Below are positions 1 to 64,000 of a stretch of DNA of 64,000 nt, piece by piece (the stretch's first letter is position 1; each line of letters begins with the position of its first letter). Source of the DNA: Pseudomonadota bacterium (GTDB lineage Bacteria > Desulfobacterota > Syntrophorhabdia > Syntrophorhabdales > Syntrophorhabdaceae); NCBI GenBank assembly GCA_026388275.1, contig JAPLKB010000028.1, positions 1 to 64,000 of the forward strand, written 5' to 3'. The position numbers were made by a program, and so were the translations under genes. Under the pieces are notes generated by a model. It had not been told where the DNA came from, did not search any database, and worked only from the letters and a program-made list of their open reading frames with translations.

Positions 1-140
1 AGGCACATTGCCAACTCACCGGCCCAGGGAATAAATGTCTCCGGCTTAAACCAGATTATAATTCCAAAGGCAAGAAACAATACAACAATTAACCCCAAAA
101 ATCCCAGTAAAGGCTGCTTAACTTCTCCTTTCTGATTCAT
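1..140 (-). CDS. partial membrane protein, N-terminus only
   Basis: The reverse strand opens with ATG at 140 and stays open to the window edge, giving about 46 residues. A short polar start (MNQKGEVKQ) is followed by a hydrophobic stretch rich in Leu, Ile, Val and Phe, roughly residues 10-32, which looks like the first transmembrane helix. A Shine-Dalgarno-like AGGGGG lies about nine bases before the ATG, so this is probably a real start. The rest of the gene lies outside the window. I do not recognise the family; a small transporter subunit or uncharacterised membrane protein is possible. Confidence 0.55.
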   Translation of the reverse strand, partial: MNQKGEVKQPLLGFLGLIVVLFLAFGIIIWFKPETFIPWAGELAMC

Positions 141-848
141 ATAGTGTACCCCCTTAAATTATTTTGAATCTCGGATTAAACATAAAACAGTCTTTCTAAA
201 AATATTATCTGTTGAATAAACTTAATTTACGCTAGAAGATCACCTCCTTGTGTTGTAATCTTGATACAAAACATTACATTTGCTGCTATTACAACTACCG
301 GCTGCACAATTGTTTCTGTACACCGATCAGTCCCGACTTTGGTGCTGTATTCTGAATTGTTGATGTATATATTGTACAACAACAGAATACATTTCGTTTT
401 ATTTAAGCCATTTAATTTAATACTTACCCCAAAAAGATTAGGATTGCAAATAAAAAAATTATTCCTAAAAACCATATTTTTGATTATTTCTTTCAAAAAA
501 TTCAGAAAGCCACTTTTATTTTTTATGTTATTTTTTTAACAAGCATGGTTGCTTATAAAAATATTATTAAAAACAATCTGTTACTAACATAGTCAGGATA
601 TAGTGGGAAAAAGATAATACAGTTTTATAGTTGTAACTGATGATAAAGCAAAGGCAGGATGTGTTGTAAATATTTTAATAAATTTCATAAAAAATACCTA
701 TCCTGCTGCACTTATCGGCTAAGTGAAGCAGGATAGGTATAAACAACATTCAAATATTTAAGCTGAACTCGAAATTCTCAATAGAAGTCTCAATGAAAAA
801 TATCGCAGAAGCAACTGTTCTGAGACTTTTACAAGTCCGGCAAATATT
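141..848. other. AT-rich intergenic region
   Basis: About 700 bases without a convincing gene. Two short opposite-strand open frames overlap around 227-539, but they lack a good ribosome binding site and have low-complexity composition from long A and T runs. The only clear element is the terminator at 694-740. The left part presumably contains the promoter of the membrane protein that starts at 140. Confidence 0.5.
694..740 (-). terminator. rho-independent terminator of the ligase operon
   Basis: Arms 694-707 and 727-740 are perfectly complementary (14 bp, left arm ATACCTATCCTGCT). One mismatch and five more pairs follow inward, and the loop is seven bases (714-720). Read on the minus strand the hairpin is followed directly by a T run (complement of 689-694). 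It lies about 110 bases beyond the stop of the 59-residue gene, so it should end the minus-strand transcript of the ligase. Confidence 0.8.
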
Positions 849-1028
849 TTATACAAAATCCTTAAAGTCGGATATATTCAATTCCAACATCTTTGTGCTT
901 GAAAGAAGGCGTACAATATTCTTCTCCACTGCCTGAATGCCTCCTCCAAGCGTATTTAATTCTTCTGCTGTTTTTCTTATCAGTTTAATCTTTTCATCCA
1001 TTTCTTTAATTTTATATTTTTTTGCCAT
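849..1028 (-). CDS. small 59-residue coiled-coil-like protein
   Basis: A 59-codon frame starts MAKKYKIKEMDEKIKLIRKT and ends NISDFKDFV. It begins 18 bases after the stop of the phenylacetate-CoA-ligase-like gene on the same strand and has a strong ribosome binding site (AGGAGGG, nine bases before the ATG), so it is very likely translated as the second gene of that operon. The first half is Lys/Glu rich with hydrophobic residues at heptad-like spacing, consistent with a short amphipathic helix or coiled coil. I do not recognise a family. The operon position suggests a small partner or stabilising subunit of the ligase, which is inference. Confidence 0.65.
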   Translation of the reverse strand: MAKKYKIKEMDEKIKLIRKTAEELNTLGGGIQAVEKNIVRLLSSTKMLELNISDFKDFV

Positions 1029-1046
1029 GGGTTATCCCTCCTTGTC

Positions 1047-2375
1047 TTAGTGTGGTCTCATGTCTTTGAATCTTTTTGCCTTCAACGCATACCTGGGTAG
1101 ACTTTCATAAGGATGGATCTCAATTTTATAACCGAGGTTCGTCTTGACTCTAAGCTGGTCTTTCAGGCGATTCAGGATCTCTGCCTGATTTTTCTCCTGA
1201 CCTGGCCGCAGCTCTATTTTGAGCATGATGTCGTCAATATCACCTTTCTTGGTGACAATTACTTCGTATTCATCACTCAATTCTTCAAAGCTTCTCACAA
1301 CTTCTTCAATGGCTGTGGGGGCAAGGAGCACACCCTTTACCTTTGTAATGTCGTCGGCTCTTCCAACAACTCCACCGTCAATCATCCTGAAGGTACGGCC
1401 ACATTCACAATCGTAGTCTGCCCAGCGAATAACGTCTTTAGAATCGAAACGGATACACGGTTTAGCCATTCTGTCAAAGGCGGTAATAACCATCTTCCCG
1501 TTTTTCATTGGTGTATCGATGATTTCACCGGTATCTACATCTTCTATCTCAACAAGAAACATAGCTTCATTTACATGAAGACCCTTCTGGGTAGTACACA
1601 TGTAACTCCATGCGCCTATTTCGGTAGCGCCGATGTGGTCATATACCTTTGCTCCCCATGCATCTTCAATTCTCTTTTTTGTGGTAGGTATACTTGCACC
1701 CGGTTCGCCTGCGCATGTTATTCTCTTGATGCCTATGGTTCTCGGATCAATACCGATCTTCCTTGCTGTATCAGCCATGCCGAGGACGTAAGTCGGGGTA
1801 GCGCCAAAGGCAGTGCATTTCAGCTCCTGCATCTTCATAATCCTTGCCTCTGTGTCCAGAACACCACCAGGTACAACCTCGCAGCCCACTTTCTCTCCTG
1901 CGTAGTGAGCAGCCCAGAAAGCAACAAATATATTGTACCCGAATGGAATAAAAAATCTGTCCGTATCCCTGTAACCCTGAGCATAAAGGATGTAGGCCCA
2001 GCATTCTGCCCACCAATCCCAGTCCTGCCAAGTGTCTGCCTGATATACGGGTGTGCCGGTGGTGCCGCTTGTCTGCCTGAATTCAGTAACCTGACTGAGC
2101 GGGACTGCCAGCATATCACCGTATGGAAAGGGCGGTCTGTCCTGTACGTCCCTCAGCACTGCTTTGTCGGTTTTAGGGACCTTTTTAATATCTTCATAGG
2201 TTTTGATATCTCCTGGTTCCATGCCGGCTTCTTTGTAAAGTTTTTTGTAAAACGGTGAGTTGTTATAAGCCCATTCAAAAATTCTTTTAAACTTTTTTAC
2301 CTGTAATGCCTGAAGCTTTTCCCGCGGCAAAGTTTCCGCAATGGGATTCCAATAAATGCTCTGATCCTTAGCCAT
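1047..2375 (-). CDS. phenylacetate-CoA ligase family (AMP-forming)
   Basis: 442 residues, the usual PaaK length. The AMP-binding P-loop QTSGTTGTPV is at residues 101-110, and YDHIGATEIG is the typical second adenylation motif. The C-terminal part has the GRADD-type hinge and a small alpha/beta domain, as in phenylacetate and benzoate-type ligases. It should activate an (aryl) carboxylic acid to its CoA thioester with ATP giving AMP and PPi in the cytoplasm. The start is fixed by AGGAGGG about seven bases upstream. The gene is divergent from a LysR regulator and followed by the 59-residue gene. The substrate cannot be read from sequence; phenylacetate is only the family name. Confidence 0.9.
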   Translation of the reverse strand: MAKDQSIYWNPIAETLPREKLQALQVKKFKRIFEWAYNNSPFYKKLYKEAGMEPGDIKTYEDIKKVPKTDKAVLRDVQDRPPFPYGDMLAVPLSQVTEFRQTSGTTGTPVYQADTWQDWDWWAECWAYILYAQGYRDTDRFFIPFGYNIFVAFWAAHYAGEKVGCEVVPGGVLDTEARIMKMQELKCTAFGATPTYVLGMADTARKIGIDPRTIGIKRITCAGEPGASIPTTKKRIEDAWGAKVYDHIGATEIGAWSYMCTTQKGLHVNEAMFLVEIEDVDTGEIIDTPMKNGKMVITAFDRMAKPCIRFDSKDVIRWADYDCECGRTFRMIDGGVVGRADDITKVKGVLLAPTAIEEVVRSFEELSDEYEVIVTKKGDIDDIMLKIELRPGQEKNQAEILNRLKDQLRVKTNLGYKIEIHPYESLPRYALKAKRFKDMRPH

Positions 2376-2549
2376 TTAACCCTCCTCTAAAATAATATAC
2401 TGTCATTCTATGTTATCAAAAAACCCCGTGCAATAGAGTGCATCAGAGTCATAACAGTTTAAGAGCTAATGAATCCTAAAAATTCTCTCCCATTTTTTAA
2501 GGAAATTAATTTTTTCAATTTAATGTGTTTTGGTATACTTCTTTTCATA

Positions 2550-2579
2550 TTGACAGGTCAACATAATTATTTTTATAAT
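2550..2579 (+). promoter_or_regulatory. sigma70-type promoter of the LysR gene
   Basis: TTGACA at 2550-2555 and TATAAT at 2574-2579 are separated by 18 bases, a near-consensus vegetative promoter pointing to the LysR gene. The -35 box lies inside a small palindrome, TTGACAGGTCAA (2550-2561), which could be a binding site for the regulator itself. Confidence 0.65.
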
Positions 2580-2654
2580 TTGTTTAATAAAATTAATACA
2601 ATTTACCCTGAATCAGGATGGGCATGTCAAACATCATAATAATTGCATGTTAAT

Positions 2655-3593
2655 ATGAATCTTAACCAACTCCGTGTTTTTTATAACGTTATGAAACTGG
2701 GCACCTATTCGAAAGCGGCTGAAGAGCTTTGTGTGACTGAACCGGCTGTTTTTATTCAGGTTCGTTCGCTTGAGCGTTATGTCGGGTTTACACTTATTAA
2801 CCGGTTCGGAAAAGAACTAATGCTTACAGAGATTGGCCAACTCCTTTATGATTATGCTGAAAAGATATTTACCCTCGTTGATGATTTAACCGTAGAAGTC
2901 AAGGAACTCCGGGAACTCAAGAAGGGTTCATTACGTCTTGGTTCAACAAGAGCTATAGCACAATACCTCATGCCGATTATCATATCCTCATTTCAGGACA
3001 GTCACCCTCATATAGCCGTGCATCTTGTTGAAAGAGGTTCGCAGGAATTGGTCGATGATGTCATGCTACACTTGTTAGATCTGGCAATAGTAGCAAAAGT
3101 TCCTTATCCTGAACAAATGAATGTAATACCTTTCAGCAGGGAAGACATACTTCTTGTTGCTTCTCCACAAAATAAGCTTTTGAAGAAGAAAAAGGTTTCT
3201 CTCCAGGATCTTGTTGGAGAGCCTCTAATTTGGACTGATGCCAGATCAGCTATTAAGTTTTCTATTTGGAAAGAATTTGAGAAAAGAGGTCTTCAACCAT
3301 CTGTATTTATTGAGGCTGGAAATATTGAGTTTATCAAACAACTGGTAAAAAAGAATAAAGGTTTTTCATTTCTGTCAAGCATAAGTGTAAGAGATGAAAT
3401 AGAAAGAGGAGAGTTGTCTACAATTCCTCTTAAGGACGGTGCGTTCTCAATAGACATTGATGTTATTCACCTCAAGGGAAAAACTCTTTCCCCCATAGCT
3501 GCAACTTTTTTGAGTTTTCTTCAGGAACACAGGCATTCTAACAGATTGTGGAAACTTGCAGAAGAGATAACTCAAAGTGTCTCCTTGCCATAA
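2655..3593 (+). CDS. LysR-family transcriptional regulator
   Basis: The protein starts MNLNQLRVFYNVMKLGTYSK, the typical LysR winged helix-turn-helix (residues about 1-60), followed by an effector-binding domain with the usual ELKKGSLRLGST linker. I chose ATG 2655 because LysR proteins normally begin within a few residues of the first helix; a TTG at 2643 adds four residues. No clear ribosome binding site is visible for either. It is divergent from the ligase gene at 1047-2375, the classic arrangement for a LysR controlling its neighbour, presumably in response to the ligase substrate or CoA product. It is not closely similar in sequence to the LysR pair at 13 and 30 kb. Confidence 0.9.
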   Translation: MNLNQLRVFYNVMKLGTYSKAAEELCVTEPAVFIQVRSLERYVGFTLINRFGKELMLTEIGQLLYDYAEKIFTLVDDLTVEVKELRELKKGSLRLGSTRAIAQYLMPIIISSFQDSHPHIAVHLVERGSQELVDDVMLHLLDLAIVAKVPYPEQMNVIPFSREDILLVASPQNKLLKKKKVSLQDLVGEPLIWTDARSAIKFSIWKEFEKRGLQPSVFIEAGNIEFIKQLVKKNKGFSFLSSISVRDEIERGELSTIPLKDGAFSIDIDVIHLKGKTLSPIAATFLSFLQEHRHSNRLWKLAEEITQSVSLP

Positions 3594-3730
3594 ATTATTC
3601 TTTATCTCACAGGATTTAAAATAAATAAAAAAAATATTGAAACTTCTATATAATAATGAGTATAAAGTACTTACAGGGTGGTTAAATCCAAAGCTACCAT
3701 AAAAATCACAGAAAAAAAAGGAGGGGTAGT

Positions 3731-4000
3731 ATGACAAAGGCAGAGATAATAGGTAAAATGGCAGCAAACGCAAAAGTAACAAAAACGGCAGCCGGTAAAG
3801 CATTAGATGCTTTTATCGACAGCATTAAGGCATCTTTGAAAAAAGAAGAAAGGGTTACGCTTGTAGGTTTTGGCACATTCTCGGTTTCTAAGAGGCAGGC
3901 AAGAAAGGGGAGAAACCCTAGGACAGGTAAAGAAATAAAAATACCTGCCAGAAAAGTACCAAAATTCACGGCAGGCAAGGCATTCAAGGAAGCAGTTTGA
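3731..4000 (+). CDS. hup: HU/IHF-family DNA-binding protein
   Basis: 89 residues beginning [21 protein letters not shown], with the conserved core [25 protein letters not shown] that forms the DNA-gripping arm, and the C-terminal [12 protein letters not shown]. This is a full-length HU-type nucleoid protein; sequence alone does not separate HU from IHF subunits, but the arm and C-terminus look HU-like. AAAGGAGG lies a few bases before the ATG. A terminator follows at 4023-4053. It forms a single-gene unit convergent with hemC. Confidence 0.93.
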
Positions 4001-4022
4001 ACTATTAAATGACCATTTTATA

Positions 4023-4053
4023 ATAAATGCCTCCCTTTTTGGGAGGCATTTAT
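4023..4053 (+). terminator. rho-independent terminator after HU
   Basis: Perfect 13-bp stem (ATAAATGCCTCCC at 4023-4035 against 4041-4053) with a five-base T loop, followed by TATATTT. It overlaps the last codon of the convergent hemC gene, so it may also serve the opposite strand, though the tail there is less T-rich. Confidence 0.8.
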
Positions 4054-4937
4054 ATTTCAGGCATTATATTTAAGACTTCAGCAACCAGTTTGTCGGGTTG
4101 ATCGACAAAGCCTTCAAATTTATCTTTTATCAAAATCTCTCCATTGTCTTTGCATAATACAACATACAAATCTATTTTTTTGTTATTAATTCTTGCGTTA
4201 ATGCCTAAAGGTGTCTGACATCCTCCTCCTATGGCTGACAGAAGTTTTCTCTCTATGGCAATCTCCAGAAAACTGTTCTCATGGTTTATGGGTTTTAACA
4301 TATTCAATGCTTCACTCTCATTTCTTATTTCAATTCCTATTGCGCCCTGGCCGGCCGGCGGCACCATTATTTCAAAGGGGAGTATCTCCTTTATGTATTG
4401 TTCAAAACCCATTCTTTTTATCCCTGCATACGCAAGTATGATGCCGTCTAAACCTTGTTCCGTCATTTTCCTTATCCTTGTATCAATATTTCCCCTGAGA
4501 TTCACAACATCAATATTCCGGTTGAAGTTAAGAATCTGTGATTTTCTTCTGATGCTGCTTGTACCTATTTTTGCTTTATTTCCAATGCTTTTTATATTCT
4601 TATGTTTCAGAGAGATGAATGCATCCCTGGGATCTTCTCTTTTGAGAATTGCGCCGACAGTTAATGTTTTACCAAGCTCGGTCGGAAGATCTTTCATACT
4701 ATGAACGGCAATATCTATCTCTTTTCTTAATAAAGCTTCTTCGATTTCTTTAACGAAGATGCCTTTGCCGCCGATAAGGTTCAACGGGGCATCCCAGTTA
4801 GTGTCGCCGGTTGTTTTAATAATTTTGACAGGAAAATTAAAATCCGGATATATATGCTTCAGAACTTCTATTGTTAATTCTGTTTGCTTTAACGCAAGTT
4901 TACTCCCTCTCGTGCCCACTATCCATTTTGTTTTCAT
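4050..4937 (-). CDS. hemC: porphobilinogen deaminase (hydroxymethylbilane synthase)
   Basis: 295 residues. It polymerises four porphobilinogen molecules to hydroxymethylbilane in tetrapyrrole synthesis. The N-terminal VGTRGSKLAL motif, the catalytic Asp in AVHSMKDLP (D83) and the dipyrromethane-anchoring Cys in IGGGCQTP (C240) are all present. It is slightly shorter than the common ~310 residues, by trimming of the C-terminal domain. Its start lies 38 bases inside the end of hemA on the same strand, so the two are translationally coupled in one operon with the CcsA/HemX-like gene. Confidence 0.95.
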   Translation of the reverse strand: MKTKWIVGTRGSKLALKQTELTIEVLKHIYPDFNFPVKIIKTTGDTNWDAPLNLIGGKGIFVKEIEEALLRKEIDIAVHSMKDLPTELGKTLTVGAILKREDPRDAFISLKHKNIKSIGNKAKIGTSSIRRKSQILNFNRNIDVVNLRGNIDTRIRKMTEQGLDGIILAYAGIKRMGFEQYIKEILPFEIMVPPAGQGAIGIEIRNESEALNMLKPINHENSFLEIAIERKLLSAIGGGCQTPLGINARINNKKIDLYVVLCKDNGEILIKDKFEGFVDQPDKLVAEVLNIMPEI

Positions 4938-6189
4938 CCTCTACCTCAAAACTGAATATTTTCTTAATTATATCAATGACAACCGGGTCTTCATTCTTTT
5001 TTATCATTGAAATATGTGGATGAATTAACTTGTTAACGATATTTTTAGTTAAAATATCGATAAGTTTCAAGGTCTCTTCGTCAGCATTTTTCAACTTCTG
5101 TGTAATTTTTCTCAGTTCTTTTTCTCTTGTTTCATCAACTATTCCAATAATGTGTGTTATAAGAGGGTTCACATCGAGCCTGTTAAGCCATGCTGTAAAA
5201 TTTGATTTTTCCTCGTCAATAATAGCCATAGCTTTCTCTGATTCTTTAACCCTGTCTGAAATATGCTTTTGTGAAAGCTCTTTAAGGTCATCAATATCAT
5301 AGAGATATACATTTTCAAAATCATTTACTTCCGGGTCCACATCCCTTGGCAAGGCGATATCTATAAAAAACAGGGGTTTGTTTTTCCTTTTTTTCATTAC
5401 TGTATGGACTAGTGTTTTGTCAATTATCGGTTTCTCCGAACCTGTAGACGAAAGTACCATGTCGACTTTTGTCAACAATTCCGGTATTTCCTGAAAAAGA
5501 CAAGGGGTGCCGATAATTTCTTCTGAAAGATTTTGTGCATGCTGAAATGTTCTGTTTGCAATAAAGATTTCATTAAGCCCTTCTTTTCTAAAATATTTTA
5601 ATGCAATTTCACACATCTCGCCGACGCCGATTACGAGGATCTTTTTTTTATGCAATTCACCAAAAATATTTTTTGACAGTTCTATCGCCATGGAACTGAT
5701 TGATATTGGGTTATATCCTATCCTGGTCTCAGTCCTTATCCTTTTTGCAACATTAAATGTTTTATGAAAGGTTTTATCGAGAAAAAAACCTGTGGCGTTC
5801 TGAAGGGTGGCTGTTCTGTATGCATCCTTGATCTGGCCAAGTATCTGCGGTTCCCCTATAACCATTGAATCAAGCCCTGAGGCTACGAGAAACAGATGCC
5901 TGTAGGCATCTTCGTCCTCGAAACAATAGGTGTAATTGCTTATCCAGTCCTGTTTTATACTAAAATCAATGAAAAGTGTATCGTGAATTATATTGAGGGA
6001 TTCTTCCTGATCATTCGTACAAAAATATATTTCGGTTCTGTTGCAGGTAGAGACGATAACTGCTTCATGAATACCTGCTGTTTTTATTCTTGATAAAGTG
6101 TCGGGTATGCTCTCCTCGGGAATATATAGTTTCTCTCTTATATCAATAGGGGCGGTATTGTGATTGAGTCCGAACACTACAATGTGCAT
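4900..6189 (-). CDS. hemA: glutamyl-tRNA reductase
   Basis: 429 residues, full length. It reduces glutamyl-tRNA to glutamate-1-semialdehyde, the first committed step of C5-pathway tetrapyrrole synthesis. The catalytic Cys lies in STCNRTE (C49), followed by the SGLDSMVIGEPQILGQ segment and the NADPH-binding VIGVGEMCE motif; the C-terminal helical dimerisation domain is complete. An AGAAGG-type ribosome binding site precedes the ATG. The gene follows the CcsA/HemX-like membrane protein and overlaps hemC. Demand for corrinoids in the methyltransferase cluster at 44-47 kb fits a need for this pathway. Confidence 0.96.
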   Translation of the reverse strand: MHIVVFGLNHNTAPIDIREKLYIPEESIPDTLSRIKTAGIHEAVIVSTCNRTEIYFCTNDQEESLNIIHDTLFIDFSIKQDWISNYTYCFEDEDAYRHLFLVASGLDSMVIGEPQILGQIKDAYRTATLQNATGFFLDKTFHKTFNVAKRIRTETRIGYNPISISSMAIELSKNIFGELHKKKILVIGVGEMCEIALKYFRKEGLNEIFIANRTFQHAQNLSEEIIGTPCLFQEIPELLTKVDMVLSSTGSEKPIIDKTLVHTVMKKRKNKPLFFIDIALPRDVDPEVNDFENVYLYDIDDLKELSQKHISDRVKESEKAMAIIDEEKSNFTAWLNRLDVNPLITHIIGIVDETREKELRKITQKLKNADEETLKLIDILTKNIVNKLIHPHISMIKKNEDPVVIDIIKKIFSFEVEDENKMDSGHERE

Positions 6190-6212
6190 TTCAAAAAGCC
6201 TTCTGGAGGGAT

Positions 6213-7028
6213 CTAAATGAACGAATGCTGTCCTCCTAAAAAGAAACTAACGCCAAAAAAAGTTATAAGTATTGAAAAAAAACCTATAATCATCATATAT
6301 GCGGTTTTTCTGCCCCTCCAGCCAATGGTAAGTCTGTTGTGAATGAGAATGGCATATACAATCCATGTAATAAGAGACCATGTTTCTTTAGGATCCCAGT
6401 TCCAGTATGAACCCCAGATTGTGCTTGCCCATATGGAGCCGGTTATAATGCCTATAGTAAGAAAAGTAAAGCCGTAAGAAATACATCGGTAGTTAATTAA
6501 ATCGAGTGTTTCAAGGGAAGGGAATCTCGTAGTCATGGGTGAAAACCTTTTCTTTTTGATATTTTTTTCAACAATCAAGTAGACTACTGAAACGAAAAAG
6601 CTGATTAAAAAAACCGCACTGCCGATAAATGAAAAAATAGTATGAACAGGCAGCCAGTAGCTGTTAAGTGCAGGTGGCAGAGGCTTGATCTCTGTGGGAA
6701 AAGCGAAAGCAAAAATAAAAATTATCGTCAAAACAGGCAGAAAAATACTACCGAGCATTTCCATTTTATACATTTTTTTGATATACAGAAAAAAACAGGC
6801 GATGCATAGAGAAAAAAAGGAGAGAGCTTCATATGCATTTGTTATTGGTGTATAGCCTGCCTTCAAGTACCTGACAAGTGTTGCGAAAAAATGGATCGAC
6901 AAACCTATTATAAAAAAATAATGTCCCAGCCTCTCAATTATCTTTTTGCTGACAGTTAAGTAAAAAAGACATGATATTGTTGAGATCACATAGAAAGAAA
7001 GGGCAATATAAGATAGGTATATATTCAT
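6213..7028 (-). CDS. CcsA/HemX-like heme-handling membrane protein
   Basis: 271 residues with about eight hydrophobic segments. The tryptophan-rich signature WGSYWNWDPKET (residues 205-216) is that of the heme-handling protein family (CcsA, CcmC, ResC, HemX). Conserved His candidates are at about 47, 129 and 230. Placement directly upstream of hemA matches HemX of Bacillus, which modulates glutamyl-tRNA reductase level, while many deltaproteobacterial homologues are annotated as cytochrome c assembly proteins; both readings are possible. The start codon overlaps the preceding gene by four bases (ATGA), showing translational coupling. Confidence 0.85.
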   Translation of the reverse strand: MNIYLSYIALSFYVISTISCLFYLTVSKKIIERLGHYFFIIGLSIHFFATLVRYLKAGYTPITNAYEALSFFSLCIACFFLYIKKMYKMEMLGSIFLPVLTIIFIFAFAFPTEIKPLPPALNSYWLPVHTIFSFIGSAVFLISFFVSVVYLIVEKNIKKKRFSPMTTRFPSLETLDLINYRCISYGFTFLTIGIITGSIWASTIWGSYWNWDPKETWSLITWIVYAILIHNRLTIGWRGRKTAYMMIIGFFSILITFFGVSFFLGGQHSFI

Positions 7029-7696
7029 CTGCTTTCTTTCAGGAATCTTGTTTTTATCTCGTTCATATTCATTTTTATCAGTTCTTTCATGTCTGATTTA
7101 TTTATTTCTGCCATTATCTCCGCCCTCTTTTTTTTATCTCTTACTATTTCAATTAAAAGTTTTCTGAATTTCCCGATAATACGAGCATATTTTATATAAT
7201 CTTCTGTAATATATCCGCTTATCTCTTTTTTCAGCTTTTTTGACAGCGAAGGCAGAACTCCGGAAGTAGAAACGGCAATAACAATAGGGCCTTTTCTTAC
7301 AATAGATGGGACAATAAAATCACAAAGAACCGGATCGTCAACAACATTAACCGGGATACCTCTTACTGCAGCTTCTTTCTTGATTCTTTCATTAATTTCT
7401 TTTTTGTTTGTGGCTGCGAATACCAATGATGCCCTGTCTAAATCACCGTCTTTATATTCACGTTCAATAACCTCAATTTTACCAGATTCTGATAGCTTTG
7501 ATAAGGTCGCAGTAATTTTTGGACTGATTACTTTTACATCAGCATTAAATTTAAGAAGCATTACAACCTTTCTTTCGGCTATCTTTCCGCCTCCTGTAAC
7601 AATACAGGATTTGCCTGAAATGTCCAGAAAAAGAGGATAATGCAACTGTTTAGTATAAAATCTGGAACTTTTTGAATTCATTTTTGAATTCTTCAT
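7025..7696 (-). CDS. precorrin-2 dehydrogenase / sirohydrochlorin ferrochelatase (CysG N-terminal type)
   Basis: 223 residues. It contains the NAD-binding motif CIVTGGGKIAERKV, the conserved NVVDDPVLCDFIVPS catalytic segment and the STSGVLPSLSKKL segment seen in Met8 and the CysG N-terminal half. It should oxidise precorrin-2 and insert iron to make siroheme, or supply sirohydrochlorin to a cobalamin branch. The methyltransferase half of CysG is absent, so a separate CobA must be encoded elsewhere. It overlaps acyP by 47 bases and the next gene by four. The first Met is followed by another at codon 6; either may be the start. Confidence 0.9.
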   Translation of the reverse strand: MKNSKMNSKSSRFYTKQLHYPLFLDISGKSCIVTGGGKIAERKVVMLLKFNADVKVISPKITATLSKLSESGKIEVIEREYKDGDLDRASLVFAATNKKEINERIKKEAAVRGIPVNVVDDPVLCDFIVPSIVRKGPIVIAVSTSGVLPSLSKKLKKEISGYITEDYIKYARIIGKFRKLLIEIVRDKKKRAEIMAEINKSDMKELIKMNMNEIKTRFLKESR

Positions 7697-7922
7697 GTCT
7701 AATATCTAAGTTTTCAACATAAGCGCCTCTTGGGCCTTTGCTGCACCATGCAATAAATTCGTCGACGGGCTCATCATCTCCTTCGCAAACAATTTCAACC
7801 CTGCCATCATTTAAATTTCTTACCCATCCTTTTAATCCGAGCTTCTCGGCTTGTATCATTGTGTTGTGTCTGAAATATACACCCTGTACTATACCCCTGA
7901 CATATATATGGTTTCTTTTCAT
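7650..7922 (-). CDS. acyP: acylphosphatase
   Basis: 90 residues, the standard length. It hydrolyses carboxyl-phosphate bonds in small molecules such as acetyl phosphate. The signature GIVQGVYFRHNT carries the catalytic Arg (R18), and GWVRNLNDGRVE carries the catalytic Asn (N36). A longer frame reaches back to 8300, but the family alignment and the ATG at 7922 set this start. It is the first gene of the minus-strand operon leading into the tetrapyrrole genes and is divergent from the large activase gene at 8028. Confidence 0.93.
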   Translation of the reverse strand: MKRNHIYVRGIVQGVYFRHNTMIQAEKLGLKGWVRNLNDGRVEIVCEGDDEPVDEFIAWCSKGPRGAYVENLDIRHEEFKNEFKKFQILY

Positions 7923-8027
7923 AGTCGATATTTGTATTGATTTAAAGCCTTTTATATTATAATTAAAACATAAGAGCCTTACAAAATCAAAATCTTTGTA
8001 TAATGTATAATATAGGGGGATACAGAG

Positions 8028-11000
8028 GTGCACCGGATTGGTATTGATATCGGTTCTGTCAGTGTAAACCTTACCATAATCGATGAGTCGGGCAATATAG
8101 AGATAGACAGGTATATACGTCATCTTGGCAGACCTATTGAAGCGGCAAAGGAAGCTGTCGAAGAACTGACTAAAACCCATGATATAGAATTTATTGCAAC
8201 AACAGGTACAGGAGCAAAACATTTTGCTTCCATCATCGGTGCAACATTTGTAAATGAAATAGTGGCCCTTGCAACCGGATTTAGTCATATGTATCCACAT
8301 ATCGGCAGTTTAATCGATATAGGCGGTGAGGATTCCAAGCTCATCGTATTTGAGAAGTCAGGTAAAAACAAAAGGTTGCGGGTAAAAGACTTCTCTATGA
8401 ACGCCTTATGTGCTGCAGGAACAGGTTCTTTTTTAGACCAGCAGGCTTCCAGACTCTGTTTTACGATAGAAGAGTTCAGTGAAATAGCCCTGAAAGCAAC
8501 CAATGTGCCAAGGATTGCCGGAAGATGTACGGTATTTGCCAAATCCGATATGATACATCTTCAGCAAATTGCAACCCCGGATTATGAGATAGTCGCAGGT
8601 CTCTGCTATGCCCTTGCGAGGAACTTTAAAAGTAATATTACCAAAGGAAAAGAAATAAAGAATCCTGTTGCCTTTATCGGTGGTGTTGCTGCCAATGCAG
8701 GTATGAAAAAGGCCATGAGGGATGTATTTGTTTTAAAAGATAGTGAACTGATAGTTCCCGAACACTTTACATCAATGGGCGCAATTGGTGCAATCTATAC
8801 AGTACTTGATGACCCGGTTTTAAAACAAACCTTTGTTGGTTTGGATGGATTGGAAGAGTACCTGTCGCAGGAAAGATTTCATGAATCACATGAATCGTTA
8901 AAGATTTCAGAAGAAAATCTCAATATATCTTATGAATTGAAAAATGTCAGCGAAAAAACCAGGGCATACCTCGGTCTTGATGTGGGATCAATAAGTACAA
9001 ACCTTGTGGTTATTAGCGAGAATAAGGATATTCTTGCCAAAAGGTATCTTATGACTGAAGGTAGACCTCTTGATGCGGTAAAAAGAGGTCTTGCAGAAAT
9101 TGGAGAAGAAATAGGGGAAAAAATTGAAATAATAGGCGCCGGAACCACAGGCTCGGGAAGATATTTGACAGGCGATTTTATCGGTGCCGACATAGTTAGA
9201 AATGAAATAACTGCACAGGCTGAAGCCGCGATAAATATAGACAGCAAAGTAGATACTATTTTTGAAATCGGGGGGCAGGATTCAAAATACATAAGCATAG
9301 ATAATGGTGTTATCGTGGATTTTGAAATGAATAAAGCCTGTGCTGCGGGAACAGGCTCTTTTCTGGAAGAACAGGCTGAAAAACTCGGAATTTCAATAAA
9401 AGAGGAATTTGGCGACCTTGCCCTTGCATCCAAAGCGCCTGTAAAGATGGGGGAGCGATGTACGGTTTTTATCGAATCTGACATTCTGCACCATCAGCAG
9501 AGAGGTGCAAGGATTGATGATCTTGTAAGCGGCCTTTCCTATTCAATCGTTACAAATTATCTTAATAAGGTTGTAGGCGACAGGAAGATAGGGGAGAGAA
9601 TATTTTTTCAAGGCGGAACCGCTTTTAACAAAGGTGTTATCGCTGCATTTGAAAAAGTCTTGAAAAAACCTGTAAAAGTGCCGTCCCACCACGATATTAC
9701 CGGTGCCATCGGTGTTGCGATTCTTGCAATGAAAGAGAGGAATTGGACAAAAAGTGATTTTAGGGGATTTGACTTAAGCAAAAGACAGTACACAATAGAT
9801 ACATTTGAGTGTAAAGGCTGTGAAAATTTATGCGAGATCAGGAAAGTAGCTGTAGAGGATGAAGTGCCGTTATACTATGGAAGCAGGTGTGAAAAATATG
9901 ATGTGAAAAGAAATATCGGAAAAAAACATGTAACAGATCTTTTTAAGGTAAGGGACGATTTGCTGCATGAAACCTATGATAAAAAGGTTGACGGTGAACT
10001 GATAGGGATACCTAAAATATTAAACATTTGCGACTTTTTGCCTTTCTGGAAGGCATTTCTTACAGAACTCGGATTTTCCATTATACTTTCCGATGTTACA
10101 AATCAAAAAATAATCAAAGAAGGGGTTGAAAATATCATTGTGGAGTCATGCTTTCCTATAAAACTCGCGCATGGTCATATACTCAATCTCATCAATAAAG
10201 GCGTCAAAAGGATTTTTATTCCGAGCGTCATTAATCTTAAAAACATTTCCAACCATACGACAAATACATTTTCCTGCCCCTATGCCCAGTCGATACCCTA
10301 CACTGTCAAAGCCTCCATTGACTTTGATGCTGTTGGAGTAAAACTGGATTCACCGGTTGTGTATTTCGGCGGCAGCAAAAAAAATACCTTAAAAACACTG
10401 AAAGCCTTCGGGAGAAGGATTCACAAAACAGGCAAAGAAGTGGAAAAAGCCTTTGATATTGCAATGGAAACACAAAACGCATTCTACGGTAAATGCATTG
10501 ATGAAGGCGCAAAGTTGTTATCTGCTACGGCAAAGCATGAAAAGGTAATGGTGGTAATCGGAAGGCCATATAACAGCGTGGACCCGGGGGCAAACCTGAA
10601 TATCCATAAAAAATTGATAGACCTTGGTGTAACGCCTGTGCCGCTGGATATGCTGCCCATCATGGATGGCGCAGAAGAAGATGAAGACCTGAAAGATATG
10701 TACTGGGGTTATGGGCAAAAGATATTACGGGCTGCAAAGATTGTTAAAGAACACGATAATTTTTATGGGATATATATTACAAACTTTGGCTGCGGGCCCG
10801 ATTCTTTTATTATGCATTTCTTTAAAAAGATCATGAAAGGTAAGCCCTTCCTGCAACTGGAAATTGATGAACATAGTGCCGATGCAGGGATTATTACAAG
10901 GCTCGAAGCATTTCTGGACAGCATCAGGAATGCAAAGCATGAACCGAATACAGTGAAGAAAAGGATTCCAAAATTTGATGTGAACGGTAAGAAGAGAAAG

Positions 11001-12176
11001 GTATATATACCTTATATGAGTGACCATTCTATTACATTATCAAGTGCTTTCCGTGCTTGTGGTGTTGAAACGGATGTTATGGACGAATCCGGTGAAGAAG
11101 CAGTGCGTCTCGGGAGAAAGATTACCTCCGGCAAGGAATGTTATCCCTGCATACTAACTACGGGTGATATGCTGAAGACTGTAAGTAAACCAAATTTTGA
11201 TCCTGAAAAAAGCGCATTTTTTATGCCTACAGGCGGCGGACCATGCAGATTCGGACAGTATCACAGATTCCACAGAATGGTTCTTGATGAAATGGGCTTT
11301 GAAGAAGTGCCCATATATGCACCTAATCAGGATCATAGGCTTTACGATGAGCTTGATATGCTTGGAAGCAGATTCAAGCGGTTGGGTTGGAGATCAATAT
11401 TAGCAACAGACCTTATCATAAAAATGCTTCACGAGATAAGGCCATTTGAGGAAATAAAGGGAGACACGGATAAGGTTTATGAAGACGCCCTTCTTCGGAT
11501 TTCAAAATCGATAGAAGAGGGCAGTAAAAACATTTGCGGTGTACTTGAAAATGCTATGGATAATTTCTTGAACATTAAGAGGATAAAGATAGAAAAACCG
11601 CTTATCGGCATTGTCGGTGAAATATATATAAGGTCTAACAGGTTCAGCAATAATGATCTTGTGAGGAAGGTAGAGGAATTTGGCGGAGTGGCATGGCTTG
11701 CGTCTATTGCAGAATGGATAACCTATGTAAACTATATCAACAGGAAGAAAAGCCTGAAAAATGGCGGTATTTCCAACATGATGAATTTTCTCATTACCGG
11801 ATACATGCAGGGCAAAGACGAACACCGGATTGAAAAGATGTTTGCTAAAGAACTGAGATATGGAAAAGAGCCGAAGATTGACGACATAATTAAAAAGGCA
11901 AGTCCTTATGTCCATGTTAGTTTTGAAGGTGAGGCAATATTAAGTGTCGGAAAGGCTGTTGATTTTATTCATAGGGGTGTATCAGGGATTATTAATGCAA
12001 TGCCCTTTACCTGCATGCCTGGAACAGTGTCGAGTGCCATTATGAAATTAATCCAAAAGAAGTATCATATCCCCATAATTAATATAGCCTATGATGGTCA
12101 GGGTGCTACAAATATCACGACAAGGCTTGAAGCCTTTATGTACCAGGTTAAGGAACATTTCCAGAATCATGGATAA
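8028..12176 (+). CDS. giant fused activase / 2-hydroxyglutaryl-CoA dehydratase-like protein
   Basis: 1382 residues. Two tandem ASKHA ATPase domains of the BadF/HgdC type occupy about residues 1-270 and 313-580. Each keeps the ATP motifs (IDIGSVSVN, DIGGEDSK; LDVGSISTN, EIGGQDSK) and the two Cys that hold an interface [4Fe-4S] cluster in HgdC (C128 and C167; C438 and C478). A Cys-rich link (CKGCENLC, about residue 600) precedes a DUF2229-like part and a C-terminal 2-hydroxyglutaryl-CoA dehydratase-like part. Known relatives use ATP to push an electron at very low potential. The substrate is unknown, since no dehydratase or benzoyl-CoA reductase lies nearby. Start is GTG with AGGGGGA eight bases upstream. 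Confidence 0.88.
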   Translation: MHRIGIDIGSVSVNLTIIDESGNIEIDRYIRHLGRPIEAAKEAVEELTKTHDIEFIATTGTGAKHFASIIGATFVNEIVALATGFSHMYPHIGSLIDIGGEDSKLIVFEKSGKNKRLRVKDFSMNALCAAGTGSFLDQQASRLCFTIEEFSEIALKATNVPRIAGRCTVFAKSDMIHLQQIATPDYEIVAGLCYALARNFKSNITKGKEIKNPVAFIGGVAANAGMKKAMRDVFVLKDSELIVPEHFTSMGAIGAIYTVLDDPVLKQTFVGLDGLEEYLSQERFHESHESLKISEENLNISYELKNVSEKTRAYLGLDVGSISTNLVVISENKDILAKRYLMTEGRPLDAVKRGLAEIGEEIGEKIEIIGAGTTGSGRYLTGDFIGADIVRNEITAQAEAAINIDSKVDTIFEIGGQDSKYISIDNGVIVDFEMNKACAAGTGSFLEEQAEKLGISIKEEFGDLALASKAPVKMGERCTVFIESDILHHQQRGARIDDLVSGLSYSIVTNYLNKVVGDRKIGERIFFQGGTAFNKGVIAAFEKVLKKPVKVPSHHDITGAIGVAILAMKERNWTKSDFRGFDLSKRQYTIDTFECKGCENLCEIRKVAVEDEVPLYYGSRCEKYDVKRNIGKKHVTDLFKVRDDLLHETYDKKVDGELIGIPKILNICDFLPFWKAFLTELGFSIILSDVTNQKIIKEGVENIIVESCFPIKLAHGHILNLINKGVKRIFIPSVINLKNISNHTTNTFSCPYAQSIPYTVKASIDFDAVGVKLDSPVVYFGGSKKNTLKTLKAFGRRIHKTGKEVEKAFDIAMETQNAFYGKCIDEGAKLLSATAKHEKVMVVIGRPYNSVDPGANLNIHKKLIDLGVTPVPLDMLPIMDGAEEDEDLKDMYWGYGQKILRAAKIVKEHDNFYGIYITNFGCGPDSFIMHFFKKIMKGKPFLQLEIDEHSADAGIITRLEAFLDSIRNAKHEPNTVKKRIPKFDVNGKKRKVYIPYMSDHSITLSSAFRACGVETDVMDESGEEAVRLGRKITSGKECYPCILTTGDMLKTVSKPNFDPEKSAFFMPTGGGPCRFGQYHRFHRMVLDEMGFEEVPIYAPNQDHRLYDELDMLGSRFKRLGWRSILATDLIIKMLHEIRPFEEIKGDTDKVYEDALLRISKSIEEGSKNICGVLENAMDNFLNIKRIKIEKPLIGIVGEIYIRSNRFSNNDLVRKVEEFGGVAWLASIAEWITYVNYINRKKSLKNGGISNMMNFLITGYMQGKDEHRIEKMFAKELRYGKEPKIDDIIKKASPYVHVSFEGEAILSVGKAVDFIHRGVSGIINAMPFTCMPGTVSSAIMKLIQKKYHIPIINIAYDGQGATNITTRLEAFMYQVKEHFQNHG

Positions 12177-12192
12177 TCGGAAAATATAAGAA

Positions 12193-12981
12193 ATGATAAA
12201 TATCCCATACGGTTTTATTGAAGATATTGGCTGGCGTGGAAGCATGGAAGACGCACATGCAATCTACCAGATACCGGAAAAAATGTTTTTCAGCGCAGAA
12301 ATTTACGATGGCCACGGCGGAAAAAAGGCGGCTCGCATTGCTGCCGGAATGCTTACTCCCTGTTTTTTAGATTTATGGGCAATTGAAGCTGAGAAACCCT
12401 TAAAAGAACGCAGGGGAGAATCTGAAATTTTGAGGCAGGCATATATTGAGGTTGATGATCATATTGTTGATATTGACGTTGAAAGTGGAACAACAGCAGC
12501 AACATTTTATATTATAGACAAGAAGTATATTGTATCAAATGTCGGCGATACGCGGATAATTGCCGGGAGTAAGGCGGGTGTTGATTTATTGACAATAGAT
12601 CATAAACCTTCTCTTCCCGAAGAAAGGTTAAGAATTGAAGAATTGGGCGGATTTATCTTTGGTTACGGTACGCCGAGGGTACAGGGCATCCTTGCGGTAA
12701 GCCGTGCATTGGGTGATGCGAGGCTGAAGCCTTTTGTAAGCACTGAGCCGAGGATTGTTGAGGGCTATCTGGGAAGAGAAAACGATTTTGTAATACTCGC
12801 ATGTGATGGTGTCTGGGATGTACTTACCCCGAAGGATGTGATTGAAATAGCAAGGTCTTCTAAAAATACGCAGGAAGGAGCCATTCTGATAAAAGAAAAG
12901 GCGTTGGACCTTGGAAGCACAGATAACATTTCTGTGATCGTTCTTGACTTAAGGGCTTATCTGAAGACTTGCATTAAATAA
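12193..12981 (+). CDS. PP2C-type Ser/Thr protein phosphatase
   Basis: 262 residues. Metal-binding motifs of the PPM family are in order: GSMEDAHA (E19, D20), YDGHGG (D39, G40), ACDGVWDVL and the terminal STDNISVIVLDL. The domain is complete, with no extra sensor or membrane part, so it is a soluble metal-dependent protein phosphatase. It starts 16 bases after the giant activase gene on the same strand and may be cotranscribed with it; the ribosome binding site is weak. It has a eukaryote-like RGSMEDAH start. Its target is unknown, and no matching kinase is in the window. Confidence 0.9.
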   Translation: MINIPYGFIEDIGWRGSMEDAHAIYQIPEKMFFSAEIYDGHGGKKAARIAAGMLTPCFLDLWAIEAEKPLKERRGESEILRQAYIEVDDHIVDIDVESGTTAATFYIIDKKYIVSNVGDTRIIAGSKAGVDLLTIDHKPSLPEERLRIEELGGFIFGYGTPRVQGILAVSRALGDARLKPFVSTEPRIVEGYLGRENDFVILACDGVWDVLTPKDVIEIARSSKNTQEGAILIKEKALDLGSTDNISVIVLDLRAYLKTCIK

Positions 12982-12995
12982 GTTAACGATAAGCA

Positions 12996-13910
12996 TCAAC
13001 CTTTAGATAACACGTAATGGAAATGATCTTTTATTATATTAAAAAAAGCTTCTATAACTGGAGATGAGGCAGCTTCCTTGTTTGTCAGAACATCAATTCC
13101 AAGCCAAATCTCACCATCCTCGATTGGGATGATTGTAAGGGTGCCGTTGGCGAGTTCTTCTCTTATATTTGGTTGAAACATCAGTGCTATGCCTTTTTTC
13201 TGTTTCGCCAGTGTTTTTGCGAACTCAATGTTGTCAACTTCAGCGCCGATTTGAAGTTTCAAGCCTCTTGAAGTAAAGTTATTAAATATTAATTCATACG
13301 CTACAGATCCTTCAGGCTGAATAATGAGAGGATGACAGGCCAGTTCTTTCCATTTTAGCGGTGGTTCAATAGACAACCGGTACTCAGGACTTGCCACGAA
13401 AACCAACTGTTCTACCTTGGGAGGAATATGAAAAACATTAAGTCTTTCGTTAAGATTGGATAATGGTCCCACAATACATATATCATGTCTGAAGTCAAGC
13501 AACTCCTCTGCGAGTATCCGCGAAGGCCCTTCCCTTACTGTTACCTGAACAGACGGATAGAGTTCCTTGAATTTATCTATCATTCCCATTAGATACAACA
13601 TCATCGTCCCTGCTATTCCTATATACAGGTTATTCGATCTGTAACTTTTCAAAAAATTTTCTACCAATATTGCGTGGTCGAGAAACTCTTCAGCATAAAC
13701 AAATAGCCTCTCCCCTGCTTTTGTGAGATAAACGCGCTTTTTCTTTATATTGATAAGTTTTACGCCGAATTGAATCTCCAATGTTCTTATCTGTTGGGTT
13801 ACCGCAGGTTGTGTGACAAAAAGCTTTTCAGCGGCGTCGCTAAAGCTTTTTTCTTTAGCCACATAGTAAAAGGAAATTATATGCTGAAGATTGACTTGTG
13901 GCGGTCTCAT
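12996..13910 (-). CDS. LysR-family regulator of module I
   Basis: 304 residues with an N-terminal winged helix-turn-helix (MRPPQVNLQHIISFYYVAKE, then QPAVTQQIRTLE) and a LysR effector domain. It is a close paralogue of the regulator at 29976-30893: both begin MRPPQVNLQHII and match along their length. It is divergent from the biotin carboxylase operon at 14217 and probably controls it and itself through the conserved blocks at 13918-14020. It converges with the PP2C gene with a 14-base gap and no visible terminator. The effector is unknown. Confidence 0.92.
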   Translation of the reverse strand: MRPPQVNLQHIISFYYVAKEKSFSDAAEKLFVTQPAVTQQIRTLEIQFGVKLINIKKKRVYLTKAGERLFVYAEEFLDHAILVENFLKSYRSNNLYIGIAGTMMLYLMGMIDKFKELYPSVQVTVREGPSRILAEELLDFRHDICIVGPLSNLNERLNVFHIPPKVEQLVFVASPEYRLSIEPPLKWKELACHPLIIQPEGSVAYELIFNNFTSRGLKLQIGAEVDNIEFAKTLAKQKKGIALMFQPNIREELANGTLTIIPIEDGEIWLGIDVLTNKEAASSPVIEAFFNIIKDHFHYVLSKG

Positions 13911-13917
13911 TACTGAT

Positions 13918-14020
13918 TCTAAATTATTGTAAATAATGAGTCAATCTAATTCTATGTTTATTGATTTAATGCCAGGATAACCTTTATAACTTATGAATTT
14001 GTTAGAAAGCATGTATTGAT
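13918..14020. promoter_or_regulatory. conserved LysR operator region, copy 1
   Basis: Two blocks here recur upstream of the paralogous LysR at 30 kb. Block 1 (13918-13944) contains the dyad ATTATTGTAAATAAT, a T-N11-A LysR-type box. Block 2 (13990-14020) contains TTGTTAGAAA flanked by CTTATGAA and TATTGAT. By eye 21 of 27 and 26 of 31 positions match copy 2, far more than the surrounding DNA. Block 1 begins eight bases before the LysR start codon, so binding there would repress the regulator's own gene. Confidence 0.7.
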
Positions 14021-14103
14021 CATATACATTAATTTGGATGAAAATATAACAGAAGATCAGGCAATAGAAATTTTAGCGGTATTTCGGTGCCTGATGATTA
14101 AGG

Positions 14104-14135
14104 CTTATAAGAAACTGGACGCAGTTTCTTATAAG
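14104..14135. promoter_or_regulatory. perfect inverted repeat upstream of the carboxylase operon
   Basis: Arms CTTATAAGAAACT (14104-14116) and its exact complement (14123-14135) surround a six-base spacer, GGACGC. No T run follows, so it is not a standard terminator. It lies about 80 bases upstream of the carboxyltransferase ATG, in the 5' leader or promoter. It may be an operator or an mRNA leader hairpin. Confidence 0.5.
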
Positions 14136-14216
14136 AACAACCCTTAGAGCGAAGCGATCAGAGACAAAAGTTGATAAGGAAAGAGGCATAAAACAGAGAA
14201 GGAGGACTACAATAAC

Positions 14217-15965
14217 ATGAATAAAATAGAATTTGTAGATCAGACCATACGGGATGCTCAACAGAGCCTGTGGGGCTATACCATGAGAACAGAGCATATG
14301 ACTCCAATTGCGGAGATAATGGATAAGGTTGGATATAAAGCCATTACAGTGGTAGGTAGTCAGGCATTTACAATACAGGTGCGAAACCTCAATGAAGATC
14401 CCTGGGAGAGAATGCGGATACTTTCCAAGTTGATAACCAGAACACCTCTCCGCGGGTCTTACCAGACAGGAAGCCTCTCTTCTTTTGATTTGAGTACACC
14501 CCGTGATATTATCACCCTCTGGATCAAGCGATCAATTGCCAACGGAGTAAAAAGTTTCTGGATATGCGATTACCAGGAGAATATGGAAAGATTCCGGTAC
14601 TTTGCACAATTAGCCAAGGCTGAGGGCGCTGAGCTTGTACCATCTCTCATGTATACCTCCAGTCCGGTCCATACCAGCGAACACTGGGCTGAAAAAACCA
14701 GGATGATCGCAGAAGTGAAAGATTGTGTTGATCGGATCATGATTGAAGATGCATCAGGAGTTATAACGCCTGAAGATACGCGGAAACTCGTGTCCACTGT
14801 TCTTAAGAATTGCGATGGTCTGCCCATTGAATTTCACTCTCACTGCAATGTTGGACTTGCTCCACAGTGTTACATTGAAGCTATTAAGCTTGGCGTCACA
14901 ACAGTGCATACAGCTGTTGCACCTCTCGCTAACGGTACTTCTTTGCCGGCCACAGAGAGTATTTTAAAAAATGCCAAGCGTTTGGGATTTACATCAGACC
15001 TGGATGAGGATGCCCTTGCAAAGGTTTCAGAACATTTTAGAAAAATTGCTGAAAAGGAGGGAATGCCCATTGGAGTGCCGATGGAATACGATCTCTTTCA
15101 TTTTGAGCATCAGGTGCCCGGCGGTATGATGTCTAATCTTACGAGACAGCTCAGAGAGGTAGGCATGGAAAATCGTCTGCCTGAAATCCTGGAGGAAGTT
15201 GTCCTGGTTCGCAAGGATTTTGGATATCCTGTAATGGCAACACCCTATTCACAGATTGTAGGGGCACAGGCTATTGAGAATGTAATCCTTGGCGAGAGAT
15301 ATAAACAATTAACCGATGAGGCAACCAAGTATATTCTCGGGTACTATGGAGAGCCGGTTGTACCTGTTGACCAGAACGTCAAGGACAAAGTAATGAATTT
15401 GCCCAGAACCAAAGAATTTCTTAATTGGGCGCCCGAAGGGTACCTTAAAACCGTTGAGGAAATCCGTAAAGAGGTTGGCGCTGATCTTTCTGATGACGAC
15501 CTTTTACTAAAGCTCCTTATTCCAGGACAACCGGTGAGAAACGGTAAACCTGAGAAAAAAATAGTCAAAACAATGGCGAAACCAGCGGCATCGGGCACGG
15601 TGCCTGTAGATTTTCCCCGGGAATTCAGCGTGGATGTAGATGGGGAAGTATTTAACGTCAAAATTTCACCTCTTTGGGATGGAAGCGAAAACGTAACAGC
15701 AGCCCAGCAACAGGATGATTCTAAAACATCAAGAAAACCGGTTAAGCTGCCCGCAGGTGCTGTTCTCTCCGGAATGGCAGGACTGGTCCTTTCATTTGAA
15801 GTAAAAGTGGGCGATCAGGTAAAAGCAGGCGATCTTGTGGCAATAGTTGAAGCAATGAAAATGAGAAGGCACGTCAACTGTCCGCACGGCGGAGTGGTAA
15901 AAGAAATTTGTGCTCAAGAAGGCGAAATTATTGAACCTGAAGACCTTCTAATGGTGGTGGTGTAA
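14217..15965 (+). CDS. biotin-dependent carboxyltransferase with biotinyl domain (pyruvate carboxylase B / oxaloacetate decarboxylase alpha type)
   Basis: 582 residues. An N-terminal HMGL-type TIM barrel carries DQTIRDAQQSLWG (usual consensus TLRDAHQSL), then the conserved PYC/OADA domain, a Pro/Ala linker and a C-terminal biotinyl domain with EAMKM (biotin Lys548). In known relatives this subunit moves CO2 between carboxybiotin and a keto acid enolate. The neighbouring biotin carboxylase one base downstream supplies carboxybiotin, so direction is probably carboxylation with ATP. It is the first gene after the divergent LysR and has a good AGGAGG site. Pyruvate is the default substrate, but the catabolic operon suggests another ketone or enol; that is inference. 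Confidence 0.88.
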   Translation: MNKIEFVDQTIRDAQQSLWGYTMRTEHMTPIAEIMDKVGYKAITVVGSQAFTIQVRNLNEDPWERMRILSKLITRTPLRGSYQTGSLSSFDLSTPRDIITLWIKRSIANGVKSFWICDYQENMERFRYFAQLAKAEGAELVPSLMYTSSPVHTSEHWAEKTRMIAEVKDCVDRIMIEDASGVITPEDTRKLVSTVLKNCDGLPIEFHSHCNVGLAPQCYIEAIKLGVTTVHTAVAPLANGTSLPATESILKNAKRLGFTSDLDEDALAKVSEHFRKIAEKEGMPIGVPMEYDLFHFEHQVPGGMMSNLTRQLREVGMENRLPEILEEVVLVRKDFGYPVMATPYSQIVGAQAIENVILGERYKQLTDEATKYILGYYGEPVVPVDQNVKDKVMNLPRTKEFLNWAPEGYLKTVEEIRKEVGADLSDDDLLLKLLIPGQPVRNGKPEKKIVKTMAKPAASGTVPVDFPREFSVDVDGEVFNVKISPLWDGSENVTAAQQQDDSKTSRKPVKLPAGAVLSGMAGLVLSFEVKVGDQVKAGDLVAIVEAMKMRRHVNCPHGGVVKEICAQEGEIIEPEDLLMVVV

Positions 15966-15966
15966 C

Positions 15967-17439
15967 ATGTTTAAGAAAATTCTCATAGCCAATCGTGGTG
16001 AAATAGCCATTCGTATAATGCGTGCCTGCCGGGAGATGGGTATTCAGTCCGTTGGGGTCTATTCCGAGGCTGATAAGGACGCATTATTTGCGAAGTATGC
16101 TGATGAGGCCTATTTCATCGGTCCTGCTCCGGCAACAATGAGTTATCTCAAGATGGAAAAACTGATTGAAGTGGCGAAGGAGAGCGGAGCGGATGGGATC
16201 CATCCGGGTTACGGTTTCCTTGCCGAGAACCCGAAATTTGCCAGGATGTGTGAAGATGAGGGCATAAAGTTCATCGGACCGTCGAGCAGAGTTCTTGCTC
16301 TTTTGGGCGACAAGGTAGCGGCGCGCCGGGAGATGATAAGAGCAGGGGTGCCAGTGGTGCCGGGGACTGATGAATGTGTTACACAATTCAAGCAGGCAAG
16401 GGACATAGCCAAGGAGACCGGATATCCGATTATCATCAAACCCTCCGGTGGTGGAGGGGGAATAGGGATGACGATCGTGTGGAGCGAAGGGGAACTGGAA
16501 AAAGCCCTGGAGTCGACGCAGGCCATTGCCGCGACTACCTTTGGCATAGCCGATGTTTACATTGAGAAATACATGACCAATCCTCGCCATATAGAGTTTC
16601 AGCTACTGGGAGACTCCCACGGAAACGCCATCCACCTTGGAGAGCGTGAATGTTCCATACAACGAAGACATCAGAAGTTAATTGAAGAATCCCCTTCCCC
16701 CGCCGTATCCGCAAAACTCCGTAAAGAGATTGGAGAGAAGGCTGCAAACGCCGCAAGGATGGTTGGTTATGAAGGCGCAGGGACCATGGAGTTCCTTTAC
16801 TCTGATAGAAAATTGTATTTCATGGAAGTAAATGCTCGTGTGCAGGTGGAGCACCCGGTGACGGAGATGGTAACGGGTGTGGATATAGTGAAAGAGGGGA
16901 TACGAATTGCCTCGGGATTGCCCTTAAGTCTCACGCAGAAGGACGTGAAACTGCGGGGTAGTGCTATTGAATGCCGTATCAATGCGGAAGATCCCTTTGA
17001 AGACTTTGTCCCAACACCGGGGAAGATCAAAAGCTATAATGCTCCGGGAGGTCCGGGTGTTCGCGTTGACAGCGGTGTGCACAGCGGGTATACGATACCT
17101 CCCTTCTATGATCCCATGATCGCGAAGCTCATTGTCTGGGGAGGAGACCGGTCTGAGACAATAAGCAGAATGCGGCGGGCGCTCTACGAATACATTATTA
17201 CCGGGATGAAGAACAATATCCCCTTCCACCTGGCGGTCATGGAAAACCCGCGCTTTGTAAAAGGTAAACTTGGAACCCATTTTATCGAAAGCGAGACCAC
17301 CCTGCTGGATGATATGAAGAGTATTATGGAGAGGGAGAAACTATTAGAGGAAAAACTTCCTAAACTCTTTGAAGATAAAAGAAGAATCGCTGCTATTACT
17401 GCTGTGGCTGCTGTAACACAGATGTACGGGCAGAGATAA
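15967..17439 (+). CDS. biotin carboxylase subunit (AccC/PycA type)
   Basis: 490 residues, ATP-grasp enzyme that carboxylates biotin with bicarbonate and ATP. It has the N-terminal ILIANRGEIAIRIMRACRE motif, the DGIHPGYGFLAEN segment, the glycine-rich ATP loop KPSGGGGGIGM, the ERECSIQRRHQK lid and the VNARVQVEHPVTEMVTG catalytic segment. It begins one base after the stop of the carboxyltransferase gene, so the two form a two-subunit enzyme with the biotin on the other chain. The C-terminal 40 residues are longer than in the classic AccC. The following UPF0261 gene starts within 30 bases. Confidence 0.93.
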   Translation: MFKKILIANRGEIAIRIMRACREMGIQSVGVYSEADKDALFAKYADEAYFIGPAPATMSYLKMEKLIEVAKESGADGIHPGYGFLAENPKFARMCEDEGIKFIGPSSRVLALLGDKVAARREMIRAGVPVVPGTDECVTQFKQARDIAKETGYPIIIKPSGGGGGIGMTIVWSEGELEKALESTQAIAATTFGIADVYIEKYMTNPRHIEFQLLGDSHGNAIHLGERECSIQRRHQKLIEESPSPAVSAKLRKEIGEKAANAARMVGYEGAGTMEFLYSDRKLYFMEVNARVQVEHPVTEMVTGVDIVKEGIRIASGLPLSLTQKDVKLRGSAIECRINAEDPFEDFVPTPGKIKSYNAPGGPGVRVDSGVHSGYTIPPFYDPMIAKLIVWGGDRSETISRMRRALYEYIITGMKNNIPFHLAVMENPRFVKGKLGTHFIESETTLLDDMKSIMEREKLLEEKLPKLFEDKRRIAAITAVAAVTQMYGQR

Positions 17440-17467
17440 AGAGAGCAATAGAGGGGGTGTGACTGGC

Positions 17468-18703
17468 ATGGGAAAAACAATCGTTATTCTGGGAACTTTT
17501 GATACCAAGGGGGACCACTTACAGCTACTAAAAGAGAAAATAGCCTCAAGAGGGCACAGAGTTATTATGATGGACCTTAGCTTGGGAGGTAATTCTCCAA
17601 TAAAGGTAGACATCACCCCGCAGGAGATAGCCGGTCTCATGGGAAAGAATACGGAAGAGTTCATGGCTTCGCGGGACAGGCATATGAAATCAGAGGTTAT
17701 GGTAAAGGGGGCGCAGGAGAAGATATTAGAGCTCCTTTCCAGGCAGGAGGTAGATGGTGCAGTGGCCCTTGGTGGGGCATCGATGGCGCTTATGGGATCG
17801 CGGGTAATGTCCAGACTTCCCTTCGGGATACCGAAAGTTATTGCAACGTCGGCAGCTATGCCTGCTTATTCGGCAGAGTGGTTTAACTCCATGGACATCC
17901 TTGTCATGCAGATAATAATGGAATTTACAGGAATGAATAAACTTTTGACCCATGCCATCGGACAGGTTGCAGGAGTGATTTCGGGCATGGCAGAGGAAAG
18001 TCTTCCACATACGTCTTTGGCATTGCCATATCCGTCTGTTGCAATAACGGAGATCGGTTTCTGTCCCAAGTGTGCCCGGCATGTCGAGATGCTGCTGGAG
18101 ATGAAGGGCTACAATGTTTGCACGTTTCACGCCCAGGGGATAAGCGAGAGGGCGATGGACCGACTCATCTCTCATGGTTTCTTCGATGGTATCATAGACA
18201 TTGTTCCGGCAGGTCTGATCGAAGAAATTTATCAGGGGAACAGGCCGGCCGGTATGGAGAGGCTCGATGCAGCCTGCGAGAGGGGTATTCCTATGATCAT
18301 TGCTCCATGTACGGTAAACCTCACAGGATGTGGCGTAACCCGTAATAACAGGGAAAAATATATATCAAGACCCCGCGTAATGAAAATGGATGAAATGAGA
18401 GCCATGACCCGCTATAACGCTGATGAATTACAGTATGCCGCAGGTTTCTACAGAGAAAAATTGAATAAGGCAAAAGGGCCGGTGAAGTTTTTTGTTCCTT
18501 TAAAAGGCTGGTCTGCCATAGATCGTGAGGGTTCCGTACTCTATGATCCTGAGGGAGACCTGGTTTTTATCGATGCATTAAAGGATGGCCTGAAGCCAGA
18601 GGTAGAGATTGTCGATGTTTTATGCAATCTCGAAGACCCCGAGTTTGCAGAAGCAATGGTCGAAGCCTTTGACAGAATTTTTAAGGAATCGCAACATGCA
18701 TGA
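17468..18703 (+). CDS. UPF0261 / Tm-1-like ATP-binding protein
   Basis: 411 residues from ATG 17468. I prefer this start to GTG 17459 because the AGGGGG site (17452-17457) sits ten bases before the ATG and only one base before the GTG. Features of the UPF0261 (Tm-1 N-terminal) family: the opening KTIVILGTFDTKGDH, a Gly-rich GGASMALMGSRVM nucleotide loop, CTVNLTGCGVT, and the C-terminal PLKGWSAIDREGSVLYDPEGD. The usual HINDPEFA end is CNLEDPEFA here. The family binds ATP but its reaction is unknown. Position between the carboxylase and the kinase subunits suggests a role in the same pathway. Confidence 0.82.
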   Translation: MGKTIVILGTFDTKGDHLQLLKEKIASRGHRVIMMDLSLGGNSPIKVDITPQEIAGLMGKNTEEFMASRDRHMKSEVMVKGAQEKILELLSRQEVDGAVALGGASMALMGSRVMSRLPFGIPKVIATSAAMPAYSAEWFNSMDILVMQIIMEFTGMNKLLTHAIGQVAGVISGMAEESLPHTSLALPYPSVAITEIGFCPKCARHVEMLLEMKGYNVCTFHAQGISERAMDRLISHGFFDGIIDIVPAGLIEEIYQGNRPAGMERLDAACERGIPMIIAPCTVNLTGCGVTRNNREKYISRPRVMKMDEMRAMTRYNADELQYAAGFYREKLNKAKGPVKFFVPLKGWSAIDREGSVLYDPEGDLVFIDALKDGLKPEVEIVDVLCNLEDPEFAEAMVEAFDRIFKESQHA

Positions 18704-18723
18704 AAGTTTTTAAGGAGGATAAT

Positions 18724-19746
18724 ATGTCTGATAAATGGATTTACTGGCTTGAGGAGCTTGGCAAGGAGGACAATGAACGTGTAGGCAGAAAGTGTGCCAA
18801 CCTTGGTGAGATAACAAAAGCAGGTCTGCCTGTCCCGAAGGGATTCTGCCTATCCGTGGGTGCTTATGGGATGTTCATGGAACTTACCGGGGCTGCGGAA
18901 GAAATAGCACGTCTCCTGGAAACACACAAGCCTGCAGCGGACGATGTTAATGGAATCCGTACTCTAAGCAGGGCCATGCGGCACGCCGTTGAGTCGAAAC
19001 CCCTGCCTCCAGAGATGGCTGACACAGTGCTGTCTTATTATAGCCAACTGTGCGACCAGGCCTGTACTCTGGACGTTGCTGTTTCCACACGGTCTGCTGG
19101 TGCAGTGAGCCATCCCGGCCAGTATGAGACATATCTCAATGTTAAAGGCAAAGATGATCTTCTTGACAAGGTGCGAAAAGTATGGGCAAGCACCTTCAAC
19201 GAGAGATCTCTGGCTTTTTGCATTAACAAGGGTTTGACTCTCGGCAATGAGCCTATCGGAGTGGCCGTACTGACCATGGTTCAAGCACGGTCAGCAGGAA
19301 TTGCCTTCAGTGCTGATCCGAATACGGGGGACACGTCAAAGATTATCATTGAAGCAAATTGGGGTCTAGGAGAGAGTGTCGTCAGCGGCGAACTAATGCC
19401 TGACCGCTGGGTAATAGACAAGGAAACGCTGGAAGTCCGCGAAAGAACTCTCGGGAGAAAGGATAAGGCCACAGTTTGCCTGGATTGCGGGATTGAAGAT
19501 GCCGAAATCTCTCCCGAAAAGGCCTGTTCCTTTTGTCTTAGCGATGAAGAATTGAAAGAGATTGCAAAGCTGGCGAACAAACTTGAGGCACATTTCGGTC
19601 TGCCTCAGGACATTGAATGGGCTGTGGCTGAAGACAAGCCCTTCCCCAATATTGTTTTGCTGCAGACGCGCGCGGTTGTGATTTCAAAGCAGGCCCCGGT
19701 TGATCAGGTTCTTGATCTTATGGTTGGCTTGTTAGCTTTTAAATAG
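18724..19746 (+). CDS. PEP-synthase-like ATP-binding subunit I (phenylphosphate synthase beta-like)
   Basis: 340 residues from ATG 18724; AAGGAGG ends six bases before it, so the upstream ATG at 18700 is rejected. The protein corresponds only to the N-terminal nucleotide-binding domain of PEP synthase: VGRKCANLGEITKAGLPVPKGFCLS, then SVSTRSAG-like phosphate contacts, SAGIAFSADPNTGD and IEANWGLGESVVSGE. The His domain is on the next gene. This two-chain layout is known from phenylphosphate synthase (PpsB plus PpsA) and resembles a split rifampin phosphotransferase. ATP would phosphorylate a His on the partner chain, giving AMP and Pi. It has a paralogue at 31190. Confidence 0.85.
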   Translation: MSDKWIYWLEELGKEDNERVGRKCANLGEITKAGLPVPKGFCLSVGAYGMFMELTGAAEEIARLLETHKPAADDVNGIRTLSRAMRHAVESKPLPPEMADTVLSYYSQLCDQACTLDVAVSTRSAGAVSHPGQYETYLNVKGKDDLLDKVRKVWASTFNERSLAFCINKGLTLGNEPIGVAVLTMVQARSAGIAFSADPNTGDTSKIIIEANWGLGESVVSGELMPDRWVIDKETLEVRERTLGRKDKATVCLDCGIEDAEISPEKACSFCLSDEELKEIAKLANKLEAHFGLPQDIEWAVAEDKPFPNIVLLQTRAVVISKQAPVDQVLDLMVGLLAFK

Positions 19747-19823
19747 TAACGAAATGATTCGAGGAGTTTACTTTAAAACCATGGTGAACATGCCATGGCA
19801 TAAAAATTAAAAGGGGGCAAGAG

Positions 19824-21506
19824 ATGTTACATGATGCTTATGATTTATCGTTTTATGAGTTTGATGATGAGAAAGACTCGAAGGAGTACGGCGTTCTCCT
19901 ATGCGATGTAGTTCATGGCAGACCGCCCATGAAACCAACTTATATGGGCATAGGCTGGTACTGGTATTATCATGGGGTGCGCTACGGAGCTGAAACCCTG
20001 CATTTACCCACTACTCATGGATGGGACTCGCGGTTTGTGCAAGGCTATCCCTATATTACTGCTATTCGTACTACCCCTGAGGAGGCAAAAGAGCGGGAGC
20101 CAATCTTCAGAGAGAAAATCAAACCATTCCTTGAAAACTTTGACGGCGTTTGGGACCCCTTGAAAGCGGAGTTACTGAAGATGTACAAGGAGGCAAAGGA
20201 CGCACGGGGCCTTAAGGAGTGGGATGATATAAAAAAACTGAGCAATGCCGACCTGCTGAGTTTCTTCCTTGATTTTGCCTACATAATCAACCGGAAAGAA
20301 GGTGAAATCCATTTTATCATGCTAATGGCATCATTTTATATTGTTGGTCTACTTCAGGAAATGTGGAGAACTATTTTTGAAGAGGAGCCTTCCATTGATC
20401 CTAATTTCCATAAACTCATGTCAGGGTTTGAAAACCAGGATATGAAAATGGGCCGGATGATGTGGGAACTCGGTCGCAAGGCAGTAGAGCTTAACCTGGA
20501 CGATATCTTTAGAAATACCGAGGATGATGTTCTCATAGACAAACTGAATACTTCTGAGGCCGGAAGAACATGGAACAGTCTCTATCATGAATTCCTGCTG
20601 GAACACGGGTGGCGCTCCGACCGGGCACATTCCTATGATAGCCCGGTCTGGCTTGAGAAACCAAGTATGGGCCTCAGTAGGATTAAGCTTCTTATGCACG
20701 CACCGCTGTTTAAATTCGACGTGGAAAGAGTTCGTGTAATCAAAGATCGTGAGGAGACTGAGAAAGAAGTACTTGCAAGAGTGCCGGAGGTACAAAGACC
20801 AGCTTTTAGTCTCCTTGTGAAAGCTGCGCAGAAATCAGGTTACTGGAGTGAGGATCATGGCTATTTCTGTGACTGCCATGTAGGCGCAATGGGTCGATGG
20901 ATCCTACAGGAATTCGGCAGGAGGTTTGCACAGGCCGGGAGTATCGATGACGCCGAGGATGTCTATTTCCTCCATCCAAACGAGATACGTAAAGCTGCCA
21001 TACCTTTGGGGAGGATTAATCTCCGTCCCTATGTCGAGCGGCGGAAGAAGGTCTGGGAAGAGAATATGAAGATCGAGCCGATACCATTTTTTGGAGACAT
21101 AAGTCAGGCGCAGGATATACTCCGAAGCGATCCTACCCTTCTTGTTTCCACGCAGGTTCCTGTGGTGAGGAAAGAGTTAAAGGCCGATCTGTATGGCGCC
21201 GCCTGTGCTCCGGGGTCCTTTCAGGGAACAGCAAGAGTGATCATGAGTGTGGATAAAATATCTGAATTGAAACCCGGCGAAATACTGGTTGCTCCCGGCA
21301 CCTCTACGGCATGGATGGTTGTATTCGGTATTATCAAGGGACTTGTGACAGACGGCGGCGGTGCTCTTTCTCATCCTGTTATCATGGCAAGGGAATTCGG
21401 TATCCCCTGTGTTTCCGGAACCGTTGAAGCCACGCAGAAGATCAAGACCGGCGACAAGATCTGGGTGGACGGCAATAGAGGGGTTGTCTACATCATGGAC
21501 AAGTAA
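19824..21506 (+). CDS. PEP-synthase-like phosphotransfer subunit I (phenylphosphate synthase alpha-like)
   Basis: 560 residues. The C-terminal 100 residues are the swivelling phosphohistidine domain, ending in DGGGALSHPVIMAREFGIP with active His517. The first ~450 residues do not match the PEP/pyruvate TIM barrel of PEP synthase; they are the mixed alpha-helical substrate-binding part shared with the paralogue at 32452 (motifs HGWDSRF, PFLENFDGVWD, HGWRSDRAHSYDSP). Phosphate would pass from ATP on the partner chain to His517 and then to a substrate hydroxyl or enol. It follows subunit I beta by 77 bases. The substrate is unknown. Confidence 0.85.
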   Translation: MLHDAYDLSFYEFDDEKDSKEYGVLLCDVVHGRPPMKPTYMGIGWYWYYHGVRYGAETLHLPTTHGWDSRFVQGYPYITAIRTTPEEAKEREPIFREKIKPFLENFDGVWDPLKAELLKMYKEAKDARGLKEWDDIKKLSNADLLSFFLDFAYIINRKEGEIHFIMLMASFYIVGLLQEMWRTIFEEEPSIDPNFHKLMSGFENQDMKMGRMMWELGRKAVELNLDDIFRNTEDDVLIDKLNTSEAGRTWNSLYHEFLLEHGWRSDRAHSYDSPVWLEKPSMGLSRIKLLMHAPLFKFDVERVRVIKDREETEKEVLARVPEVQRPAFSLLVKAAQKSGYWSEDHGYFCDCHVGAMGRWILQEFGRRFAQAGSIDDAEDVYFLHPNEIRKAAIPLGRINLRPYVERRKKVWEENMKIEPIPFFGDISQAQDILRSDPTLLVSTQVPVVRKELKADLYGAACAPGSFQGTARVIMSVDKISELKPGEILVAPGTSTAWMVVFGIIKGLVTDGGGALSHPVIMAREFGIPCVSGTVEATQKIKTGDKIWVDGNRGVVYIMDK

Positions 21507-21600
21507 TGCGTCAGACACGGAAGGTAGAAAGTTTGCCTCCGGGAAGACGCTCATAATTGAGCGACAAGACCGTAACTGAGTAAAAAATTAAGCATGGGAC

Positions 21601-21626
21601 AGACACCTCAATGCATTGAGGTGTCT
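21601..21626. promoter_or_regulatory. 26-bp perfect palindrome
   Basis: Half site AGACACCTCAATG is followed immediately by its exact complement, 13 plus 13 bp with no spacer. It lies in the 143-base gap between the phosphotransfer subunit and the CoA ligase, 23 bases before the ligase start. Without a T run it is a poor terminator; an operator or an mRNA-processing hairpin that sets ligase level is more likely. Confidence 0.55.
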
Positions 21627-21649
21627 TATCGCTAAGAGGAGGTATTATA

Positions 21650-23245
21650 ATGTCAGAAAGCAAAATCCCTTACGTACTCGGAGAATTGATCGAGGACAGG
21701 GCAAAAAGAAACGGCGATAGGGTTTTCCTTCGTTTCAAGGATCAGTCATTCACCTATGACGACATGAATCGTTATGCAAATAGATGCGCAAATGCATTCA
21801 TACAGCAGGGCGTGGCAAAGGGTGACAAGATCAGCATCATGCTCCCTAACTGCCCTGAGTATCTGTTTATATGGTTCGGTTCGGCAAAAATGGGAGCGGT
21901 AGAAGTTCCCATCAATACCTCATACAAGGGTGAGTTCCTGCGTCATATCATTGACCAGTCCGATTCAAAGGTCCTGTTTCTTGATCACGAATGGCTGGAC
22001 CGTCTTAAACTGATCGAGAATGACCTGAAGAAGCTCAAAAAGGTAGTGATCCTTGGCGGTCTTACCAAAGAGGAAAGTGCCGGTTACAATATTCCAATGA
22101 TCAGTTTCGAGGAATTTTTTGACGCCCCAGAGTCTCCGGTTGACATTAAGATATATCCCCATGACCCTCAAAATATCATTTACACCTCTGGAACCACGGG
22201 ACTCTCCAAGGGTGCATTGGGTCCCCATAAGTTCTGGATCGTAGTAGCGGAGCAGTTGCTTCCGTTGCGTGAGGGGGGAAAAGACGATATTTTCTATACA
22301 TTCCTGCCTCTCTATCATATGAACGGGCAATGCCTCACCACCATCACAGCCCTGCTTGCAGAGGGTCAGATGGTCCTATCCGACAAGTTCAGCGCAAGTC
22401 GTTTCTGGGAGGACATCCGTAAGTACAATGCTACCCAGTTCAACTACCTGGGTGCTGTAATTCCTATTCTCGAAAAACAACCCGAAAAGCCTGATGATAT
22501 TGATAACCCAATCAAGATTGCCTTTGGCGCCGGCTGCCCCCAGGCAGTCATGGACCGCTTCGAGAAAAGGTTCGGGTGCAAATGCATGGAAGGGTTCGGA
22601 ATGACCGAGATCGGTATTCCGGTCCACACGACCCTGTATGACAGGAGACCCGGTTCATGCGGACAGCCTCTGCCTATATATGAGATCAAACTCTTTGACG
22701 ATGAAGACAATGAAGTACCTCCTGGAGTGCCCGGAGAGATCGTCTTTCGCCCGAAAGAGCCTTTTACCATGATGCTTGAGTACTATAATATGCCCGATAA
22801 GACCCTCGAAACGTTCCGGAACCTCTGGTTTCACACCGGAGACCTGGCAAAGCGGGACGAAGACGGCTACATGTATTTTGAAGACCGGAAGAAGGATTCC
22901 CTCCGCAGAAGAGGGGAGAACATCTCCTCCTTTGAGGTGGAACGGGCCATCAATACACACCCCAAAGTACTCGAATCGGCAGCAGTTGCCGTCAAGGCTG
23001 AAATGCCCGAAGATGAAGTGAAAATATGCGTGGTCCTCAAACCTGGTGAGAAACTGACCCCCGAGGAACTGATCGCCCATGCAGTCGAGAGGATGCCCTA
23101 CTTTGCTGTGCCGCGTTTCATAGAATTCATGGATAGTCTGCCTAAGACGCCTACGGAGCGTGTACAGAAATACTTACTGAAACAAGCAGGTATTACTCCG
23201 AATACATGGGACAGGGAGAAAGCCGGGGTTGAAGTTAAAAGATAA
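21650..23245 (+). CDS. AMP-forming acyl-CoA ligase (CaiC-like)
   Basis: 531 residues. Adenylation motifs: YTSGTTGLSKGALG at 178-191, GFGMTEIGIPVH, and the hinge WFHTGDLAKRDEDGYMYFEDRKKDSLRRRGENISSFEVE. It resembles crotonobetaine/carnitine-CoA ligase and related carboxylic acid ligases. At the C-terminal position where most relatives have Gly-Lys (the adenylation Lys), this protein reads TERVQKYLL, with Arg504 in place of the Lys and a Lys three residues later. It should make a CoA thioester of the carboxylated product of the upstream enzymes (inference). Good ribosome binding site AAGAGGAGG. Confidence 0.9.
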   Translation: MSESKIPYVLGELIEDRAKRNGDRVFLRFKDQSFTYDDMNRYANRCANAFIQQGVAKGDKISIMLPNCPEYLFIWFGSAKMGAVEVPINTSYKGEFLRHIIDQSDSKVLFLDHEWLDRLKLIENDLKKLKKVVILGGLTKEESAGYNIPMISFEEFFDAPESPVDIKIYPHDPQNIIYTSGTTGLSKGALGPHKFWIVVAEQLLPLREGGKDDIFYTFLPLYHMNGQCLTTITALLAEGQMVLSDKFSASRFWEDIRKYNATQFNYLGAVIPILEKQPEKPDDIDNPIKIAFGAGCPQAVMDRFEKRFGCKCMEGFGMTEIGIPVHTTLYDRRPGSCGQPLPIYEIKLFDDEDNEVPPGVPGEIVFRPKEPFTMMLEYYNMPDKTLETFRNLWFHTGDLAKRDEDGYMYFEDRKKDSLRRRGENISSFEVERAINTHPKVLESAAVAVKAEMPEDEVKICVVLKPGEKLTPEELIAHAVERMPYFAVPRFIEFMDSLPKTPTERVQKYLLKQAGITPNTWDREKAGVEVKR

Positions 23246-23315
23246 AAAACAAGGGCACTGTAGCTTTAAAAAAGTTAGTACGGATACTATGTGTTGGATA
23301 GATTGAGGAGGAAAG

Positions 23316-24734
23316 ATGGCAGGGATTACATCAATTTGTGCCTATATACCCCGATATAGGCTTAGTTTGGAAGAAATAGGAAGGATGTGGCAGACACGGG
23401 GTGGAGCAGGAGAGAAAGCAATTGCCGGCTATGATGAGGATGCTGTTACCATGGCGGTAGCCGCTTCCCTGGCCTGTATGAAACGATCCGGCGGAGATGT
23501 GGACAGCCTTTATCTGGCTACTGTTACAGCCCCCTATAAGGAGAAGCAAAGTGCAGCATTTGTGGCAGGTGCAGCCGACCTTTATAAAACATGTCATACG
23601 GCGGACTTTACAAACACGCTGAGGGCTGGAACCACAGCGGTGAAAGCAGCCGTCGATGCAGTCAAAAGCGGCTCTGCCAGGCAGGTCCTCGTAGTAGCAT
23701 CAGACTGCCGCATGGGCGCCCCAAAAGGCAAGTTTGAGCAACTACTCGGGGACGGGGCTGCAGCAGTCATGATAGGCTCGGACAATGTTATAGCAAACAT
23801 CGAAGGCACCCATTCGATCTTCAGCGATTTTACCGATCTATGGAGAACAGAGAAGGACACTTTTATCCAATCCGGAGAAGGACGCTTCATAGATGAAGCA
23901 GGCTATATGCCCGTCATGAAAGAAGTCATTACAGAACTTATGGAAAAATATTCCCTCACATCGGGGGATTTCACAAAAATAGTTTTTTATGCACCTGACA
24001 GCAGGGCTCATGCCAACCTTGCGAAGACCATTGGATTCAGCAAGGATCAGGTTCAGGACCCGCTTTTCGGACAGATCGGCAATACCGGCACAGCAGCGGC
24101 AATGATCATGCTGGCGGCTGCCCTTGAGGAGGCAACACCTGGAGACAGGATACTCTTTGCCGGTTATGGTGATGGTGCTGATGTTTTTATATTGCGCGTT
24201 ACCGACAGTATATCCAGGATTAAATCTGCTCCATCGATGAAGAGCATGCTGAAAAAAGGGGTTCCCGTGGACTACGGGAGATATCTCATCTGGCGCAACC
24301 TTGTTCCTGTTGAGCCTTCGGGTCTGCCTGAACGGGCCGAACCGTCGCTTGCTGCCAGGTGGAGAGAGCGTAAAACCATCAGGGCCTTATACGGGGCAAA
24401 GTGCAGGAAGTGCGGCACTCCCCAGATTCATCCCATCGGACAGATTTCCAGAGTCTGCGTGACATGCCAGACAAAGGACGATTTTGAGGATTACAAGTTC
24501 TCAGATAAAACAGGGAGACTTTTTACCTATGCCATAGATCAGTTGCAGCCGACACTTAATCCCCCTGGTCTTAACGGCGTTATTGACTTTGATGGCGGAG
24601 GCAGGCTGATATGTGAATTGACTGACTATGATTTGAGTAAGGTTGACACAGGCATGCCTGTGGATATGACTTTCAGGAAGCTCTCTCAGGGAAAGGGCAT
24701 AATAAATTATTTTTGGAAGGCAAAACCGATTTAA
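23316..24734 (+). CDS. HMG-CoA-synthase-like domain fused to DUF35 (Zn ribbon plus OB fold)
   Basis: 472 residues. Residues 1 to about 330 have the thiolase/HMG-CoA-synthase fold (AYIPRYRL start, LLGDGAAAVMIG, FGQIGNTGTAAAMIML). The nucleophilic Cys expected in the C-x-AGT motif is absent: the sequence is NTLRAGTTAV with Leu102 there, so normal thioester chemistry is unlikely. The C-terminal DUF35 part has a zinc ribbon C363-x2-C366-x14-C381-x2-C384 and an OB fold. Comparable DUF35 proteins work with thiolases (archaeal HMGCS-thiolase complex, BbsAB). The next gene is a thiolase, 29 bases away, so a joint complex is likely. Confidence 0.85.
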   Translation: MAGITSICAYIPRYRLSLEEIGRMWQTRGGAGEKAIAGYDEDAVTMAVAASLACMKRSGGDVDSLYLATVTAPYKEKQSAAFVAGAADLYKTCHTADFTNTLRAGTTAVKAAVDAVKSGSARQVLVVASDCRMGAPKGKFEQLLGDGAAAVMIGSDNVIANIEGTHSIFSDFTDLWRTEKDTFIQSGEGRFIDEAGYMPVMKEVITELMEKYSLTSGDFTKIVFYAPDSRAHANLAKTIGFSKDQVQDPLFGQIGNTGTAAAMIMLAAALEEATPGDRILFAGYGDGADVFILRVTDSISRIKSAPSMKSMLKKGVPVDYGRYLIWRNLVPVEPSGLPERAEPSLAARWRERKTIRALYGAKCRKCGTPQIHPIGQISRVCVTCQTKDDFEDYKFSDKTGRLFTYAIDQLQPTLNPPGLNGVIDFDGGGRLICELTDYDLSKVDTGMPVDMTFRKLSQGKGIINYFWKAKPI

Positions 24735-24763
24735 AGTTTTAAAAAAGATAAGGAGCTACTTCA

Positions 24764-25957
24764 ATGGAGAGCATTAAAGATAAAATAGCAATTGTAGGTA
24801 TGGGCTGTACAAGATTCGGGGAACGATGGGATATGGGCGTGGAGGATCTTCTTGTTGAAGCTGCCTATGAAGCATTTCAGGATGCAGGTATTGAACCGAA
24901 AGCGATCCAGGCAGCCTGGATAGGGACGGTATTTTCCGGCATGAGCGCCATGACCCTGGCGCCCCTGGGGTTGCAGTACATTCCTATTACGAGAGTTGAA
25001 AACATGTGTGCCACCGGTTCTGAAGCTCTGAGGGCTGCAAGCTATGCCGTTGCAGCAGGCGTATGCGATATTGCACTGGCAATCGGTGTTGAGAAGCTCA
25101 AAGACTCAGGACAAACGGGAGTAAAGGGACCGGCAATCGTCGGGGACAATCCCGACGGAAGCTCGGCCATCGGCTCAGGGTACAGTGCCCCGGCTTCCTT
25201 CGCCTATCTGGGGACCCGTTACTTCAGCCACTATAATATAGACCGCGATGCAGGCAAGAGACTTCTCGCTGAGATCGCGGTGAAGAACCACTATAACGGC
25301 AGCCTGAATCCCAAGGCTCATTTTCACAACATACTTACCGTTGAACAAGTGGTAAAAGCGCCTATCGTGGCGTGGCCCCTCGGTTTGTTTGATTGCTGCG
25401 GTGTCAGCGATGGGGCAGCAGCAGCTATAGTTACCCGTGCCGATATGGCGAAGAATTTTCGTAGCGACCCCATCTATATCAAGGGATTGGCTATTAGTGC
25501 CGGGGCCCGTCAGGGTTCCATGAGACAGGATTATGATTATGTCCATGTTGATGAGAATGTACGTGCCGCTCAGCAAGTCTATGCCGAGGCAGGCATAAAA
25601 GATCCTCGCAAAGAGATAAGTTGCGCTGAGGTGCACGACTGTTTTACTGCTCATGAACTTATTGTGTACGAGGATCTTGGCTTCAGTTCCCGAGGAGGGG
25701 CAAGAGAAGACATCGAGGCGGGAACCTTTACACTGAAGGGGGAAATTCCTGTTAACCCCGATGGCGGCCTGAAATGCTTCGGTCATCCCCTGGGAGCCAG
25801 CGGCCTGCGGATGATGTATGAGGTCTACCTGCAGCTTCAAGGTAAGGCAGGACCCCGTCAGGTGAAAAATCCGCGTCTTGGAATGACCCACAACCTGGGA
25901 GGCAATGCCGGTGCAGGAATAGGGTGCTGTGTTGTGGTGGGGAATGAAAAAGGGTGA
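24764..25957 (+). CDS. thiolase (SCP2-type acetyl-CoA acyltransferase)
   Basis: 397 residues. The acylated Cys is in VENMCATGSEALR (C82). The later catalytic segments are CAEVHDCFTAHELI and GHPLGASGLRMM. The pattern is that of SCP2-type thiolases, which often need a DUF35 partner, and the preceding gene ends in a DUF35 domain. It would cleave a 3-ketoacyl-CoA with CoA, releasing acetyl-CoA. If the upstream carboxylase and ligase make a 3-oxoacyl-CoA, this is the final step of module I (inference). Confidence 0.9.
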   Translation: MESIKDKIAIVGMGCTRFGERWDMGVEDLLVEAAYEAFQDAGIEPKAIQAAWIGTVFSGMSAMTLAPLGLQYIPITRVENMCATGSEALRAASYAVAAGVCDIALAIGVEKLKDSGQTGVKGPAIVGDNPDGSSAIGSGYSAPASFAYLGTRYFSHYNIDRDAGKRLLAEIAVKNHYNGSLNPKAHFHNILTVEQVVKAPIVAWPLGLFDCCGVSDGAAAAIVTRADMAKNFRSDPIYIKGLAISAGARQGSMRQDYDYVHVDENVRAAQQVYAEAGIKDPRKEISCAEVHDCFTAHELIVYEDLGFSSRGGAREDIEAGTFTLKGEIPVNPDGGLKCFGHPLGASGLRMMYEVYLQLQGKAGPRQVKNPRLGMTHNLGGNAGAGIGCCVVVGNEKG

Positions 25958-25972
25958 TGGGGGAAACAGAGA

Positions 25973-26641
25973 TTGAAGGAGTTATTCCATTTAGTCTTTG
26001 TTTGTATCGGTAATCGCAACCGAAGTCCTTACGCTGAGTTTTTCTTCTCTAAGCTGATCAGCGAAAGAGATAAGAGCCTTATTAATAAGATAAGAGTAAC
26101 GTCTGCGGGGTTTATTACAAGGAAGATGAAAAACAAGATGGTAGAACTCAATATAAGTCTACCCGAACCTTTATTTGGCAGACCTATTGCTGAAAGTACG
26201 CGGGCAGCGCTACTCAGTCATAACATCATTGTTCCCGATGAATGGAGGACAAGCGGTCTAACTCCTGAGGTTGTAGATGAGGCGGATATGATAATTGCAG
26301 TATTGCCTGACCAAAAGAAGGACATTGCTGAACTCTATCCGGAAAACGAGTTCAAGATCTTCACCATAAGAGAGGTGTCGAGATGGGATGGGTACCTGGT
26401 GCAGGAGGATTATGGGTTCAAGGACATTCCCGAGGATAATACCCTTTGGAATTACGTCGAGGAGAATCCCGATTATGTTTCAAGTATCCTGTCCGAAATG
26501 GAAAGGATGTTGGTAAGGGCGTATCCCCATATTCTTGAACATTTGGGGCTCAAATCTATGGGTGAAAGAAACTTGATGACAGATTCAACAATAACTGATA
26601 TAGGATTGAAAGACCAGAAAAAAGGAATCCAAAATGGATGA
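25973..26641 (+). CDS. low-molecular-weight phosphotyrosine phosphatase-like protein
   Basis: 222 residues from a TTG start with GGGGGA about nine bases upstream. The P-loop VCIGNRNRSP (C11, R17, S18) fits C-x5-R-S of LMW phosphatases and arsenate reductases. The protein is longer than the usual ~150 residues, with an insert around residues 45-90 and a ~40-residue C-terminal extension. It sits 15 bases after the thiolase and overlaps the next gene by eight bases, so it belongs to module I. A role removing phosphate from a histidine or a phosphorylated intermediate is possible but not shown. Confidence 0.75.
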   Translation: MKELFHLVFVCIGNRNRSPYAEFFFSKLISERDKSLINKIRVTSAGFITRKMKNKMVELNISLPEPLFGRPIAESTRAALLSHNIIVPDEWRTSGLTPEVVDEADMIIAVLPDQKKDIAELYPENEFKIFTIREVSRWDGYLVQEDYGFKDIPEDNTLWNYVEENPDYVSSILSEMERMLVRAYPHILEHLGLKSMGERNLMTDSTITDIGLKDQKKGIQNG

Positions 26642-27293
26642 CGATGTAAAGGGGCCTGCGCGTCTTATTACGTTGGATATAACTTACGAAACACTGCGAC
26701 AGGACCTGGAACATTTCAGGCAAAAGGCACTCGAACTTGGAGCGTCAATGGCGGAAATCATACCGGCAGACTGGGTGGAGATTGACGAGAGGGTACGGCT
26801 CAAGTGCACTGTTCCAATGTGTCCTCATTACGGCAAGAGTGCCTATTGTCCACCGAATGCCCCTGATATCGATTTTGTTCGCCGTGCGATCAGCCGTTAT
26901 AAATGGGCAATCCTCTTCGCACTGGACGTGATCCCGGTGTCCGAATTTTCCGAACGGACAGTGCAGCATAAATCAGGGATAGAATGGACCAAAAAAGATA
27001 TGGAAATAACAGGCAGGTTGGAAACTATAGCCTTCGGCAACGGATATTATCTTGCTATGGGATTTTGCCAGTTCAGTTGTAACGCAGCACTCTGTGCATC
27101 TGAAAAGTGTCAGGTGCTTCAGGGAAACAAATGTGCCCATCCGCTTAAGGCCAGGCCCTCAATGGAAGGAATGGGGATAGATGTATACCGTTTGGTGAGA
27201 AAAGCAGGGTGGGAGATTTATCCGATTTACAGAAGTGTGGACCCTGCAGCGGTACCACGAGCGCTTGCTGTGGGGATCGTTTTTATCTTCTGA
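26634..27293 (+). CDS. DUF2284 cysteine-rich metal-binding protein
   Basis: 219 residues with many Cys in two groups: C58, C63, C72 (KCTVPMCPHYGKSAYCPPNAP region) and a C-terminal group FCQFSC, ALCASEKC, NKCAHP. This is the DUF2284 pattern, a predicted iron-sulfur or other metal-binding protein common in anaerobes and methanogens. The reaction is not known. The start overlaps the phosphatase-like gene by eight bases, so the two are translated together. An electron-transfer job for module I is possible. Confidence 0.8.
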   Translation: MDDDVKGPARLITLDITYETLRQDLEHFRQKALELGASMAEIIPADWVEIDERVRLKCTVPMCPHYGKSAYCPPNAPDIDFVRRAISRYKWAILFALDVIPVSEFSERTVQHKSGIEWTKKDMEITGRLETIAFGNGYYLAMGFCQFSCNAALCASEKCQVLQGNKCAHPLKARPSMEGMGIDVYRLVRKAGWEIYPIYRSVDPAAVPRALAVGIVFIF

Positions 27294-27356
27294 ATTCTTA
27301 AACGGGAGGTGATTCGAAGAATTACAGGTTCACAGAAATAAAAAAAAGGAGGGATT

Positions 27357-28667
27357 ATGAAGTATTATTTGAAATTTACGATACTTGCGGGTTTGATCTG
27401 GGGTTTTATTGCTATTCAGCGTATTGTCATTGCTATTATTATGCCTGCGATTCAGGCTGAGATGAAGTTCAGTTATACTGATGTTGGTATGATCATATCC
27501 ATTACAGGGCTCATCTGGGCCTTCGGCACGATCATCTGGGCAGCTATCGGTGACAAATTCGGCCGTCGCCCGGTCATTGTGGGTTGTACCATCCTTGCCT
27601 CTGTCTTTTCCTGGATGACCGGTATGGTAAATACGCTTGGCGGTATGCTCGCAGTCCGGGGAGTCCTGGGATTTTTTGAGGGAGGCCCCTGGGGTCCAAT
27701 CATTGCTACAGTAGGGGAAGAATCTCCCGAGGAGAAGAGGGGTTTGCTGGTAAGCCTCATCCCCGGCAGTTTTTTTCTTATCGGTGTATTTCTGGGACCA
27801 ATTCTTGCTGTCTGGCTCCTTACAAAGTTTGGGTCCTGGCGGCCTGTGTTTTATATCATATCAATACCGGGCGCAATCCTCGCCATAATTGCAGCATTCT
27901 TAATGCATGAGCCGGCATCTGTTGCAGCAGGGATCAAGGCGCGTAAAGAAGGCAAGGAAAGGGTTGTTATGCAGCACGGGCATAAGGTAAAAATCACCGA
28001 TGTGCTCAAATACAAGAATGTAATCATTTCGACCATAAACAGCATACCGGTCATGGCCTGGCTATGGATTTACAGTGGCTTCTCCGCATTATTTCTTGCC
28101 AGGGTTCACAATATGAGCATGGAAGGCATCGGCCTTGCTATGGGCGCCTCCGGTATCGGTGGATTCCTCGGGATGATAATTATGGGACGGTTGTCGGACG
28201 GAATAGGACGTAAGCCCGCCATTATCATAAGCGGCCTGCTATGCTGTCTCGCAGGTGTCGGGATCATCGCTATGCCTGTGGGCACTACTCTCAGCGCTTT
28301 CGCCATCCTCTTTTTCTTCTGGGGCATGTTCGGTGGAGCCTTCTTCCCTCTGTATGTGGGCACCCTGGCCCCGGAAGCTGTACCGCCGGAATTTGCCGGA
28401 ACAGCCGTGGGTGTTCCTACGGCAGTAGGGGAGATTATCGGTGCAGCCATTATGCCGACTATTGCGGGTGCTCTTGCCGATAAGTTCGATCTCTATGCAC
28501 CTATGTGGATGGCTGCAATAGCAGGACTATTGGTTATGGTTATCTCGACGGCCTATGTAGAAACGGCGCCAAGGAAGGTTGCAAAAATGTCCAAAAAACC
28601 GACAAGGGACGATCATCTGCTCCCGCCGTTCAGGGGTAAGCAGTCGACCGCTACACCTCAGGCGTAG
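27357..28667 (+). CDS. MFS transporter
   Basis: 436 residues with about 12 hydrophobic helices and the MFS loop 2-3 motif GDKFGRRPVIVG, repeated in weaker form in the second half (GRLSDGIGRKPAI). The type resembles aromatic-acid/carboxylate proton symporters. The ribosome binding site AAAGGAGGG is strong. It ends module I and probably brings in the substrate or exports an acid. The C-terminal tail is charged and cytoplasmic. Substrate not readable. Confidence 0.9.
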   Translation: MKYYLKFTILAGLIWGFIAIQRIVIAIIMPAIQAEMKFSYTDVGMIISITGLIWAFGTIIWAAIGDKFGRRPVIVGCTILASVFSWMTGMVNTLGGMLAVRGVLGFFEGGPWGPIIATVGEESPEEKRGLLVSLIPGSFFLIGVFLGPILAVWLLTKFGSWRPVFYIISIPGAILAIIAAFLMHEPASVAAGIKARKEGKERVVMQHGHKVKITDVLKYKNVIISTINSIPVMAWLWIYSGFSALFLARVHNMSMEGIGLAMGASGIGGFLGMIIMGRLSDGIGRKPAIIISGLLCCLAGVGIIAMPVGTTLSAFAILFFFWGMFGGAFFPLYVGTLAPEAVPPEFAGTAVGVPTAVGEIIGAAIMPTIAGALADKFDLYAPMWMAAIAGLLVMVISTAYVETAPRKVAKMSKKPTRDDHLLPPFRGKQSTATPQA

Positions 28668-28982
28668 GTCCCAAAAGGTTTGTCCGAATGCCACAAGAAG
28701 TGCGGGCCCAAGAGGTGAGAAAGCAAGGCATATGTACAGTACGTTATTTCAGAATCGATCCTTTGGCGTCTTGTTTCTTGTGGCAAAAAGACAAAGATTT
28801 CTCTGTCATCCCGGGTCGTTTATTCGCTCCGAATGTATGCTGTTTACGCAAAACTTTTAAAAATATAGGATTTAGAAATGAGAAGGTCTACAGTGATGCG
28901 GTTCAGTATGTTCAGTAAGTATTTTATCATGGCACCAATACTGGATCAGAAATACGATAACCGGCAGTCATAGGGATGAGGC

Positions 28983-29033
28983 GTTCCTGAAGTCCCGTCC
29001 CTTCCGCCAGGCAAGGCACGGGACTTCAGGAAC
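28983..29033 (+). terminator. long hairpin, probable terminator of module I
   Basis: Perfect 16-bp arms (GTTCCTGAAGTCCCGT at 28983-28998 against 29018-29033) enclose a 19-base loop that itself contains CCTT/AAGG. A T-rich stretch (TTTCTATTTGTTT) starts eight bases later, which is a little far for a standard terminator. A REP-like element is the alternative. Confidence 0.5.
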
Positions 29034-29257
29034 AGCCGGGATTTCTATTTGTTTATCGGGAGGTCACTTCCGCATAAATGATGTGCCCTGAATCGGACAA
29101 ACAGAAACAGGAGTTATTACAGCATGAATATGTCAGAGCGCCGGGTAACTCCGCTTACAAATACGGGAAACTCTGGTAGCTTTTCTTAAATGATGGGGTG
29201 ACCTCTCTTACGGGGACAGGAGCAAGCCCTAATATATAGATTCCCAACCCCAAAACC

Positions 29258-29291
29258 GAGGCCAGGATAGTCCGAGGATGATCCTGGCCTC
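29258..29291 (+). terminator. hairpin before the isochorismatase gene
   Basis: Perfect 11-bp arms (GAGGCCAGGAT at 29258-29268 against 29281-29291) with a 12-base loop, followed by CCCCCCTTTC. It ends 36 bases before the next start codon. It could be an attenuator or a leftover terminator. Confidence 0.4.
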
Positions 29292-29327
29292 CCCCCTTTC
29301 AGGACGGAAACTAAATAGGAGGAACTT

Positions 29328-29942
29328 ATGGATATTACCAACCTGACGCGGAAAGTTGCACCGGAACAAACCGCGCTTCTGATAGTGGATATGCAGAAGG
29401 ATTATTGCTGTGAAGGCGGGGTTTTCCACAGAACAGGCTTTGATGTAGAAATTGCCAAAGCGCTTGCAGTAAGGCTCAATCTTTTTCTGAACCATGCAAG
29501 GAAAGTGCTTAAACATATCATTCATTTAAAGATGACCAAGATATCATTCCTTAGTTCACCGGCAGCGCTTGAACACTATCAGCGTCTGGGCATTGAAAGA
29601 CGCTATGATCCTTCATACTCGGACTTTTATGAAGTTGTACCAATCGAAGGTGAACTTGTAATACCCAAATACAGACATTCCGGCTTTGTTTCAACATACC
29701 TTGAACAATTTCTGAAGATAGGCGACATAAAGACATTAATTCTAACAGGATTGGCTGCAAACGTTTGCATAGAATCCACGGCACGAGACGGATTTGCAAG
29801 GGATTACCATATAGTTGTCCCCGAAGATTTAACTGAAGGGACAAGCTCGGAGGCCAAAAAATGGTCGCTTATCAATATAGACTCTTTTTTCGGTGAAATT
29901 GTTAAGTCAAATGACCTGCTCTGCTGTTGGGGTATTGTCTGA
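29328..29942 (+). CDS. isochorismatase-family cysteine hydrolase
   Basis: 204 residues. The catalytic triad of the family is visible: Asp21 in LLIVDMQKDY, Lys114 in PKYRHSGF, Cys147 in AANVCIESTARDGF. Such enzymes hydrolyse amides (nicotinamidase, N-carbamoylsarcosine amidase types) or enol ethers. AGGAGG lies six bases before the ATG. The gene ends 33 bases before the convergent module II LysR. Its substrate is open; the family alone does not tell, and the flanking hairpins suggest a separate transcript. Confidence 0.85.
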   Translation: MDITNLTRKVAPEQTALLIVDMQKDYCCEGGVFHRTGFDVEIAKALAVRLNLFLNHARKVLKHIIHLKMTKISFLSSPAALEHYQRLGIERRYDPSYSDFYEVVPIEGELVIPKYRHSGFVSTYLEQFLKIGDIKTLILTGLAANVCIESTARDGFARDYHIVVPEDLTEGTSSEAKKWSLINIDSFFGEIVKSNDLLCCWGIV

Positions 29943-29975
29943 AGTAAAAAAGAAGCCTGAACTTATGGGTACAGA

Positions 29976-30893
29976 TTAAGTGTCCATGAGGAGAATCTCG
30001 AGATTAAAATGTTCCCTGATAACGTTCAAAAAGGCTTCGACTAAAGGGGACTGGCTGATTTTCCTGTTTGTCAGAATATCGATCCCCAGCTTTATTTCAC
30101 CATCTACGACGGGGATGATCTTGAGTAGTTCCTGGGCCACTTCTTCGCGGACGTTCGGCAGGAACATCAGCGCAATCCCCTTTCTCTGTCGAGCTAACCC
30201 CTTGGCGCACTCGATGTTGTCCACCTCAGCTCCAACCAGAGGTTTCAGCCGCCTGCTCATGAAATGCCGGCGTACAATTTCCCGTGCGCAGGAGCCTTCA
30301 TGCTGAATGATAAGGGGGTAATTAGCTAAATCCTCCCATGTTACTGTACCACTAACTGCTAAGGGGTGGTCGGGACTGGCCACAAAAACCATCTGCTCGA
30401 CATCAGGGACACGGAGTACCCTCAGATTATCGTCACTTCTTGGCAAAGAGCCCACAAGGCAGATGTCATGCCTGAAATGGGTCAGTTCCTCCACCAGAAG
30501 CGCTGAAGTAGCTTGCCTCATTGTAACCTGGACGGAAGGGTAAATATCCTTAAATTTATCAATAATGCCAACAAGATAGAACATCAGTGTGCCCGAGATA
30601 CCTATATGCAGGGTTGTCAGCATGTAACTTTTCAGGAAATTATCGATCATCATGACTTTATCAAAGAGTCCTTCTGCATGAGTAAACAACTTTTCACCGG
30701 CCTTGGTAAGATGGGCACGTTTTTTCTTAACATAGATAAGCTTCACTCCATATCGAAGCTCCAGCGCTCTGATCTGTTGATTTACTGCAGGTTCAGTGAT
30801 GCAAAGTTTGTCGGAAGCGGTGCTATAGCTTCCCTCGCGGGCAACGAAATAGAAAGTAATTATGTGCTGAAGGTTGACCTGAGGCGGTCTCAT
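29976..30893 (-). CDS. LysR-family regulator of module II
   Basis: 305 residues, paralogue of the module I regulator: both begin MRPPQVNLQHII.FY.VA and share the DNA-binding helix EPAVNQQIRALE / QPAVTQQIRTLE and effector-domain blocks such as GIALMF.PN.REE. It is divergent from the second split kinase operon at 31190. The upstream region holds copy 2 of the conserved operator blocks. Different effectors or cross-talk between the paralogues are both possible. Confidence 0.92.
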   Translation of the reverse strand: MRPPQVNLQHIITFYFVAREGSYSTASDKLCITEPAVNQQIRALELRYGVKLIYVKKKRAHLTKAGEKLFTHAEGLFDKVMMIDNFLKSYMLTTLHIGISGTLMFYLVGIIDKFKDIYPSVQVTMRQATSALLVEELTHFRHDICLVGSLPRSDDNLRVLRVPDVEQMVFVASPDHPLAVSGTVTWEDLANYPLIIQHEGSCAREIVRRHFMSRRLKPLVGAEVDNIECAKGLARQRKGIALMFLPNVREEVAQELLKIIPVVDGEIKLGIDILTNRKISQSPLVEAFLNVIREHFNLEILLMDT

Positions 30894-30901
30894 TACCCAA
30901 G

Positions 30902-30981
30902 TCTAAACTATTACAAACAGTGCGTCAAGTTCTTACCAACCATTTGACAGCTTACGAAGTTGTTAGAAACTATGAATTGAT
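30902..30981. promoter_or_regulatory. conserved LysR operator region, copy 2
   Basis: Block 1 (30902-30928) begins nine bases before the LysR start and block 2 (30951-30981) contains TTGTTAGAAA between CTTACGAA and AATTGAT. Both match copy 1 at 13918-14020, but the spacing between the blocks differs: 22 bases here against 45 there. Conserved sequence at two loci, each beside a paralogous LysR, is strong evidence for a regulatory site. Confidence 0.7.
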
Positions 30982-31189
30982 TACCCTTGGAGAGTTCGTT
31001 AAAAATACTAATGTAAGTGTGAAAAAGCAGCAATCAGGGGTTTGAGAAGTTGGATTGGAAAATATCCAAGCTAAGCAATGAAGGTAAAGCCCGTAAAGAA
31101 ATTGTGACAAAAGAATTTGAGAAGGGAGGCAATGCAGAAGTAAAAAAGAGTCAGGTATTCTAATAAACTCAGAACCGGGGAGGAAGGCA

Positions 31190-32281
31190 ATGGAAAAGAA
31201 AATGTTTATCTGTTGGTTTGAAGAGTTATGCAAGGACGATGCCCCTGTTGTAGGCAAGAAGTGTGCAAACCTGGGGGAGATGACCCGATTGGGGATGAAT
31301 GTCCCACCTGGTTTTTCTCTTACCCTTGCTCTATATGAGAAGTTTCTCCAGGATAGTGGCCTTGGAGAGCGGCTTGGCCGATACATCGGGAACCTTGAAG
31401 ATCTCAAAGGAGCGGGCGTTGAACGTCTTAGAGGAGTAAGCTCCGAACTCCGCGGCATGATCGAAAATGAACCAATGCCGAAAGAAATAGCAAACCTTAT
31501 ATGGGAACATTACGATGAGTTGTGCAAAAGAGTAGGCATTCCTAATACCTCTGTTTCTGTGCGATCAGCCGGGGTTGCAAGCCGGCCCGGCATGTTTGAA
31601 ACCTATCTTAACATTGAGGGAAAAGAAGAAGTGGTGGATCACGTGCAAAAGGTGTGGGCCAGTGCCTTTACCCCCAGGGCGATTGCCTTCCGCATCAGCA
31701 AAGGATTGGCCATTGACTACGACATGCTTGGCGTGGCGGTGGTAAAGATGGTCAATGCTAGGGCAGCCGGGATAGGTTTTACCATTGACCCGGTACTTGG
31801 CGACGACTCCAAAGTCATAATCGAGGCTAATTGGGGATTAGGCGAAGGCGTGGTAAGCGGCGTTGAGAACGTAGACAGGTGGACAGTCGACAAGCAGACT
31901 TTGAAGATAGTGGAGAGTTCCGTAGGTAAAAAGATGAAATGTGTTATCAATATGGAAAAAAGCGCTGATTGGGCTGAGGTGCCTTCAGATAAACAGGACA
32001 AACCTTGTCTTAGCGACGAGGAAATAAAGGCTGTGGCTGAAGTTGCGATACACTTGGAACAAAAGTTGGGACAGCCGCAGGATATGGAGTGGGCAGTGGA
32101 TCCTGACTTCCCAGCAGGCAAAAACGTATTCCTGCTCCAAACGCGTCTTGCAAAATCTGTGGCTAAAAAGGCGGTTTCTGAATCAAAAGACCTTGCCGAC
32201 AAATTGGCCAGTAACTTAAGGTCGTCAGTAGATGTGTCCAAAACGGCTGAAAAAATAAAGAAAGTAGTGTTCAAATTTTAA
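31190..32281 (+). CDS. PEP-synthase-like ATP-binding subunit II (phenylphosphate synthase beta-like)
   Basis: 363 residues, paralogue of the protein at 18724. The opening FEELCKDDAPVVGKKCANLGEM, SVRSAGVASRPGMFETYLN, GIGFTIDPVLGDDSKVIIEANWGLGEGVVSG and LGQPQDMEWAVD are the PEP synthase N-terminal nucleotide-binding motifs. The C-terminal ~30 residues are a Lys-rich extension not shared with paralogue I. It pairs with the next gene, which carries the phosphohistidine domain. Ribosome binding site GGGGAGGAAGG. It is the first gene after the divergent LysR. Confidence 0.85.
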   Translation: MEKKMFICWFEELCKDDAPVVGKKCANLGEMTRLGMNVPPGFSLTLALYEKFLQDSGLGERLGRYIGNLEDLKGAGVERLRGVSSELRGMIENEPMPKEIANLIWEHYDELCKRVGIPNTSVSVRSAGVASRPGMFETYLNIEGKEEVVDHVQKVWASAFTPRAIAFRISKGLAIDYDMLGVAVVKMVNARAAGIGFTIDPVLGDDSKVIIEANWGLGEGVVSGVENVDRWTVDKQTLKIVESSVGKKMKCVINMEKSADWAEVPSDKQDKPCLSDEEIKAVAEVAIHLEQKLGQPQDMEWAVDPDFPAGKNVFLLQTRLAKSVAKKAVSESKDLADKLASNLRSSVDVSKTAEKIKKVVFKF

Positions 32282-32451
32282 TTTTTAAATAATAAGTAGG
32301 CATATTTTAAAGGATAACCAGAGGGGAGGTGGCATTAGAGTCTATATTGTTAATCTGAGGCAAAATTACGTAGTCTCAGGTCAATATGGATAGGAAAGCA
32401 AAATTATTTTCACCGAGATTCAAAATACTTAGATTTAAAAGGGAGGGTAAA

Positions 32452-34272
32452 ATGTCAGAAGAAGGATCGAGAAGTGAAGTGTCTTCAAAAGAGGCGATGT
32501 GGAAGAAATGGGAGCAGGATGAGAAGGAGGGCAAGCTGAAGGCAGGAGATGCTATTTGGGGCGTAAGTCCGGGTTATGACCTGATACCGGAGATCGATTT
32601 ACCGTTAAATCATTCATACTTCTTTGATGGCACTCATTCATGTCCGCCTCTTTCTCCCTTGGGCCTTCAGCTCTACTGGTCAAGAGGATGTACCCATGGA
32701 TTGAAGTACGTAAATTCATATTTCAGTTTGCCTACGTGCTACGGCTGGCAGGGAAGGGCCAAGGACGGCGGAATCTATTGGAGTTTTCTCATAGAGACCG
32801 ACGAGGAGAAGATAAAGGAAAGGGAGCCTAAGTTTAGAAAAGCCCTGCAGCCCTTTATCGACGATTTTGACGGAATCTGGGAGAAGAACAAGGAAGAGCT
32901 GTTCGAAATGTATGGAAAGTTGAGAAAGTTTAAGCCAGCAACAGCAACCAACATCGATTTCATCCATTTTCATTGGGACCTTGAGCGCGCAAGTCTGAGG
33001 CAGTGGGAAATCCATTTTCTCGGTATGCAGTCATCATATTCCGCTTGGATTTTGTTGGAGAAAGAGTGTAAGGAACGCTTTGGCATAGACGATAAAGGGG
33101 CAGAATTTCAAGACATGCTGCGCGGTTTCGACAATGAAATTTATAAAGTCGATAAAGAGTTGTGGGTACTGGCAAAGGAGGCGGTAGATATGGGGCTTTC
33201 TGATGTATTTAAGGCGAAGACCCAGCAAGAGATCATTCCGACCTTGGAACAATCAAAGGTGGGCAAGTTATGGTTGAGGGAATTTGATCGATTTATGCAG
33301 GAGAGGGGATGGAGAGCGACCAATCCCTTTGATATGGTGGCGCCCACCTGGCTGGAAGCCCCCGATGTCCCGGTAAAGAAGGTAAAAGACTATATTGAAT
33401 CAGGCGAAGCGGAAAGGCAAGATTATGCCTTGGATGAGAAAAGAAAAGAACTTTCCGTAAAAAGAGAAGATGCTGTAAAGAAGATGCTGGACAGGGTGCC
33501 CCCTGCAGAGAAAGCATCGTTCAAATCGCTTATTAATCTAGCCCAAAAGGCTTCTAGCTACAGCGAGGAGCATGACCTCTATTGCGAGATGACCATGATG
33601 GCCATATTGCGCTGGGGTTACCTTGCCATAGGGAAGTGGCTCTGTGACCAAGGGTGTATGGATCGTCCTGACGACATCTTCATGATGAACACTTTAGAAA
33701 TCGAATCAACTGTTCTGGTGCCAGGCAAAGCCGATATGCGATGGTTAACCGGAAGGCGAAGGGCAGAATGGGAGGCGTTGACAGATCGGTTCAGTAAAGA
33801 AGGTGAATTCAGACCACCGCTTTATACAGATAGAGGTGACTTGATGGAAGCAGTCGGCAGAGACCTCATACCCTCGTTTGACCCTATTGCCATCAAGATT
33901 GTGGTGGGCGATATGCCTAATGTGACCGCCGAGGAAATAGGGGCGGATATCGTGGGTATTTGCGGCTGCCCGGGTATTGCAGAAGGTACTGCCAAAGTTA
34001 TTATGGATTGTAAAGATCTCGGCGAGCTAAAGGCTGGTGATATCCTGGTGTGTCCGGGCACAAGCCCTGAATGGACGATTGCATTCGGTCTTGCTGGAGC
34101 TGTTGTTGGCGATAGAGGCGGAACCCTGTCACATACGGCCATTATCGGTCGGGAATACGGGCTTCCCACAATTGTTAATACCTTTGTCGCCTGCGAACAG
34201 ATAAAGTCAGGGATGCGGATACGGGTAGATGCGGGTAAAGGGGCAATCTACATACTCGACAAAGACAAGTAG
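32452..34272 (+). CDS. PEP-synthase-like phosphotransfer subunit II (phenylphosphate synthase alpha-like)
   Basis: 606 residues from ATG 32452, which has GGGAGGG a few bases upstream; the longer frame from 32386 adds 22 residues without a ribosome binding site. At about 70 kDa it matches the size of PpsA of phenylphosphate synthase. The C-terminal domain ends in DRGGTLSHTAIIGREYGLP with active His561. The ~480-residue front part shares blocks with paralogue I (CYGWQGR, PFIDDFDGIWE, RGWRATNPFD, SYSEEHDLYCEM). The active-site loop GGTLSH against GGALSH and many differences in the front part suggest a different substrate. Confidence 0.85.
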   Translation: MSEEGSRSEVSSKEAMWKKWEQDEKEGKLKAGDAIWGVSPGYDLIPEIDLPLNHSYFFDGTHSCPPLSPLGLQLYWSRGCTHGLKYVNSYFSLPTCYGWQGRAKDGGIYWSFLIETDEEKIKEREPKFRKALQPFIDDFDGIWEKNKEELFEMYGKLRKFKPATATNIDFIHFHWDLERASLRQWEIHFLGMQSSYSAWILLEKECKERFGIDDKGAEFQDMLRGFDNEIYKVDKELWVLAKEAVDMGLSDVFKAKTQQEIIPTLEQSKVGKLWLREFDRFMQERGWRATNPFDMVAPTWLEAPDVPVKKVKDYIESGEAERQDYALDEKRKELSVKREDAVKKMLDRVPPAEKASFKSLINLAQKASSYSEEHDLYCEMTMMAILRWGYLAIGKWLCDQGCMDRPDDIFMMNTLEIESTVLVPGKADMRWLTGRRRAEWEALTDRFSKEGEFRPPLYTDRGDLMEAVGRDLIPSFDPIAIKIVVGDMPNVTAEEIGADIVGICGCPGIAEGTAKVIMDCKDLGELKAGDILVCPGTSPEWTIAFGLAGAVVGDRGGTLSHTAIIGREYGLPTIVNTFVACEQIKSGMRIRVDAGKGAIYILDKDK

Positions 34273-34301
34273 GTGTGAATTGAAGCCGGAAGGACAGAGT
34301 G

Positions 34302-34357
34302 CCACGGGCTTTACCGTGGACATATAACCTATAGGGCGGCACAGTCGCCGCCCTATA
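34302..34357. repeat. two hairpins after the kinase II genes
   Basis: Hairpin one is CCACGG/CCGTGG (34302-34319, six-base loop). Hairpin two has perfect 11-bp arms TATAGGGCGGC (34330-34340) and 34347-34357 with a six-base loop. Neither is followed by a T run. The first resembles a hairpin at 45187-45204. They could stop or process the kinase mRNA before the next gene. Confidence 0.5.
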
Positions 34358-34434
34358 CTGATATTATGTTCGAAGTGGCTTGGTTCAGGCTACAGAGCCT
34401 TAAGCAGAACCTAATTTCTATCGGAGGTGTTCCA

Positions 34435-34719
34435 ATGTTAAAGATTGTTTTTAGTTATGAGGTCCCCATCGAGAAACATGATGAATATCTGCAAATTACG
34501 AAAGATGTGATCAAACCATTCTGGGAATCCCACGGGTGTGATGCCTATACGGTCTGGCTTTCTCTGGAAGGATCAACAAAGTTTATGAAAGAGATGGTCT
34601 TCAAGGACGAGCTTACGATGAAGAGCACAATGAGCCTGGCTGAAGCGGAACCCGTCAAGAAACTCTTTTTTCAATTTGCGGGAAGCATAACTCGCGTGAT
34701 CTACAGTCAGGTGGCGTGA
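34435..34719 (+). CDS. small dimeric alpha/beta-barrel (ABM-like) protein
   Basis: 94 residues from ATG 34435, preceded by GGAGGTG. The longer frame from 34366 has no ribosome binding site. The pattern (beta strand MLKIVFSYEVP, helix EYLQITKDVIKPFWESHG, strand DAYTVWLS, then strand/helix) fits a ferredoxin-like dimeric alpha/beta barrel such as monooxygenase-type or EthD-like proteins. No catalytic residues are evident. Its job in module II is unknown. Confidence 0.65.
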   Translation: MLKIVFSYEVPIEKHDEYLQITKDVIKPFWESHGCDAYTVWLSLEGSTKFMKEMVFKDELTMKSTMSLAEAEPVKKLFFQFAGSITRVIYSQVA

Positions 34720-34824
34720 ATTTTTGTACATGATATGGCACCCAGTCGTCTGGTCAAGGAATAGATGGAATATAATTGCATTGGAAGTAAGGCGTGGTGA
34801 ACGCCATAAAAAATAAGATAAACA

Positions 34825-34881
34825 TGAGTCTCTTGTAAGGGTGTCGTTATAGTTTTTGTTGATAGTTTTACAAGAGACTCA
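34825..34881 (+). promoter_or_regulatory. leader hairpin next to the ribosome binding site
   Basis: Perfect 14-bp arms TGAGTCTCTTGTAA (34825-34838) and 34868-34881 enclose a 29-base loop. The right arm ends one base before the AGGAGG site of the flavoprotein at 34896. A second small stem (GGCGT/ACGCC) lies just upstream. The position suggests control of translation or mRNA stability, but no known riboswitch class is recognised. Confidence 0.5.
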
Positions 34882-34895
34882 CAGGAGGTAGAATT

Positions 34896-36536
34896 ATGAG
34901 AGAGTTGGAATACGATGGTATTATTATTGGTGCTGGTCCGAATGGACTTACAACTGCCGGTTATTTAACTAAGGCAGGTTTGAAAGTTGCGATTCTGGAA
35001 AGAAGATATGAGATAGGCGGAGGACTGGCCACAGAAAACCTTCTCCTTCCCGGCATGCTTGTTGACAGCCATGCTATTTACCACATGATGGTAGAATGGG
35101 CTCCACCCATGAGGGATTTCGAACTGGAGACAAAGTATGACCTGAAATGGATCTATCCTGATCTTCAGGTTGTCATGCCTTTTCAGGATGGAACATATCT
35201 TGCCCTGTACAGCGATCCGCAAAAATCAGCAGAGTCTATCGCACAGTTTTCAAAAAAGGATGCAGAGACCTTCCTGAACTTCGCCAACATATCCGAAGAG
35301 GCTATGGGAGTATTCCTGGCCCCGGCAAGTTACGTGAACCCCCTTCCCAGTATTGAACAGGCTGCAAAGCTTGAGCTTCATCCTGCCACAAAATGGGATG
35401 ATGAACTTACGGGATTTACACCGAAACAGATTGTTGATTCATGGTTTGAAAACGATAAGGTCCGTGCATTGTTTCTCTATTGCGCCACCATGTGGGGTCT
35501 TGATTATGACCTTGAAGGTCTCGGATACCTCGTGCCTCTCATGATAAACCGTGCATGGCATTTCAAGCTGTCTCACATGGGTTCTCACCACGTAGCACAT
35601 CTTATGGGTAAGTATATCTCTGAGAACGGCGGCAGGGTAATAAGCGGATGTGAAATAAAGAGAATTATCGTAGAGAACAATGAGGCTAAGGGAGTTGAAC
35701 TTAAAGACGGCACAATCCTCAAGGCAAAGCAGTTTGTCTGCAGTACTCTTAACCCTCACCAGACCTTCTATGACATGGTAGGTAAAGAGCATCTCAGTTC
35801 AGAACTTATTACAAGACTTGATCAGTGGCATTATTCTGATATGAGCTTTTTTACCGTACACCTTGCCTTAACGGAAAAACCTCATTTCAAGATATTCGAT
35901 AAGCATCCGGAACTTGAAAACGCACTTATCTATGTAGTCGGATATGAGAGTGAGCAGGATCTTGTCGATCACTTTGAAGCTTCAAAAAGAGGAGAACTCC
36001 ATGACGGCGGTTTCAACTGTTGCTTCCCTTCCATACACGACCCTATAAGAGTACACCGTAAAGAAGGCAGCTTCGTGAAACACATAGGTCTCATTACCAT
36101 GGAATGCGCACCGTACAACCTTAAAGACGGCGGCGGTCTTGGATGGAACAAACACAGAAGGCCCTATGCGGAACGCTGCAAAAAGATACTTGAAAAATAT
36201 GCACCTAATATGAATAAAGACACTGTCGTATGGGATTATATAGGTACACCCCTTGATACAGAAAACAAGTTCCCTGATATGAAACAGGGCTGTTTCAAAC
36301 AGGGCGCTTATCTCCCCTTACAGATGGGATTTATGAGACCCAATGAATACTGCGGCCAGCACGATACGCCTATAAAGAATCTCTACGTTGGCGGAGCTTC
36401 CACTCACTCAGGCGGTATGATCACCTACGGTCCGGGCTTTAATGCAGCAGAAAAGATTGCTGAAGATCTGGGGATTAAAAAATGGTGGCCTGAACCACGC
36501 GGCGTTAAAGAAGCCAGAGATTTAGGACTATTTTAG
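34896..36536 (+). CDS. CrtI-type FAD-dependent oxidoreductase A
   Basis: 546 residues. The dinucleotide fold is at the start (IIIGAGPNGLTTAGYLTKAG, then LERRYEIGGGLATE), and the C-terminal FAD segment is NLYVGGASTHSGGMITYGPGFNAAEKIAEDL. This is the phytoene-desaturase-like/PYROXD2-like flavoprotein family. No carotenoid synthesis genes are near, so a role in catabolism (alkane, terpene or alicyclic oxidation or saturation) is more likely than pigment. It has AGGAGG before the ATG and is followed by a 133-residue gene and a second member at 36996. Confidence 0.88.
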   Translation: MRELEYDGIIIGAGPNGLTTAGYLTKAGLKVAILERRYEIGGGLATENLLLPGMLVDSHAIYHMMVEWAPPMRDFELETKYDLKWIYPDLQVVMPFQDGTYLALYSDPQKSAESIAQFSKKDAETFLNFANISEEAMGVFLAPASYVNPLPSIEQAAKLELHPATKWDDELTGFTPKQIVDSWFENDKVRALFLYCATMWGLDYDLEGLGYLVPLMINRAWHFKLSHMGSHHVAHLMGKYISENGGRVISGCEIKRIIVENNEAKGVELKDGTILKAKQFVCSTLNPHQTFYDMVGKEHLSSELITRLDQWHYSDMSFFTVHLALTEKPHFKIFDKHPELENALIYVVGYESEQDLVDHFEASKRGELHDGGFNCCFPSIHDPIRVHRKEGSFVKHIGLITMECAPYNLKDGGGLGWNKHRRPYAERCKKILEKYAPNMNKDTVVWDYIGTPLDTENKFPDMKQGCFKQGAYLPLQMGFMRPNEYCGQHDTPIKNLYVGGASTHSGGMITYGPGFNAAEKIAEDLGIKKWWPEPRGVKEARDLGLF

Positions 36537-36560
36537 TAACGGGAATATAAGGAGGATACC

Positions 36561-36962
36561 ATGTTTATGCGATCAACTGGTTTAGGAAGGACATTACTCA
36601 CTGGTAGGGTATCGAACATTTTTGCTACCACAATTGTACCTTCTACATTGGAAGAACCTCAGGGAGGAGTCACGGAACCTGTCCGTATGATGATGATGGA
36701 AATTGTGAACCCTGTGCACTGGACAGTACGTGCTTTTTTGGATCCATCTGATTTGAGAAAGATAGTGAAGGTAGTAGTGACAAATCCGTCACTCATCCTC
36801 AAGGGTATAAAGTTCTTTTTCTCAAAAGACCCGGATTACGGGGAATTGGCAAAGGCGGAAGCATCAGCCCCTAAAGCAGCGCCAGGAAGTGTTCCGAAAG
36901 GGCCAGGTGGAGTACCAAGCGCTGCGCCCAAAGGACCTGGCGCCATACCATCAAGAGCATGA
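36561..36962 (+). CDS. unknown 133-residue protein with Pro/Gly/Ala tail
   Basis: 133 residues with an AAGGAGG ribosome binding site, 24 bases after flavoprotein A. I do not recognise a family. Residues about 1-95 are a compact unknown part (PVRMMMMEIVNPVHWTVRAFLDP). The C-terminal 35 residues are a low-complexity repeat of PKGPG- and PSAAPKGPG-like units (PGSVPKGPGGVPS, PKGPGAIPS), likely disordered. Location between two CrtI-type genes suggests a small partner subunit of one or both. Confidence 0.7.
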   Translation: MFMRSTGLGRTLLTGRVSNIFATTIVPSTLEEPQGGVTEPVRMMMMEIVNPVHWTVRAFLDPSDLRKIVKVVVTNPSLILKGIKFFFSKDPDYGELAKAEASAPKAAPGSVPKGPGGVPSAAPKGPGAIPSRA

Positions 36963-36995
36963 ATTTAATGAAGATATAAGAATAAGGAGGGTTTT

Positions 36996-38669
36996 ATGGC
37001 AGATAAAAAATACGATGCGGTTATAGTAGGCGGCGGGCATCACGCCACAATCATAGCCTGCTATTTGGCAAGGGCCGGTTTAAAGACGGCGATGTTCGAG
37101 AGGTGGCACGAAATGGGCGGCGGTGCATGCGGGGAAGAACTGCCGTTGCCTGGTTTTATCATGAACCCGTGCGCACAGTGGACCAGATTTTATTCTCATC
37201 CGGCTTATTCAGAATTCAACCTGAGGGACTACGGGCTTGCCTATGCCTTCCCTGAATACAATGAGGCCTGGGTATATCCGGATGGCCGATATATCTTGGG
37301 TAAAGCAATTTATGATGTGAAGGATAAAATAACCGGAAAGGACGAGTTCTCCTCTGAAAATGCACAGGACCTGGTGAATCAGATTGCACAATTCAGCAAA
37401 CACGATGCTGCAGTTGCCGAGGATGTAATAGAAAGATACAGGAATAGATGGAGGGTGGCATTTAGAAAATTCCGTTTTAGCGGGCCGGATGATTGGGGGG
37501 ATGGTAAAGATCCCCTGGAAGAGCTCTTTGATGATCCGAAATATGGTGTTGACCCAAAGTATATTGATATGACAATAGGAGAACAGGCAGTAACCCTCTG
37601 GGAAAGTCCGGAGCTGCAGACATTTTATATGCGATGCCATATGACATCGCACGGCCTTTATCCGAGCGAAAAGTGCGGGCTCATGTGGTTTATACACGTA
37701 TTAGCCCTGATGTTGTCCATGGAACCTGGAGCTGTTGCAGTGGGAGGAACCCACAGCATAACCCATGCTTTACTGAGGGCATATGAAGATATTGGTGGAG
37801 AATTCTTTGTTCTGAATGAGGTCGAAAAGGTACTTGTTGAAAACGGGACTGCGAAAGGCATAAGATTAATTGACGGATCAGATATAAAAGCGGACGTAGT
37901 GGTGAGCGATCTTAGCATTAATCTGGCCCTTGATATGCTGGGCAAAGAACATGTTCCGGACGATATATGGATGAAGGCGCAGAAACTCCTGGAAAAGCCC
38001 GTCCTTATGAATGATACAGGATATGAAAGGACAAGCATTTTTTGGGGCGCCCTTGCCATGATGGAACCCCCGACCTTTACTTCTCACAAGGACATGCATC
38101 TGGCGGCGAGGTTATATTTCGGAGAAAGCGATGCCGAGTATTTTCTGAGCGGCCAGTATCAGAAAGAAATATGGGAAACAGGGATATCGAGCAAGGTGTA
38201 CCTGGCTGTTGCGTCGGCGGATCATGCCTATGATTCAACACGCTGTCCGACCGGGAGATATACCCAAATGATTGAAGAGTTTACGTGGCCGTGGAGAAAT
38301 TGGCCCGAACTAAAATGGTTGAGCATGAATAAGGTAGTGCCTCCCCGCTGGCTTAAAGAGTGGTCAAGGTATGCGCCTAATATGACCATGGAGAACCTAA
38401 TCGAGGCTTATATTACCACGCCTGATCATGTGCTCAACAGAAACCCCTGTGCGCATGGCGGTGGTTGGGGTGCTCTTGATGTCACGCCGGAGCGATGTGG
38501 GAGGTTCAGACCCTTTGTAGGGGTAAATAATTATCGGCTCCCTGCAAAGAATTACTATCTCTGCTCTCACGCTGCCCACTCGGCCCACGGTATTGGACGA
38601 GGCAGCAGCCTTAATTGCTACAGGGCTATTGCAAAGGATCTGGGTCTTAAGTATCAACCAGCGGGATAA
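36996..38669 (+). CDS. CrtI-type FAD-dependent oxidoreductase B
   Basis: 557 residues, distant paralogue of the protein at 34896. FAD motif AVIVGGGHHATIIACYLARAG (usual GxGxxG is GGGHHA), then FERWHEMGGGACGEELPLPG. The C-terminus has YLCSHAAHSAHGIGRGSSLNCYRAIAKDL, close to the CrtI family end. A Trp-rich stretch FTWPWRNWPELKWL lies near residue 430. The double-His in the dinucleotide motif is unusual. AAGGAGGG ribosome binding site. It may form a heteromer with A and the small protein between them. Confidence 0.85.
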   Translation: MADKKYDAVIVGGGHHATIIACYLARAGLKTAMFERWHEMGGGACGEELPLPGFIMNPCAQWTRFYSHPAYSEFNLRDYGLAYAFPEYNEAWVYPDGRYILGKAIYDVKDKITGKDEFSSENAQDLVNQIAQFSKHDAAVAEDVIERYRNRWRVAFRKFRFSGPDDWGDGKDPLEELFDDPKYGVDPKYIDMTIGEQAVTLWESPELQTFYMRCHMTSHGLYPSEKCGLMWFIHVLALMLSMEPGAVAVGGTHSITHALLRAYEDIGGEFFVLNEVEKVLVENGTAKGIRLIDGSDIKADVVVSDLSINLALDMLGKEHVPDDIWMKAQKLLEKPVLMNDTGYERTSIFWGALAMMEPPTFTSHKDMHLAARLYFGESDAEYFLSGQYQKEIWETGISSKVYLAVASADHAYDSTRCPTGRYTQMIEEFTWPWRNWPELKWLSMNKVVPPRWLKEWSRYAPNMTMENLIEAYITTPDHVLNRNPCAHGGGWGALDVTPERCGRFRPFVGVNNYRLPAKNYYLCSHAAHSAHGIGRGSSLNCYRAIAKDLGLKYQPAG

Positions 38670-38741
38670 TAAGCTTGTGAGAAGCAAAAAAGCCTGCGGC
38701 AAGTGTAGAACTGCTTGTTTGGAATGCGGGAGGAAGGTTTT

Positions 38742-39827
38742 ATGAACAAAACAAAATGGGATGTTGTGGTTGTGGGCAGTGGTCCTGGCGGGAGCATGGC
38801 GGCAAAAATATGTGCCGATGCCGGGCTGGAAACACTGCTCGTGGAGAAGAAGAAACTTCCCCGGGACAAGGTCTGCTCCGGGATGCTGTTGGGATACTGG
38901 GCCAGGAAGCTCGTGCAGCAGGAGTTTGGAGATATACCAGCGGATGTCCTTGTTGAACCTTATAAAGGCATGGGTTTTCATGTGGGCAGTGGACACTACA
39001 TTGAGATGCAGGTGCCCATACCCGTCGGATGGAGGAAAGATCTGGACTACTGGATGTCCTCTAAGGCATCTGAGGCCGGTGCCCTCCTGAGGGACATGGC
39101 AAGGGTGACCGCAATACGGCCGCACGCCAGTGGTTATGAGGTCGATGTCAAGGGCGAAAACAAGGAAACAGATCACCTATATGGGAGGTTCGTGATCGGT
39201 GCTGACGGGGCATATTCCACGATAAGGAAATGCCTCTGGCCTGATTTCCATGTGCGTTATCGGCCTGTGGCGAGGGAGTGCTACAAGGCGGAACTCTCGA
39301 TTGAAAAGGACTATTTCCACTGGTTCTATCCAGCCGGCACTGCCACTCCACGGTACGACATCAATTACAAGGGAGGTTTTTTTCTGATTGAAGGCAACCT
39401 CCGTCCCATAAGGGATAGCATAAGAGAGACATTACAAGGCTACGGCCTTCCTTCAGGAGTTAAGCCTCTTTGGCGAGATGCCTGTGTGAACCCCCACCTT
39501 TGGGACGATCTTATCAACGGCTCCTTCGTGCCTGCGAAGGACAATGTGCTCCTCGTCGGTGATACGGCGGGCATGCTATTTCCCACTACCCACGAAGGCA
39601 TCGGCTCTGCCCTGAAGAGCGGGATAATGGCTGCCGAATCGGTCATCGAGGCGCTCAAGGGAAATAGTAAGGCCGAGGGGCCGTATCTCAAGAAAATCGA
39701 GGAAATCAAGACCGTCCTGGCGGAGCTTCAGATAATGACCAAAAAGCTGGGCGATGTCGCGAAGAAAGGAGCGGATGCGCTCCTTGAATCTATGGTGGAA
39801 TTATTCGACAAGACAATCAGGGAATGA
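38742..39827 (+). CDS. geranylgeranyl-reductase-family flavoprotein
   Basis: 361 residues from ATG 38742 (GGGAGGAAGG just upstream); the frame from 38715 adds nine residues. GxGxxG motif VVVGSGPGGSMAAKICADAG and the second FAD motif NVLLVGDTAGMLFPTTHEGIGSALKSGIMAAE identify the GGR/halogenase-like family that reduces or hydroxylates unsaturated substrates. A decayed partial copy of the same type lies at 48897. It follows the CrtI-type pair by 72 bases, so three flavoproteins sit in a row. Confidence 0.88.
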   Translation: MNKTKWDVVVVGSGPGGSMAAKICADAGLETLLVEKKKLPRDKVCSGMLLGYWARKLVQQEFGDIPADVLVEPYKGMGFHVGSGHYIEMQVPIPVGWRKDLDYWMSSKASEAGALLRDMARVTAIRPHASGYEVDVKGENKETDHLYGRFVIGADGAYSTIRKCLWPDFHVRYRPVARECYKAELSIEKDYFHWFYPAGTATPRYDINYKGGFFLIEGNLRPIRDSIRETLQGYGLPSGVKPLWRDACVNPHLWDDLINGSFVPAKDNVLLVGDTAGMLFPTTHEGIGSALKSGIMAAESVIEALKGNSKAEGPYLKKIEEIKTVLAELQIMTKKLGDVAKKGADALLESMVELFDKTIRE

Positions 39828-39850
39828 GGCGTCAGCACGTTAAATGGTCC

Positions 39851-39921
39851 GCACGGCGGGCGAGAAGGGGAGGCTCCGACAGCTTTGCTGGTGGAGGGGG
39901 CGACGCAAGCCCCGGTAATAG
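39851..39921 (+). repeat. 71-bp structured repeat, copy A
   Basis: This copy matches the reverse complement of 45018-45088 at 64 of 71 positions. It fills the gap before the SDR gene and ends 12 bases before its start. Inside are small palindromes (GGAGGCTCC) and a hairpin CAGC-TTT-GCTG. The same hairpin in copy B is CGGC-TTT-GCCG, a compensated pair change, which supports selection for the fold. Confidence 0.75.
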
Positions 39922-39933
39922 AAGGAGAGATCT

Positions 39934-40689
39934 ATGAATAGACTTGATGGAAAAGTGGCAATTGTCACAGGAGCCGGCAAGGGTCTCGGTCGTGCCTTTG
40001 CTGTGAATATGGCCAAAGAAGGAGCAAAGGTAGTAATCGTGACGAGAAAGGATCTGGAAGGCCTTAAAAAAACTTATGAACAAATAAAAGACTTAGGAGG
40101 GGAGGCCCTGTGGCTTCAGATAGACGTATCCCGGACAGAGGATCTCGACCGAATGGTTGCAGAGACGATTAAAGTGTTCGGAAGGATTGATATCCTGGTG
40201 AATAACGCTGCTCTGATCCCGGCACGGAAGGCCTTTAATGAGATTTCGCCCGAAGAGTTCAATCAGGTATTAAGTACTAATGTAACGGGAACGTGGCTTT
40301 CGGCCTGTGCTGTCTTCCCTTCCATGAAGGAGCAAGGCAAGGGAAAAATCATCAATATTGCCTCTGAAACATTTTTTACCGGTTCACACGGTTTTGTTCA
40401 CTACGTGGCTTCTAAAGGCGGAGTAGTAGGGGTTACCAGAGCGCTTGCAGCAGAGCTTGGATCTTTCAATATATGCGTGAATGTAGTTGCCGTAGGTTTC
40501 ACCGAGACCGAAGCAGGTACTGCTCTGGTTGGCGGTGATGTGACGAAGTATGACGTTAGTCGCACCCCCCTGGCCCGTCTCGGGCAGCCCGAGGATGTTG
40601 TCGGCATGGTGTCTTTTCTCGCCTCAGATTCAGCCGACTTTATCACCGGACAGACCGTACTGGTCAATGGAGGCCGGTTCATGCACTGA
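39934..40689 (+). CDS. short-chain dehydrogenase/reductase
   Basis: 251 residues. Cofactor motif TGAGKGLG at 12-19, the NNA motif at 90-92, and the catalytic Ser144, Tyr157 and Lys161 (NIAS, HYVASK). Classical SDR length. It should oxidise or reduce an alcohol/ketone with NAD(P)(H), like the FabG or 3-hydroxyacyl-CoA dehydrogenase types. AAGGAGAG ribosome binding site lies directly after repeat copy A. It is the last gene of module II on this strand, followed by 168 bases without a gene. Confidence 0.92.
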   Translation: MNRLDGKVAIVTGAGKGLGRAFAVNMAKEGAKVVIVTRKDLEGLKKTYEQIKDLGGEALWLQIDVSRTEDLDRMVAETIKVFGRIDILVNNAALIPARKAFNEISPEEFNQVLSTNVTGTWLSACAVFPSMKEQGKGKIINIASETFFTGSHGFVHYVASKGGVVGVTRALAAELGSFNICVNVVAVGFTETEAGTALVGGDVTKYDVSRTPLARLGQPEDVVGMVSFLASDSADFITGQTVLVNGGRFMH

Positions 40690-40857
40690 TCAAAAGGAGA
40701 GACAGGTACTGAATGAAATGCGGTTTTCTCCCATCACTTTTCAATGACGGACGGACTTGTCGCCTCGCACCCTTGCCAATCCCTCTCCCGCTTATAAAGA
40801 GCGGTTTCACCATCTGATGTTTCCCGCAGTTATTGATATAAAAAAGAGAAATGTTTA

Positions 40858-41832
40858 TCAGGGCAAGGGGAGCAGGCTACCGGGGTCTAAGGTTGAAGGC
40901 ATTAATGTGTCTATAAGAGCAGTTATGCTGCCAATCGGCCTGTCGCGCGGCGCTATTTCCTGCAGGACGTTGAGAAAGACTACAGCAGGGGGTGACAGAA
41001 CATGGTTTTTGAGGTAGGCGATGTTGATGTCCAGGGTAACTTGATTCTCTTCAATGGAAAGGGCTGCCAATTTTCCCTCATCTATTTCCCTGGACATGGC
41101 TATTCTTGACAGGAAGGAAATGCCTTCTCCCCTCTGAACCATATTTTTTATCAATTCAGTATTGTTCGCTTCTGTATGGATATGCAAGGGAATTCCGGAT
41201 CTCTCGAACAACAGATTCACAAGATACCTGCTTGCTGATCCTTTTCCTCTGAGTATGATTTTTTCATCAGCCAGGTCTTTGATCGAAGGATTCATTTTCC
41301 ATGTAAGTGGATGATCTACGGGCAGGGCTACAAGCAGTTCCTCCCTGCAAAACGGTATGAAACAGACATCAGGATTTTCTTCGACTTTGACACAGATGAT
41401 TACCTCGTTCTGAAAATCAAGGAGTCTCTGAATGATATCCAGGGACCCGGCCTCGTCCACTTTTACCGTAATATTCGGATAAAAACTGTGGAAGTGACTG
41501 ATCAGGAGATGCAGAAAGGTATGGGAATAGGTCCTTGATGTTCCCAGTGAAACAACGCCGGCTCTTAAGCCTTTAAGATCGTTTACCGCACTCTCAATCT
41601 CTGTTTCAAGGTCGAAAAGTCTACGGGCATATTCGTAAAGGAACTTGCCTCCTTCGGTAAGGAGGATCTTATGTGATTTTCCTTCGAAGAGCTTCAGTCC
41701 CAACTGCTCTTCAAAGGCTTTAATTTGATTGGTAACCGCGGGTTGGCTTATGAAAAGGTCTCCGGCTGCTTTGGTGTAGCTCATACGCTTTGCCACTCTG
41801 TAGAAGATCCTGAAGTGATGAAGGTTTATCAT
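40858..41832 (-). CDS. LysR-family transcriptional regulator
   Basis: 324 residues, starting MINLHHFRIFYRVAKRMSYTK with the helix-turn-helix SQPAVTNQIKAFEEQLG and an effector-binding domain. It is less similar to the two MRPPQ-type regulators, so it is a separate lineage. It is divergent from the molybdopterin oxidoreductase operon, which it probably controls. The C-terminal end carries a Pro/Leu-rich tail (LDPGSLLPLP). The effector is unknown. Confidence 0.9.
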   Translation of the reverse strand: MINLHHFRIFYRVAKRMSYTKAAGDLFISQPAVTNQIKAFEEQLGLKLFEGKSHKILLTEGGKFLYEYARRLFDLETEIESAVNDLKGLRAGVVSLGTSRTYSHTFLHLLISHFHSFYPNITVKVDEAGSLDIIQRLLDFQNEVIICVKVEENPDVCFIPFCREELLVALPVDHPLTWKMNPSIKDLADEKIILRGKGSASRYLVNLLFERSGIPLHIHTEANNTELIKNMVQRGEGISFLSRIAMSREIDEGKLAALSIEENQVTLDINIAYLKNHVLSPPAVVFLNVLQEIAPRDRPIGSITALIDTLMPSTLDPGSLLPLP

Positions 41833-42234
41833 CTTAACAATGTCCCCCTAAATACCGCACGCCAATCAGGGTTAAGCAGCATAGCGCGTAAGTCCGGCTT
41901 TTACAGTCATTCTATCCCATTTATTTATCAGGATGCAACCATATCTTCAAATCTTCTCATGCTGGCCCCAAACGTGAACGTTCCAAAGCAGACCCCAAAA
42001 TTGAATCCAGATCTGTAAGCTTCAATCCGGTGAATTCCGGGTGTCGGCAGAATTAGCAAAGGAGCAAATAGTCGGGGTTTCAAAACAGACTCATTAGATA
42101 ATCAATAACATTTTTGAATGGATAGTTTCAGATAAATGAATTTGACTCCCAGCGTCTTGTGGTGTAAAAGGTTCTTAGTGGAATAATTGGTTCTGTGACG
42201 AGAAAAGACATAAGGCATAAAGGAGTGGATCGTT
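41833..42234. other. divergent intergenic region, LysR to molybdopterin gene
   Basis: About 400 bases with no supported gene. A plus-strand frame to 42018 overlaps the LysR gene and has no coding signature. The blocks found upstream of the other LysR pair are not present. No clear -35/-10 pair stands out. The right end has an AAAGGAG site for the oxidoreductase. Confidence 0.4.
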
Positions 42235-44334
42235 ATGAATAATCAAATTATACGTACAACTTGCTCCATCTGCTTGCAGGATTGCGGCATGCTGGTACAT
42301 TTACAGGATGGGGAGATCGTAAAAATTGAGGGAGACCCTCGTGCGCCCCTCAACATGGGAGCTCTCTGTGTAAAGGCAACGGCTTCACTTGAGATTCGGA
42401 ACCATCCTGGCCGCGTAAGACATCCTCTTATACGAAAGGGCGAACGGGGAGAAGGGAAGTGGCAGGAGGTCTCCTGGGATGACGCCCTCGGCAGGATAGC
42501 TGATGAAATGAACAGGGCCAAAGAGAAGTACGGCCCCGAGTCCGTGTGCTGGCTTAGGGGTGCTGCTAAGGGCATTCAGGACAATGTATTTACCCGCCTT
42601 GCCAATGTATTCGGCTCTCCGAACATCACCTCCATGGCATCGGTCTGTTATTTCCCCCACGTGAACGCCATGCGCTTCACCTTTGGCTCCTTTCTCATGG
42701 AAGATCACACAAATGCTTCGGCGCTGGTCGTGGTTTGGGGTATGGACCCCGCGTCAACATCTATACCGAACTACGAACCTCTCAAGAGAGCTGTCGCCCG
42801 GGGGGCCAGATTAATGGTGATAGACCCCTTTGAAACCGTTCTGGCAAAAAAGGCAGACCAATGGATAAGGCCGAGACCGGCAACGGACATGGCTCTGGCC
42901 CTGGGTATGGCTTACGTCATTATCAATGAAGGCTTGTACGACAAGACATTCGTGGAGAACTGGACAAAGGGGTTTAATGAACTCAAGGCACATGTCCAGG
43001 ACTATTCACCCGATAAAGTGTCTGAGATTACCTGGGTGCCTGCTGAGACCATTGTGGATGCTGCAAGATTTTATGCTGCCAACAGACCGGCAGCCGTTCT
43101 GGTGGGGAATGCAAATGAGAATATCGTGCTTTCCATGCAAACTCAGCGGGCTATTTATATATTGGAAGGCTTGTGCGGCAACGTGGGTGTACCGGGCGGC
43201 AAAGTCCAGTGGACTAATCCTCCAATAGTATCCAGGGCTGCCCCGGAATTTACCTTACAGGACCATATCCCCAAAGAGATGCGGCAAAGGAGATTGGGGG
43301 CTGAGCATCTGGCTCCTTTTGTACACTACGCTTTACCGCAGAGCGTGATAAAGGCCCTCATTACCGGCAAGCCATACATACCTCATTTGGCTTATATTCA
43401 GGGAGGAAATCTGCTTTGCACCTGGGCTAATTCTAAGGAAACTCTGGAAGCGTTCAAGAAACTAGATTTTATAGCAACGGCTGACTTGTTTCTGACACCC
43501 ACCGTTGAAATGTGCGATGTGGTTCTGCCAGTGGCCCACTTTCTTGAGCACGATGCCCTTCGTCAGTCAGGGGATCTGCCGTTTTTGGCACAGATACAGC
43601 AGAAGGTGGTTGATCCGGGGGACTGCAAGTCGGACACCCAGATCTATATCGAGCTATCCCGTAAGCTGGGACTTGGTGAGTATTTCTGGAATGACGAATA
43701 TGATTTCATGGAGGAAATGCTGAGACCCGCAGGAATTACTTTGGACGAGTTCCGGAAAGTGCATGTCCTGGAGTGTGTCAGACAGTACAGGCATTATGAG
43801 AGGGGCGGTTTCGCTACCCCTTCGGGCAAGCTCGAACTTTACTCAAATGCACTCAAGGAGGCGGGCTTCGACCCGTTACCAGTCTACCGTGAGCCTCCCG
43901 AGACAATGTACAGTGAGCCCGGGGCGGCAGGCGAATACCCTCTGATTCTTACCACGAGGAAGCCGGCTGTTTTTCGGCACGCCAACCTGAGACAGATCAA
44001 AAGCCTGAGAGTCCTGCGTCCCGATCCGATCCTTAATATCAATCCTGCCACGGCCAGGGAACTGGGAATCAACAATGGGGACTGGGTCTATATTGAAAAT
44101 AAACGAGGCAGGATAACCCATAAGGCTGAATATTCGGAAAGTCTGCACCCACGGGTTGTGGTGGGGGACCACGGCTGGTGGTACCCTGAGAAGGGAGTTG
44201 ATGAAGATCTGCATGGATTTACAGAATCGTGTATTAATGCAATTACCAGCAACAGCCCTCCTTATGCCCATGAGATGGGGGGTGTTACCCTAAGAGGCAC
44301 TTCCTGTAAGGTCTACAAAGTCGGGAAGTTATAA
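42235..44334 (+). CDS. cytoplasmic molybdopterin oxidoreductase (DMSO reductase family)
   Basis: 699 residues. N-terminal [4Fe-4S] motif C10-x2-C13-x3-C17-x27-C45, then the bis-MGD domains. The likely metal ligand is Cys138 in ASVCYFP. There is no Tat signal, so the enzyme acts in the cytoplasm. The C-terminal part has the typical TTRKPAVFRHANLRQIKSL and NINPATARELGINNGDWVYIEN segments. Such enzymes include formate dehydrogenases, thiosulfate/polysulfide reductases, acetylene hydratase and transhydroxylases; I cannot choose. No small iron-sulfur subunit is next to it, so it may work alone. The operon continues with a corrinoid protein and two methyltransferases. Confidence 0.88.
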   Translation: MNNQIIRTTCSICLQDCGMLVHLQDGEIVKIEGDPRAPLNMGALCVKATASLEIRNHPGRVRHPLIRKGERGEGKWQEVSWDDALGRIADEMNRAKEKYGPESVCWLRGAAKGIQDNVFTRLANVFGSPNITSMASVCYFPHVNAMRFTFGSFLMEDHTNASALVVVWGMDPASTSIPNYEPLKRAVARGARLMVIDPFETVLAKKADQWIRPRPATDMALALGMAYVIINEGLYDKTFVENWTKGFNELKAHVQDYSPDKVSEITWVPAETIVDAARFYAANRPAAVLVGNANENIVLSMQTQRAIYILEGLCGNVGVPGGKVQWTNPPIVSRAAPEFTLQDHIPKEMRQRRLGAEHLAPFVHYALPQSVIKALITGKPYIPHLAYIQGGNLLCTWANSKETLEAFKKLDFIATADLFLTPTVEMCDVVLPVAHFLEHDALRQSGDLPFLAQIQQKVVDPGDCKSDTQIYIELSRKLGLGEYFWNDEYDFMEEMLRPAGITLDEFRKVHVLECVRQYRHYERGGFATPSGKLELYSNALKEAGFDPLPVYREPPETMYSEPGAAGEYPLILTTRKPAVFRHANLRQIKSLRVLRPDPILNINPATARELGINNGDWVYIENKRGRITHKAEYSESLHPRVVVGDHGWWYPEKGVDEDLHGFTESCINAITSNSPPYAHEMGGVTLRGTSCKVYKVGKL

Positions 44335-44347
44335 TGGAGGTATAGGC

Positions 44348-45016
44348 ATGGATTCAATCGAAATAGTAAAAGAGATACTGAAGGGACTATCCGATGCGGT
44401 AATCGCCTTTGATGAGGAAAAGACAGTTGAACTGGCTATGACGGCACTCAAAAAGGGTATTGATCCGAATGATGCTATACTGAAAGGTCTTGCCGTAGGA
44501 ATGGATGAGGTGGGAAAACTTTACGAGAAACAGGAATATTTTGTGCCTGAGTTGCTCCTCTGCGCAGATGCGATGAATGCGGCCGTCGATGTGCTCAAGC
44601 CTCACATTAAACTCGGAACACAGGCAAAGCCCTATAGCGTTGTCATAGGTACTGTTGAGGGGGATATCCACGAGATTGGCAAAAACCTCGTGATAATCAT
44701 GTATGAGGCCGCAGGGTGGACTGTTTACAACCTGGGCGCTGATGTAAAGATACCCCTATTTCTGGACGAGCAAAAAAGAACAGGCGCTGACGTTGTGGCG
44801 ATCTCCTGTTTGATGACGACGAGCATGCTGGCCATCCCCGAGGTCATAAAACCCATTAAGGAGTATGATCCTGGGATAACCGTGATGGTCGGAGGAGCAC
44901 CGCTGAGCCGAGAGATGGCGATGGCCTACGGGGCCGACGGATTTGCCCTTAACTGCGGGACGGTGGTGAAAGAAACGCTCAAAGCTCTTAATAGGGAGAA
45001 AGGCAGGCCTGAATGA
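44348..45016 (+). CDS. corrinoid (B12-binding) methyltransferase protein
   Basis: 222 residues. An N-terminal four-helix cap (to about residue 90) precedes a Rossmann-like B12 domain with D106-x-H108-x2-G111 in GDIHEIGKNLV, the lower axial His ligand, then the SCLMTTSM and GGAPLSREMAMAYGADGFA segments. It is the methyl carrier of the MtaC/MtbC/dimethylamine type. AATGGAGG precedes the start. Two UroD-type methyltransferase genes follow, so it is likely the carrier for one or both. Confidence 0.93.
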   Translation: MDSIEIVKEILKGLSDAVIAFDEEKTVELAMTALKKGIDPNDAILKGLAVGMDEVGKLYEKQEYFVPELLLCADAMNAAVDVLKPHIKLGTQAKPYSVVIGTVEGDIHEIGKNLVIIMYEAAGWTVYNLGADVKIPLFLDEQKRTGADVVAISCLMTTSMLAIPEVIKPIKEYDPGITVMVGGAPLSREMAMAYGADGFALNCGTVVKETLKALNREKGRPE

Positions 45017-45017
45017 T

Positions 45018-45088
45018 CTATTGCCGGGGCTTGCGTCGCCCCCTCCACCGGCAAAGCCGTCGGAGCCTCCCCCTCTCACTCGCGGTGC
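45018..45088 (-). repeat. 71-bp structured repeat, copy B
   Basis: Reverse-oriented copy of 39851-39921 with seven differences in 71 positions. It starts two bases after the corrinoid gene. Its own arms TTGCCGG (45021-45027) and CCGGCAA (45048-45054) pair around an inner GGGC/GCCC stem, and CGGC-AAA-GCCG forms another hairpin. It is in the 235-base gap before the first methyltransferase. Confidence 0.75.
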
Positions 45089-45124
45089 GAGCTAATTTCC
45101 AGGGCGATGCGAGGCAGCAGAGGA

Positions 45125-45204
45125 CCACGCTTTCGAGCGTGGGTAAATGCGATTATCATCCACGCAAAGGGTTTCGGGTATTAGTGCCACGGGTTTGCCC
45201 GTGG
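45125..45204. repeat. pair of small hairpins before the methyltransferase gene
   Basis: CCACGCT-TTCG-AGCGTGG (45125-45142) and CCACGGG-TTTG-CCCGTGG (45187-45204) are perfect 7-bp stems with four-base loops. The second matches the hairpin at 34299-34320 in sequence (AGTGCCACGGG). They may be mRNA-processing elements between the corrinoid and methyltransferase genes. Confidence 0.5.
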
Positions 45205-45251
45205 GAATCTATCCGGACACATGCGAGTGGAGCAGTAAGGGAGGCAACGCC

Positions 45252-46331
45252 ATGAACGAGAATTGGAATTTGAGGCCGGACAGAATGACGCCGGCGGAGA
45301 GGATGAAGGCTCTCCTTTCGGGAAAACCAATTGACCGGGTAGGTTTTTACCCCTTTACACGGGGTTTTTGCGCTATAAACACAGGTATGACGATGGAGAC
45401 CTTTTATTCGGAACCTGCAAGCAGTTTTGAAGCACAGCAATGGATCCAAAAGATGTATAATCACGATGAAGCCCTCAAGTTTGGCGGTGCCTGCTATGGC
45501 GCCTGGGAATTTGGCGGGGATATTAAAATACCCAAGTCCGAGTGGCAGCAGGCCATTTCGGTGGAGCGCCATCCTGTCCAATCGGAGGAAGACGTGGAGA
45601 AATTGGAGTTACCTGATGTGACCGTTGCAGGCTCAATTCCGAGGACCATGGAGTTCAGCAAACTGCAGCGTGCAGCCAGTCTTGCCTGCTCAATTTCAGT
45701 GGGCAGTCCCTTGATGATCGCAGGGAACATCTGTGGAGTTGAGAAGTTGATGCGGTGGATGCTGAAAAAACCGGTTCTGGCGCATAGAGTACTCCGGCTG
45801 GCTACGGATTTCGGAGTAGCGGTAGCAAAGTACTGGTTGGATACCTTTGGCGCTGATAATGTGGATATCCGCGATTCGGCGCCCACAGATTCGAACCAGG
45901 TCATATCGCCGAAACATTTCAGAGACTTCTCGTTTCCGTATCTCCTGGAGCTTCACGAGAAGGTGCTGGCCCTGGGTGCAAAATACATCTACAGTCACAT
46001 CTGTGGAGAGCAGAATCTGAACCTGTTGTTCTGGCGTGAGCTGCCCTTTGGAGATCCGGGAATAGCCGGCTTTGGTCATGAAGTGGACCTGACGAAGGCA
46101 ATAGAGATGCTGGGGGACAAATGCATCGTAGTCGGCAACGTTGAGCCCCGAATTCTTCAGACGGGAAACCCGCAGGAAGTGTACCAGCAGTCACGGGAGT
46201 GTATCGAGAAGGGCAAGCACGCACCCAGGGGTTTCATTCTGGGCACTGGATGTGAACTGCCGCCCAGGTCGCCTGCTGCAAACCTCTTTGCAATGAAAAA
46301 GGCTATCAATGATTTTGGTTGGTATGAATAG
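45252..46331 (+). CDS. UroD-type corrinoid methyltransferase 1
   Basis: 359 residues from ATG 45252 with GGGAGG eight bases upstream; the upstream frame to 45147 is not supported. The uroporphyrinogen-decarboxylase fold is used here for methyl transfer: the likely zinc ligands H249-x-C251 (HICGEQ) and C334 (GTGCELPPR) match the MtaA/MtbA pattern, which true UroD lacks. It may move a methyl group between the corrinoid protein and CoM, tetrahydrofolate or a substrate. Partner of the corrinoid protein at 44348. Forms a tandem pair with the next gene. Confidence 0.85.
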   Translation: MNENWNLRPDRMTPAERMKALLSGKPIDRVGFYPFTRGFCAINTGMTMETFYSEPASSFEAQQWIQKMYNHDEALKFGGACYGAWEFGGDIKIPKSEWQQAISVERHPVQSEEDVEKLELPDVTVAGSIPRTMEFSKLQRAASLACSISVGSPLMIAGNICGVEKLMRWMLKKPVLAHRVLRLATDFGVAVAKYWLDTFGADNVDIRDSAPTDSNQVISPKHFRDFSFPYLLELHEKVLALGAKYIYSHICGEQNLNLLFWRELPFGDPGIAGFGHEVDLTKAIEMLGDKCIVVGNVEPRILQTGNPQEVYQQSRECIEKGKHAPRGFILGTGCELPPRSPAANLFAMKKAINDFGWYE

Positions 46332-46382
46332 AGCCCTCTGTCCGGTCGTCGAGCGCAGAACCACATACGGGAGGTAGTAGAA

Positions 46383-47423
46383 ATGAATAACCGAGCCATG
46401 AGATTACTTAAGGGTGAACCAATTGACCGGACCCCGCTTTTCCCATTCATTCTGGGATTCTGCGCAAAAAACGCAGGATACCCTATTGCCGCCATTTACA
46501 GCGACCCTCAAAAGAGCTTTGAACTCCAACTGTGGACGCACGAACAGTATGGTTTCGACTGGGGCCCTATATATGGCTATGCCTCATACGGCACCTGGGA
46601 GTTTGGCGGTGAGATTAAAATGCCTGCCACTGCCTATGAACAGGCGCCGTTCCACACGAGATTTCCGGTCGAGACAGAACAGGATATTCAAAAACTGAAC
46701 TTGCCTGATCCAGGGGCGGCAGGGTGCCTTCCACTTGCTATGGAGTTTTCACGGTTGCAAGATAAACATGGAAAGCCTGTTTCTGTTGTATGTGGCGGCA
46801 ACTTTACCATTGCAGGAAATGTTTGTTCCGTTGAAACACTCTGCCGGTGGATGCTGAAAAAACCGGATCTTGTGCATAGAATCATGCGTCTTACCACAGA
46901 CCATATCGTTGACATTGTTCGATACTGGTCGGACGTTTTTGGCAGCGAGCGTGTGATTCCGCAGATGTGGGAGCCTCTGACAGCCAACATCATTATCTCG
47001 CCAAAACAATTTGAGAAGTTCGTTCTCCCTTATATCAAAGAATCGAATGAAAAGATATTGTCACTGGGGGTAAAGCACATTCTCTACCACATCTGCGGAG
47101 ATCAGAACAAAAACCTGCCTTACTGGAGCCAGATTCCCATGGGCGATCCGGGGCTTTGCAGCTTTGGAGTCGAGGTTGACCTTCTTACGGCAATCGAACA
47201 CCTTGGTTCCCGGAATGTTATCATCGGCAACATAGACCCAAAGGTGTACCTGAGTGAAACACCGGAACAGATATACCGCCTTTGCAGGGAGGCTATAGAG
47301 AAGGGAAAATCTGCTCCCCGGGGTTTCATGCTGTCGTCGGGATGCGAGATTCCACCGGAGGCCCCACCCTACCTCGTTTACCAGATGCACAAGGCCATCA
47401 TGGATTCGGCAACCGGTTGTTGA
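46383..47423 (+). CDS. UroD-type corrinoid methyltransferase 2
   Basis: 346 residues, tandem paralogue of gene 1 (shared MRLLKGEPIDRTPLFPFILGFCAKN, YGTWEFGGEIKMP, NVCSVETLCRWMLKKPDLVHR). Zinc ligands H236-x-C238 (HICGDQ) and C321 (SSGCEIPPE) are kept. Ribosome binding site ACGGGAGG. The pair may be a substrate:corrinoid methyltransferase and a corrinoid:acceptor methyltransferase, the arrangement of demethylation systems. It converges with the acyl-CoA dehydrogenase gene. Confidence 0.85.
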   Translation: MNNRAMRLLKGEPIDRTPLFPFILGFCAKNAGYPIAAIYSDPQKSFELQLWTHEQYGFDWGPIYGYASYGTWEFGGEIKMPATAYEQAPFHTRFPVETEQDIQKLNLPDPGAAGCLPLAMEFSRLQDKHGKPVSVVCGGNFTIAGNVCSVETLCRWMLKKPDLVHRIMRLTTDHIVDIVRYWSDVFGSERVIPQMWEPLTANIIISPKQFEKFVLPYIKESNEKILSLGVKHILYHICGDQNKNLPYWSQIPMGDPGLCSFGVEVDLLTAIEHLGSRNVIIGNIDPKVYLSETPEQIYRLCREAIEKGKSAPRGFMLSSGCEIPPEAPPYLVYQMHKAIMDSATGC

Positions 47424-47497
47424 TACACAGGGGACGTATCAACCCTTTCTTGTCCTTCTATGACGAAGGGCGTCGGCAACGGTCCCTGGAACAACAG

Positions 47498-48706
47498 CTA
47501 CTCTACGGTATAATCGTAATATCCACGGACGACACGATAACGGGAAATCTGTTGACCACCGAGCCATAACTGTGTAATTTTCGCATCCCGCAGGTATTTC
47601 TCGAGGTGATATTCAGGAGACAGGCCGTTGGAACCCATAAGCTGCATGGCCATGTCCGCAACCCACACGGCCGCATCGGCCGCATATATCCTCACGATGC
47701 CTGCCTTCGAGATCATTTCGTTTGTAAAAGAAGGCCCGTATTTATCCCGATGATCGGACATCCACGCAAAGTTATAGACCAGAGCCCTTGTTGTTTCAAC
47801 CCGGATTGCCATGTCTGCCAGGATGCCTGCTGCCATGCTCCATTCCCGCACCGGCTTGCCGCCGCTCGTCCGGTCCTTTGTATAATCAAGGGCAATGTCA
47901 AAGGCCGCCTGAGCAATACCAAGGGACATTGTGGCGGAACTCAACTGCGAACTTGCCATGGTGGCATGGTAAAAGCGCCCATCATCACCAGGGCCGGAGA
48001 GCCTAAATTCCTTCGGTACCTTGACATTGTCGTAGAATATGCTCCCATTGACGGATGTTTTGAATCCCATCTTTTTTTCCGGTTTCCCGAAAGAAAGTCC
48101 TTTGGTATCACCCGGCACATAGATGAGTGCAATGCCCTCATCCCCGAGATTCGGGTCTGTGGTACAGACGGTAAGGTATACGCTTGAAATACCGGCATGA
48201 GTAGGCCAGGATTTGTTTCCGTTGATGACCCACTCATCACCTTCCAGCCGGGCCCTTGTAGTAACGTACTTGCTTCTTAAAAGGGGGTTCTCTGTATCGG
48301 CACCACCCGTGGAATCCGTCATTGACAGGCAGGCATAGTTCAGCTTGCTTCCGCAAAAGGCAGGAACGAACCTGTCCAGGACGGCTTTATTGCCTGCTGC
48401 CATAGCAGGTTTTAAAATACTTCCTCCATTTATAACGGCGCTGAGGCTGATGCCTGCATCTCCTCGCGCCAACTCTTCGCGGATTATGCATATGGTAGTG
48501 GTCGAATGGGTGCCTCCTCCGCCATATTCTTCCGGGTAAGCGATTCGCTGAATACCTAAATCAACAAGCTTTTGAAGCACTGATTCAACCAGATCGTGCT
48601 CCTCCTCGATCTTTTCCCGAATTGGCATGATTTCCCTGTCAACAAATTTCCTGATCATTTGACGAATATCGTTTTGTTCTTCTGTGAGCAGGTCCTTGAG
48701 ATACAT
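47498..48706 (-). CDS. acyl-CoA dehydrogenase
   Basis: 402 residues. FAD- and CoA-binding segments LSMTDSTGGADTENP, GNKSWPTHAG and GIAQAAFDIALDYTKDRTSGGKPV, and the C-terminal helical bundle, fit the flavin-dependent acyl-CoA dehydrogenase family. The residue aligned with the common catalytic Glu (IYEGT) is Leu382 in TQLWLGGQQI, so the base is either at another position, as in isovaleryl-CoA dehydrogenase, or lost. AAGGAGG lies a few bases before the ATG. It ends 75 bases from the convergent methyltransferase. Substrate unknown. Confidence 0.87.
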   Translation of the reverse strand: MYLKDLLTEEQNDIRQMIRKFVDREIMPIREKIEEEHDLVESVLQKLVDLGIQRIAYPEEYGGGGTHSTTTICIIREELARGDAGISLSAVINGGSILKPAMAAGNKAVLDRFVPAFCGSKLNYACLSMTDSTGGADTENPLLRSKYVTTRARLEGDEWVINGNKSWPTHAGISSVYLTVCTTDPNLGDEGIALIYVPGDTKGLSFGKPEKKMGFKTSVNGSIFYDNVKVPKEFRLSGPGDDGRFYHATMASSQLSSATMSLGIAQAAFDIALDYTKDRTSGGKPVREWSMAAGILADMAIRVETTRALVYNFAWMSDHRDKYGPSFTNEMISKAGIVRIYAADAAVWVADMAMQLMGSNGLSPEYHLEKYLRDAKITQLWLGGQQISRYRVVRGYYDYTVE

Positions 48707-48896
48707 GGGAAGCCTCCTTCGCCTTTTCTTATTTCACGAATTATACAGAATTCAAAGTATAAGATCTATTTTTCACTATCAAATCCGCTATGTCAACACA
48801 TTCTTATTTAAATAACTGAGTGAAAACGGGCGGCAAGACAGCAGGAAGAATTTTTGCCGAGGAGAAGTTATTGAACCAGGATATCCCCTACGGATT

Positions 48897-49361
48897 TTGG
48901 AGTGTTTTACCCTTGAAGGAGGTATAAGAGCGCTCAGGAACAAAATAAGTGATATTTTGACTTCCTTTGGGTTTAGCGGTGAGAAGCCCTTATGGAAGGA
49001 CGGATGTCTGAGTCGGGTCCAGATTCCTGGACATCCCTATCCTGATTCCTATACATCATCAAGAGGCAATGTTTTGCTTGCAGGCGATGCTGCACGTCTC
49101 AAGATTCCTGTGAGTGGTGAGGGCATAGGCACTGAATTGAAAAGCGGGATTCTTGCTGCCGAATCTATAGTAAAGTCTCTTAAGACCGGGCAGGATGTTT
49201 CAAAAATATATTCTGACAATCTGAGTCCGCTTTTGGAGATTTTGCACTCATACAGCCTTGGACTGGAGAAAATAAAGAAAGACGGGCAAAAGGGACCGGA
49301 AGCCCTGCTTGATGCGCTGACAAAGGCATTTGAAGAGACGATTGATATTGCTGATTATTAA
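48897..49361 (+). pseudogene. 5'-truncated geranylgeranyl-reductase-family remnant
   Basis: The frame encodes the C-terminal ~150 residues of a protein like 38742-39827: the FAD motif NVLLAGDAARLKIPVSGEGIGTELKSGILAAES and the end EALLDALTKAFEETI align. Similarity starts abruptly at about 48900 (ECFTLEGGIRALR matching FFLIEGNLRPIR) and the upstream 190 bases contain no front half. The apparent TTG start has no ribosome binding site. It is probably a decayed gene rather than a short protein. Confidence 0.7.
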
Positions 49362-49413
49362 TCCAGGAACTGGCGTTGTAAATGCAACTTAATTGGTTCT
49401 TAGACAGGACGAT

Positions 49414-49791
49414 TCATTTTTTCAGTTTATATGAAATCAGCCTCACAGAGTGTTTCTTCTTATCCCAGAACACTTCGACTTCTACAAGCCGCACATCATT
49501 TAAAAGGGTTTCACTGATTTTTTGATTAATAAAGAAGCCCGAAGGATCCTTCTCATCTATCAATCCTTCGATTTGACCGGGCTCAGGGAGTTCTTTTCTT
49601 TCAATGTCTTTCATTCTGTTATCGGCAATCATGGTTGCCTCAGTCACCTTTCTTGCATATTCCTCCATTCCTAATGAGGTCAGCACCAGTGAAACAAGAG
49701 AGACCAGGGCAATCGATGCGATTGCCACCGATACCATTACTTCAAGTAGGGTTATCCCTTTTTGGGATGATAATTTCTTCCAGATATCCAT
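49414..49791 (-). CDS. gspI: type II secretion minor pseudopilin GspI
   Basis: 125 residues. Short leader [11 protein letters not shown] then the prepilin cleavage motif [28 protein letters not shown] with Glu at +5. Length and position after GspH match GspI. It starts 50 bases inside the gspH end. It is the last gene of the minus-strand block C-D-E-F-G-H-I; J and K, usually next to I, are on the opposite strand 8 kb away. Confidence 0.85.
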   Translation of the reverse strand: MDIWKKLSSQKGITLLEVMVSVAIASIALVSLVSLVLTSLGMEEYARKVTEATMIADNRMKDIERKELPEPGQIEGLIDEKDPSGFFINQKISETLLNDVRLVEVEVFWDKKKHSVRLISYKLKK

Positions 49792-50275
49792 GCTCTTCGC
49801 TCATTTTTGCCGTCAACGGGTTAATTGTTACTGAATAAAAACCTTCCTTTTCTCCCTCAAGGTGCATAATCAGGCGGTCAACAAGCCCTGTAGGGTAAAA
49901 CCTCATAACCGTTTTTCCCATTGATATTTTCATTCCATTTATTATGACATCCTTCAGGAGATATGCTTCGGGAATTTTTATATCCCTTGATGATACAAAC
50001 CCTTTAATCACATCCACATAGCCTATGCTTAAAACATTATTCGTAATATCAAACTGGATTGCTTTTGGTTCAAAATCCGAGATGGCGTTCTCACGAAGCA
50101 GCGAAATCTCTATGGAAAGCTTTTCTAAAAATGTCTCCCTGTTTTTTGCTGTAAAAAAATCCCACCTCACTGATGCAAAAGTGAGCAGGATAGATATTAA
50201 TAGGAATGCAAGAATGACTTCGAGTAAAGTAAACCCGTTAATCTTTCTCAATGTCCTTACTTGAAATATCAGCAT
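49742..50275 (-). CDS. gspH: type II secretion minor pseudopilin GspH
   Basis: 177 residues. Prepilin motif [26 protein letters not shown] after a short basic leader. The longest frame reaches 50338, but the start at 50275 ([14 protein letters not shown]) has AGGA five bases before it and gives a normal leader. It overlaps the end of gspG by 38 bases. Minor pseudopilin of the type II secretion pseudopilus. The C-terminal part is less conserved than in well-known GspH, so the name rests on order and length. Confidence 0.8.
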
Positions 50276-50735
50276 TTTTTCCTGTTCCACCCGGCTCTCC
50301 GTCTGATCCATAACTGATAATTTCGTAATCCTTGCCATCGGAAGCAGGAGAGGTGTAGTAATAGGGATTACTCCATGGATCGTTTGGCACGTTAATACTT
50401 TCCAGGTACCCTCCTTCTTTCCATTTTTTTGGCATTGGCCGGCTATCAGGCTTCCTGATCAAGGCCTGGAGCCCCTGTTCTGTTGTGGGATAAATGCCGT
50501 TGTCAAGTTTATATAGTTTGAGGGCGCTTTCTATTGTCCTGATATCTATTTTTGCCTTGATTCTGCGGGCTTCTTCCGGCCTGTCCATAATCCTCGGAAT
50601 AAGCAGGGTGGCAAGTATACCGATAATGACGATAACGATCATTAATTCAATCAATGTAAAACCCTTATAATTCAATTTTGAGTTTTGAGTTTTGAATTTT
50701 GAATTTAAAATCCGTAAGCTTTGAAATGCTTTCAT
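50238..50735 (-). CDS. gspG: type II secretion major pseudopilin GspG
   Basis: 165 residues. The major pseudopilin of the type II secretion system. Processing motif [28 protein letters not shown] with Glu at +5, then the GspG-specific [12 protein letters not shown] and calcium-loop-like [37 protein letters not shown] segments. The leader is unusually long (24 residues) and is encoded by a heptamer tandem repeat (50671-50705). A TTG at the start of LNYKG is an alternative start that would give a normal short leader. Starts 11 bases after gspF. Confidence 0.93.
50671..50705 (+). repeat. heptamer tandem repeat in the gspG leader
   Basis: Five consecutive 7-base units TTCAATT, TTGAGTT, TTGAGTT, TTGAATT and TTGAATT lie inside the GspG leader coding region. 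Seven is not a multiple of three, so gain or loss of a unit would shift the frame of anything started upstream. Confidence 0.7.
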
Positions 50736-50746
50736 AAGTTTCCCCT

Positions 50747-51958
50747 TTACCTCTTTAACAGAATTTTATTCATTTCAAAGAGCGGAAGCAGTATTGATAC
50801 GAGAATAAAAGCTATAAGGGTCCCCATCAAAAGGATGATAACAGGTTCAACCATTGCTGTAAAGGCTGTTATCCTCTGATTGATGTTGGAATCATAATAC
50901 TCTGAGACATTCGTGAGTATTTCATCGAGGTTCCCGCTTGTTTCTCCCACATTTACCATATCAGCTACATAGGGAGGGAAAGTACCGGTATCGCGTATGG
51001 CAACGGACAAATCAACCCCTCCTTCCACCATCCCGGCTATTTTCATGACAGCTTCGGATACAATAATGTTTTTCATCGTGTTGCTTACTACTATGATGCC
51101 CTGCAGCATGGGGATTCCGCTTTTCAGCAATGTCCCCAAAATCCTTGTGAACCTGCCGGCCAGCACCATTAAATAAAAACTACCGGCAACAGGTGCATCT
51201 AAAAGGAACTTGTGCCACAGCCTCTTCCCTTCCCTGGTTTTTCGGAACCATTCGAAACCGAAGAACAAAAAAAGGGGAATGATAAAAATAATGTAATAGT
51301 AATTATTTACCAGGTTTGTAATGGCGATTAAGATTTTAGTCGGGATCGGAAGCCCTTGACTCATGCGTTCAAAAATCTTTATCACCATAGGAACAACATA
51401 TCCGATAAGGAACAAAACAACTCCGGTTCCAACGATTGACATGATAAGGGGATATACAAGGGCAGCCTTTATTTTCCCACGGATAACTGCATGATTCTCC
51501 AACAAATTTGCCTGGTAGTTCAAAATCAAATCAAGGCTTCCGCTCTTTTCGCCAGCCTGCACAGAGTATACAAATAATTCATCAAATATATCCGGAAATG
51601 TTTTTAGTGCATCCGACAATGCGAAGCCGCTCTTTACCTGGTCCCTCAAATGACTGACAATTTCTCTCTCTTTATCTATATCGAGCTGGTTGGTTATAAT
51701 AGTTAATGCCTGAAATAACGGAACACCTCCCTTTAAAAGCGAAGCGAGTTGTCTTGCCAGTTTAATGGGCAGCCTTTGCTTCATTCCAAAGGAAACTCCT
51801 ATTTGTTTCTTGCCGGATATTTTTTGAAATTCCTGCAGTGATACGAGGAAAAGATCTCTGTTCTTAATCACAGTCTTTGCAGCACCTTCTGTGTCGGCGT
51901 CTATAAAGCCGTTTTCTTTCTTGCCTCTCTGATCTAAAGCGCTGTATTTAAATCTCAT
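50747..51958 (-). CDS. gspF: type II secretion inner membrane protein GspF
   Basis: 403 residues with the two-fold repeated cytoplasmic helical domains and three transmembrane segments of GspF/PilC ([21 protein letters not shown] near the middle, [21 protein letters not shown] at the end). Motifs ALVYPLIM and [10 protein letters not shown] are typical. It is the inner membrane platform protein that contacts the GspE ATPase. Follows gspE by 63 bases and precedes gspG by 11. Confidence 0.92.
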
Positions 51959-52021
51959 TTCTGCTTAACCTGTAGCTGTGACATCAACTCATTGCTCAAT
52001 GGTTTTGCCGGCAACTGTGAG

Positions 52022-53545
52022 CTATTCTATTGTTACCCTCATAATTTCTGATAATGTTGTAGCGCCTTCAAAAACCTTATTTAAACCATCCTCTCTCAAT
52101 GTGAGCATACCCTCTTTTTTTGCTTCTGCCTTTATTCCCTCTGATGACCTTTTTAATTGGACCATCTGTCGTATCCTGCCGGTCATCTTCAGCAATTCAA
52201 ATATCCCGGTTCTCCCTGTGTATCCTGTATTTAAACAATTTTTACAGCCCCTGCCTTTGTAGAAAATACGTTCACTGTTCCTCAGGTTTTCGTTAAACAA
52301 CTCTCTCTCGAATTCCGTCGGTTTATACACATCCCGGCAATGAGGACATATTTTTCTCACAAGCCTCTGCGCGAGAATTGCCGTTATTGATGAAGTTAAA
52401 AGATATGGTTCGATACCCATGTCAATCAGCCTTGTAAGTGCGCTTGCCGAATCATTGGTATGCAATGTAGAAAATACAAGATGTCCTGTAAGAGCAGCCT
52501 GTATGGCAATGCGTGCCGTTTCTTCATCTCTTATTTCACCGACCATGATTACATCAGGGTCCTGTCTTAAAAAAGAGCGGAGGGCCTTTGCGAAATCGAG
52601 GTCTATTTTCGGATTTACTTGCATCTGCCCGATCCCGGGAAGGATATATTCAACAGGATCTTCAACGGTAAGTATATTTTTTTCAGGGGTATTGATAAGC
52701 TGAAGTGCTGCGTAAAGCGTTGTTGTTTTTCCGCTCCCTGTCGGTCCGGTCACAAGAAAAACGCCCTGCGGTCTTTTAATTAACGATACCACAGTCTTCT
52801 CAAATTCAGGGGACATGCCGACCTTTTCAAGCCCCACTATTGCGGAGCCTTTATCAAGAAGCCTCATGACTACCTGTTCCCCATACGCAGAAGGGATAAT
52901 AGATACCCTGACATCAATATCCTTTTCGCTTACCGTGATTTTAATCCTGCCGTCCTGGGGAAGTCTCTTTTCAGCCACATCAAGCCCGGCCATAACCTTA
53001 ACCCTTGAAACAATAGCATCCTGGGCTCTTTTAGGGGGCTTGTACATATCATATAATAACCCGTCAATTCTGAATCTTACCCTCAAATCTTTCTCAAAAG
53101 GCTGGATGTGTATATCGCTTGCCCTGTCTTTCACTGCAATTGAGAAGAAAAGATTGACCAGTTTTATGATTGGCGGCTCATTTGCCGCGTAATCAAGGAG
53201 ATCGTGTCCATTGGGAATTTCCTGCGTAATCTCAGAAAGGGCATTTTCCCCAAGGTCTTCCACTACCCCGATAACCACTTCTTTCCCCTGTTCTTCTTTG
53301 AAGGTGTTAAGATAATTCAAGTAATCTTCATTTGAAACATATATCTTCTCAACAGGCATGCCGGCATACATGCTCAGAATATCCGTTTTTGTTTTGGTTT
53401 GACCCTCCGGGAGCGCAACAACAAGGCAAACAGGGTGCTTTGTACATCCCAAAGGGGCAATCCCGTTTTTTTGAAAGAAGGTGAAGTGAATTCTTGATAT
53501 GTTGTTGGGAAGAGGGTTGAGCTCACCCGGTCTGATGAAATCCAT
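52022..53545 (-). CDS. gspE: type II secretion ATPase GspE
   Basis: 507 residues. N-terminal GspE domain, then the secretion ATPase core with Walker A GPTGSGKTTTLYAAL, Asp box VEDPVEY, Walker B ALRSFLRQDPDVIMVGEIRD and the His box LVFSTLHTNDSASALTRL. The zinc-binding tetracysteine CPHC..CKNC of GspE is present. It powers pseudopilus assembly at the inner membrane. Starts two bases after gspD. Confidence 0.95.
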   Translation of the reverse strand: MDFIRPGELNPLPNNISRIHFTFFQKNGIAPLGCTKHPVCLVVALPEGQTKTKTDILSMYAGMPVEKIYVSNEDYLNYLNTFKEEQGKEVVIGVVEDLGENALSEITQEIPNGHDLLDYAANEPPIIKLVNLFFSIAVKDRASDIHIQPFEKDLRVRFRIDGLLYDMYKPPKRAQDAIVSRVKVMAGLDVAEKRLPQDGRIKITVSEKDIDVRVSIIPSAYGEQVVMRLLDKGSAIVGLEKVGMSPEFEKTVVSLIKRPQGVFLVTGPTGSGKTTTLYAALQLINTPEKNILTVEDPVEYILPGIGQMQVNPKIDLDFAKALRSFLRQDPDVIMVGEIRDEETARIAIQAALTGHLVFSTLHTNDSASALTRLIDMGIEPYLLTSSITAILAQRLVRKICPHCRDVYKPTEFERELFNENLRNSERIFYKGRGCKNCLNTGYTGRTGIFELLKMTGRIRQMVQLKRSSEGIKAEAKKEGMLTLREDGLNKVFEGATTLSEIMRVTIE

Positions 53546-53547
53546 CC

Positions 53548-55425
53548 CTATTCCCCTGGAACTGCTGTATCCGCTTTCTTTTCTATTTTCTTAGCATTGT
53601 TGCCAAAAATCATGTCCTGCTCAGCTTTCTTATCCCTGCTTATCTCTTCAATCTGCTGAGGGGTATAAATGATCTTAGGAGTGATAAAGACAAGAAGATT
53701 GGTCTTCTCATACTTCTTGGTCTTATATCCGAAAAGGTATCCTAAAACGGGGATGGAACTTAAAATGGGAATTCCTGAATCGGTCGATGTCATGTCATCA
53801 CTGATAAGACCGCTTATAACTATCGTTTGTGCATTCCGCACACCGACGGTAGTCTTCGTAGACCTCTTAAGGGTAGTTGGCGCAGGTATTTGCGAAGATG
53901 CGCCTGTTTGTACAACCGCCTGCTGGACCTTTGTAACTTCCTGCTGTATATTGAGGTGCACAAAGCCGTTTTTATTAATGGTAGGCTTTATTTTAAGCTT
54001 TACACCCACGTCTCTGTAGTCATATGAGTTGATGGGGTTGCCGGCACTGTCAATACGGGTACTGGTAGTGTAAGGAACGTTGGAGCCTACAACAATTTCA
54101 GCCTCTTCATTGTTCATGGTGAGCAGCTGGGGGTGTGAAAGGATATTGATGTTATCTTTTGTACTCAGGGCGTGGATAAATGCGCCAAGGCTCGGATACT
54201 GCTTACCCATGTAAGTAATGCTGTTTCCGAGAACGCCGACGTTTAACCCTGATGGTATACTCTCTGCCGCTTTGGCAACCGTAGAAGAGTCCCCGCTTTG
54301 AATGCCTGATATAATACCTGCTGCTGTACTTATTAAATTCCCGCCTTTCTGAGTAACCCCGCCGATTATTGCCTTATCCCCTCCCAGTGACAATCCGCCG
54401 AGCCATTCTACTCCGAACTCTTCCCCTCTTGCCATAGACACTTCTATGATAGCAGCTTCTACGAGAACCTGCGGCCTCAGAGTATCAATCTCGCTTATAA
54501 TGCGATCTATCTCTTTCATATCCTCAGCCGGAGCGCTGATAAGCAAAGAGTTTGTGGCAGGATAAGAAGATATAAATATCTTTTCTTTTGGTGTTGCAGC
54601 CTTTTTCCCCTCTGCTAAAAGTGTCTGAAGCGCTTTAGCTAAATCCTCTGCAATAGTGTGTTGAACATTATATATTTTTATGCTGCTCAGTTGTTTTGAG
54701 ATAGGCAAATCCGTGTCGATAAGGATCCGCTTTAGTTTTTGAATATTTGAGGCAGAGTCAACCATAATCAGCGAATTTGTAGCAGGTATATTTACAAGAT
54801 AAGCATCTCTGGACATCATGGGTCGGAACACACCTACCATAATGTTCGAATCAAGATAATCGAGTCTTGCCACATAGGTGACGATCTTGTCGTCCGGTGA
54901 CATACTTGTCAGTTTTTCAGTATCAACAATGGCGACTGACATGCCTTTAGCGTCGGTTCCCCTGACAACCTTTATCGCTTCCGGAGTTTCCACTGCTGCA
55001 AACCCGTAATAATTGATCACTGTCTCGAAAACCCTGAAAACCTCCTCCCTGGATATGCTATTCGGTGCAAGAATTGTAACCTTGCCTTTCACTACGGTTT
55101 CATCGAAGACAAAGTTTTTCCCCATAATGTTGCTGACAAATCTGATGAGGTCCCTCAGTTCGATATTATCAAAGTTCATCTGTACATGACTGCTGGAGGA
55201 CGCCGCCTGAGGCAAAGGATGTGCAGGAACTGGCGGTGAAGGAGGAACAACCTTGGTTGGATTTGCAGGTTGTGTTTGGGGTTGTTGTGCATTCTGCACC
55301 GGCGCAGAAGGTAACTTCTGAGGTGCTGTTGATGCGGGCGGCGAGGTCTGAGCAAAAGACTGGAACATGGTAACAATGAAAAAGAAAAGCGTCAAAAACA
55401 AAACAGATTTTTTATTCGTTGACAA
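53548..55425 (-). CDS. gspD: type II secretion secretin GspD
   Basis: 625 residues. A signal peptide (MSTNKKSVLFLTLFFFIVTMFQSFAQ) is followed by a Pro/Gln-rich linker (residues about 28-75), the N0 to N3 domains (VQMNFDNIELRDLIRFVSNIMGKNFV; LAKALQTLL) and the secretin pore domain with VGSNVPYTT, GVKLKIKPTI and the end GYLFGYKTKKYEKTNLLVFITPKI. Forms the outer membrane channel. TTG start, GAGGT site upstream. Confidence 0.94.
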   Translation of the reverse strand: MSTNKKSVLFLTLFFFIVTMFQSFAQTSPPASTAPQKLPSAPVQNAQQPQTQPANPTKVVPPSPPVPAHPLPQAASSSSHVQMNFDNIELRDLIRFVSNIMGKNFVFDETVVKGKVTILAPNSISREEVFRVFETVINYYGFAAVETPEAIKVVRGTDAKGMSVAIVDTEKLTSMSPDDKIVTYVARLDYLDSNIMVGVFRPMMSRDAYLVNIPATNSLIMVDSASNIQKLKRILIDTDLPISKQLSSIKIYNVQHTIAEDLAKALQTLLAEGKKAATPKEKIFISSYPATNSLLISAPAEDMKEIDRIISEIDTLRPQVLVEAAIIEVSMARGEEFGVEWLGGLSLGGDKAIIGGVTQKGGNLISTAAGIISGIQSGDSSTVAKAAESIPSGLNVGVLGNSITYMGKQYPSLGAFIHALSTKDNINILSHPQLLTMNNEEAEIVVGSNVPYTTSTRIDSAGNPINSYDYRDVGVKLKIKPTINKNGFVHLNIQQEVTKVQQAVVQTGASSQIPAPTTLKRSTKTTVGVRNAQTIVISGLISDDMTSTDSGIPILSSIPVLGYLFGYKTKKYEKTNLLVFITPKIIYTPQQIEEISRDKKAEQDMIFGNNAKKIEKKADTAVPGE

Positions 55426-55453
55426 ATTCAGTACCTCGTGAAAAGTTCATATG

Positions 55454-56416
55454 TTATTTTGCCTCATAATAGAGTGTTCTTATTTGATTTTCTCGTAAGA
55501 CTTTGACTTTCAATTTTGCTGCGAGCCTGAATGCCTGTCCGGCATTTCTCACATCATCCGATGTAATCAGTTTTCGTCCATTTACCTCTTGAATAATGTC
55601 GTTTGGAACAATTCCCATCTTTTCAGCTATACTCCCACGGTCAATTGATACGATTTGGAATCCGTTTGACTGTCCACTATTATCAACTGATACTTTTACC
55701 GCAACATTTGACATAACAATATTGTTGTCCGCTCTTATTCTGTCCGCCAGAGCTTTTGATAGAGTGACATTATTACCTTCTTGTCTTATATCTCTTGAAT
55801 AATCCACCTGCTGCCTGGAAGGCGGTTGTCCTTCTTTCTCCTTTCCGGCTGTTTTATAGTTTCTTGTTTCCAATACAACATTCGAACTCCCTGTACGGAA
55901 ATTCACCCTCTCGAATCCTGCTGCAAATAATTTAATCCTGGCGCCAAAATCACTCTTTTTTATCAGAACTGAATTCCGTTGTATATCGGATACTGCCAGT
56001 CCATTTTCTATGACTTCTCCCAATCCGTATGTCCATACTCCCTTTTGCTCACCCCTGTCAATGACAGCATAGAGGTCTGTCTTTTTTCCTCCGAGCCACA
56101 CACCCTTTAAAGTCATAGTTTGCATTATTTCAGTAAGTCTCTCTTCCTCAATCTGTTTTTCTGTTTTCGTTACAGGCATTTCAGCCTGGAGTTTTGCCCT
56201 GAAGAGGTTCCTCTTGATTATTGCATCATAATCAGCTTTAACTTCTGCAGAGGGATTCTGAAGTGAAACAGCTCTCCCGTATATATTTTTACCGGCACTC
56301 TGTAATGGAATTTTCATAACAGAGGCATTAATAATTATCAATAAAACTACTGCTGTTAATACAGCGGCAGCGCTTGACACTATATAAGGGTAAAACAGGA
56401 AATATTTCTTTAACAC
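55454..56416 (-). CDS. gspC: type II secretion protein GspC (with PDZ domain)
   Basis: 320 residues. One N-terminal transmembrane segment (IVSSAAAVLTAVVLLIIINA), a periplasmic HR domain (LFRAKL, LKGVWLGGKKTDLYAVID), a linker, and a C-terminal PDZ domain (GFQIVSIDRGSIAEKMGIVPNDIIQEVNGRKL). Connects the inner membrane platform to the secretin. GTG start with GAGGAAA upstream. It is the first gene of the minus-strand block. Confidence 0.9.
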   Translation of the reverse strand: MLKKYFLFYPYIVSSAAAVLTAVVLLIIINASVMKIPLQSAGKNIYGRAVSLQNPSAEVKADYDAIIKRNLFRAKLQAEMPVTKTEKQIEEERLTEIMQTMTLKGVWLGGKKTDLYAVIDRGEQKGVWTYGLGEVIENGLAVSDIQRNSVLIKKSDFGARIKLFAAGFERVNFRTGSSNVVLETRNYKTAGKEKEGQPPSRQQVDYSRDIRQEGNNVTLSKALADRIRADNNIVMSNVAVKVSVDNSGQSNGFQIVSIDRGSIAEKMGIVPNDIIQEVNGRKLITSDDVRNAGQAFRLAAKLKVKVLRENQIRTLYYEAK

Positions 56417-57219
56417 ACTTATTTCCTCAGGTAGATAATTAATCTATATTACCAAGCATGATACATCATCAAAAATAACTCTGAGTCAAACATTTCGGAG
56501 ATTCCAAGCCAACTGTTTTCCGGGGTATGAATATACCTTAATAGTCCTTTTCCCGGATGTTATTCAGGTTATTTCGATTTATTGTATCACATTTCATGTG
56601 TAGGAAATAGAATAATATTGAAAGTATTGGTAGGAATTAGGGCATATATTTTTTATATGGAAAAGAATAAACCCCCATGAAGTGAGATATATTCCTTGGC
56701 AGAGCTGCTGGAACGGGTCAAGCATTCTTTGTATGAGTACTTCTTCTGTGTCAAAATAAGAATATTCAGTAAGCAAATCTATACAAAACGCTTGACTATA
56801 ACTGGCAGTGCTGCTACACCATTCAAAGCAAGGTAGGGGGAAATGGCAAATACTTGCTCCGTTTTTTATTCCGTATTCACATAAACGTTTATGTGAATCA
56901 GGCTTGGGTGGTCAGCGGCATGTCGGGGATTTTGCAGATGTGGATGGGCTGTGAGATTTGCAGGCCGGAGGCCAGGATTAAATGTTAAAAAACTGTTTTA
57001 GCCGGGTACCCACGAGCAGCCAATTATATAGAAAGCAGCCGCCTGTCACATGGGTGGCAAACGTCGGAGGATCGCAAGGCGAAGCAGACCGCCGCAGATC
57101 AATATCCTCGAACATGACGCTGACCTACCAAGTGAAAAAGGCAGACAAAATTGCTCAGAAAACAGAAGGATAAGACAAAAACTTTTGACAATACCCTTTT
57201 TGCTGTGCAAAGTATAAAT
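56417..57219. other. 800-base divergent spacer between secretion blocks
   Basis: No gene is supported; short frames at 56594-56776 and 56982-57173 have weak starts and no family resemblance. It should hold the promoters for both divergent secretion blocks, but no clear -35/-10 pair with correct spacing was found. The base composition changes toward higher G+C at about 56900-57130, suggesting an inserted fragment. The palindrome at 56875-56898 lies in it. Confidence 0.45.
56875..56898. repeat. 24-bp perfect palindrome
   Basis: Half site ATTCACATAAAC is followed directly by its complement, 12 plus 12 bp. It sits at the left end of the more G+C-rich stretch within the spacer, so it may be an insertion footprint or an operator. 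Confidence 0.5.
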
Positions 57220-57792
57220 ATGAAAAGAATCATAGAAAATATTATTTTTATTATTTTCATTACACATATCGGTTTTTTTGCCCAGTCATATGCAGGAGAA
57301 AAGGATATTTTCAAGCTCTTAAATAATGGCAAGATTAGTGTAAATATAAGCAACCTGCCATTGAATGAGGCATTAAGAAAACTTTCAGCAAAATTTACCA
57401 TTGAATTAAAGGGTTACGCAGTAGGGAACGAACTGATTAATTTGAATATATCAGGAATCACTCTTGACGATATGCTGAAGCGAATGATGCGCGGTTATAA
57501 TTACGTTCTTATAAAACCTGAAAACTCCCAAAAATCTATACTCATGGTGCTCGGCAGGGCAGAGAGGACAAAATACATGGAAGCACCATCTGTGACCGAT
57601 ATAGAAGCCCATTCGTCTTCAAACATGGACGTATATCAGGTTCAGCAGCCGGCGGCTGCCACTGTGCCCCAACATAAACCAAATTCGACAGGCAATCCGC
57701 AGACAGCAAACACACCCGCAGAAATTCCGTCTGCGGATACTGCATCTCAGACCCAAAACAAAGGCAACGTTAAAACCGGGGTAGAACGCTGA
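57220..57792 (+). CDS. periplasmic STN-domain protein of the secretion cluster
   Basis: 190 residues from ATG 57220. Residues 1-25 are a signal peptide (MKRIIENIIFIIFITHIGFFAQSYA). A secretin/TonB N-terminal short (STN) domain follows: ISVNISNLPLNEALRKLS, then GYAVGNELINLNISGITLDDMLKRMM and YNYVLI. The C-terminal half is low complexity, rich in Pro, Ala, Thr and Gln. The domain is the N0-like fold of secretins, so the protein may bind GspD or other envelope parts. It leads the plus-strand block before gspJ. Confidence 0.75.
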   Translation: MKRIIENIIFIIFITHIGFFAQSYAGEKDIFKLLNNGKISVNISNLPLNEALRKLSAKFTIELKGYAVGNELINLNISGITLDDMLKRMMRGYNYVLIKPENSQKSILMVLGRAERTKYMEAPSVTDIEAHSSSNMDVYQVQQPAAATVPQHKPNSTGNPQTANTPAEIPSADTASQTQNKGNVKTGVER

Positions 57793-57903
57793 TTGCATCG
57801 CGGGTTCATAGTAAAACTCTTTGACATTTTCTGCAATATCGGGGCGACTTCTATCATTGACTTTCTTTGTAAAAGACTCGTAAAATAAGATGCTTTGACA
57901 CCA

Positions 57904-58518
57904 ATGACACTAAAAAAAAATATTGGTTTTACCCTTCTTGAAGTAATTCTTTCAATAACGCTTTCTTCGCTTCTACTATTAACGGTGTATTTTACCTATT
58001 TTGGTATCAATCGGTCTGTTGATGCGGCGTCTGAAGGACGGGAAGTGCTTGAGGCAGGCCCTGTTCTTCTGGAGTTAATTAAACAGGATCTACGCGGGGT
58101 TGCACCTCCCCCGAAATCCCAATTTATAAGTAAAATTCAAGACAGGGAAGAGGAAAAACCCTCACACAGGATAGACTTTATTACAACATCGGCAATGGGA
58201 GACACTGCCTTTGGGCTAAGCGTTGTGGGATATTTCACGTACAACATACCTGATAAAAAGGAAAAAATATTTGTAAGGAGAGAATCGAAGGATATAAAAA
58301 ATGAATTGGTAGAGGGAGGTATAAATTATGAGCTTTCAAATATAATAACCTCCTTTAAATTGGCTTTCTATGACGGTGAAAACTGGGTTGACGAGTGGGA
58401 TAGCCGTACTCTGGGAAAAATGCCGAAACAGGTGAGAATCATGATCACGCTAAAAGATGAAAAAGGTTTCTCAAAAGAGTTTATTTCAGATGAGACAATT
58501 CCAAGTGCATTATATTAA
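57904..58518 (+). CDS. gspJ: type II secretion minor pseudopilin GspJ
   Basis: 204 residues from ATG 57904; a TTG at 57895 gives a slightly longer leader. Leader MTLKKNI then [27 protein letters not shown] with Glu at +5. Length ~200 and position before gspK match GspJ, which forms the pseudopilus tip with I and K. The ribosome binding site is weak. Its stop lies about 40 bases before the chosen gspK start. Confidence 0.85.
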   Translation: MTLKKNIGFTLLEVILSITLSSLLLLTVYFTYFGINRSVDAASEGREVLEAGPVLLELIKQDLRGVAPPPKSQFISKIQDREEEKPSHRIDFITTSAMGDTAFGLSVVGYFTYNIPDKKEKIFVRRESKDIKNELVEGGINYELSNIITSFKLAFYDGENWVDEWDSRTLGKMPKQVRIMITLKDEKGFSKEFISDETIPSALY

Positions 58519-58558
58519 ACCCATATTTTCCATTAAGATTAGTATACAGGTTAAAAAC

Positions 58559-59551
58559 ATGTTGAAGAACAGCAAAGCTCCGATGGAATTCAACCCATTC
58601 CTGCCACTGTTTCGCGGAAAGGGGAGGGGAGGGAATTCAGATGAAAGAGGTTTTGTTCTCATTGTGGTTATGCTTGTTATTGCGCTGCTTTTCCCCATTG
58701 TTCTCACATTTAATGCAAGAACTCAGGCTAGGCTTCTTCAGGCTGCCAATTTCAGGGACAATACCCAGGCTTTGTGGCTCGCACGTTCAGGAGTTGAAGC
58801 GGCAATGGGGATTCTCAAAGCGGATAACCCTGCTTACGATGCAAAAACGGATAATTGGTCCATGGCTTTTCCTGCTATTGAAGTTGGCGATGGAAAACTC
58901 GAAGTCGATATTATTGATGAAGACAGAAAAATTAATATCAACCAGCTTGTTGATTCAAAAGGCGTAAACGTGAATTCCTATGTGGAAAACAGCTTGAGAA
59001 AACTTATTGCGCGCCTTGGAGGAAAACAGGAGATCGTTGATGCGCTGATAGATTTTATAGATGCAGATAGCGAGCCCTTCGGCACATGGGGCGCTGAATA
59101 TGAGTATTATAAACCCATGGGTTACTCTCCCAAAAACGGTCCCCTTGATTCGCTTGATGAACTTTATCTTATAAGGGGATTTGATAAAGATTTGCTTGTG
59201 GATAAAAAACTGAAGGATTATATTACCATTGCCCCGACAGATGGAAAATTAAATGTTAATACCGCCAAAAAAGAAGTATTATATGACATTCATGATCAAC
59301 TGAGAGAAGGACTTGTCGAAGAGATTGTTCGATACAGGGATGGAAAGGAATTTAAAAACATTGTGGATCTGAAAAACGTAATCGGCGTAACCGATAATCT
59401 CTACGCAAATATTTTGCCTTACACAAAGGTCAATTCATCGGTATTTACAGTTCACAGCAAATACACCATTTATAAAGTAACAAAAAATGTTGATGCCCTT
59501 TTAAAAAGAGAGGGAAAAACAGTGATTATTATTTCCTGGAGAGAAAATTGA
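58559..59551 (+). CDS. gspK: type II secretion minor pseudopilin GspK
   Basis: 330 residues from ATG 58559; the frame from 58457 overlaps gspJ and is rejected. The motif ERGFVLIVVMLVIALLFPIVLTF is a pseudopilin start without Glu at +5, as known for GspK. The large globular domain follows (GVEAAMGILKADN, LIDFIDADSEPFG, TDGKLNVNTAKKEVL), with the helix-hairpin-helix-like YDIHDQLREGLVEEIVRYRDG. GspK caps the pseudopilus. It overlaps gspL by four bases. Confidence 0.9.
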   Translation: MLKNSKAPMEFNPFLPLFRGKGRGGNSDERGFVLIVVMLVIALLFPIVLTFNARTQARLLQAANFRDNTQALWLARSGVEAAMGILKADNPAYDAKTDNWSMAFPAIEVGDGKLEVDIIDEDRKININQLVDSKGVNVNSYVENSLRKLIARLGGKQEIVDALIDFIDADSEPFGTWGAEYEYYKPMGYSPKNGPLDSLDELYLIRGFDKDLLVDKKLKDYITIAPTDGKLNVNTAKKEVLYDIHDQLREGLVEEIVRYRDGKEFKNIVDLKNVIGVTDNLYANILPYTKVNSSVFTVHSKYTIYKVTKNVDALLKREGKTVIIISWREN

Positions 59552-60858
59552 AAAGGAATGTGTCTTCCATTATCCGGCACGAAGGTATCTGTCATGGGGT
59601 AAGGTTTTCGATCAACAAACATGAGATTTCGGATCTGGAGATCCATCAGAAAGGTACATTCGATGAGATACGAGATGTTTTGAAGGGTTCTGACTTTGGC
59701 GTATCTATGGATACCTCAACAGGCTATATGGTTCATCTTAACTTCCCTTTTACCGGAAAGAAAAAAATAGGTCTTGTTATCAACAATGAACTGGAAGATG
59801 TATTACCCTTCGGTGTTGAAGGTGTCGAAGTTGATTTTCAGGAAATCGGCAGGGGAGATGTATTGTCAGTTGCAGTGCCAAAAGATGCCCTGGATGGATT
59901 CAAGGGGAATCAAGATATAAATATCATTACCCTCAATGCGCTCGCTGTTTTATATGCCCTCAAATGGTTTAACATATTGTCCATGCCGGACTACGTTTTT
60001 TTCAATATCGATGGCAATACGGCGTCTGTCATGGTATTTCAGAAAAATAAGCTTAAATATCTGAGACAATTTTTTTATTCCCCGGAATCAGATTCGTTGA
60101 ATCAGGCCATTGAGGAACTTTTAAGCCATAAAGAATTTGATGTGGCGACGTATTGTTTGATCGGCAGTGATAAAGATGTGCAGATACAAAAGGAGCGCAT
60201 TGAAAAGAAATTCAATATCCGGCTTGATACACCGTCTTTAAAAACATACCTAAAACATGATGATTGTCCGGAATGGCTCTGGGCCGGCATCGGGGCAGCA
60301 CTCCTGTCAGCAAATCCAAAACATGAAATAAACCTCTTAAGAAGCCGCCGCAGGGTGTTCTCGTCGCTGAACAAAAAAAGCATCTTTTTGGTTGGGGGCG
60401 GTATTGCGGCTTTAAGTATGGTAATCATGTCCATTTTTTATCTAAATTATTACATGAAAGAACGGGTTTATAAATATCTGACTTCCGAACAGGTAAGGTT
60501 ATACAGGTCAGTATTCCCCAATGCGGCGCCTGTCAACGACGTAGGAAAGTTCTTTGAAGACAGAGTTAAATCCATCGATCAGCAACTGCATGGTGCAGGG
60601 ATAAATGTTGCCATGGCTCCCCTTCAGGTGCTTGCCGGGATCAGCAGCAGCCTTGACAATCAAATCGATGTAAAACTGAACGAATTTGTGTGCGATGAGA
60701 AGGAATTTGCCATATCCGGAACAACAATATCCTTTGCAGTTGTTGAAAAGATTCAATCAAACCTTGAAAATGTTAAAGATATTAAATCAGTAGAAATACA
60801 AAGCGTTGATATTGATGACGGAAAGCAGGTAAGATTTAAAATCAGGGGAAAATTGTGA
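59548..60858 (+). CDS. gspL: type II secretion protein GspL
   Basis: 436 residues with TTG start overlapping gspK by four bases. The N-terminal cytoplasmic part is actin-like (GspL/PilM fold; VFFNIDGNTASVMVF), a transmembrane helix lies near residues 275-300 (SIFLVGGGIAALSMVIMSIFYL), and the C-terminal periplasmic part is ferredoxin-like (ISGTTISFAVVEKIQSNLENVKDI). Anchors the GspE ATPase. Sequence similarity to model GspL is low; the call rests on layout and order. Confidence 0.82.
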   Translation: MKRNVSSIIRHEGICHGVRFSINKHEISDLEIHQKGTFDEIRDVLKGSDFGVSMDTSTGYMVHLNFPFTGKKKIGLVINNELEDVLPFGVEGVEVDFQEIGRGDVLSVAVPKDALDGFKGNQDINIITLNALAVLYALKWFNILSMPDYVFFNIDGNTASVMVFQKNKLKYLRQFFYSPESDSLNQAIEELLSHKEFDVATYCLIGSDKDVQIQKERIEKKFNIRLDTPSLKTYLKHDDCPEWLWAGIGAALLSANPKHEINLLRSRRRVFSSLNKKSIFLVGGGIAALSMVIMSIFYLNYYMKERVYKYLTSEQVRLYRSVFPNAAPVNDVGKFFEDRVKSIDQQLHGAGINVAMAPLQVLAGISSSLDNQIDVKLNEFVCDEKEFAISGTTISFAVVEKIQSNLENVKDIKSVEIQSVDIDDGKQVRFKIRGKL

Positions 60859-61367
60859 AAAATATTCTAAGTGTTTTCAGATTATTATCCGAAAGGATCT
60901 ATATTGCCATTTTTGTCGGTATCATCGTGGTAACGTCAGTATATGCCTATCTATTGAAAGAAGATGCCCGTATTCTCGAAGGGAAAATAGCAACAAAACA
61001 AGTGGAACTTGGCAAAGTCATAAAATTGAAAGATCAATATCAGGAAAAAAAGAGAATATTAGAAAAGCCCTCCCCAAAGGGAAGTCAGCAAAGGATCATT
61101 TCCCTTGGTATGATTGAAGGTGCTGTTACAAAATCGTTTACTGGCGGGAAGCTCAACATGTTGAAACCATCAATGACAAAAGAAGATAAGTGGGGAAGCG
61201 CTCAGAGAATTTTTGAAATAAAAGTGGGCGGCGCTGCCCTCGGTGAAATTATTACTTTTGTAAAAGCTTTGGAAACTTCGGGGCTCTATGTAAAAAAGCT
61301 GCAATTGACCATGTCCGCTGCAAACCAGACAGTTATTGATATGTATGCGGTAGTGATAGGCGGTTAG
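60855..61367 (+). CDS. gspM: type II secretion protein GspM
   Basis: 170 residues, GTG start overlapping gspL by four bases. One N-terminal transmembrane segment (IYIAIFVGIIVVTSVYAYLL), a coiled-coil stretch (about residues 36-75, rich in Lys/Glu/Gln), then a small ferredoxin-like domain. Partner of GspL in the inner membrane platform. Named mainly from order and topology. Confidence 0.78.
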   Translation: MKNILSVFRLLSERIYIAIFVGIIVVTSVYAYLLKEDARILEGKIATKQVELGKVIKLKDQYQEKKRILEKPSPKGSQQRIISLGMIEGAVTKSFTGGKLNMLKPSMTKEDKWGSAQRIFEIKVGGAALGEIITFVKALETSGLYVKKLQLTMSAANQTVIDMYAVVIGG

Positions 61368-61374
61368 CATCCTT

Positions 61375-62310
61375 ATGGCATTTGACATTGGACGTATAAA
61401 ATTAAAAATTAAAGATATTTACAGGAATAAAATATCAGGCCTGAGCATCAAGAAAAATCTTTTTTATGCCGGGGCCGGGGTCTGGTTTTTTGTTTTGCTC
61501 ATAGTACTTTTGAATTTATTTTTCCCATACCAGAAACTTTTCGGAATTGCCTTTCAGAATTTGTTTGTCGGAAGCAAAATGCTGGTTTCTATTGAGGATG
61601 CTAAAATGAAACCAGGCGGTGGAATAGTGTCAAAAGTAGTTTTTGGTCATGAGGCGATGCAGGGAAAACCGCTTTTTGAAGTTGAGAAATTAAGAATCAA
61701 CTGGAATTTGTTTTTACTTCTAAAAGGTATCCTCAACATAACTTCTGATGCATCGGTATATTCAGGGACAATGAAAGCAAACATTGAAAATATTCCGATT
61801 ATGGCAAATTCTCTGCCTCTTTTAAAAATGAGCCTTGCCAATGTAAACCTTGCCGCATATCCGGAAAACAGATTGCCCTGGTTCAGGAGTATCAGCGGCA
61901 CATTAAACGGGTGGATCAAAGAAGAATTGTCTTTCTATGCACCGGAAAAGAAGAAAGGCAATTTTTCTATTAATGTGAAAAACGGGGAGATCAAGGAAAT
62001 ATCGGTAAGAGATTTTCCCCGGCTCACTATTCCGTATGATGAGATCGTCATTGAGGGTGAAATTAATGGGGAGAGAATCAATCTGAACAAGATTGCCATA
62101 AATAGTCCGGGCAACAGCATAAAAGGCATCGGTACAATTAATATGAACGACTATGAAAAGAAGGTTGATTTAAAATTGTATTATGAGGCACTGAACAAAA
62201 ATGCCCCCCTTGCAGGTAAAGGTACGATTACCATTACAGGCAAACAGTGGCCTCCCGAGGTAATCATTACCCCTGAAGTTCCGGTAAAAACATCAGAAAG
62301 GGCGCCTTAA
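61375..62310 (+). CDS. gspN: type II secretion protein GspN
   Basis: 311 residues. A basic start, one transmembrane helix (GVWFFVLLIVLLNLFFPYQKLF) and a long beta-rich periplasmic part (NLFLLLKGILNITSDASVYSG, GNFSINVKNGEIKEI, KGIGTINMNDYEKKVDLKLYYEA) like the AsmA-type proteins known as GspN. It ends the plus-strand block. The role of GspN is not clear even in model systems. No terminator with a T run is seen after it. Confidence 0.78.
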   Translation: MAFDIGRIKLKIKDIYRNKISGLSIKKNLFYAGAGVWFFVLLIVLLNLFFPYQKLFGIAFQNLFVGSKMLVSIEDAKMKPGGGIVSKVVFGHEAMQGKPLFEVEKLRINWNLFLLLKGILNITSDASVYSGTMKANIENIPIMANSLPLLKMSLANVNLAAYPENRLPWFRSISGTLNGWIKEELSFYAPEKKKGNFSINVKNGEIKEISVRDFPRLTIPYDEIVIEGEINGERINLNKIAINSPGNSIKGIGTINMNDYEKKVDLKLYYEALNKNAPLAGKGTITITGKQWPPEVIITPEVPVKTSERAP

Positions 62311-62406
62311 AAGCAAACATCAGGAACATCTCCTGTACAGATGGAGTAATTTCAATTTTCATTCAGATTTTATTTTGCATCAAGAAAAGAGTATTTGATG
62401 AGAAAA

Positions 62407-62688
62407 TTACAAACCGAGTTGGCTATGCGACCCAAGGCGAACCAAATCAAGATGCTCATCGTCGGGCTTGCGGTAAATCATGATGAGATCGGGCTTGATA
62501 TGGCAGTCGCGATGATCGGCCTATTCACCAAGAAGCGGGTGATCAACATTGGTAGGAAGCAGGGGCAAGTCAGCGGCAAGTAGATTAACAACTTTCATCA
62601 GGGCGGCATCAATGATTTTGCTATGCCTCCCTGATTTTTCCCGCTTATAGTCTCGCTTAAAGCGGACCGTGAACCTAATCTCCCGTAT
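62407..62688 (-). pseudogene. YafQ/RelE-type toxin with in-frame amber stop
   Basis: A 93-codon minus-strand frame (with stop at 62407) aligns to YafQ-type mRNA interferases: FKRDYKREKSGRHSKII, LPTNVDHPLLGE, then a TAG at 62521-62523, then ADHRDCHIKPDLIMIYRK and VRLGSHSQLGL. The stop falls exactly where relatives have Trp (GEW..HRDCH), so TGG to TAG is the simplest cause. The expected start codon is also changed (ATA at 62686-62688 where ATG would overlap the antitoxin). The toxin is therefore probably dead while the antitoxin frame remains intact. Confidence 0.8.
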
Positions 62689-62938
62689 TGAGCTTCTCAA
62701 GTAAGTTATTAGGACTTCCCACTGTAACAAGCTCACTGCGTCGGGCGGCTTTCATGGCTTCAATGGTTTCATCATTAGGAACATGGGGTTCGAAAGGTAA
62801 TGCCTTTTCTTTTGCAATGCGAACGATCATCATGCGGAACGCATCGGAAATAGTGAGTCCGATGGAAGCGAGCACCGCCTCGGCTTCGGCCTTTATGCGC
62901 TCGTCAATGCGGGCACGGACAACTGAATTTGTAGCCAT
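62675..62938 (-). CDS. RelB/DinJ-family antitoxin
   Basis: 87 residues. Ribbon-helix-helix start ATNSVVRARIDERIKAEAEAVLASIGLTISDAFRMMIVRIAKEKALPF is typical of RelB/DinJ, and the C-terminal part would wrap the toxin. Good ribosome binding site (AGGAGG) before the ATG. It overlaps the toxin frame, as usual. With the toxin inactivated, the gene may persist as a repressor of its own promoter or simply be decaying. Confidence 0.88.
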   Translation of the reverse strand: MATNSVVRARIDERIKAEAEAVLASIGLTISDAFRMMIVRIAKEKALPFEPHVPNDETIEAMKAARRSELVTVGSPNNLLEKLNTGD

Positions 62939-63010
62939 ATGTTGTTACCTCCTATTGAGCTACATTGTAGCGCAATTAGGGCATAAAGTCAAGCGCGTTT
63001 GTCAAACATG

Positions 63011-63149
63011 TAATTCCAATTCTAAATCAAGGATGTAATGAACTACCCCGCAGTATTTTGCGGGGCAATCAAGGCAGCAAGGGAACACCCCCAAGCGGGT
63101 ACCCGGACGAAGCCAACGATGATAGCGCCTTGATTTAGGATTGGAATTA
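63011..63149. mobile_element. 139-bp MITE-like element with 22-bp inverted repeats
   Basis: The ends TAATTCCAATTCTAAATCAA.. (63011-63032) and 63128-63149 are inverted copies with 21 of 22 positions matching. Inside is a hairpin CCCCGCA/TGCGGGG. No open frame is present. The right end abuts the IS3-like transposase scrap. No target duplication was visible. Confidence 0.6.
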
Positions 63150-63204
63150 GACGAACAATCTCAGCTTTAAATTCCCTGTCGAACTTTCTTCTTCCCTCTG
63201 CCAT
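63147..63204 (-). pseudogene. IS3-family transposase OrfA remnant
   Basis: From ATG 63204 the minus strand reads MAEGRRKFDREFKAEIVRLI, the start of an IS3/IS911-type OrfA helix-turn-helix, with AGGAGG before it. Similarity stops at about codon 19, where the 22-bp inverted repeat of the neighbouring element begins. Only the first ~57 bases of the gene remain. Confidence 0.7.
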
Positions 63205-63605
63205 ACAAACCTCCTGTTTTATTATAATACCCAGCCCTTGAGGAAAAACTACAAATGCATTTGTCTCTCACAGAGATCACAGAGTTCGCAGGGAAAGGCC
63301 GGATAAAAGTTTGTGAATTTTTTTTATTTTTTTGTAAAAATATTCTTGAAAATAATATTTGAAATAGTGTATCTATTAGAATACATGTTTATAAATTAAA
63401 GCACATCTTTGTAAACACATCTTTTGTCAAGACATCTTAAGTTAAATCATAAATATCTATTTTAATGGCAATCCTATATTCGGAGGGCATTAAGATCAGT
63501 GAATAGTGAATAGCGGATAGTGAACAGTGAATAGCGGTTAAGGCAGTAGATAGGTTATGACTGTTCACTGACGACTATTCACTGAATTTCAAAAAAGGGG
63601 GTAAC
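63205..63605. other. intergenic region with tandem repeats before the ParB gene
   Basis: About 400 bases without a gene. It contains a CACAGAGATCACAGAGTTCG motif of the type found as a spacer repeat in many genomes, three loosely repeated 15-base units with a shared ACATCTT core (63403-63409, 63417-63423, 63432-63438), and the heptamer repeat at 63499-63540 with an inverted partner at 63559-63585. The AGGGGG at the right end serves the ParB-like gene. Confidence 0.5.
63499..63540 (+). repeat. heptamer repeat (GTGAATA units)
   Basis: Six 7-base units: GTGAATA, GTGAATA, GCGGATA, GTGAACA, GTGAATA, GCGGTTA. A related sequence in inverse orientation (TGTTCACTGA, TATTCACTGA) lies at 63562-63584. 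Confidence 0.7.
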
Positions 63606-64000
63606 GTGGAAGAACAAATCAGATCAAAGATTGACACAGAACGTGAGTCCTTTAAAGCACTCATGTCTTCTATCAAAGACAAAGGTGTATTAGAACCTAT
63701 ACTTGTAACTCCAAAGGGTGATAATAAGTACCTCCTCATCTTTGGAGAAAGACGCTATCTTGCAGCTCAAAAGCTGGGGTTTGAAACTATCCCGGCAAGA
63801 AATGTCAATACAGTCACACAGGATGAAATCCTTGTATTGCAATTAACGGAAAACCTCCAACGTGAAGACGTAAACCCCATAGATCAGGCTAATGGTATAT
63901 TAGCCTTAATTCAGGCACGACATCCTGATAAGAATTATAATTTGGATAGTGTAATGAAGGAGTTGGTGAATTATGATCTCAAGCCTAACTCTGTATCGAA
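63606..64000 (+). CDS. ParB/RepB/Spo0J-like N-terminal domain protein, partial
   Basis: From GTG 63606 (AGGGGG five bases upstream) at least 131 residues to the window edge. ParB-type CTPase/nuclease-fold motifs are present: GVLEPILV, FGERRYLAAQKLG (the GERR box) and ENLQREDVNPIDQANGIL. The protein begins just before the SIKDKGVLEPILV block and lacks the usual first strand, so it is either a short variant or starts slightly differently. It could be a partition protein of the chromosome or of an integrated element; the repeats, TA remnant and IS scrap before it favour a mobile context. Confidence 0.85.
   Translation, partial: MEEQIRSKIDTERESFKALMSSIKDKGVLEPILVTPKGDNKYLLIFGERRYLAAQKLGFETIPARNVNTVTQDEILVLQLTENLQREDVNPIDQANGILALIQARHPDKNYNLDSVMKELVNYDLKPNSVS

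Follow-up and report, generated by a model that had tools for sequence, protein, structure and literature searches.

To our knowledge, many corrinoid systems, and most enzymes of the acetylene hydratase branch from uncultured anaerobes, have no assigned substrate. Methyltransferases of the UroD type are divided by their zinc ligands in the accessible part of PMC10418091, where His-Cys-Cys is assigned to S/Se methyltransferases and altered ligands to O-demethylases. Catechol dehydroxylases, in turn, are placed closest to the acetylene hydratase branch in the accessible part of PMC7028382. Here, genes for both kinds of enzyme lie side by side in the window, i.e., the whole 64,000-nucleotide stretch of contig JAPLKB010000028.1 (Syntrophorhabdaceae) that was analysed, in a unit that probably demethylates a small molecule and then passes the exposed product to the Mo/W enzyme.

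Features of the gene unit, with positions in the window
Feature	Position	Strand	Remarks
LysR-family regulator	40858..41832	-	PF00126 and PF03466; divergent to the operon
P0001, single-subunit bis-MGD (Mo/W) enzyme	42235..44334	+	predicted acetylene hydratase branch
P0002, corrinoid carrier protein	44348..45016	+	DxHxxG
P0003 (MT1), UroD-type methyltransferase	45252..46331	+	His-Cys-Cys; read as substrate-side enzyme
P0004 (MT2), UroD-type methyltransferase	46383..47423	+	His-Cys-Cys; read as acceptor-side enzyme
Acyl-CoA dehydrogenase (ACAD)	47498..48706	-	convergent; conserved with the unit

The gene unit and its proteins

Four same-strand genes with a divergent LysR, as the earlier note described them, are seen at the locus, with intergenic gaps of 13, 235 and 51 bp and a distance of 402 bp to the LysR gene. 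The start chosen for P0003 is preceded by a GGGAGG site, the mechanical ORF start being 45147. P0002 carries two B12-binding domains, with DxHxxG at residues 106-111, and P0003 and P0004 both match PF01208 (2.7e-47 and 1.9e-48). These E-values, together with the repetition of the gene order LysR-MPT-corrinoid-MT1-MT2-ACAD in genome G004 (MPT being a P0001-like gene), place the gene set beyond chance. Comparison with relatives shows that the unit reaches to the convergent acyl-CoA dehydrogenase, which lies beside the methyltransferases in G004 (87% identical) and G045 (88%); the LysR stays divergent to the MPT in both genomes, at 73% identity. No electron-transfer subunit was found within the unit, and no known RNA family was found at gathering score across the window. 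Caffeyl-CoA reductase was rejected as an identity for the ACAD, CarC coming last among the 28 sequences listed (1e-40). The LysR was dropped as a pointer to selenium because its score against a 'selenium metabolism-associated' model was 208 of 250 bits, under the cut-off, and because two other LysRs in the window match the same model (148 and 204 bits). A type-1 MGC had been considered for the unit on account of its zinc ligands and this LysR match.

The His-x-Cys...Cys ligands reported earlier for both UroD proteins are present, at H249/C251/C334 in P0003 and H236/C238/C321 in P0004. The two proteins scored 115.0 and 94.6 bits against the PRK06252 (MtaA-type) model, whose cut-off is 244, and 35.7 and 30.6 of 303 bits against hemE, again under the cut-off; the best structural match of MT1 was MtaA (Z 36.4, versus 32.8 for UroD). 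In the UroD phylogeny, whose root is poorly supported (75.3/49), their family forms a clade apart from MtaA, the MGC-like Mlps and the O-demethylase-type UroDs. A true uroporphyrinogen decarboxylase was rejected for both proteins on the hemE scores, the structural ranking and this clade of their own; the grouping with such decarboxylases that would have told against the earlier note was thus not found, and its identification of a corrinoid methyltransferase system stands. At 97.5/99, the window family clusters with the L151/L153 group and the FE[TAS]-type UroDs; its sister, either the former group or the O-demethylase-type UroDs, is poorly supported (93.6/50). The window UroDs also fall outside those of locus L138, itself MGC-like by gene content alone, and UroDs on plasmids were distant (six records, 23-30%). 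Coenzyme M was rejected as methyl acceptor, as no ComA homologue was found in the genome, other routes being possible.

P0001 contains Molybdopterin, Molydop_binding and Fe4S4 domains. The Fe4S4 domain starts at residue 5 and no signal peptide was seen when the N-terminus was inspected by eye, so the cytoplasmic location proposed earlier fits. The nearest solved relative, by sequence and by fold, is acetylene hydratase (2e7z; 2.5e-102 versus 1.2e-62 for HDCR FdhF, and Z 41.8 versus 39.2 for formate dehydrogenase), and P0001 is placed in the corresponding branch of the bis-MGD enzymes. The metal-ligand Cys141 of acetylene hydratase is kept as Cys138, and Leu14 replaces Asp13, as it does in L060, L061 and L062. 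Acetylene hydratase proper was ruled out, since the essential Asp13 is missing. Plasmid relatives of P0001, among 25 of 36 records listed, were thiosulfate reductases and two 33% relatives.

Recurrence of the pairing in other loci

The contig scan contributed the best 80 of its 87 matches. From the loci compared, L264, L281 and L290 were dropped, no UroD ORF of at least 200 aa having been called, which left 76 usable. A P0001-like gene lay less than 1 kb from a UroD at 11 of these 76, and among neighbour genes an MPT accounted for 11/251 within 1 kb of a UroD versus 2/603 further out. Contigs of the order with an MPT within 3 kb of a UroD numbered 6, against 0.63 expected (a count that used 81 of 85 UroD rows, four short fragments being left out); without the window and the near copy G004, there were 4 contigs against ~0.63 (Poisson ~0.004). 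By both comparisons, the coupling of methyltransferases with a DMSO-reductase-family enzyme that the earlier note drew from this operon recurs beyond chance, and a similar pairing of methyltransferase and Mo/W enzyme is present in other uncultured anaerobes. The UroD-adjacent MPTs are scattered over many branches of the MPT tree, which consists of sequences picked by similarity to P0001 or nearness to a UroD. Several MPT contigs end near the gene, so that non-adjacency there is partly hidden.

One Syntrophorhabdus locus (L064/L241, a single contig) holds a corrinoid-UroD-MPT-UroD set whose neighbours include a 6-hydroxycyclohex-1-ene-1-carbonyl-CoA dehydrogenase (437 bits, cut-off 339) and an aromatic-acid-symporter-like MFS protein (324 bits, under its cut-off of 419). 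When the dehydrogenase, the MFS protein and the CoA ligase of L064 were sought in the other loci, with CoA-ligase matches of 35% or less excluded, the sole match outside L241 was to the dehydrogenase, at 28%, in L253. Aromatic-degradation neighbours occurred, among the loci compared, at L064/L241 only.

The MT2-type genes form one clade, delimited via seed sequences, which is found at 24 of 70 loci, once per locus, and has a corrinoid gene within 3 kb at 21 of the 24; other members of the family vary with their neighbours. In the MT1 clade of the window, four of five members have an MPT within 3 kb, and these MPTs belong to different branches. MT1 is read as the substrate demethylase and MT2 as the acceptor enzyme. 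It is from these 24 loci that MT2 takes the label 'common acceptor enzyme'; in the stretches examined for the other 46, the MT2 clade is not represented.

Proposed function and alternatives

In the proposed scheme, MT1 would transfer the substrate's methyl group to the Co(I) corrinoid of P0002 and MT2 would hand it to a common acceptor, while the cobalt would be kept reduced by a RACo-type activase whose gene lies outside the unit; RACo genes occur at C28:101010, ~54 kb from the unit on the same contig, and at C58:111556. P0001 would then work on the heteroatom exposed by demethylation, and action on the demethylated product is, we infer, the most likely option for this enzyme. In the likeliest version, MT1 would turn a methoxyaromatic into a catechol, P0001 would reductively dehydroxylate it, and the ACAD would serve either the side chain or a later step of the pathway. 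This version is supported by acetylene hydratase being the nearest solved relative of P0001, as its branch is nearest the catechol dehydroxylases in what is accessible of PMC7028382.

What the analysis establishes directly is the gene content and its conservation, the protein families, the key residues and a pairing that is not random. The module reading alone, with MT1 on the donor side, MT2 on the acceptor side and P0001 on the same pathway, appears rather probable. The whole scheme of anaerobic demethylation followed by Mo/W modification, catechol dehydroxylation included, is tentative, and we would sooner expect it to fail in some part than to hold throughout. It is supported by the non-random MPT-UroD adjacency and the MPTs of the MT1 clade (4/5), by the one-per-locus MT2 clade with its corrinoid genes (21/24), and by the aromatic neighbours of L064/L241, the grouping with FE[TAS]-type UroDs (97.5/99) and the RACo genes. 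It is weakened by the His-Cys-Cys ligands, of the S/Se type in the accessible part of PMC10418091, by the 46 of 70 loci without an MT2-clade member and the sister support of 93.6/50, as well as by aromatic neighbours being confined to L064/L241, by the missing electron-transfer subunit and by genome G023.

The zinc ligands favour sulfur and so leave the substrate between O and S. That MT1 demethylates methylated S or Se compounds, not aryl methyl ethers, is a serious alternative, if on balance an unlikely one. Besides the ligand rule in the accessible part of PMC10418091, it would account for His-Cys-Cys in 119 of the 131 UroDs of the tree, both window proteins included, a count from a scan that leans to this type because one of its two peptide patterns contains HxCG. 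PF00809, used in the search for an H4folate methyltransferase, matches only on C21 and C58 and nowhere in the unit, and methylthio acids derived from methionine would fit the gene content of locus L272 (an ACAD, an E1/E2 set and a UroD). The E1/E2 set of L272 was named branched-chain-oxoacid-dehydrogenase-like by eye. Against sulfur or selenium, the window UroDs lie outside the MGC-like and MtaA branches, and the 'selenium' model match of the LysR is unspecific. Nor is any acetylene-hydratase-branch enzyme known to us to act on sulfur.

In close relatives, the Mo enzyme and the methyltransferases are separable. In G023, a genome of the same genus, P0001 is present at 91% but PF01208 gives only two weak partial matches, and the genes around P0001 there (envelope-sugar genes and unrelated enzymes) give no lead; G045 keeps both blocks ~9-10 kb apart, and L066-L069 have the methyltransferase block without an MPT. 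The operon context in close relatives, on which the earlier note had staked its reading, therefore differs in G023 and G045 and is the same in G004. MPT relatives are also far commoner than UroDs among the phylum genomes (at least 69/395 versus at least 12/395 at the thresholds used, both lower bounds, as the searches scored at most 2 or at most 5 candidates per genome). All of this would fit P0001 and the methyltransferase block belonging to different pathways and being merely co-regulated or co-inherited, but the adjacency recurs with MPTs of many branches and in most of the window's MT1 clade, and we regard such a separation as quite improbable. Oxidation of the methyl-derived C1 unit, suggested in the earlier note, by P0001 as a formate-dehydrogenase-type enzyme would agree with a TIGR01591 score of 314.7 bits (cut-off 666) and with formate dehydrogenase structures ranking 2 and 3, but acetylene hydratase is closer by sequence and structure, no specific support for the idea was found, and it is highly improbable.

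The recurrent genetic tie of one defined clade of UroDs to the acetylene hydratase branch offers a handle on both families together. If MT2 is the acceptor enzyme and MT1-type enzymes set specificity, substrates could be guessed from the partner genes, pair by pair. It is also conceivable, though speculative and in our view unlikely, that a variable UroD-type demethylase bares O or S and the co-encoded acetylene-hydratase-branch Mo/W enzyme reductively removes it ('demethylate and delete'). If true, an entire methoxy or methylthio group would be lost, and this would be a general anaerobic strategy. Different enzymes of the branch would then have been recruited time and again, and uncultured anaerobes would hold many such pairs, each with its own substrate and so far uncharacterised, which might include the first bis-MGD dethiolases.

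Comparison with described systems

The methylcobamide:CoM methyltransferases MtaA and MtbA have the UroD fold and His-Cys-Cys in common with P0003 and P0004. However, the window UroDs are far below the family cut-offs (at best 115 of 244 bits, with PRK06252, and 91 of 400 with the MtaA model, the MtbA and MtaA/CmuA cut-offs also being far off) and in a separate clade, and the earlier term 'MtaA-like' is not supported in the narrow sense. UroD-type O-demethylases (OdmB/VdmB/MtvB type), among which the genome's own C58 cluster was counted by ligand type, likewise combine a UroD with a corrinoid protein and share the 97.5/99 clade with the window family, but their zinc ligands are altered (carboxylate or other) whereas the window UroDs retain His-Cys-Cys, and the window unit differs in having no pterin-binding methyltransferase inside it. 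Type-1 mlp clusters, as the accessible part of PMC10418091 describes them, resemble the unit in pairing a corrinoid protein with several His-Cys-Cys UroDs and in lacking an H4folate methyltransferase; they have a Ram/RACE activase in the cluster, which the window unit does not, and the unit adds a bis-MGD enzyme. With the UroDs of the MGC-like L138 as stand-ins for the Mlp2 and Mlp3 of such clusters, the window UroDs probably group elsewhere. Neither 'molybd' nor DMSO is mentioned in the main text of that paper.

On the Mo/W side, acetylene hydratase (2e7z), going by the accessible part of PMC12096430, shares its metal-ligand Cys, cluster Cys and Lys with P0001, which differs in having Leu14 for Asp13 and in its link to methyltransferases. 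The catechol dehydroxylases of gut Actinobacteria belong to the same branch as P0001, going by their placement in PMC7028382, whose accessible part shows no corrinoid system paired with them, unlike P0001.

Layout and conservation of the unit

ORF calls and domain matches bore out the ORFs, gene order and LysR orientation of what the earlier note had described as four same-direction genes under a divergent LysR gene. The genes encode a molybdopterin enzyme (P0001), a corrinoid protein and two UroD-type methyltransferases, MT1 and MT2, separated by gaps of 13, 235 and 51 bp. The contig containing the window spans 105,177 bases of a 3.5-Mb genome that is 99.5% complete.

Coordinates of the unit and of other features in and around it (window positions unless a contig is named)
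Feature	Position	Strand	Remarks
Acyl-CoA dehydratase activase / benzoyl-CoA reductase-type protein	8028-12176		1382 aa; TIGR00241, 296 bits
Phosphoenolpyruvate synthase-like gene pairs	18700-21506; 31190-34272		front (ATP-binding) and back (PEP-utilising) parts; split arrangement as in phenylphosphate synthase
Copy of inverted repeat	34302-34319		one mismatch; beyond chance expectation
Geranylgeranyl-reductase-family protein	38715-39827
LysR	40858-41832	-	divergent
P0001, molybdopterin enzyme	42235-44334	+
Corrinoid protein	44348-45016	+
Corrinoid-MT1 gap	45017-45251		two short perfect inverted repeats
Inverted repeat	45187-45204		with its copy, possibly a repeat element
MT1	45252-46331	+	preferred start ATG at 45252, GGGAGG site ahead
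MT2	46383-47423	+
Acyl-CoA dehydrogenase (ACAD)	47498-48706	-	convergent
154-aa ORF	48897-49361		by eye like C-terminal part of the geranylgeranyl-reductase-family protein; perhaps a gene remnant
L142 cluster, own genome	C58:103000-120000		O-demethylase-type UroD with FET at the ligand positions, two corrinoid, two pterin-binding and one activase (RACo) gene; probably the genome's methoxyaromatic O-demethylase system

Among 46 genomes of the order, a shared operon context in close relatives held in full for one genome but not for two others. G004 kept the whole run from LysR to ACAD at 73-90% identity, and the genes flanking the run there had no match to the window. In G045, however, it was split into a LysR-MPT block (MPT, molybdopterin enzyme) and an ACAD-corrinoid-MT1-MT2 block, with some 9-10 kb of the same contig between them. 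G023 (same genus, 98% complete) carried an MPT orthologue (91% identity), but a PF01208 search of it gave only two weak partial matches (73.7 and 74.3 bits), of which the one on C42 (X_L026) grouped with O-demethylase-type UroDs. Conservation of ACAD with the unit in G004 and G045 makes it part of the unit, and the arrangements in G045 and G023 indicate that the methyltransferase block and the MPT can be parted. In further genomes of the order, the corrinoid-UroD block was also found with other MPTs, two of them after MT2 (L063) or one between two UroDs (L064), and with no MPT in the stretch examined (L066-L069).

Recurrence of UroD genes beside molybdopterin enzymes

Neighbouring genes were counted over 76 loci whose UroD ORF was usable. 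No more than 1 kb from a UroD, 11 of 251 were MPTs (from 11 loci), whereas at greater distances the figure was 2 of 603 (Fisher, 5e-5); without the six loci of the window's order the counts became 8/231 and 1/546 (4e-4). Judged by position in the 46 genomes of the order, 6 contigs had an MPT and a UroD no more than 3 kb apart where 0.63 would be expected, and four remained after removal of the window and G004. UroDs near MPTs mostly carried His-Cys-Cys ligands, the exceptions being L074 (FEA), L156 (HDC) and one UroD of L275 (FC-).

In a FastTree phylogeny of 107 MPTs, the 20 UroD-adjacent tips were scattered, needing 15 Fitch changes where shuffled labels needed 18.6 on average and 15 at the least. 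Of the five members of the MT1 clade (window, L219, L220, L251 and L256; support 1.0), four had an MPT within 3 kb; the MPT of L251, a convergent gene, and that of L256 fell on other branches than P0001. This scatter, within the MT1 clade as well, argues for repeated recruitment of related MPTs to the same kind of system.

MT1, MT2 and their relatives

MT1 and MT2 are 48% identical, and both keep the zinc ligands noted earlier. A reading of both as MtaA-like held only in part. The ligands agree with it, and the closest structure to the MT1 model (pLDDT 93.3) was MtaA, at Z 36.4 over 328 residues (2.5 A), with UroD structures reaching Z 32.8 at most, but scores against the MtaA-type subfamily model were 115 and 95 bits (cut-off 244) and MtaA lay outside the family clade. 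The hemE model gave 36 and 31 bits (cut-off 303).

In an IQ-TREE phylogeny of 59 UroDs, whose root was poorly supported, the window's family formed a 100/100 clade. It joined mostly FE[TAS]-type UroDs, which are O-demethylase-like judged by their ligands, and the His-Cys-Cys group of L151/L153 in a 97.5/99 clade, within which the branching order of the three was poorly supported (93.6/50). Outside it were MtaA and three UroDs of L138 (Acetoanaerobium noterae), a cluster with a corrinoid gene, a RACo-type activase, three full-length UroD matches and one shorter, which by gene content is like the MGC (sulfur/selenium methyltransferase) clusters. UroDs of L017, L018, L034 and L037 (G042 and G032, same order) grouped with those of L138, so the order holds MGC-like genes apart from the window's family.

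A genome-contig scan with 20 aligned family members gave 79 loci from the best 80 of 87 matches, by record title in MAGs of anaerobic lineages (Syntrophorhabdus, Desulfobacterales, Dehalococcoidia, Anaerolineae, Actinomycetota, Thermincola and others). Constant and variable METHYLTRANSFERASE emerged, an MT2-type clade versus other members with differing neighbours. The MT2-type clade (support 0.97) comprised 24 of the 102 family members in the locus tree, and no locus contributed more than one. A corrinoid gene lay within 3 kb in 21/24, and 17/24 of these loci had a further family member. The remaining 78 formed subclades, each with characteristic neighbours: MPT; ACAD; TRAP transporter; GlcD-type FAD oxidase and CCG protein; or sugar-type ABC transporter, ADH, 2-hydroxyacid dehydrogenase, aldo-keto reductase and DeoC-like aldolase. 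The GlcD-type oxidase adjoined UroDs in L228, L239, L265, L295, L225 and L277, with the CCG protein in the first four. In Chloroflexi (L266, L271, L274, L278, L279, L280) and L253, a family UroD closed a sugar-type operon (ABC transporter, aldo-keto reductase, 2-hydroxyacid dehydrogenase, ADH, aldolase-like and UTRA-regulator genes) and may demethylate a methylated sugar.

In bacterial MAGs, MtmB-like cluster genes lay near corrinoid and UroD genes (L273, L275, L284, L286), as did an MTTB-like cluster gene in the first three (one representative typed of each), which suggests that UroDs of the family can be acceptor-side enzymes. We infer an acceptor role for MT2 and a substrate role for MT1.

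P0001 and the methyl compound

The best solved relative of P0001 was acetylene hydratase (phmmer, 2.5e-102), followed by polysulfide/thiosulfate reductase (6.9e-76) and HDCR formate dehydrogenase (1.2e-62). Its AlphaFold2 model (mean pLDDT 87.8) likewise had acetylene hydratase as closest structural match, at Z 41.8 over 687 residues (2.2 A, 32% identity), ahead of a runner-up at Z 39.2. P0001 keeps the metal-ligand Cys138, cluster cysteines 10, 13, 17 and 45, and Lys47; however, Asp13 of acetylene hydratase is replaced by Leu14 in P0001 and its close orthologues L060-L062 (3/3). Since PMC12096430 reports that Asp13 to Ala abolishes activity, hydration of acetylene by P0001 is not expected. 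Catechol dehydroxylases are placed nearest to acetylene hydratase in PMC7028382, and P0001 may be one of them; passages of PMC11585353 and PMC12771579 held no residue signature usable on P0001.

The proposed route would be demethylation of an aryl methyl ether followed by dehydroxylation by P0001, a reading we hold tentatively. The chemistry known nearest to P0001 and the UroD tree position favour it, as do neighbours elsewhere: the Syntrophorhabdus L064/L241 set adjoins 6-hydroxycyclohex-1-ene-1-carbonyl-CoA dehydrogenase (437 bits, cut-off 339), a CoA ligase and an MFS protein closest to aromatic-acid symporters (324 bits, cut-off 419), and the L075 ligase is closest to 2,3-dihydroxybenzoyl-adenylate synthase (315 bits, cut-off 724). 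MT2-type genes were absent from 46 of 70 loci with family members, in stretches examined that include many short contigs, which lowers confidence in this reading and in the more general one of the unit as a module (MT1 on the donor side, MT2 on the acceptor side, P0001 in the same pathway). A thioether or selenoether substrate is somewhat less likely than the aryl ether; it would fit the His-Cys-Cys ligands under the zinc-ligand rule of PMC10418091, and the lack of an H4folate methyltransferase in the unit.

That type-1 MGC paper (PMC10418091) had no main-text match for molybd, DMSO or LysR. The PMC full text searched yielded no paper that couples a corrinoid methyltransferase system with an enzyme of the acetylene hydratase branch, or a corrinoid protein with a catechol dehydroxylase; such a pairing may be in print in the subscription literature lying mostly outside it. 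The combination in the window's unit is genuine, conserved and recurrent, and each of its parts is of a known kind, with functions predicted from sequence.
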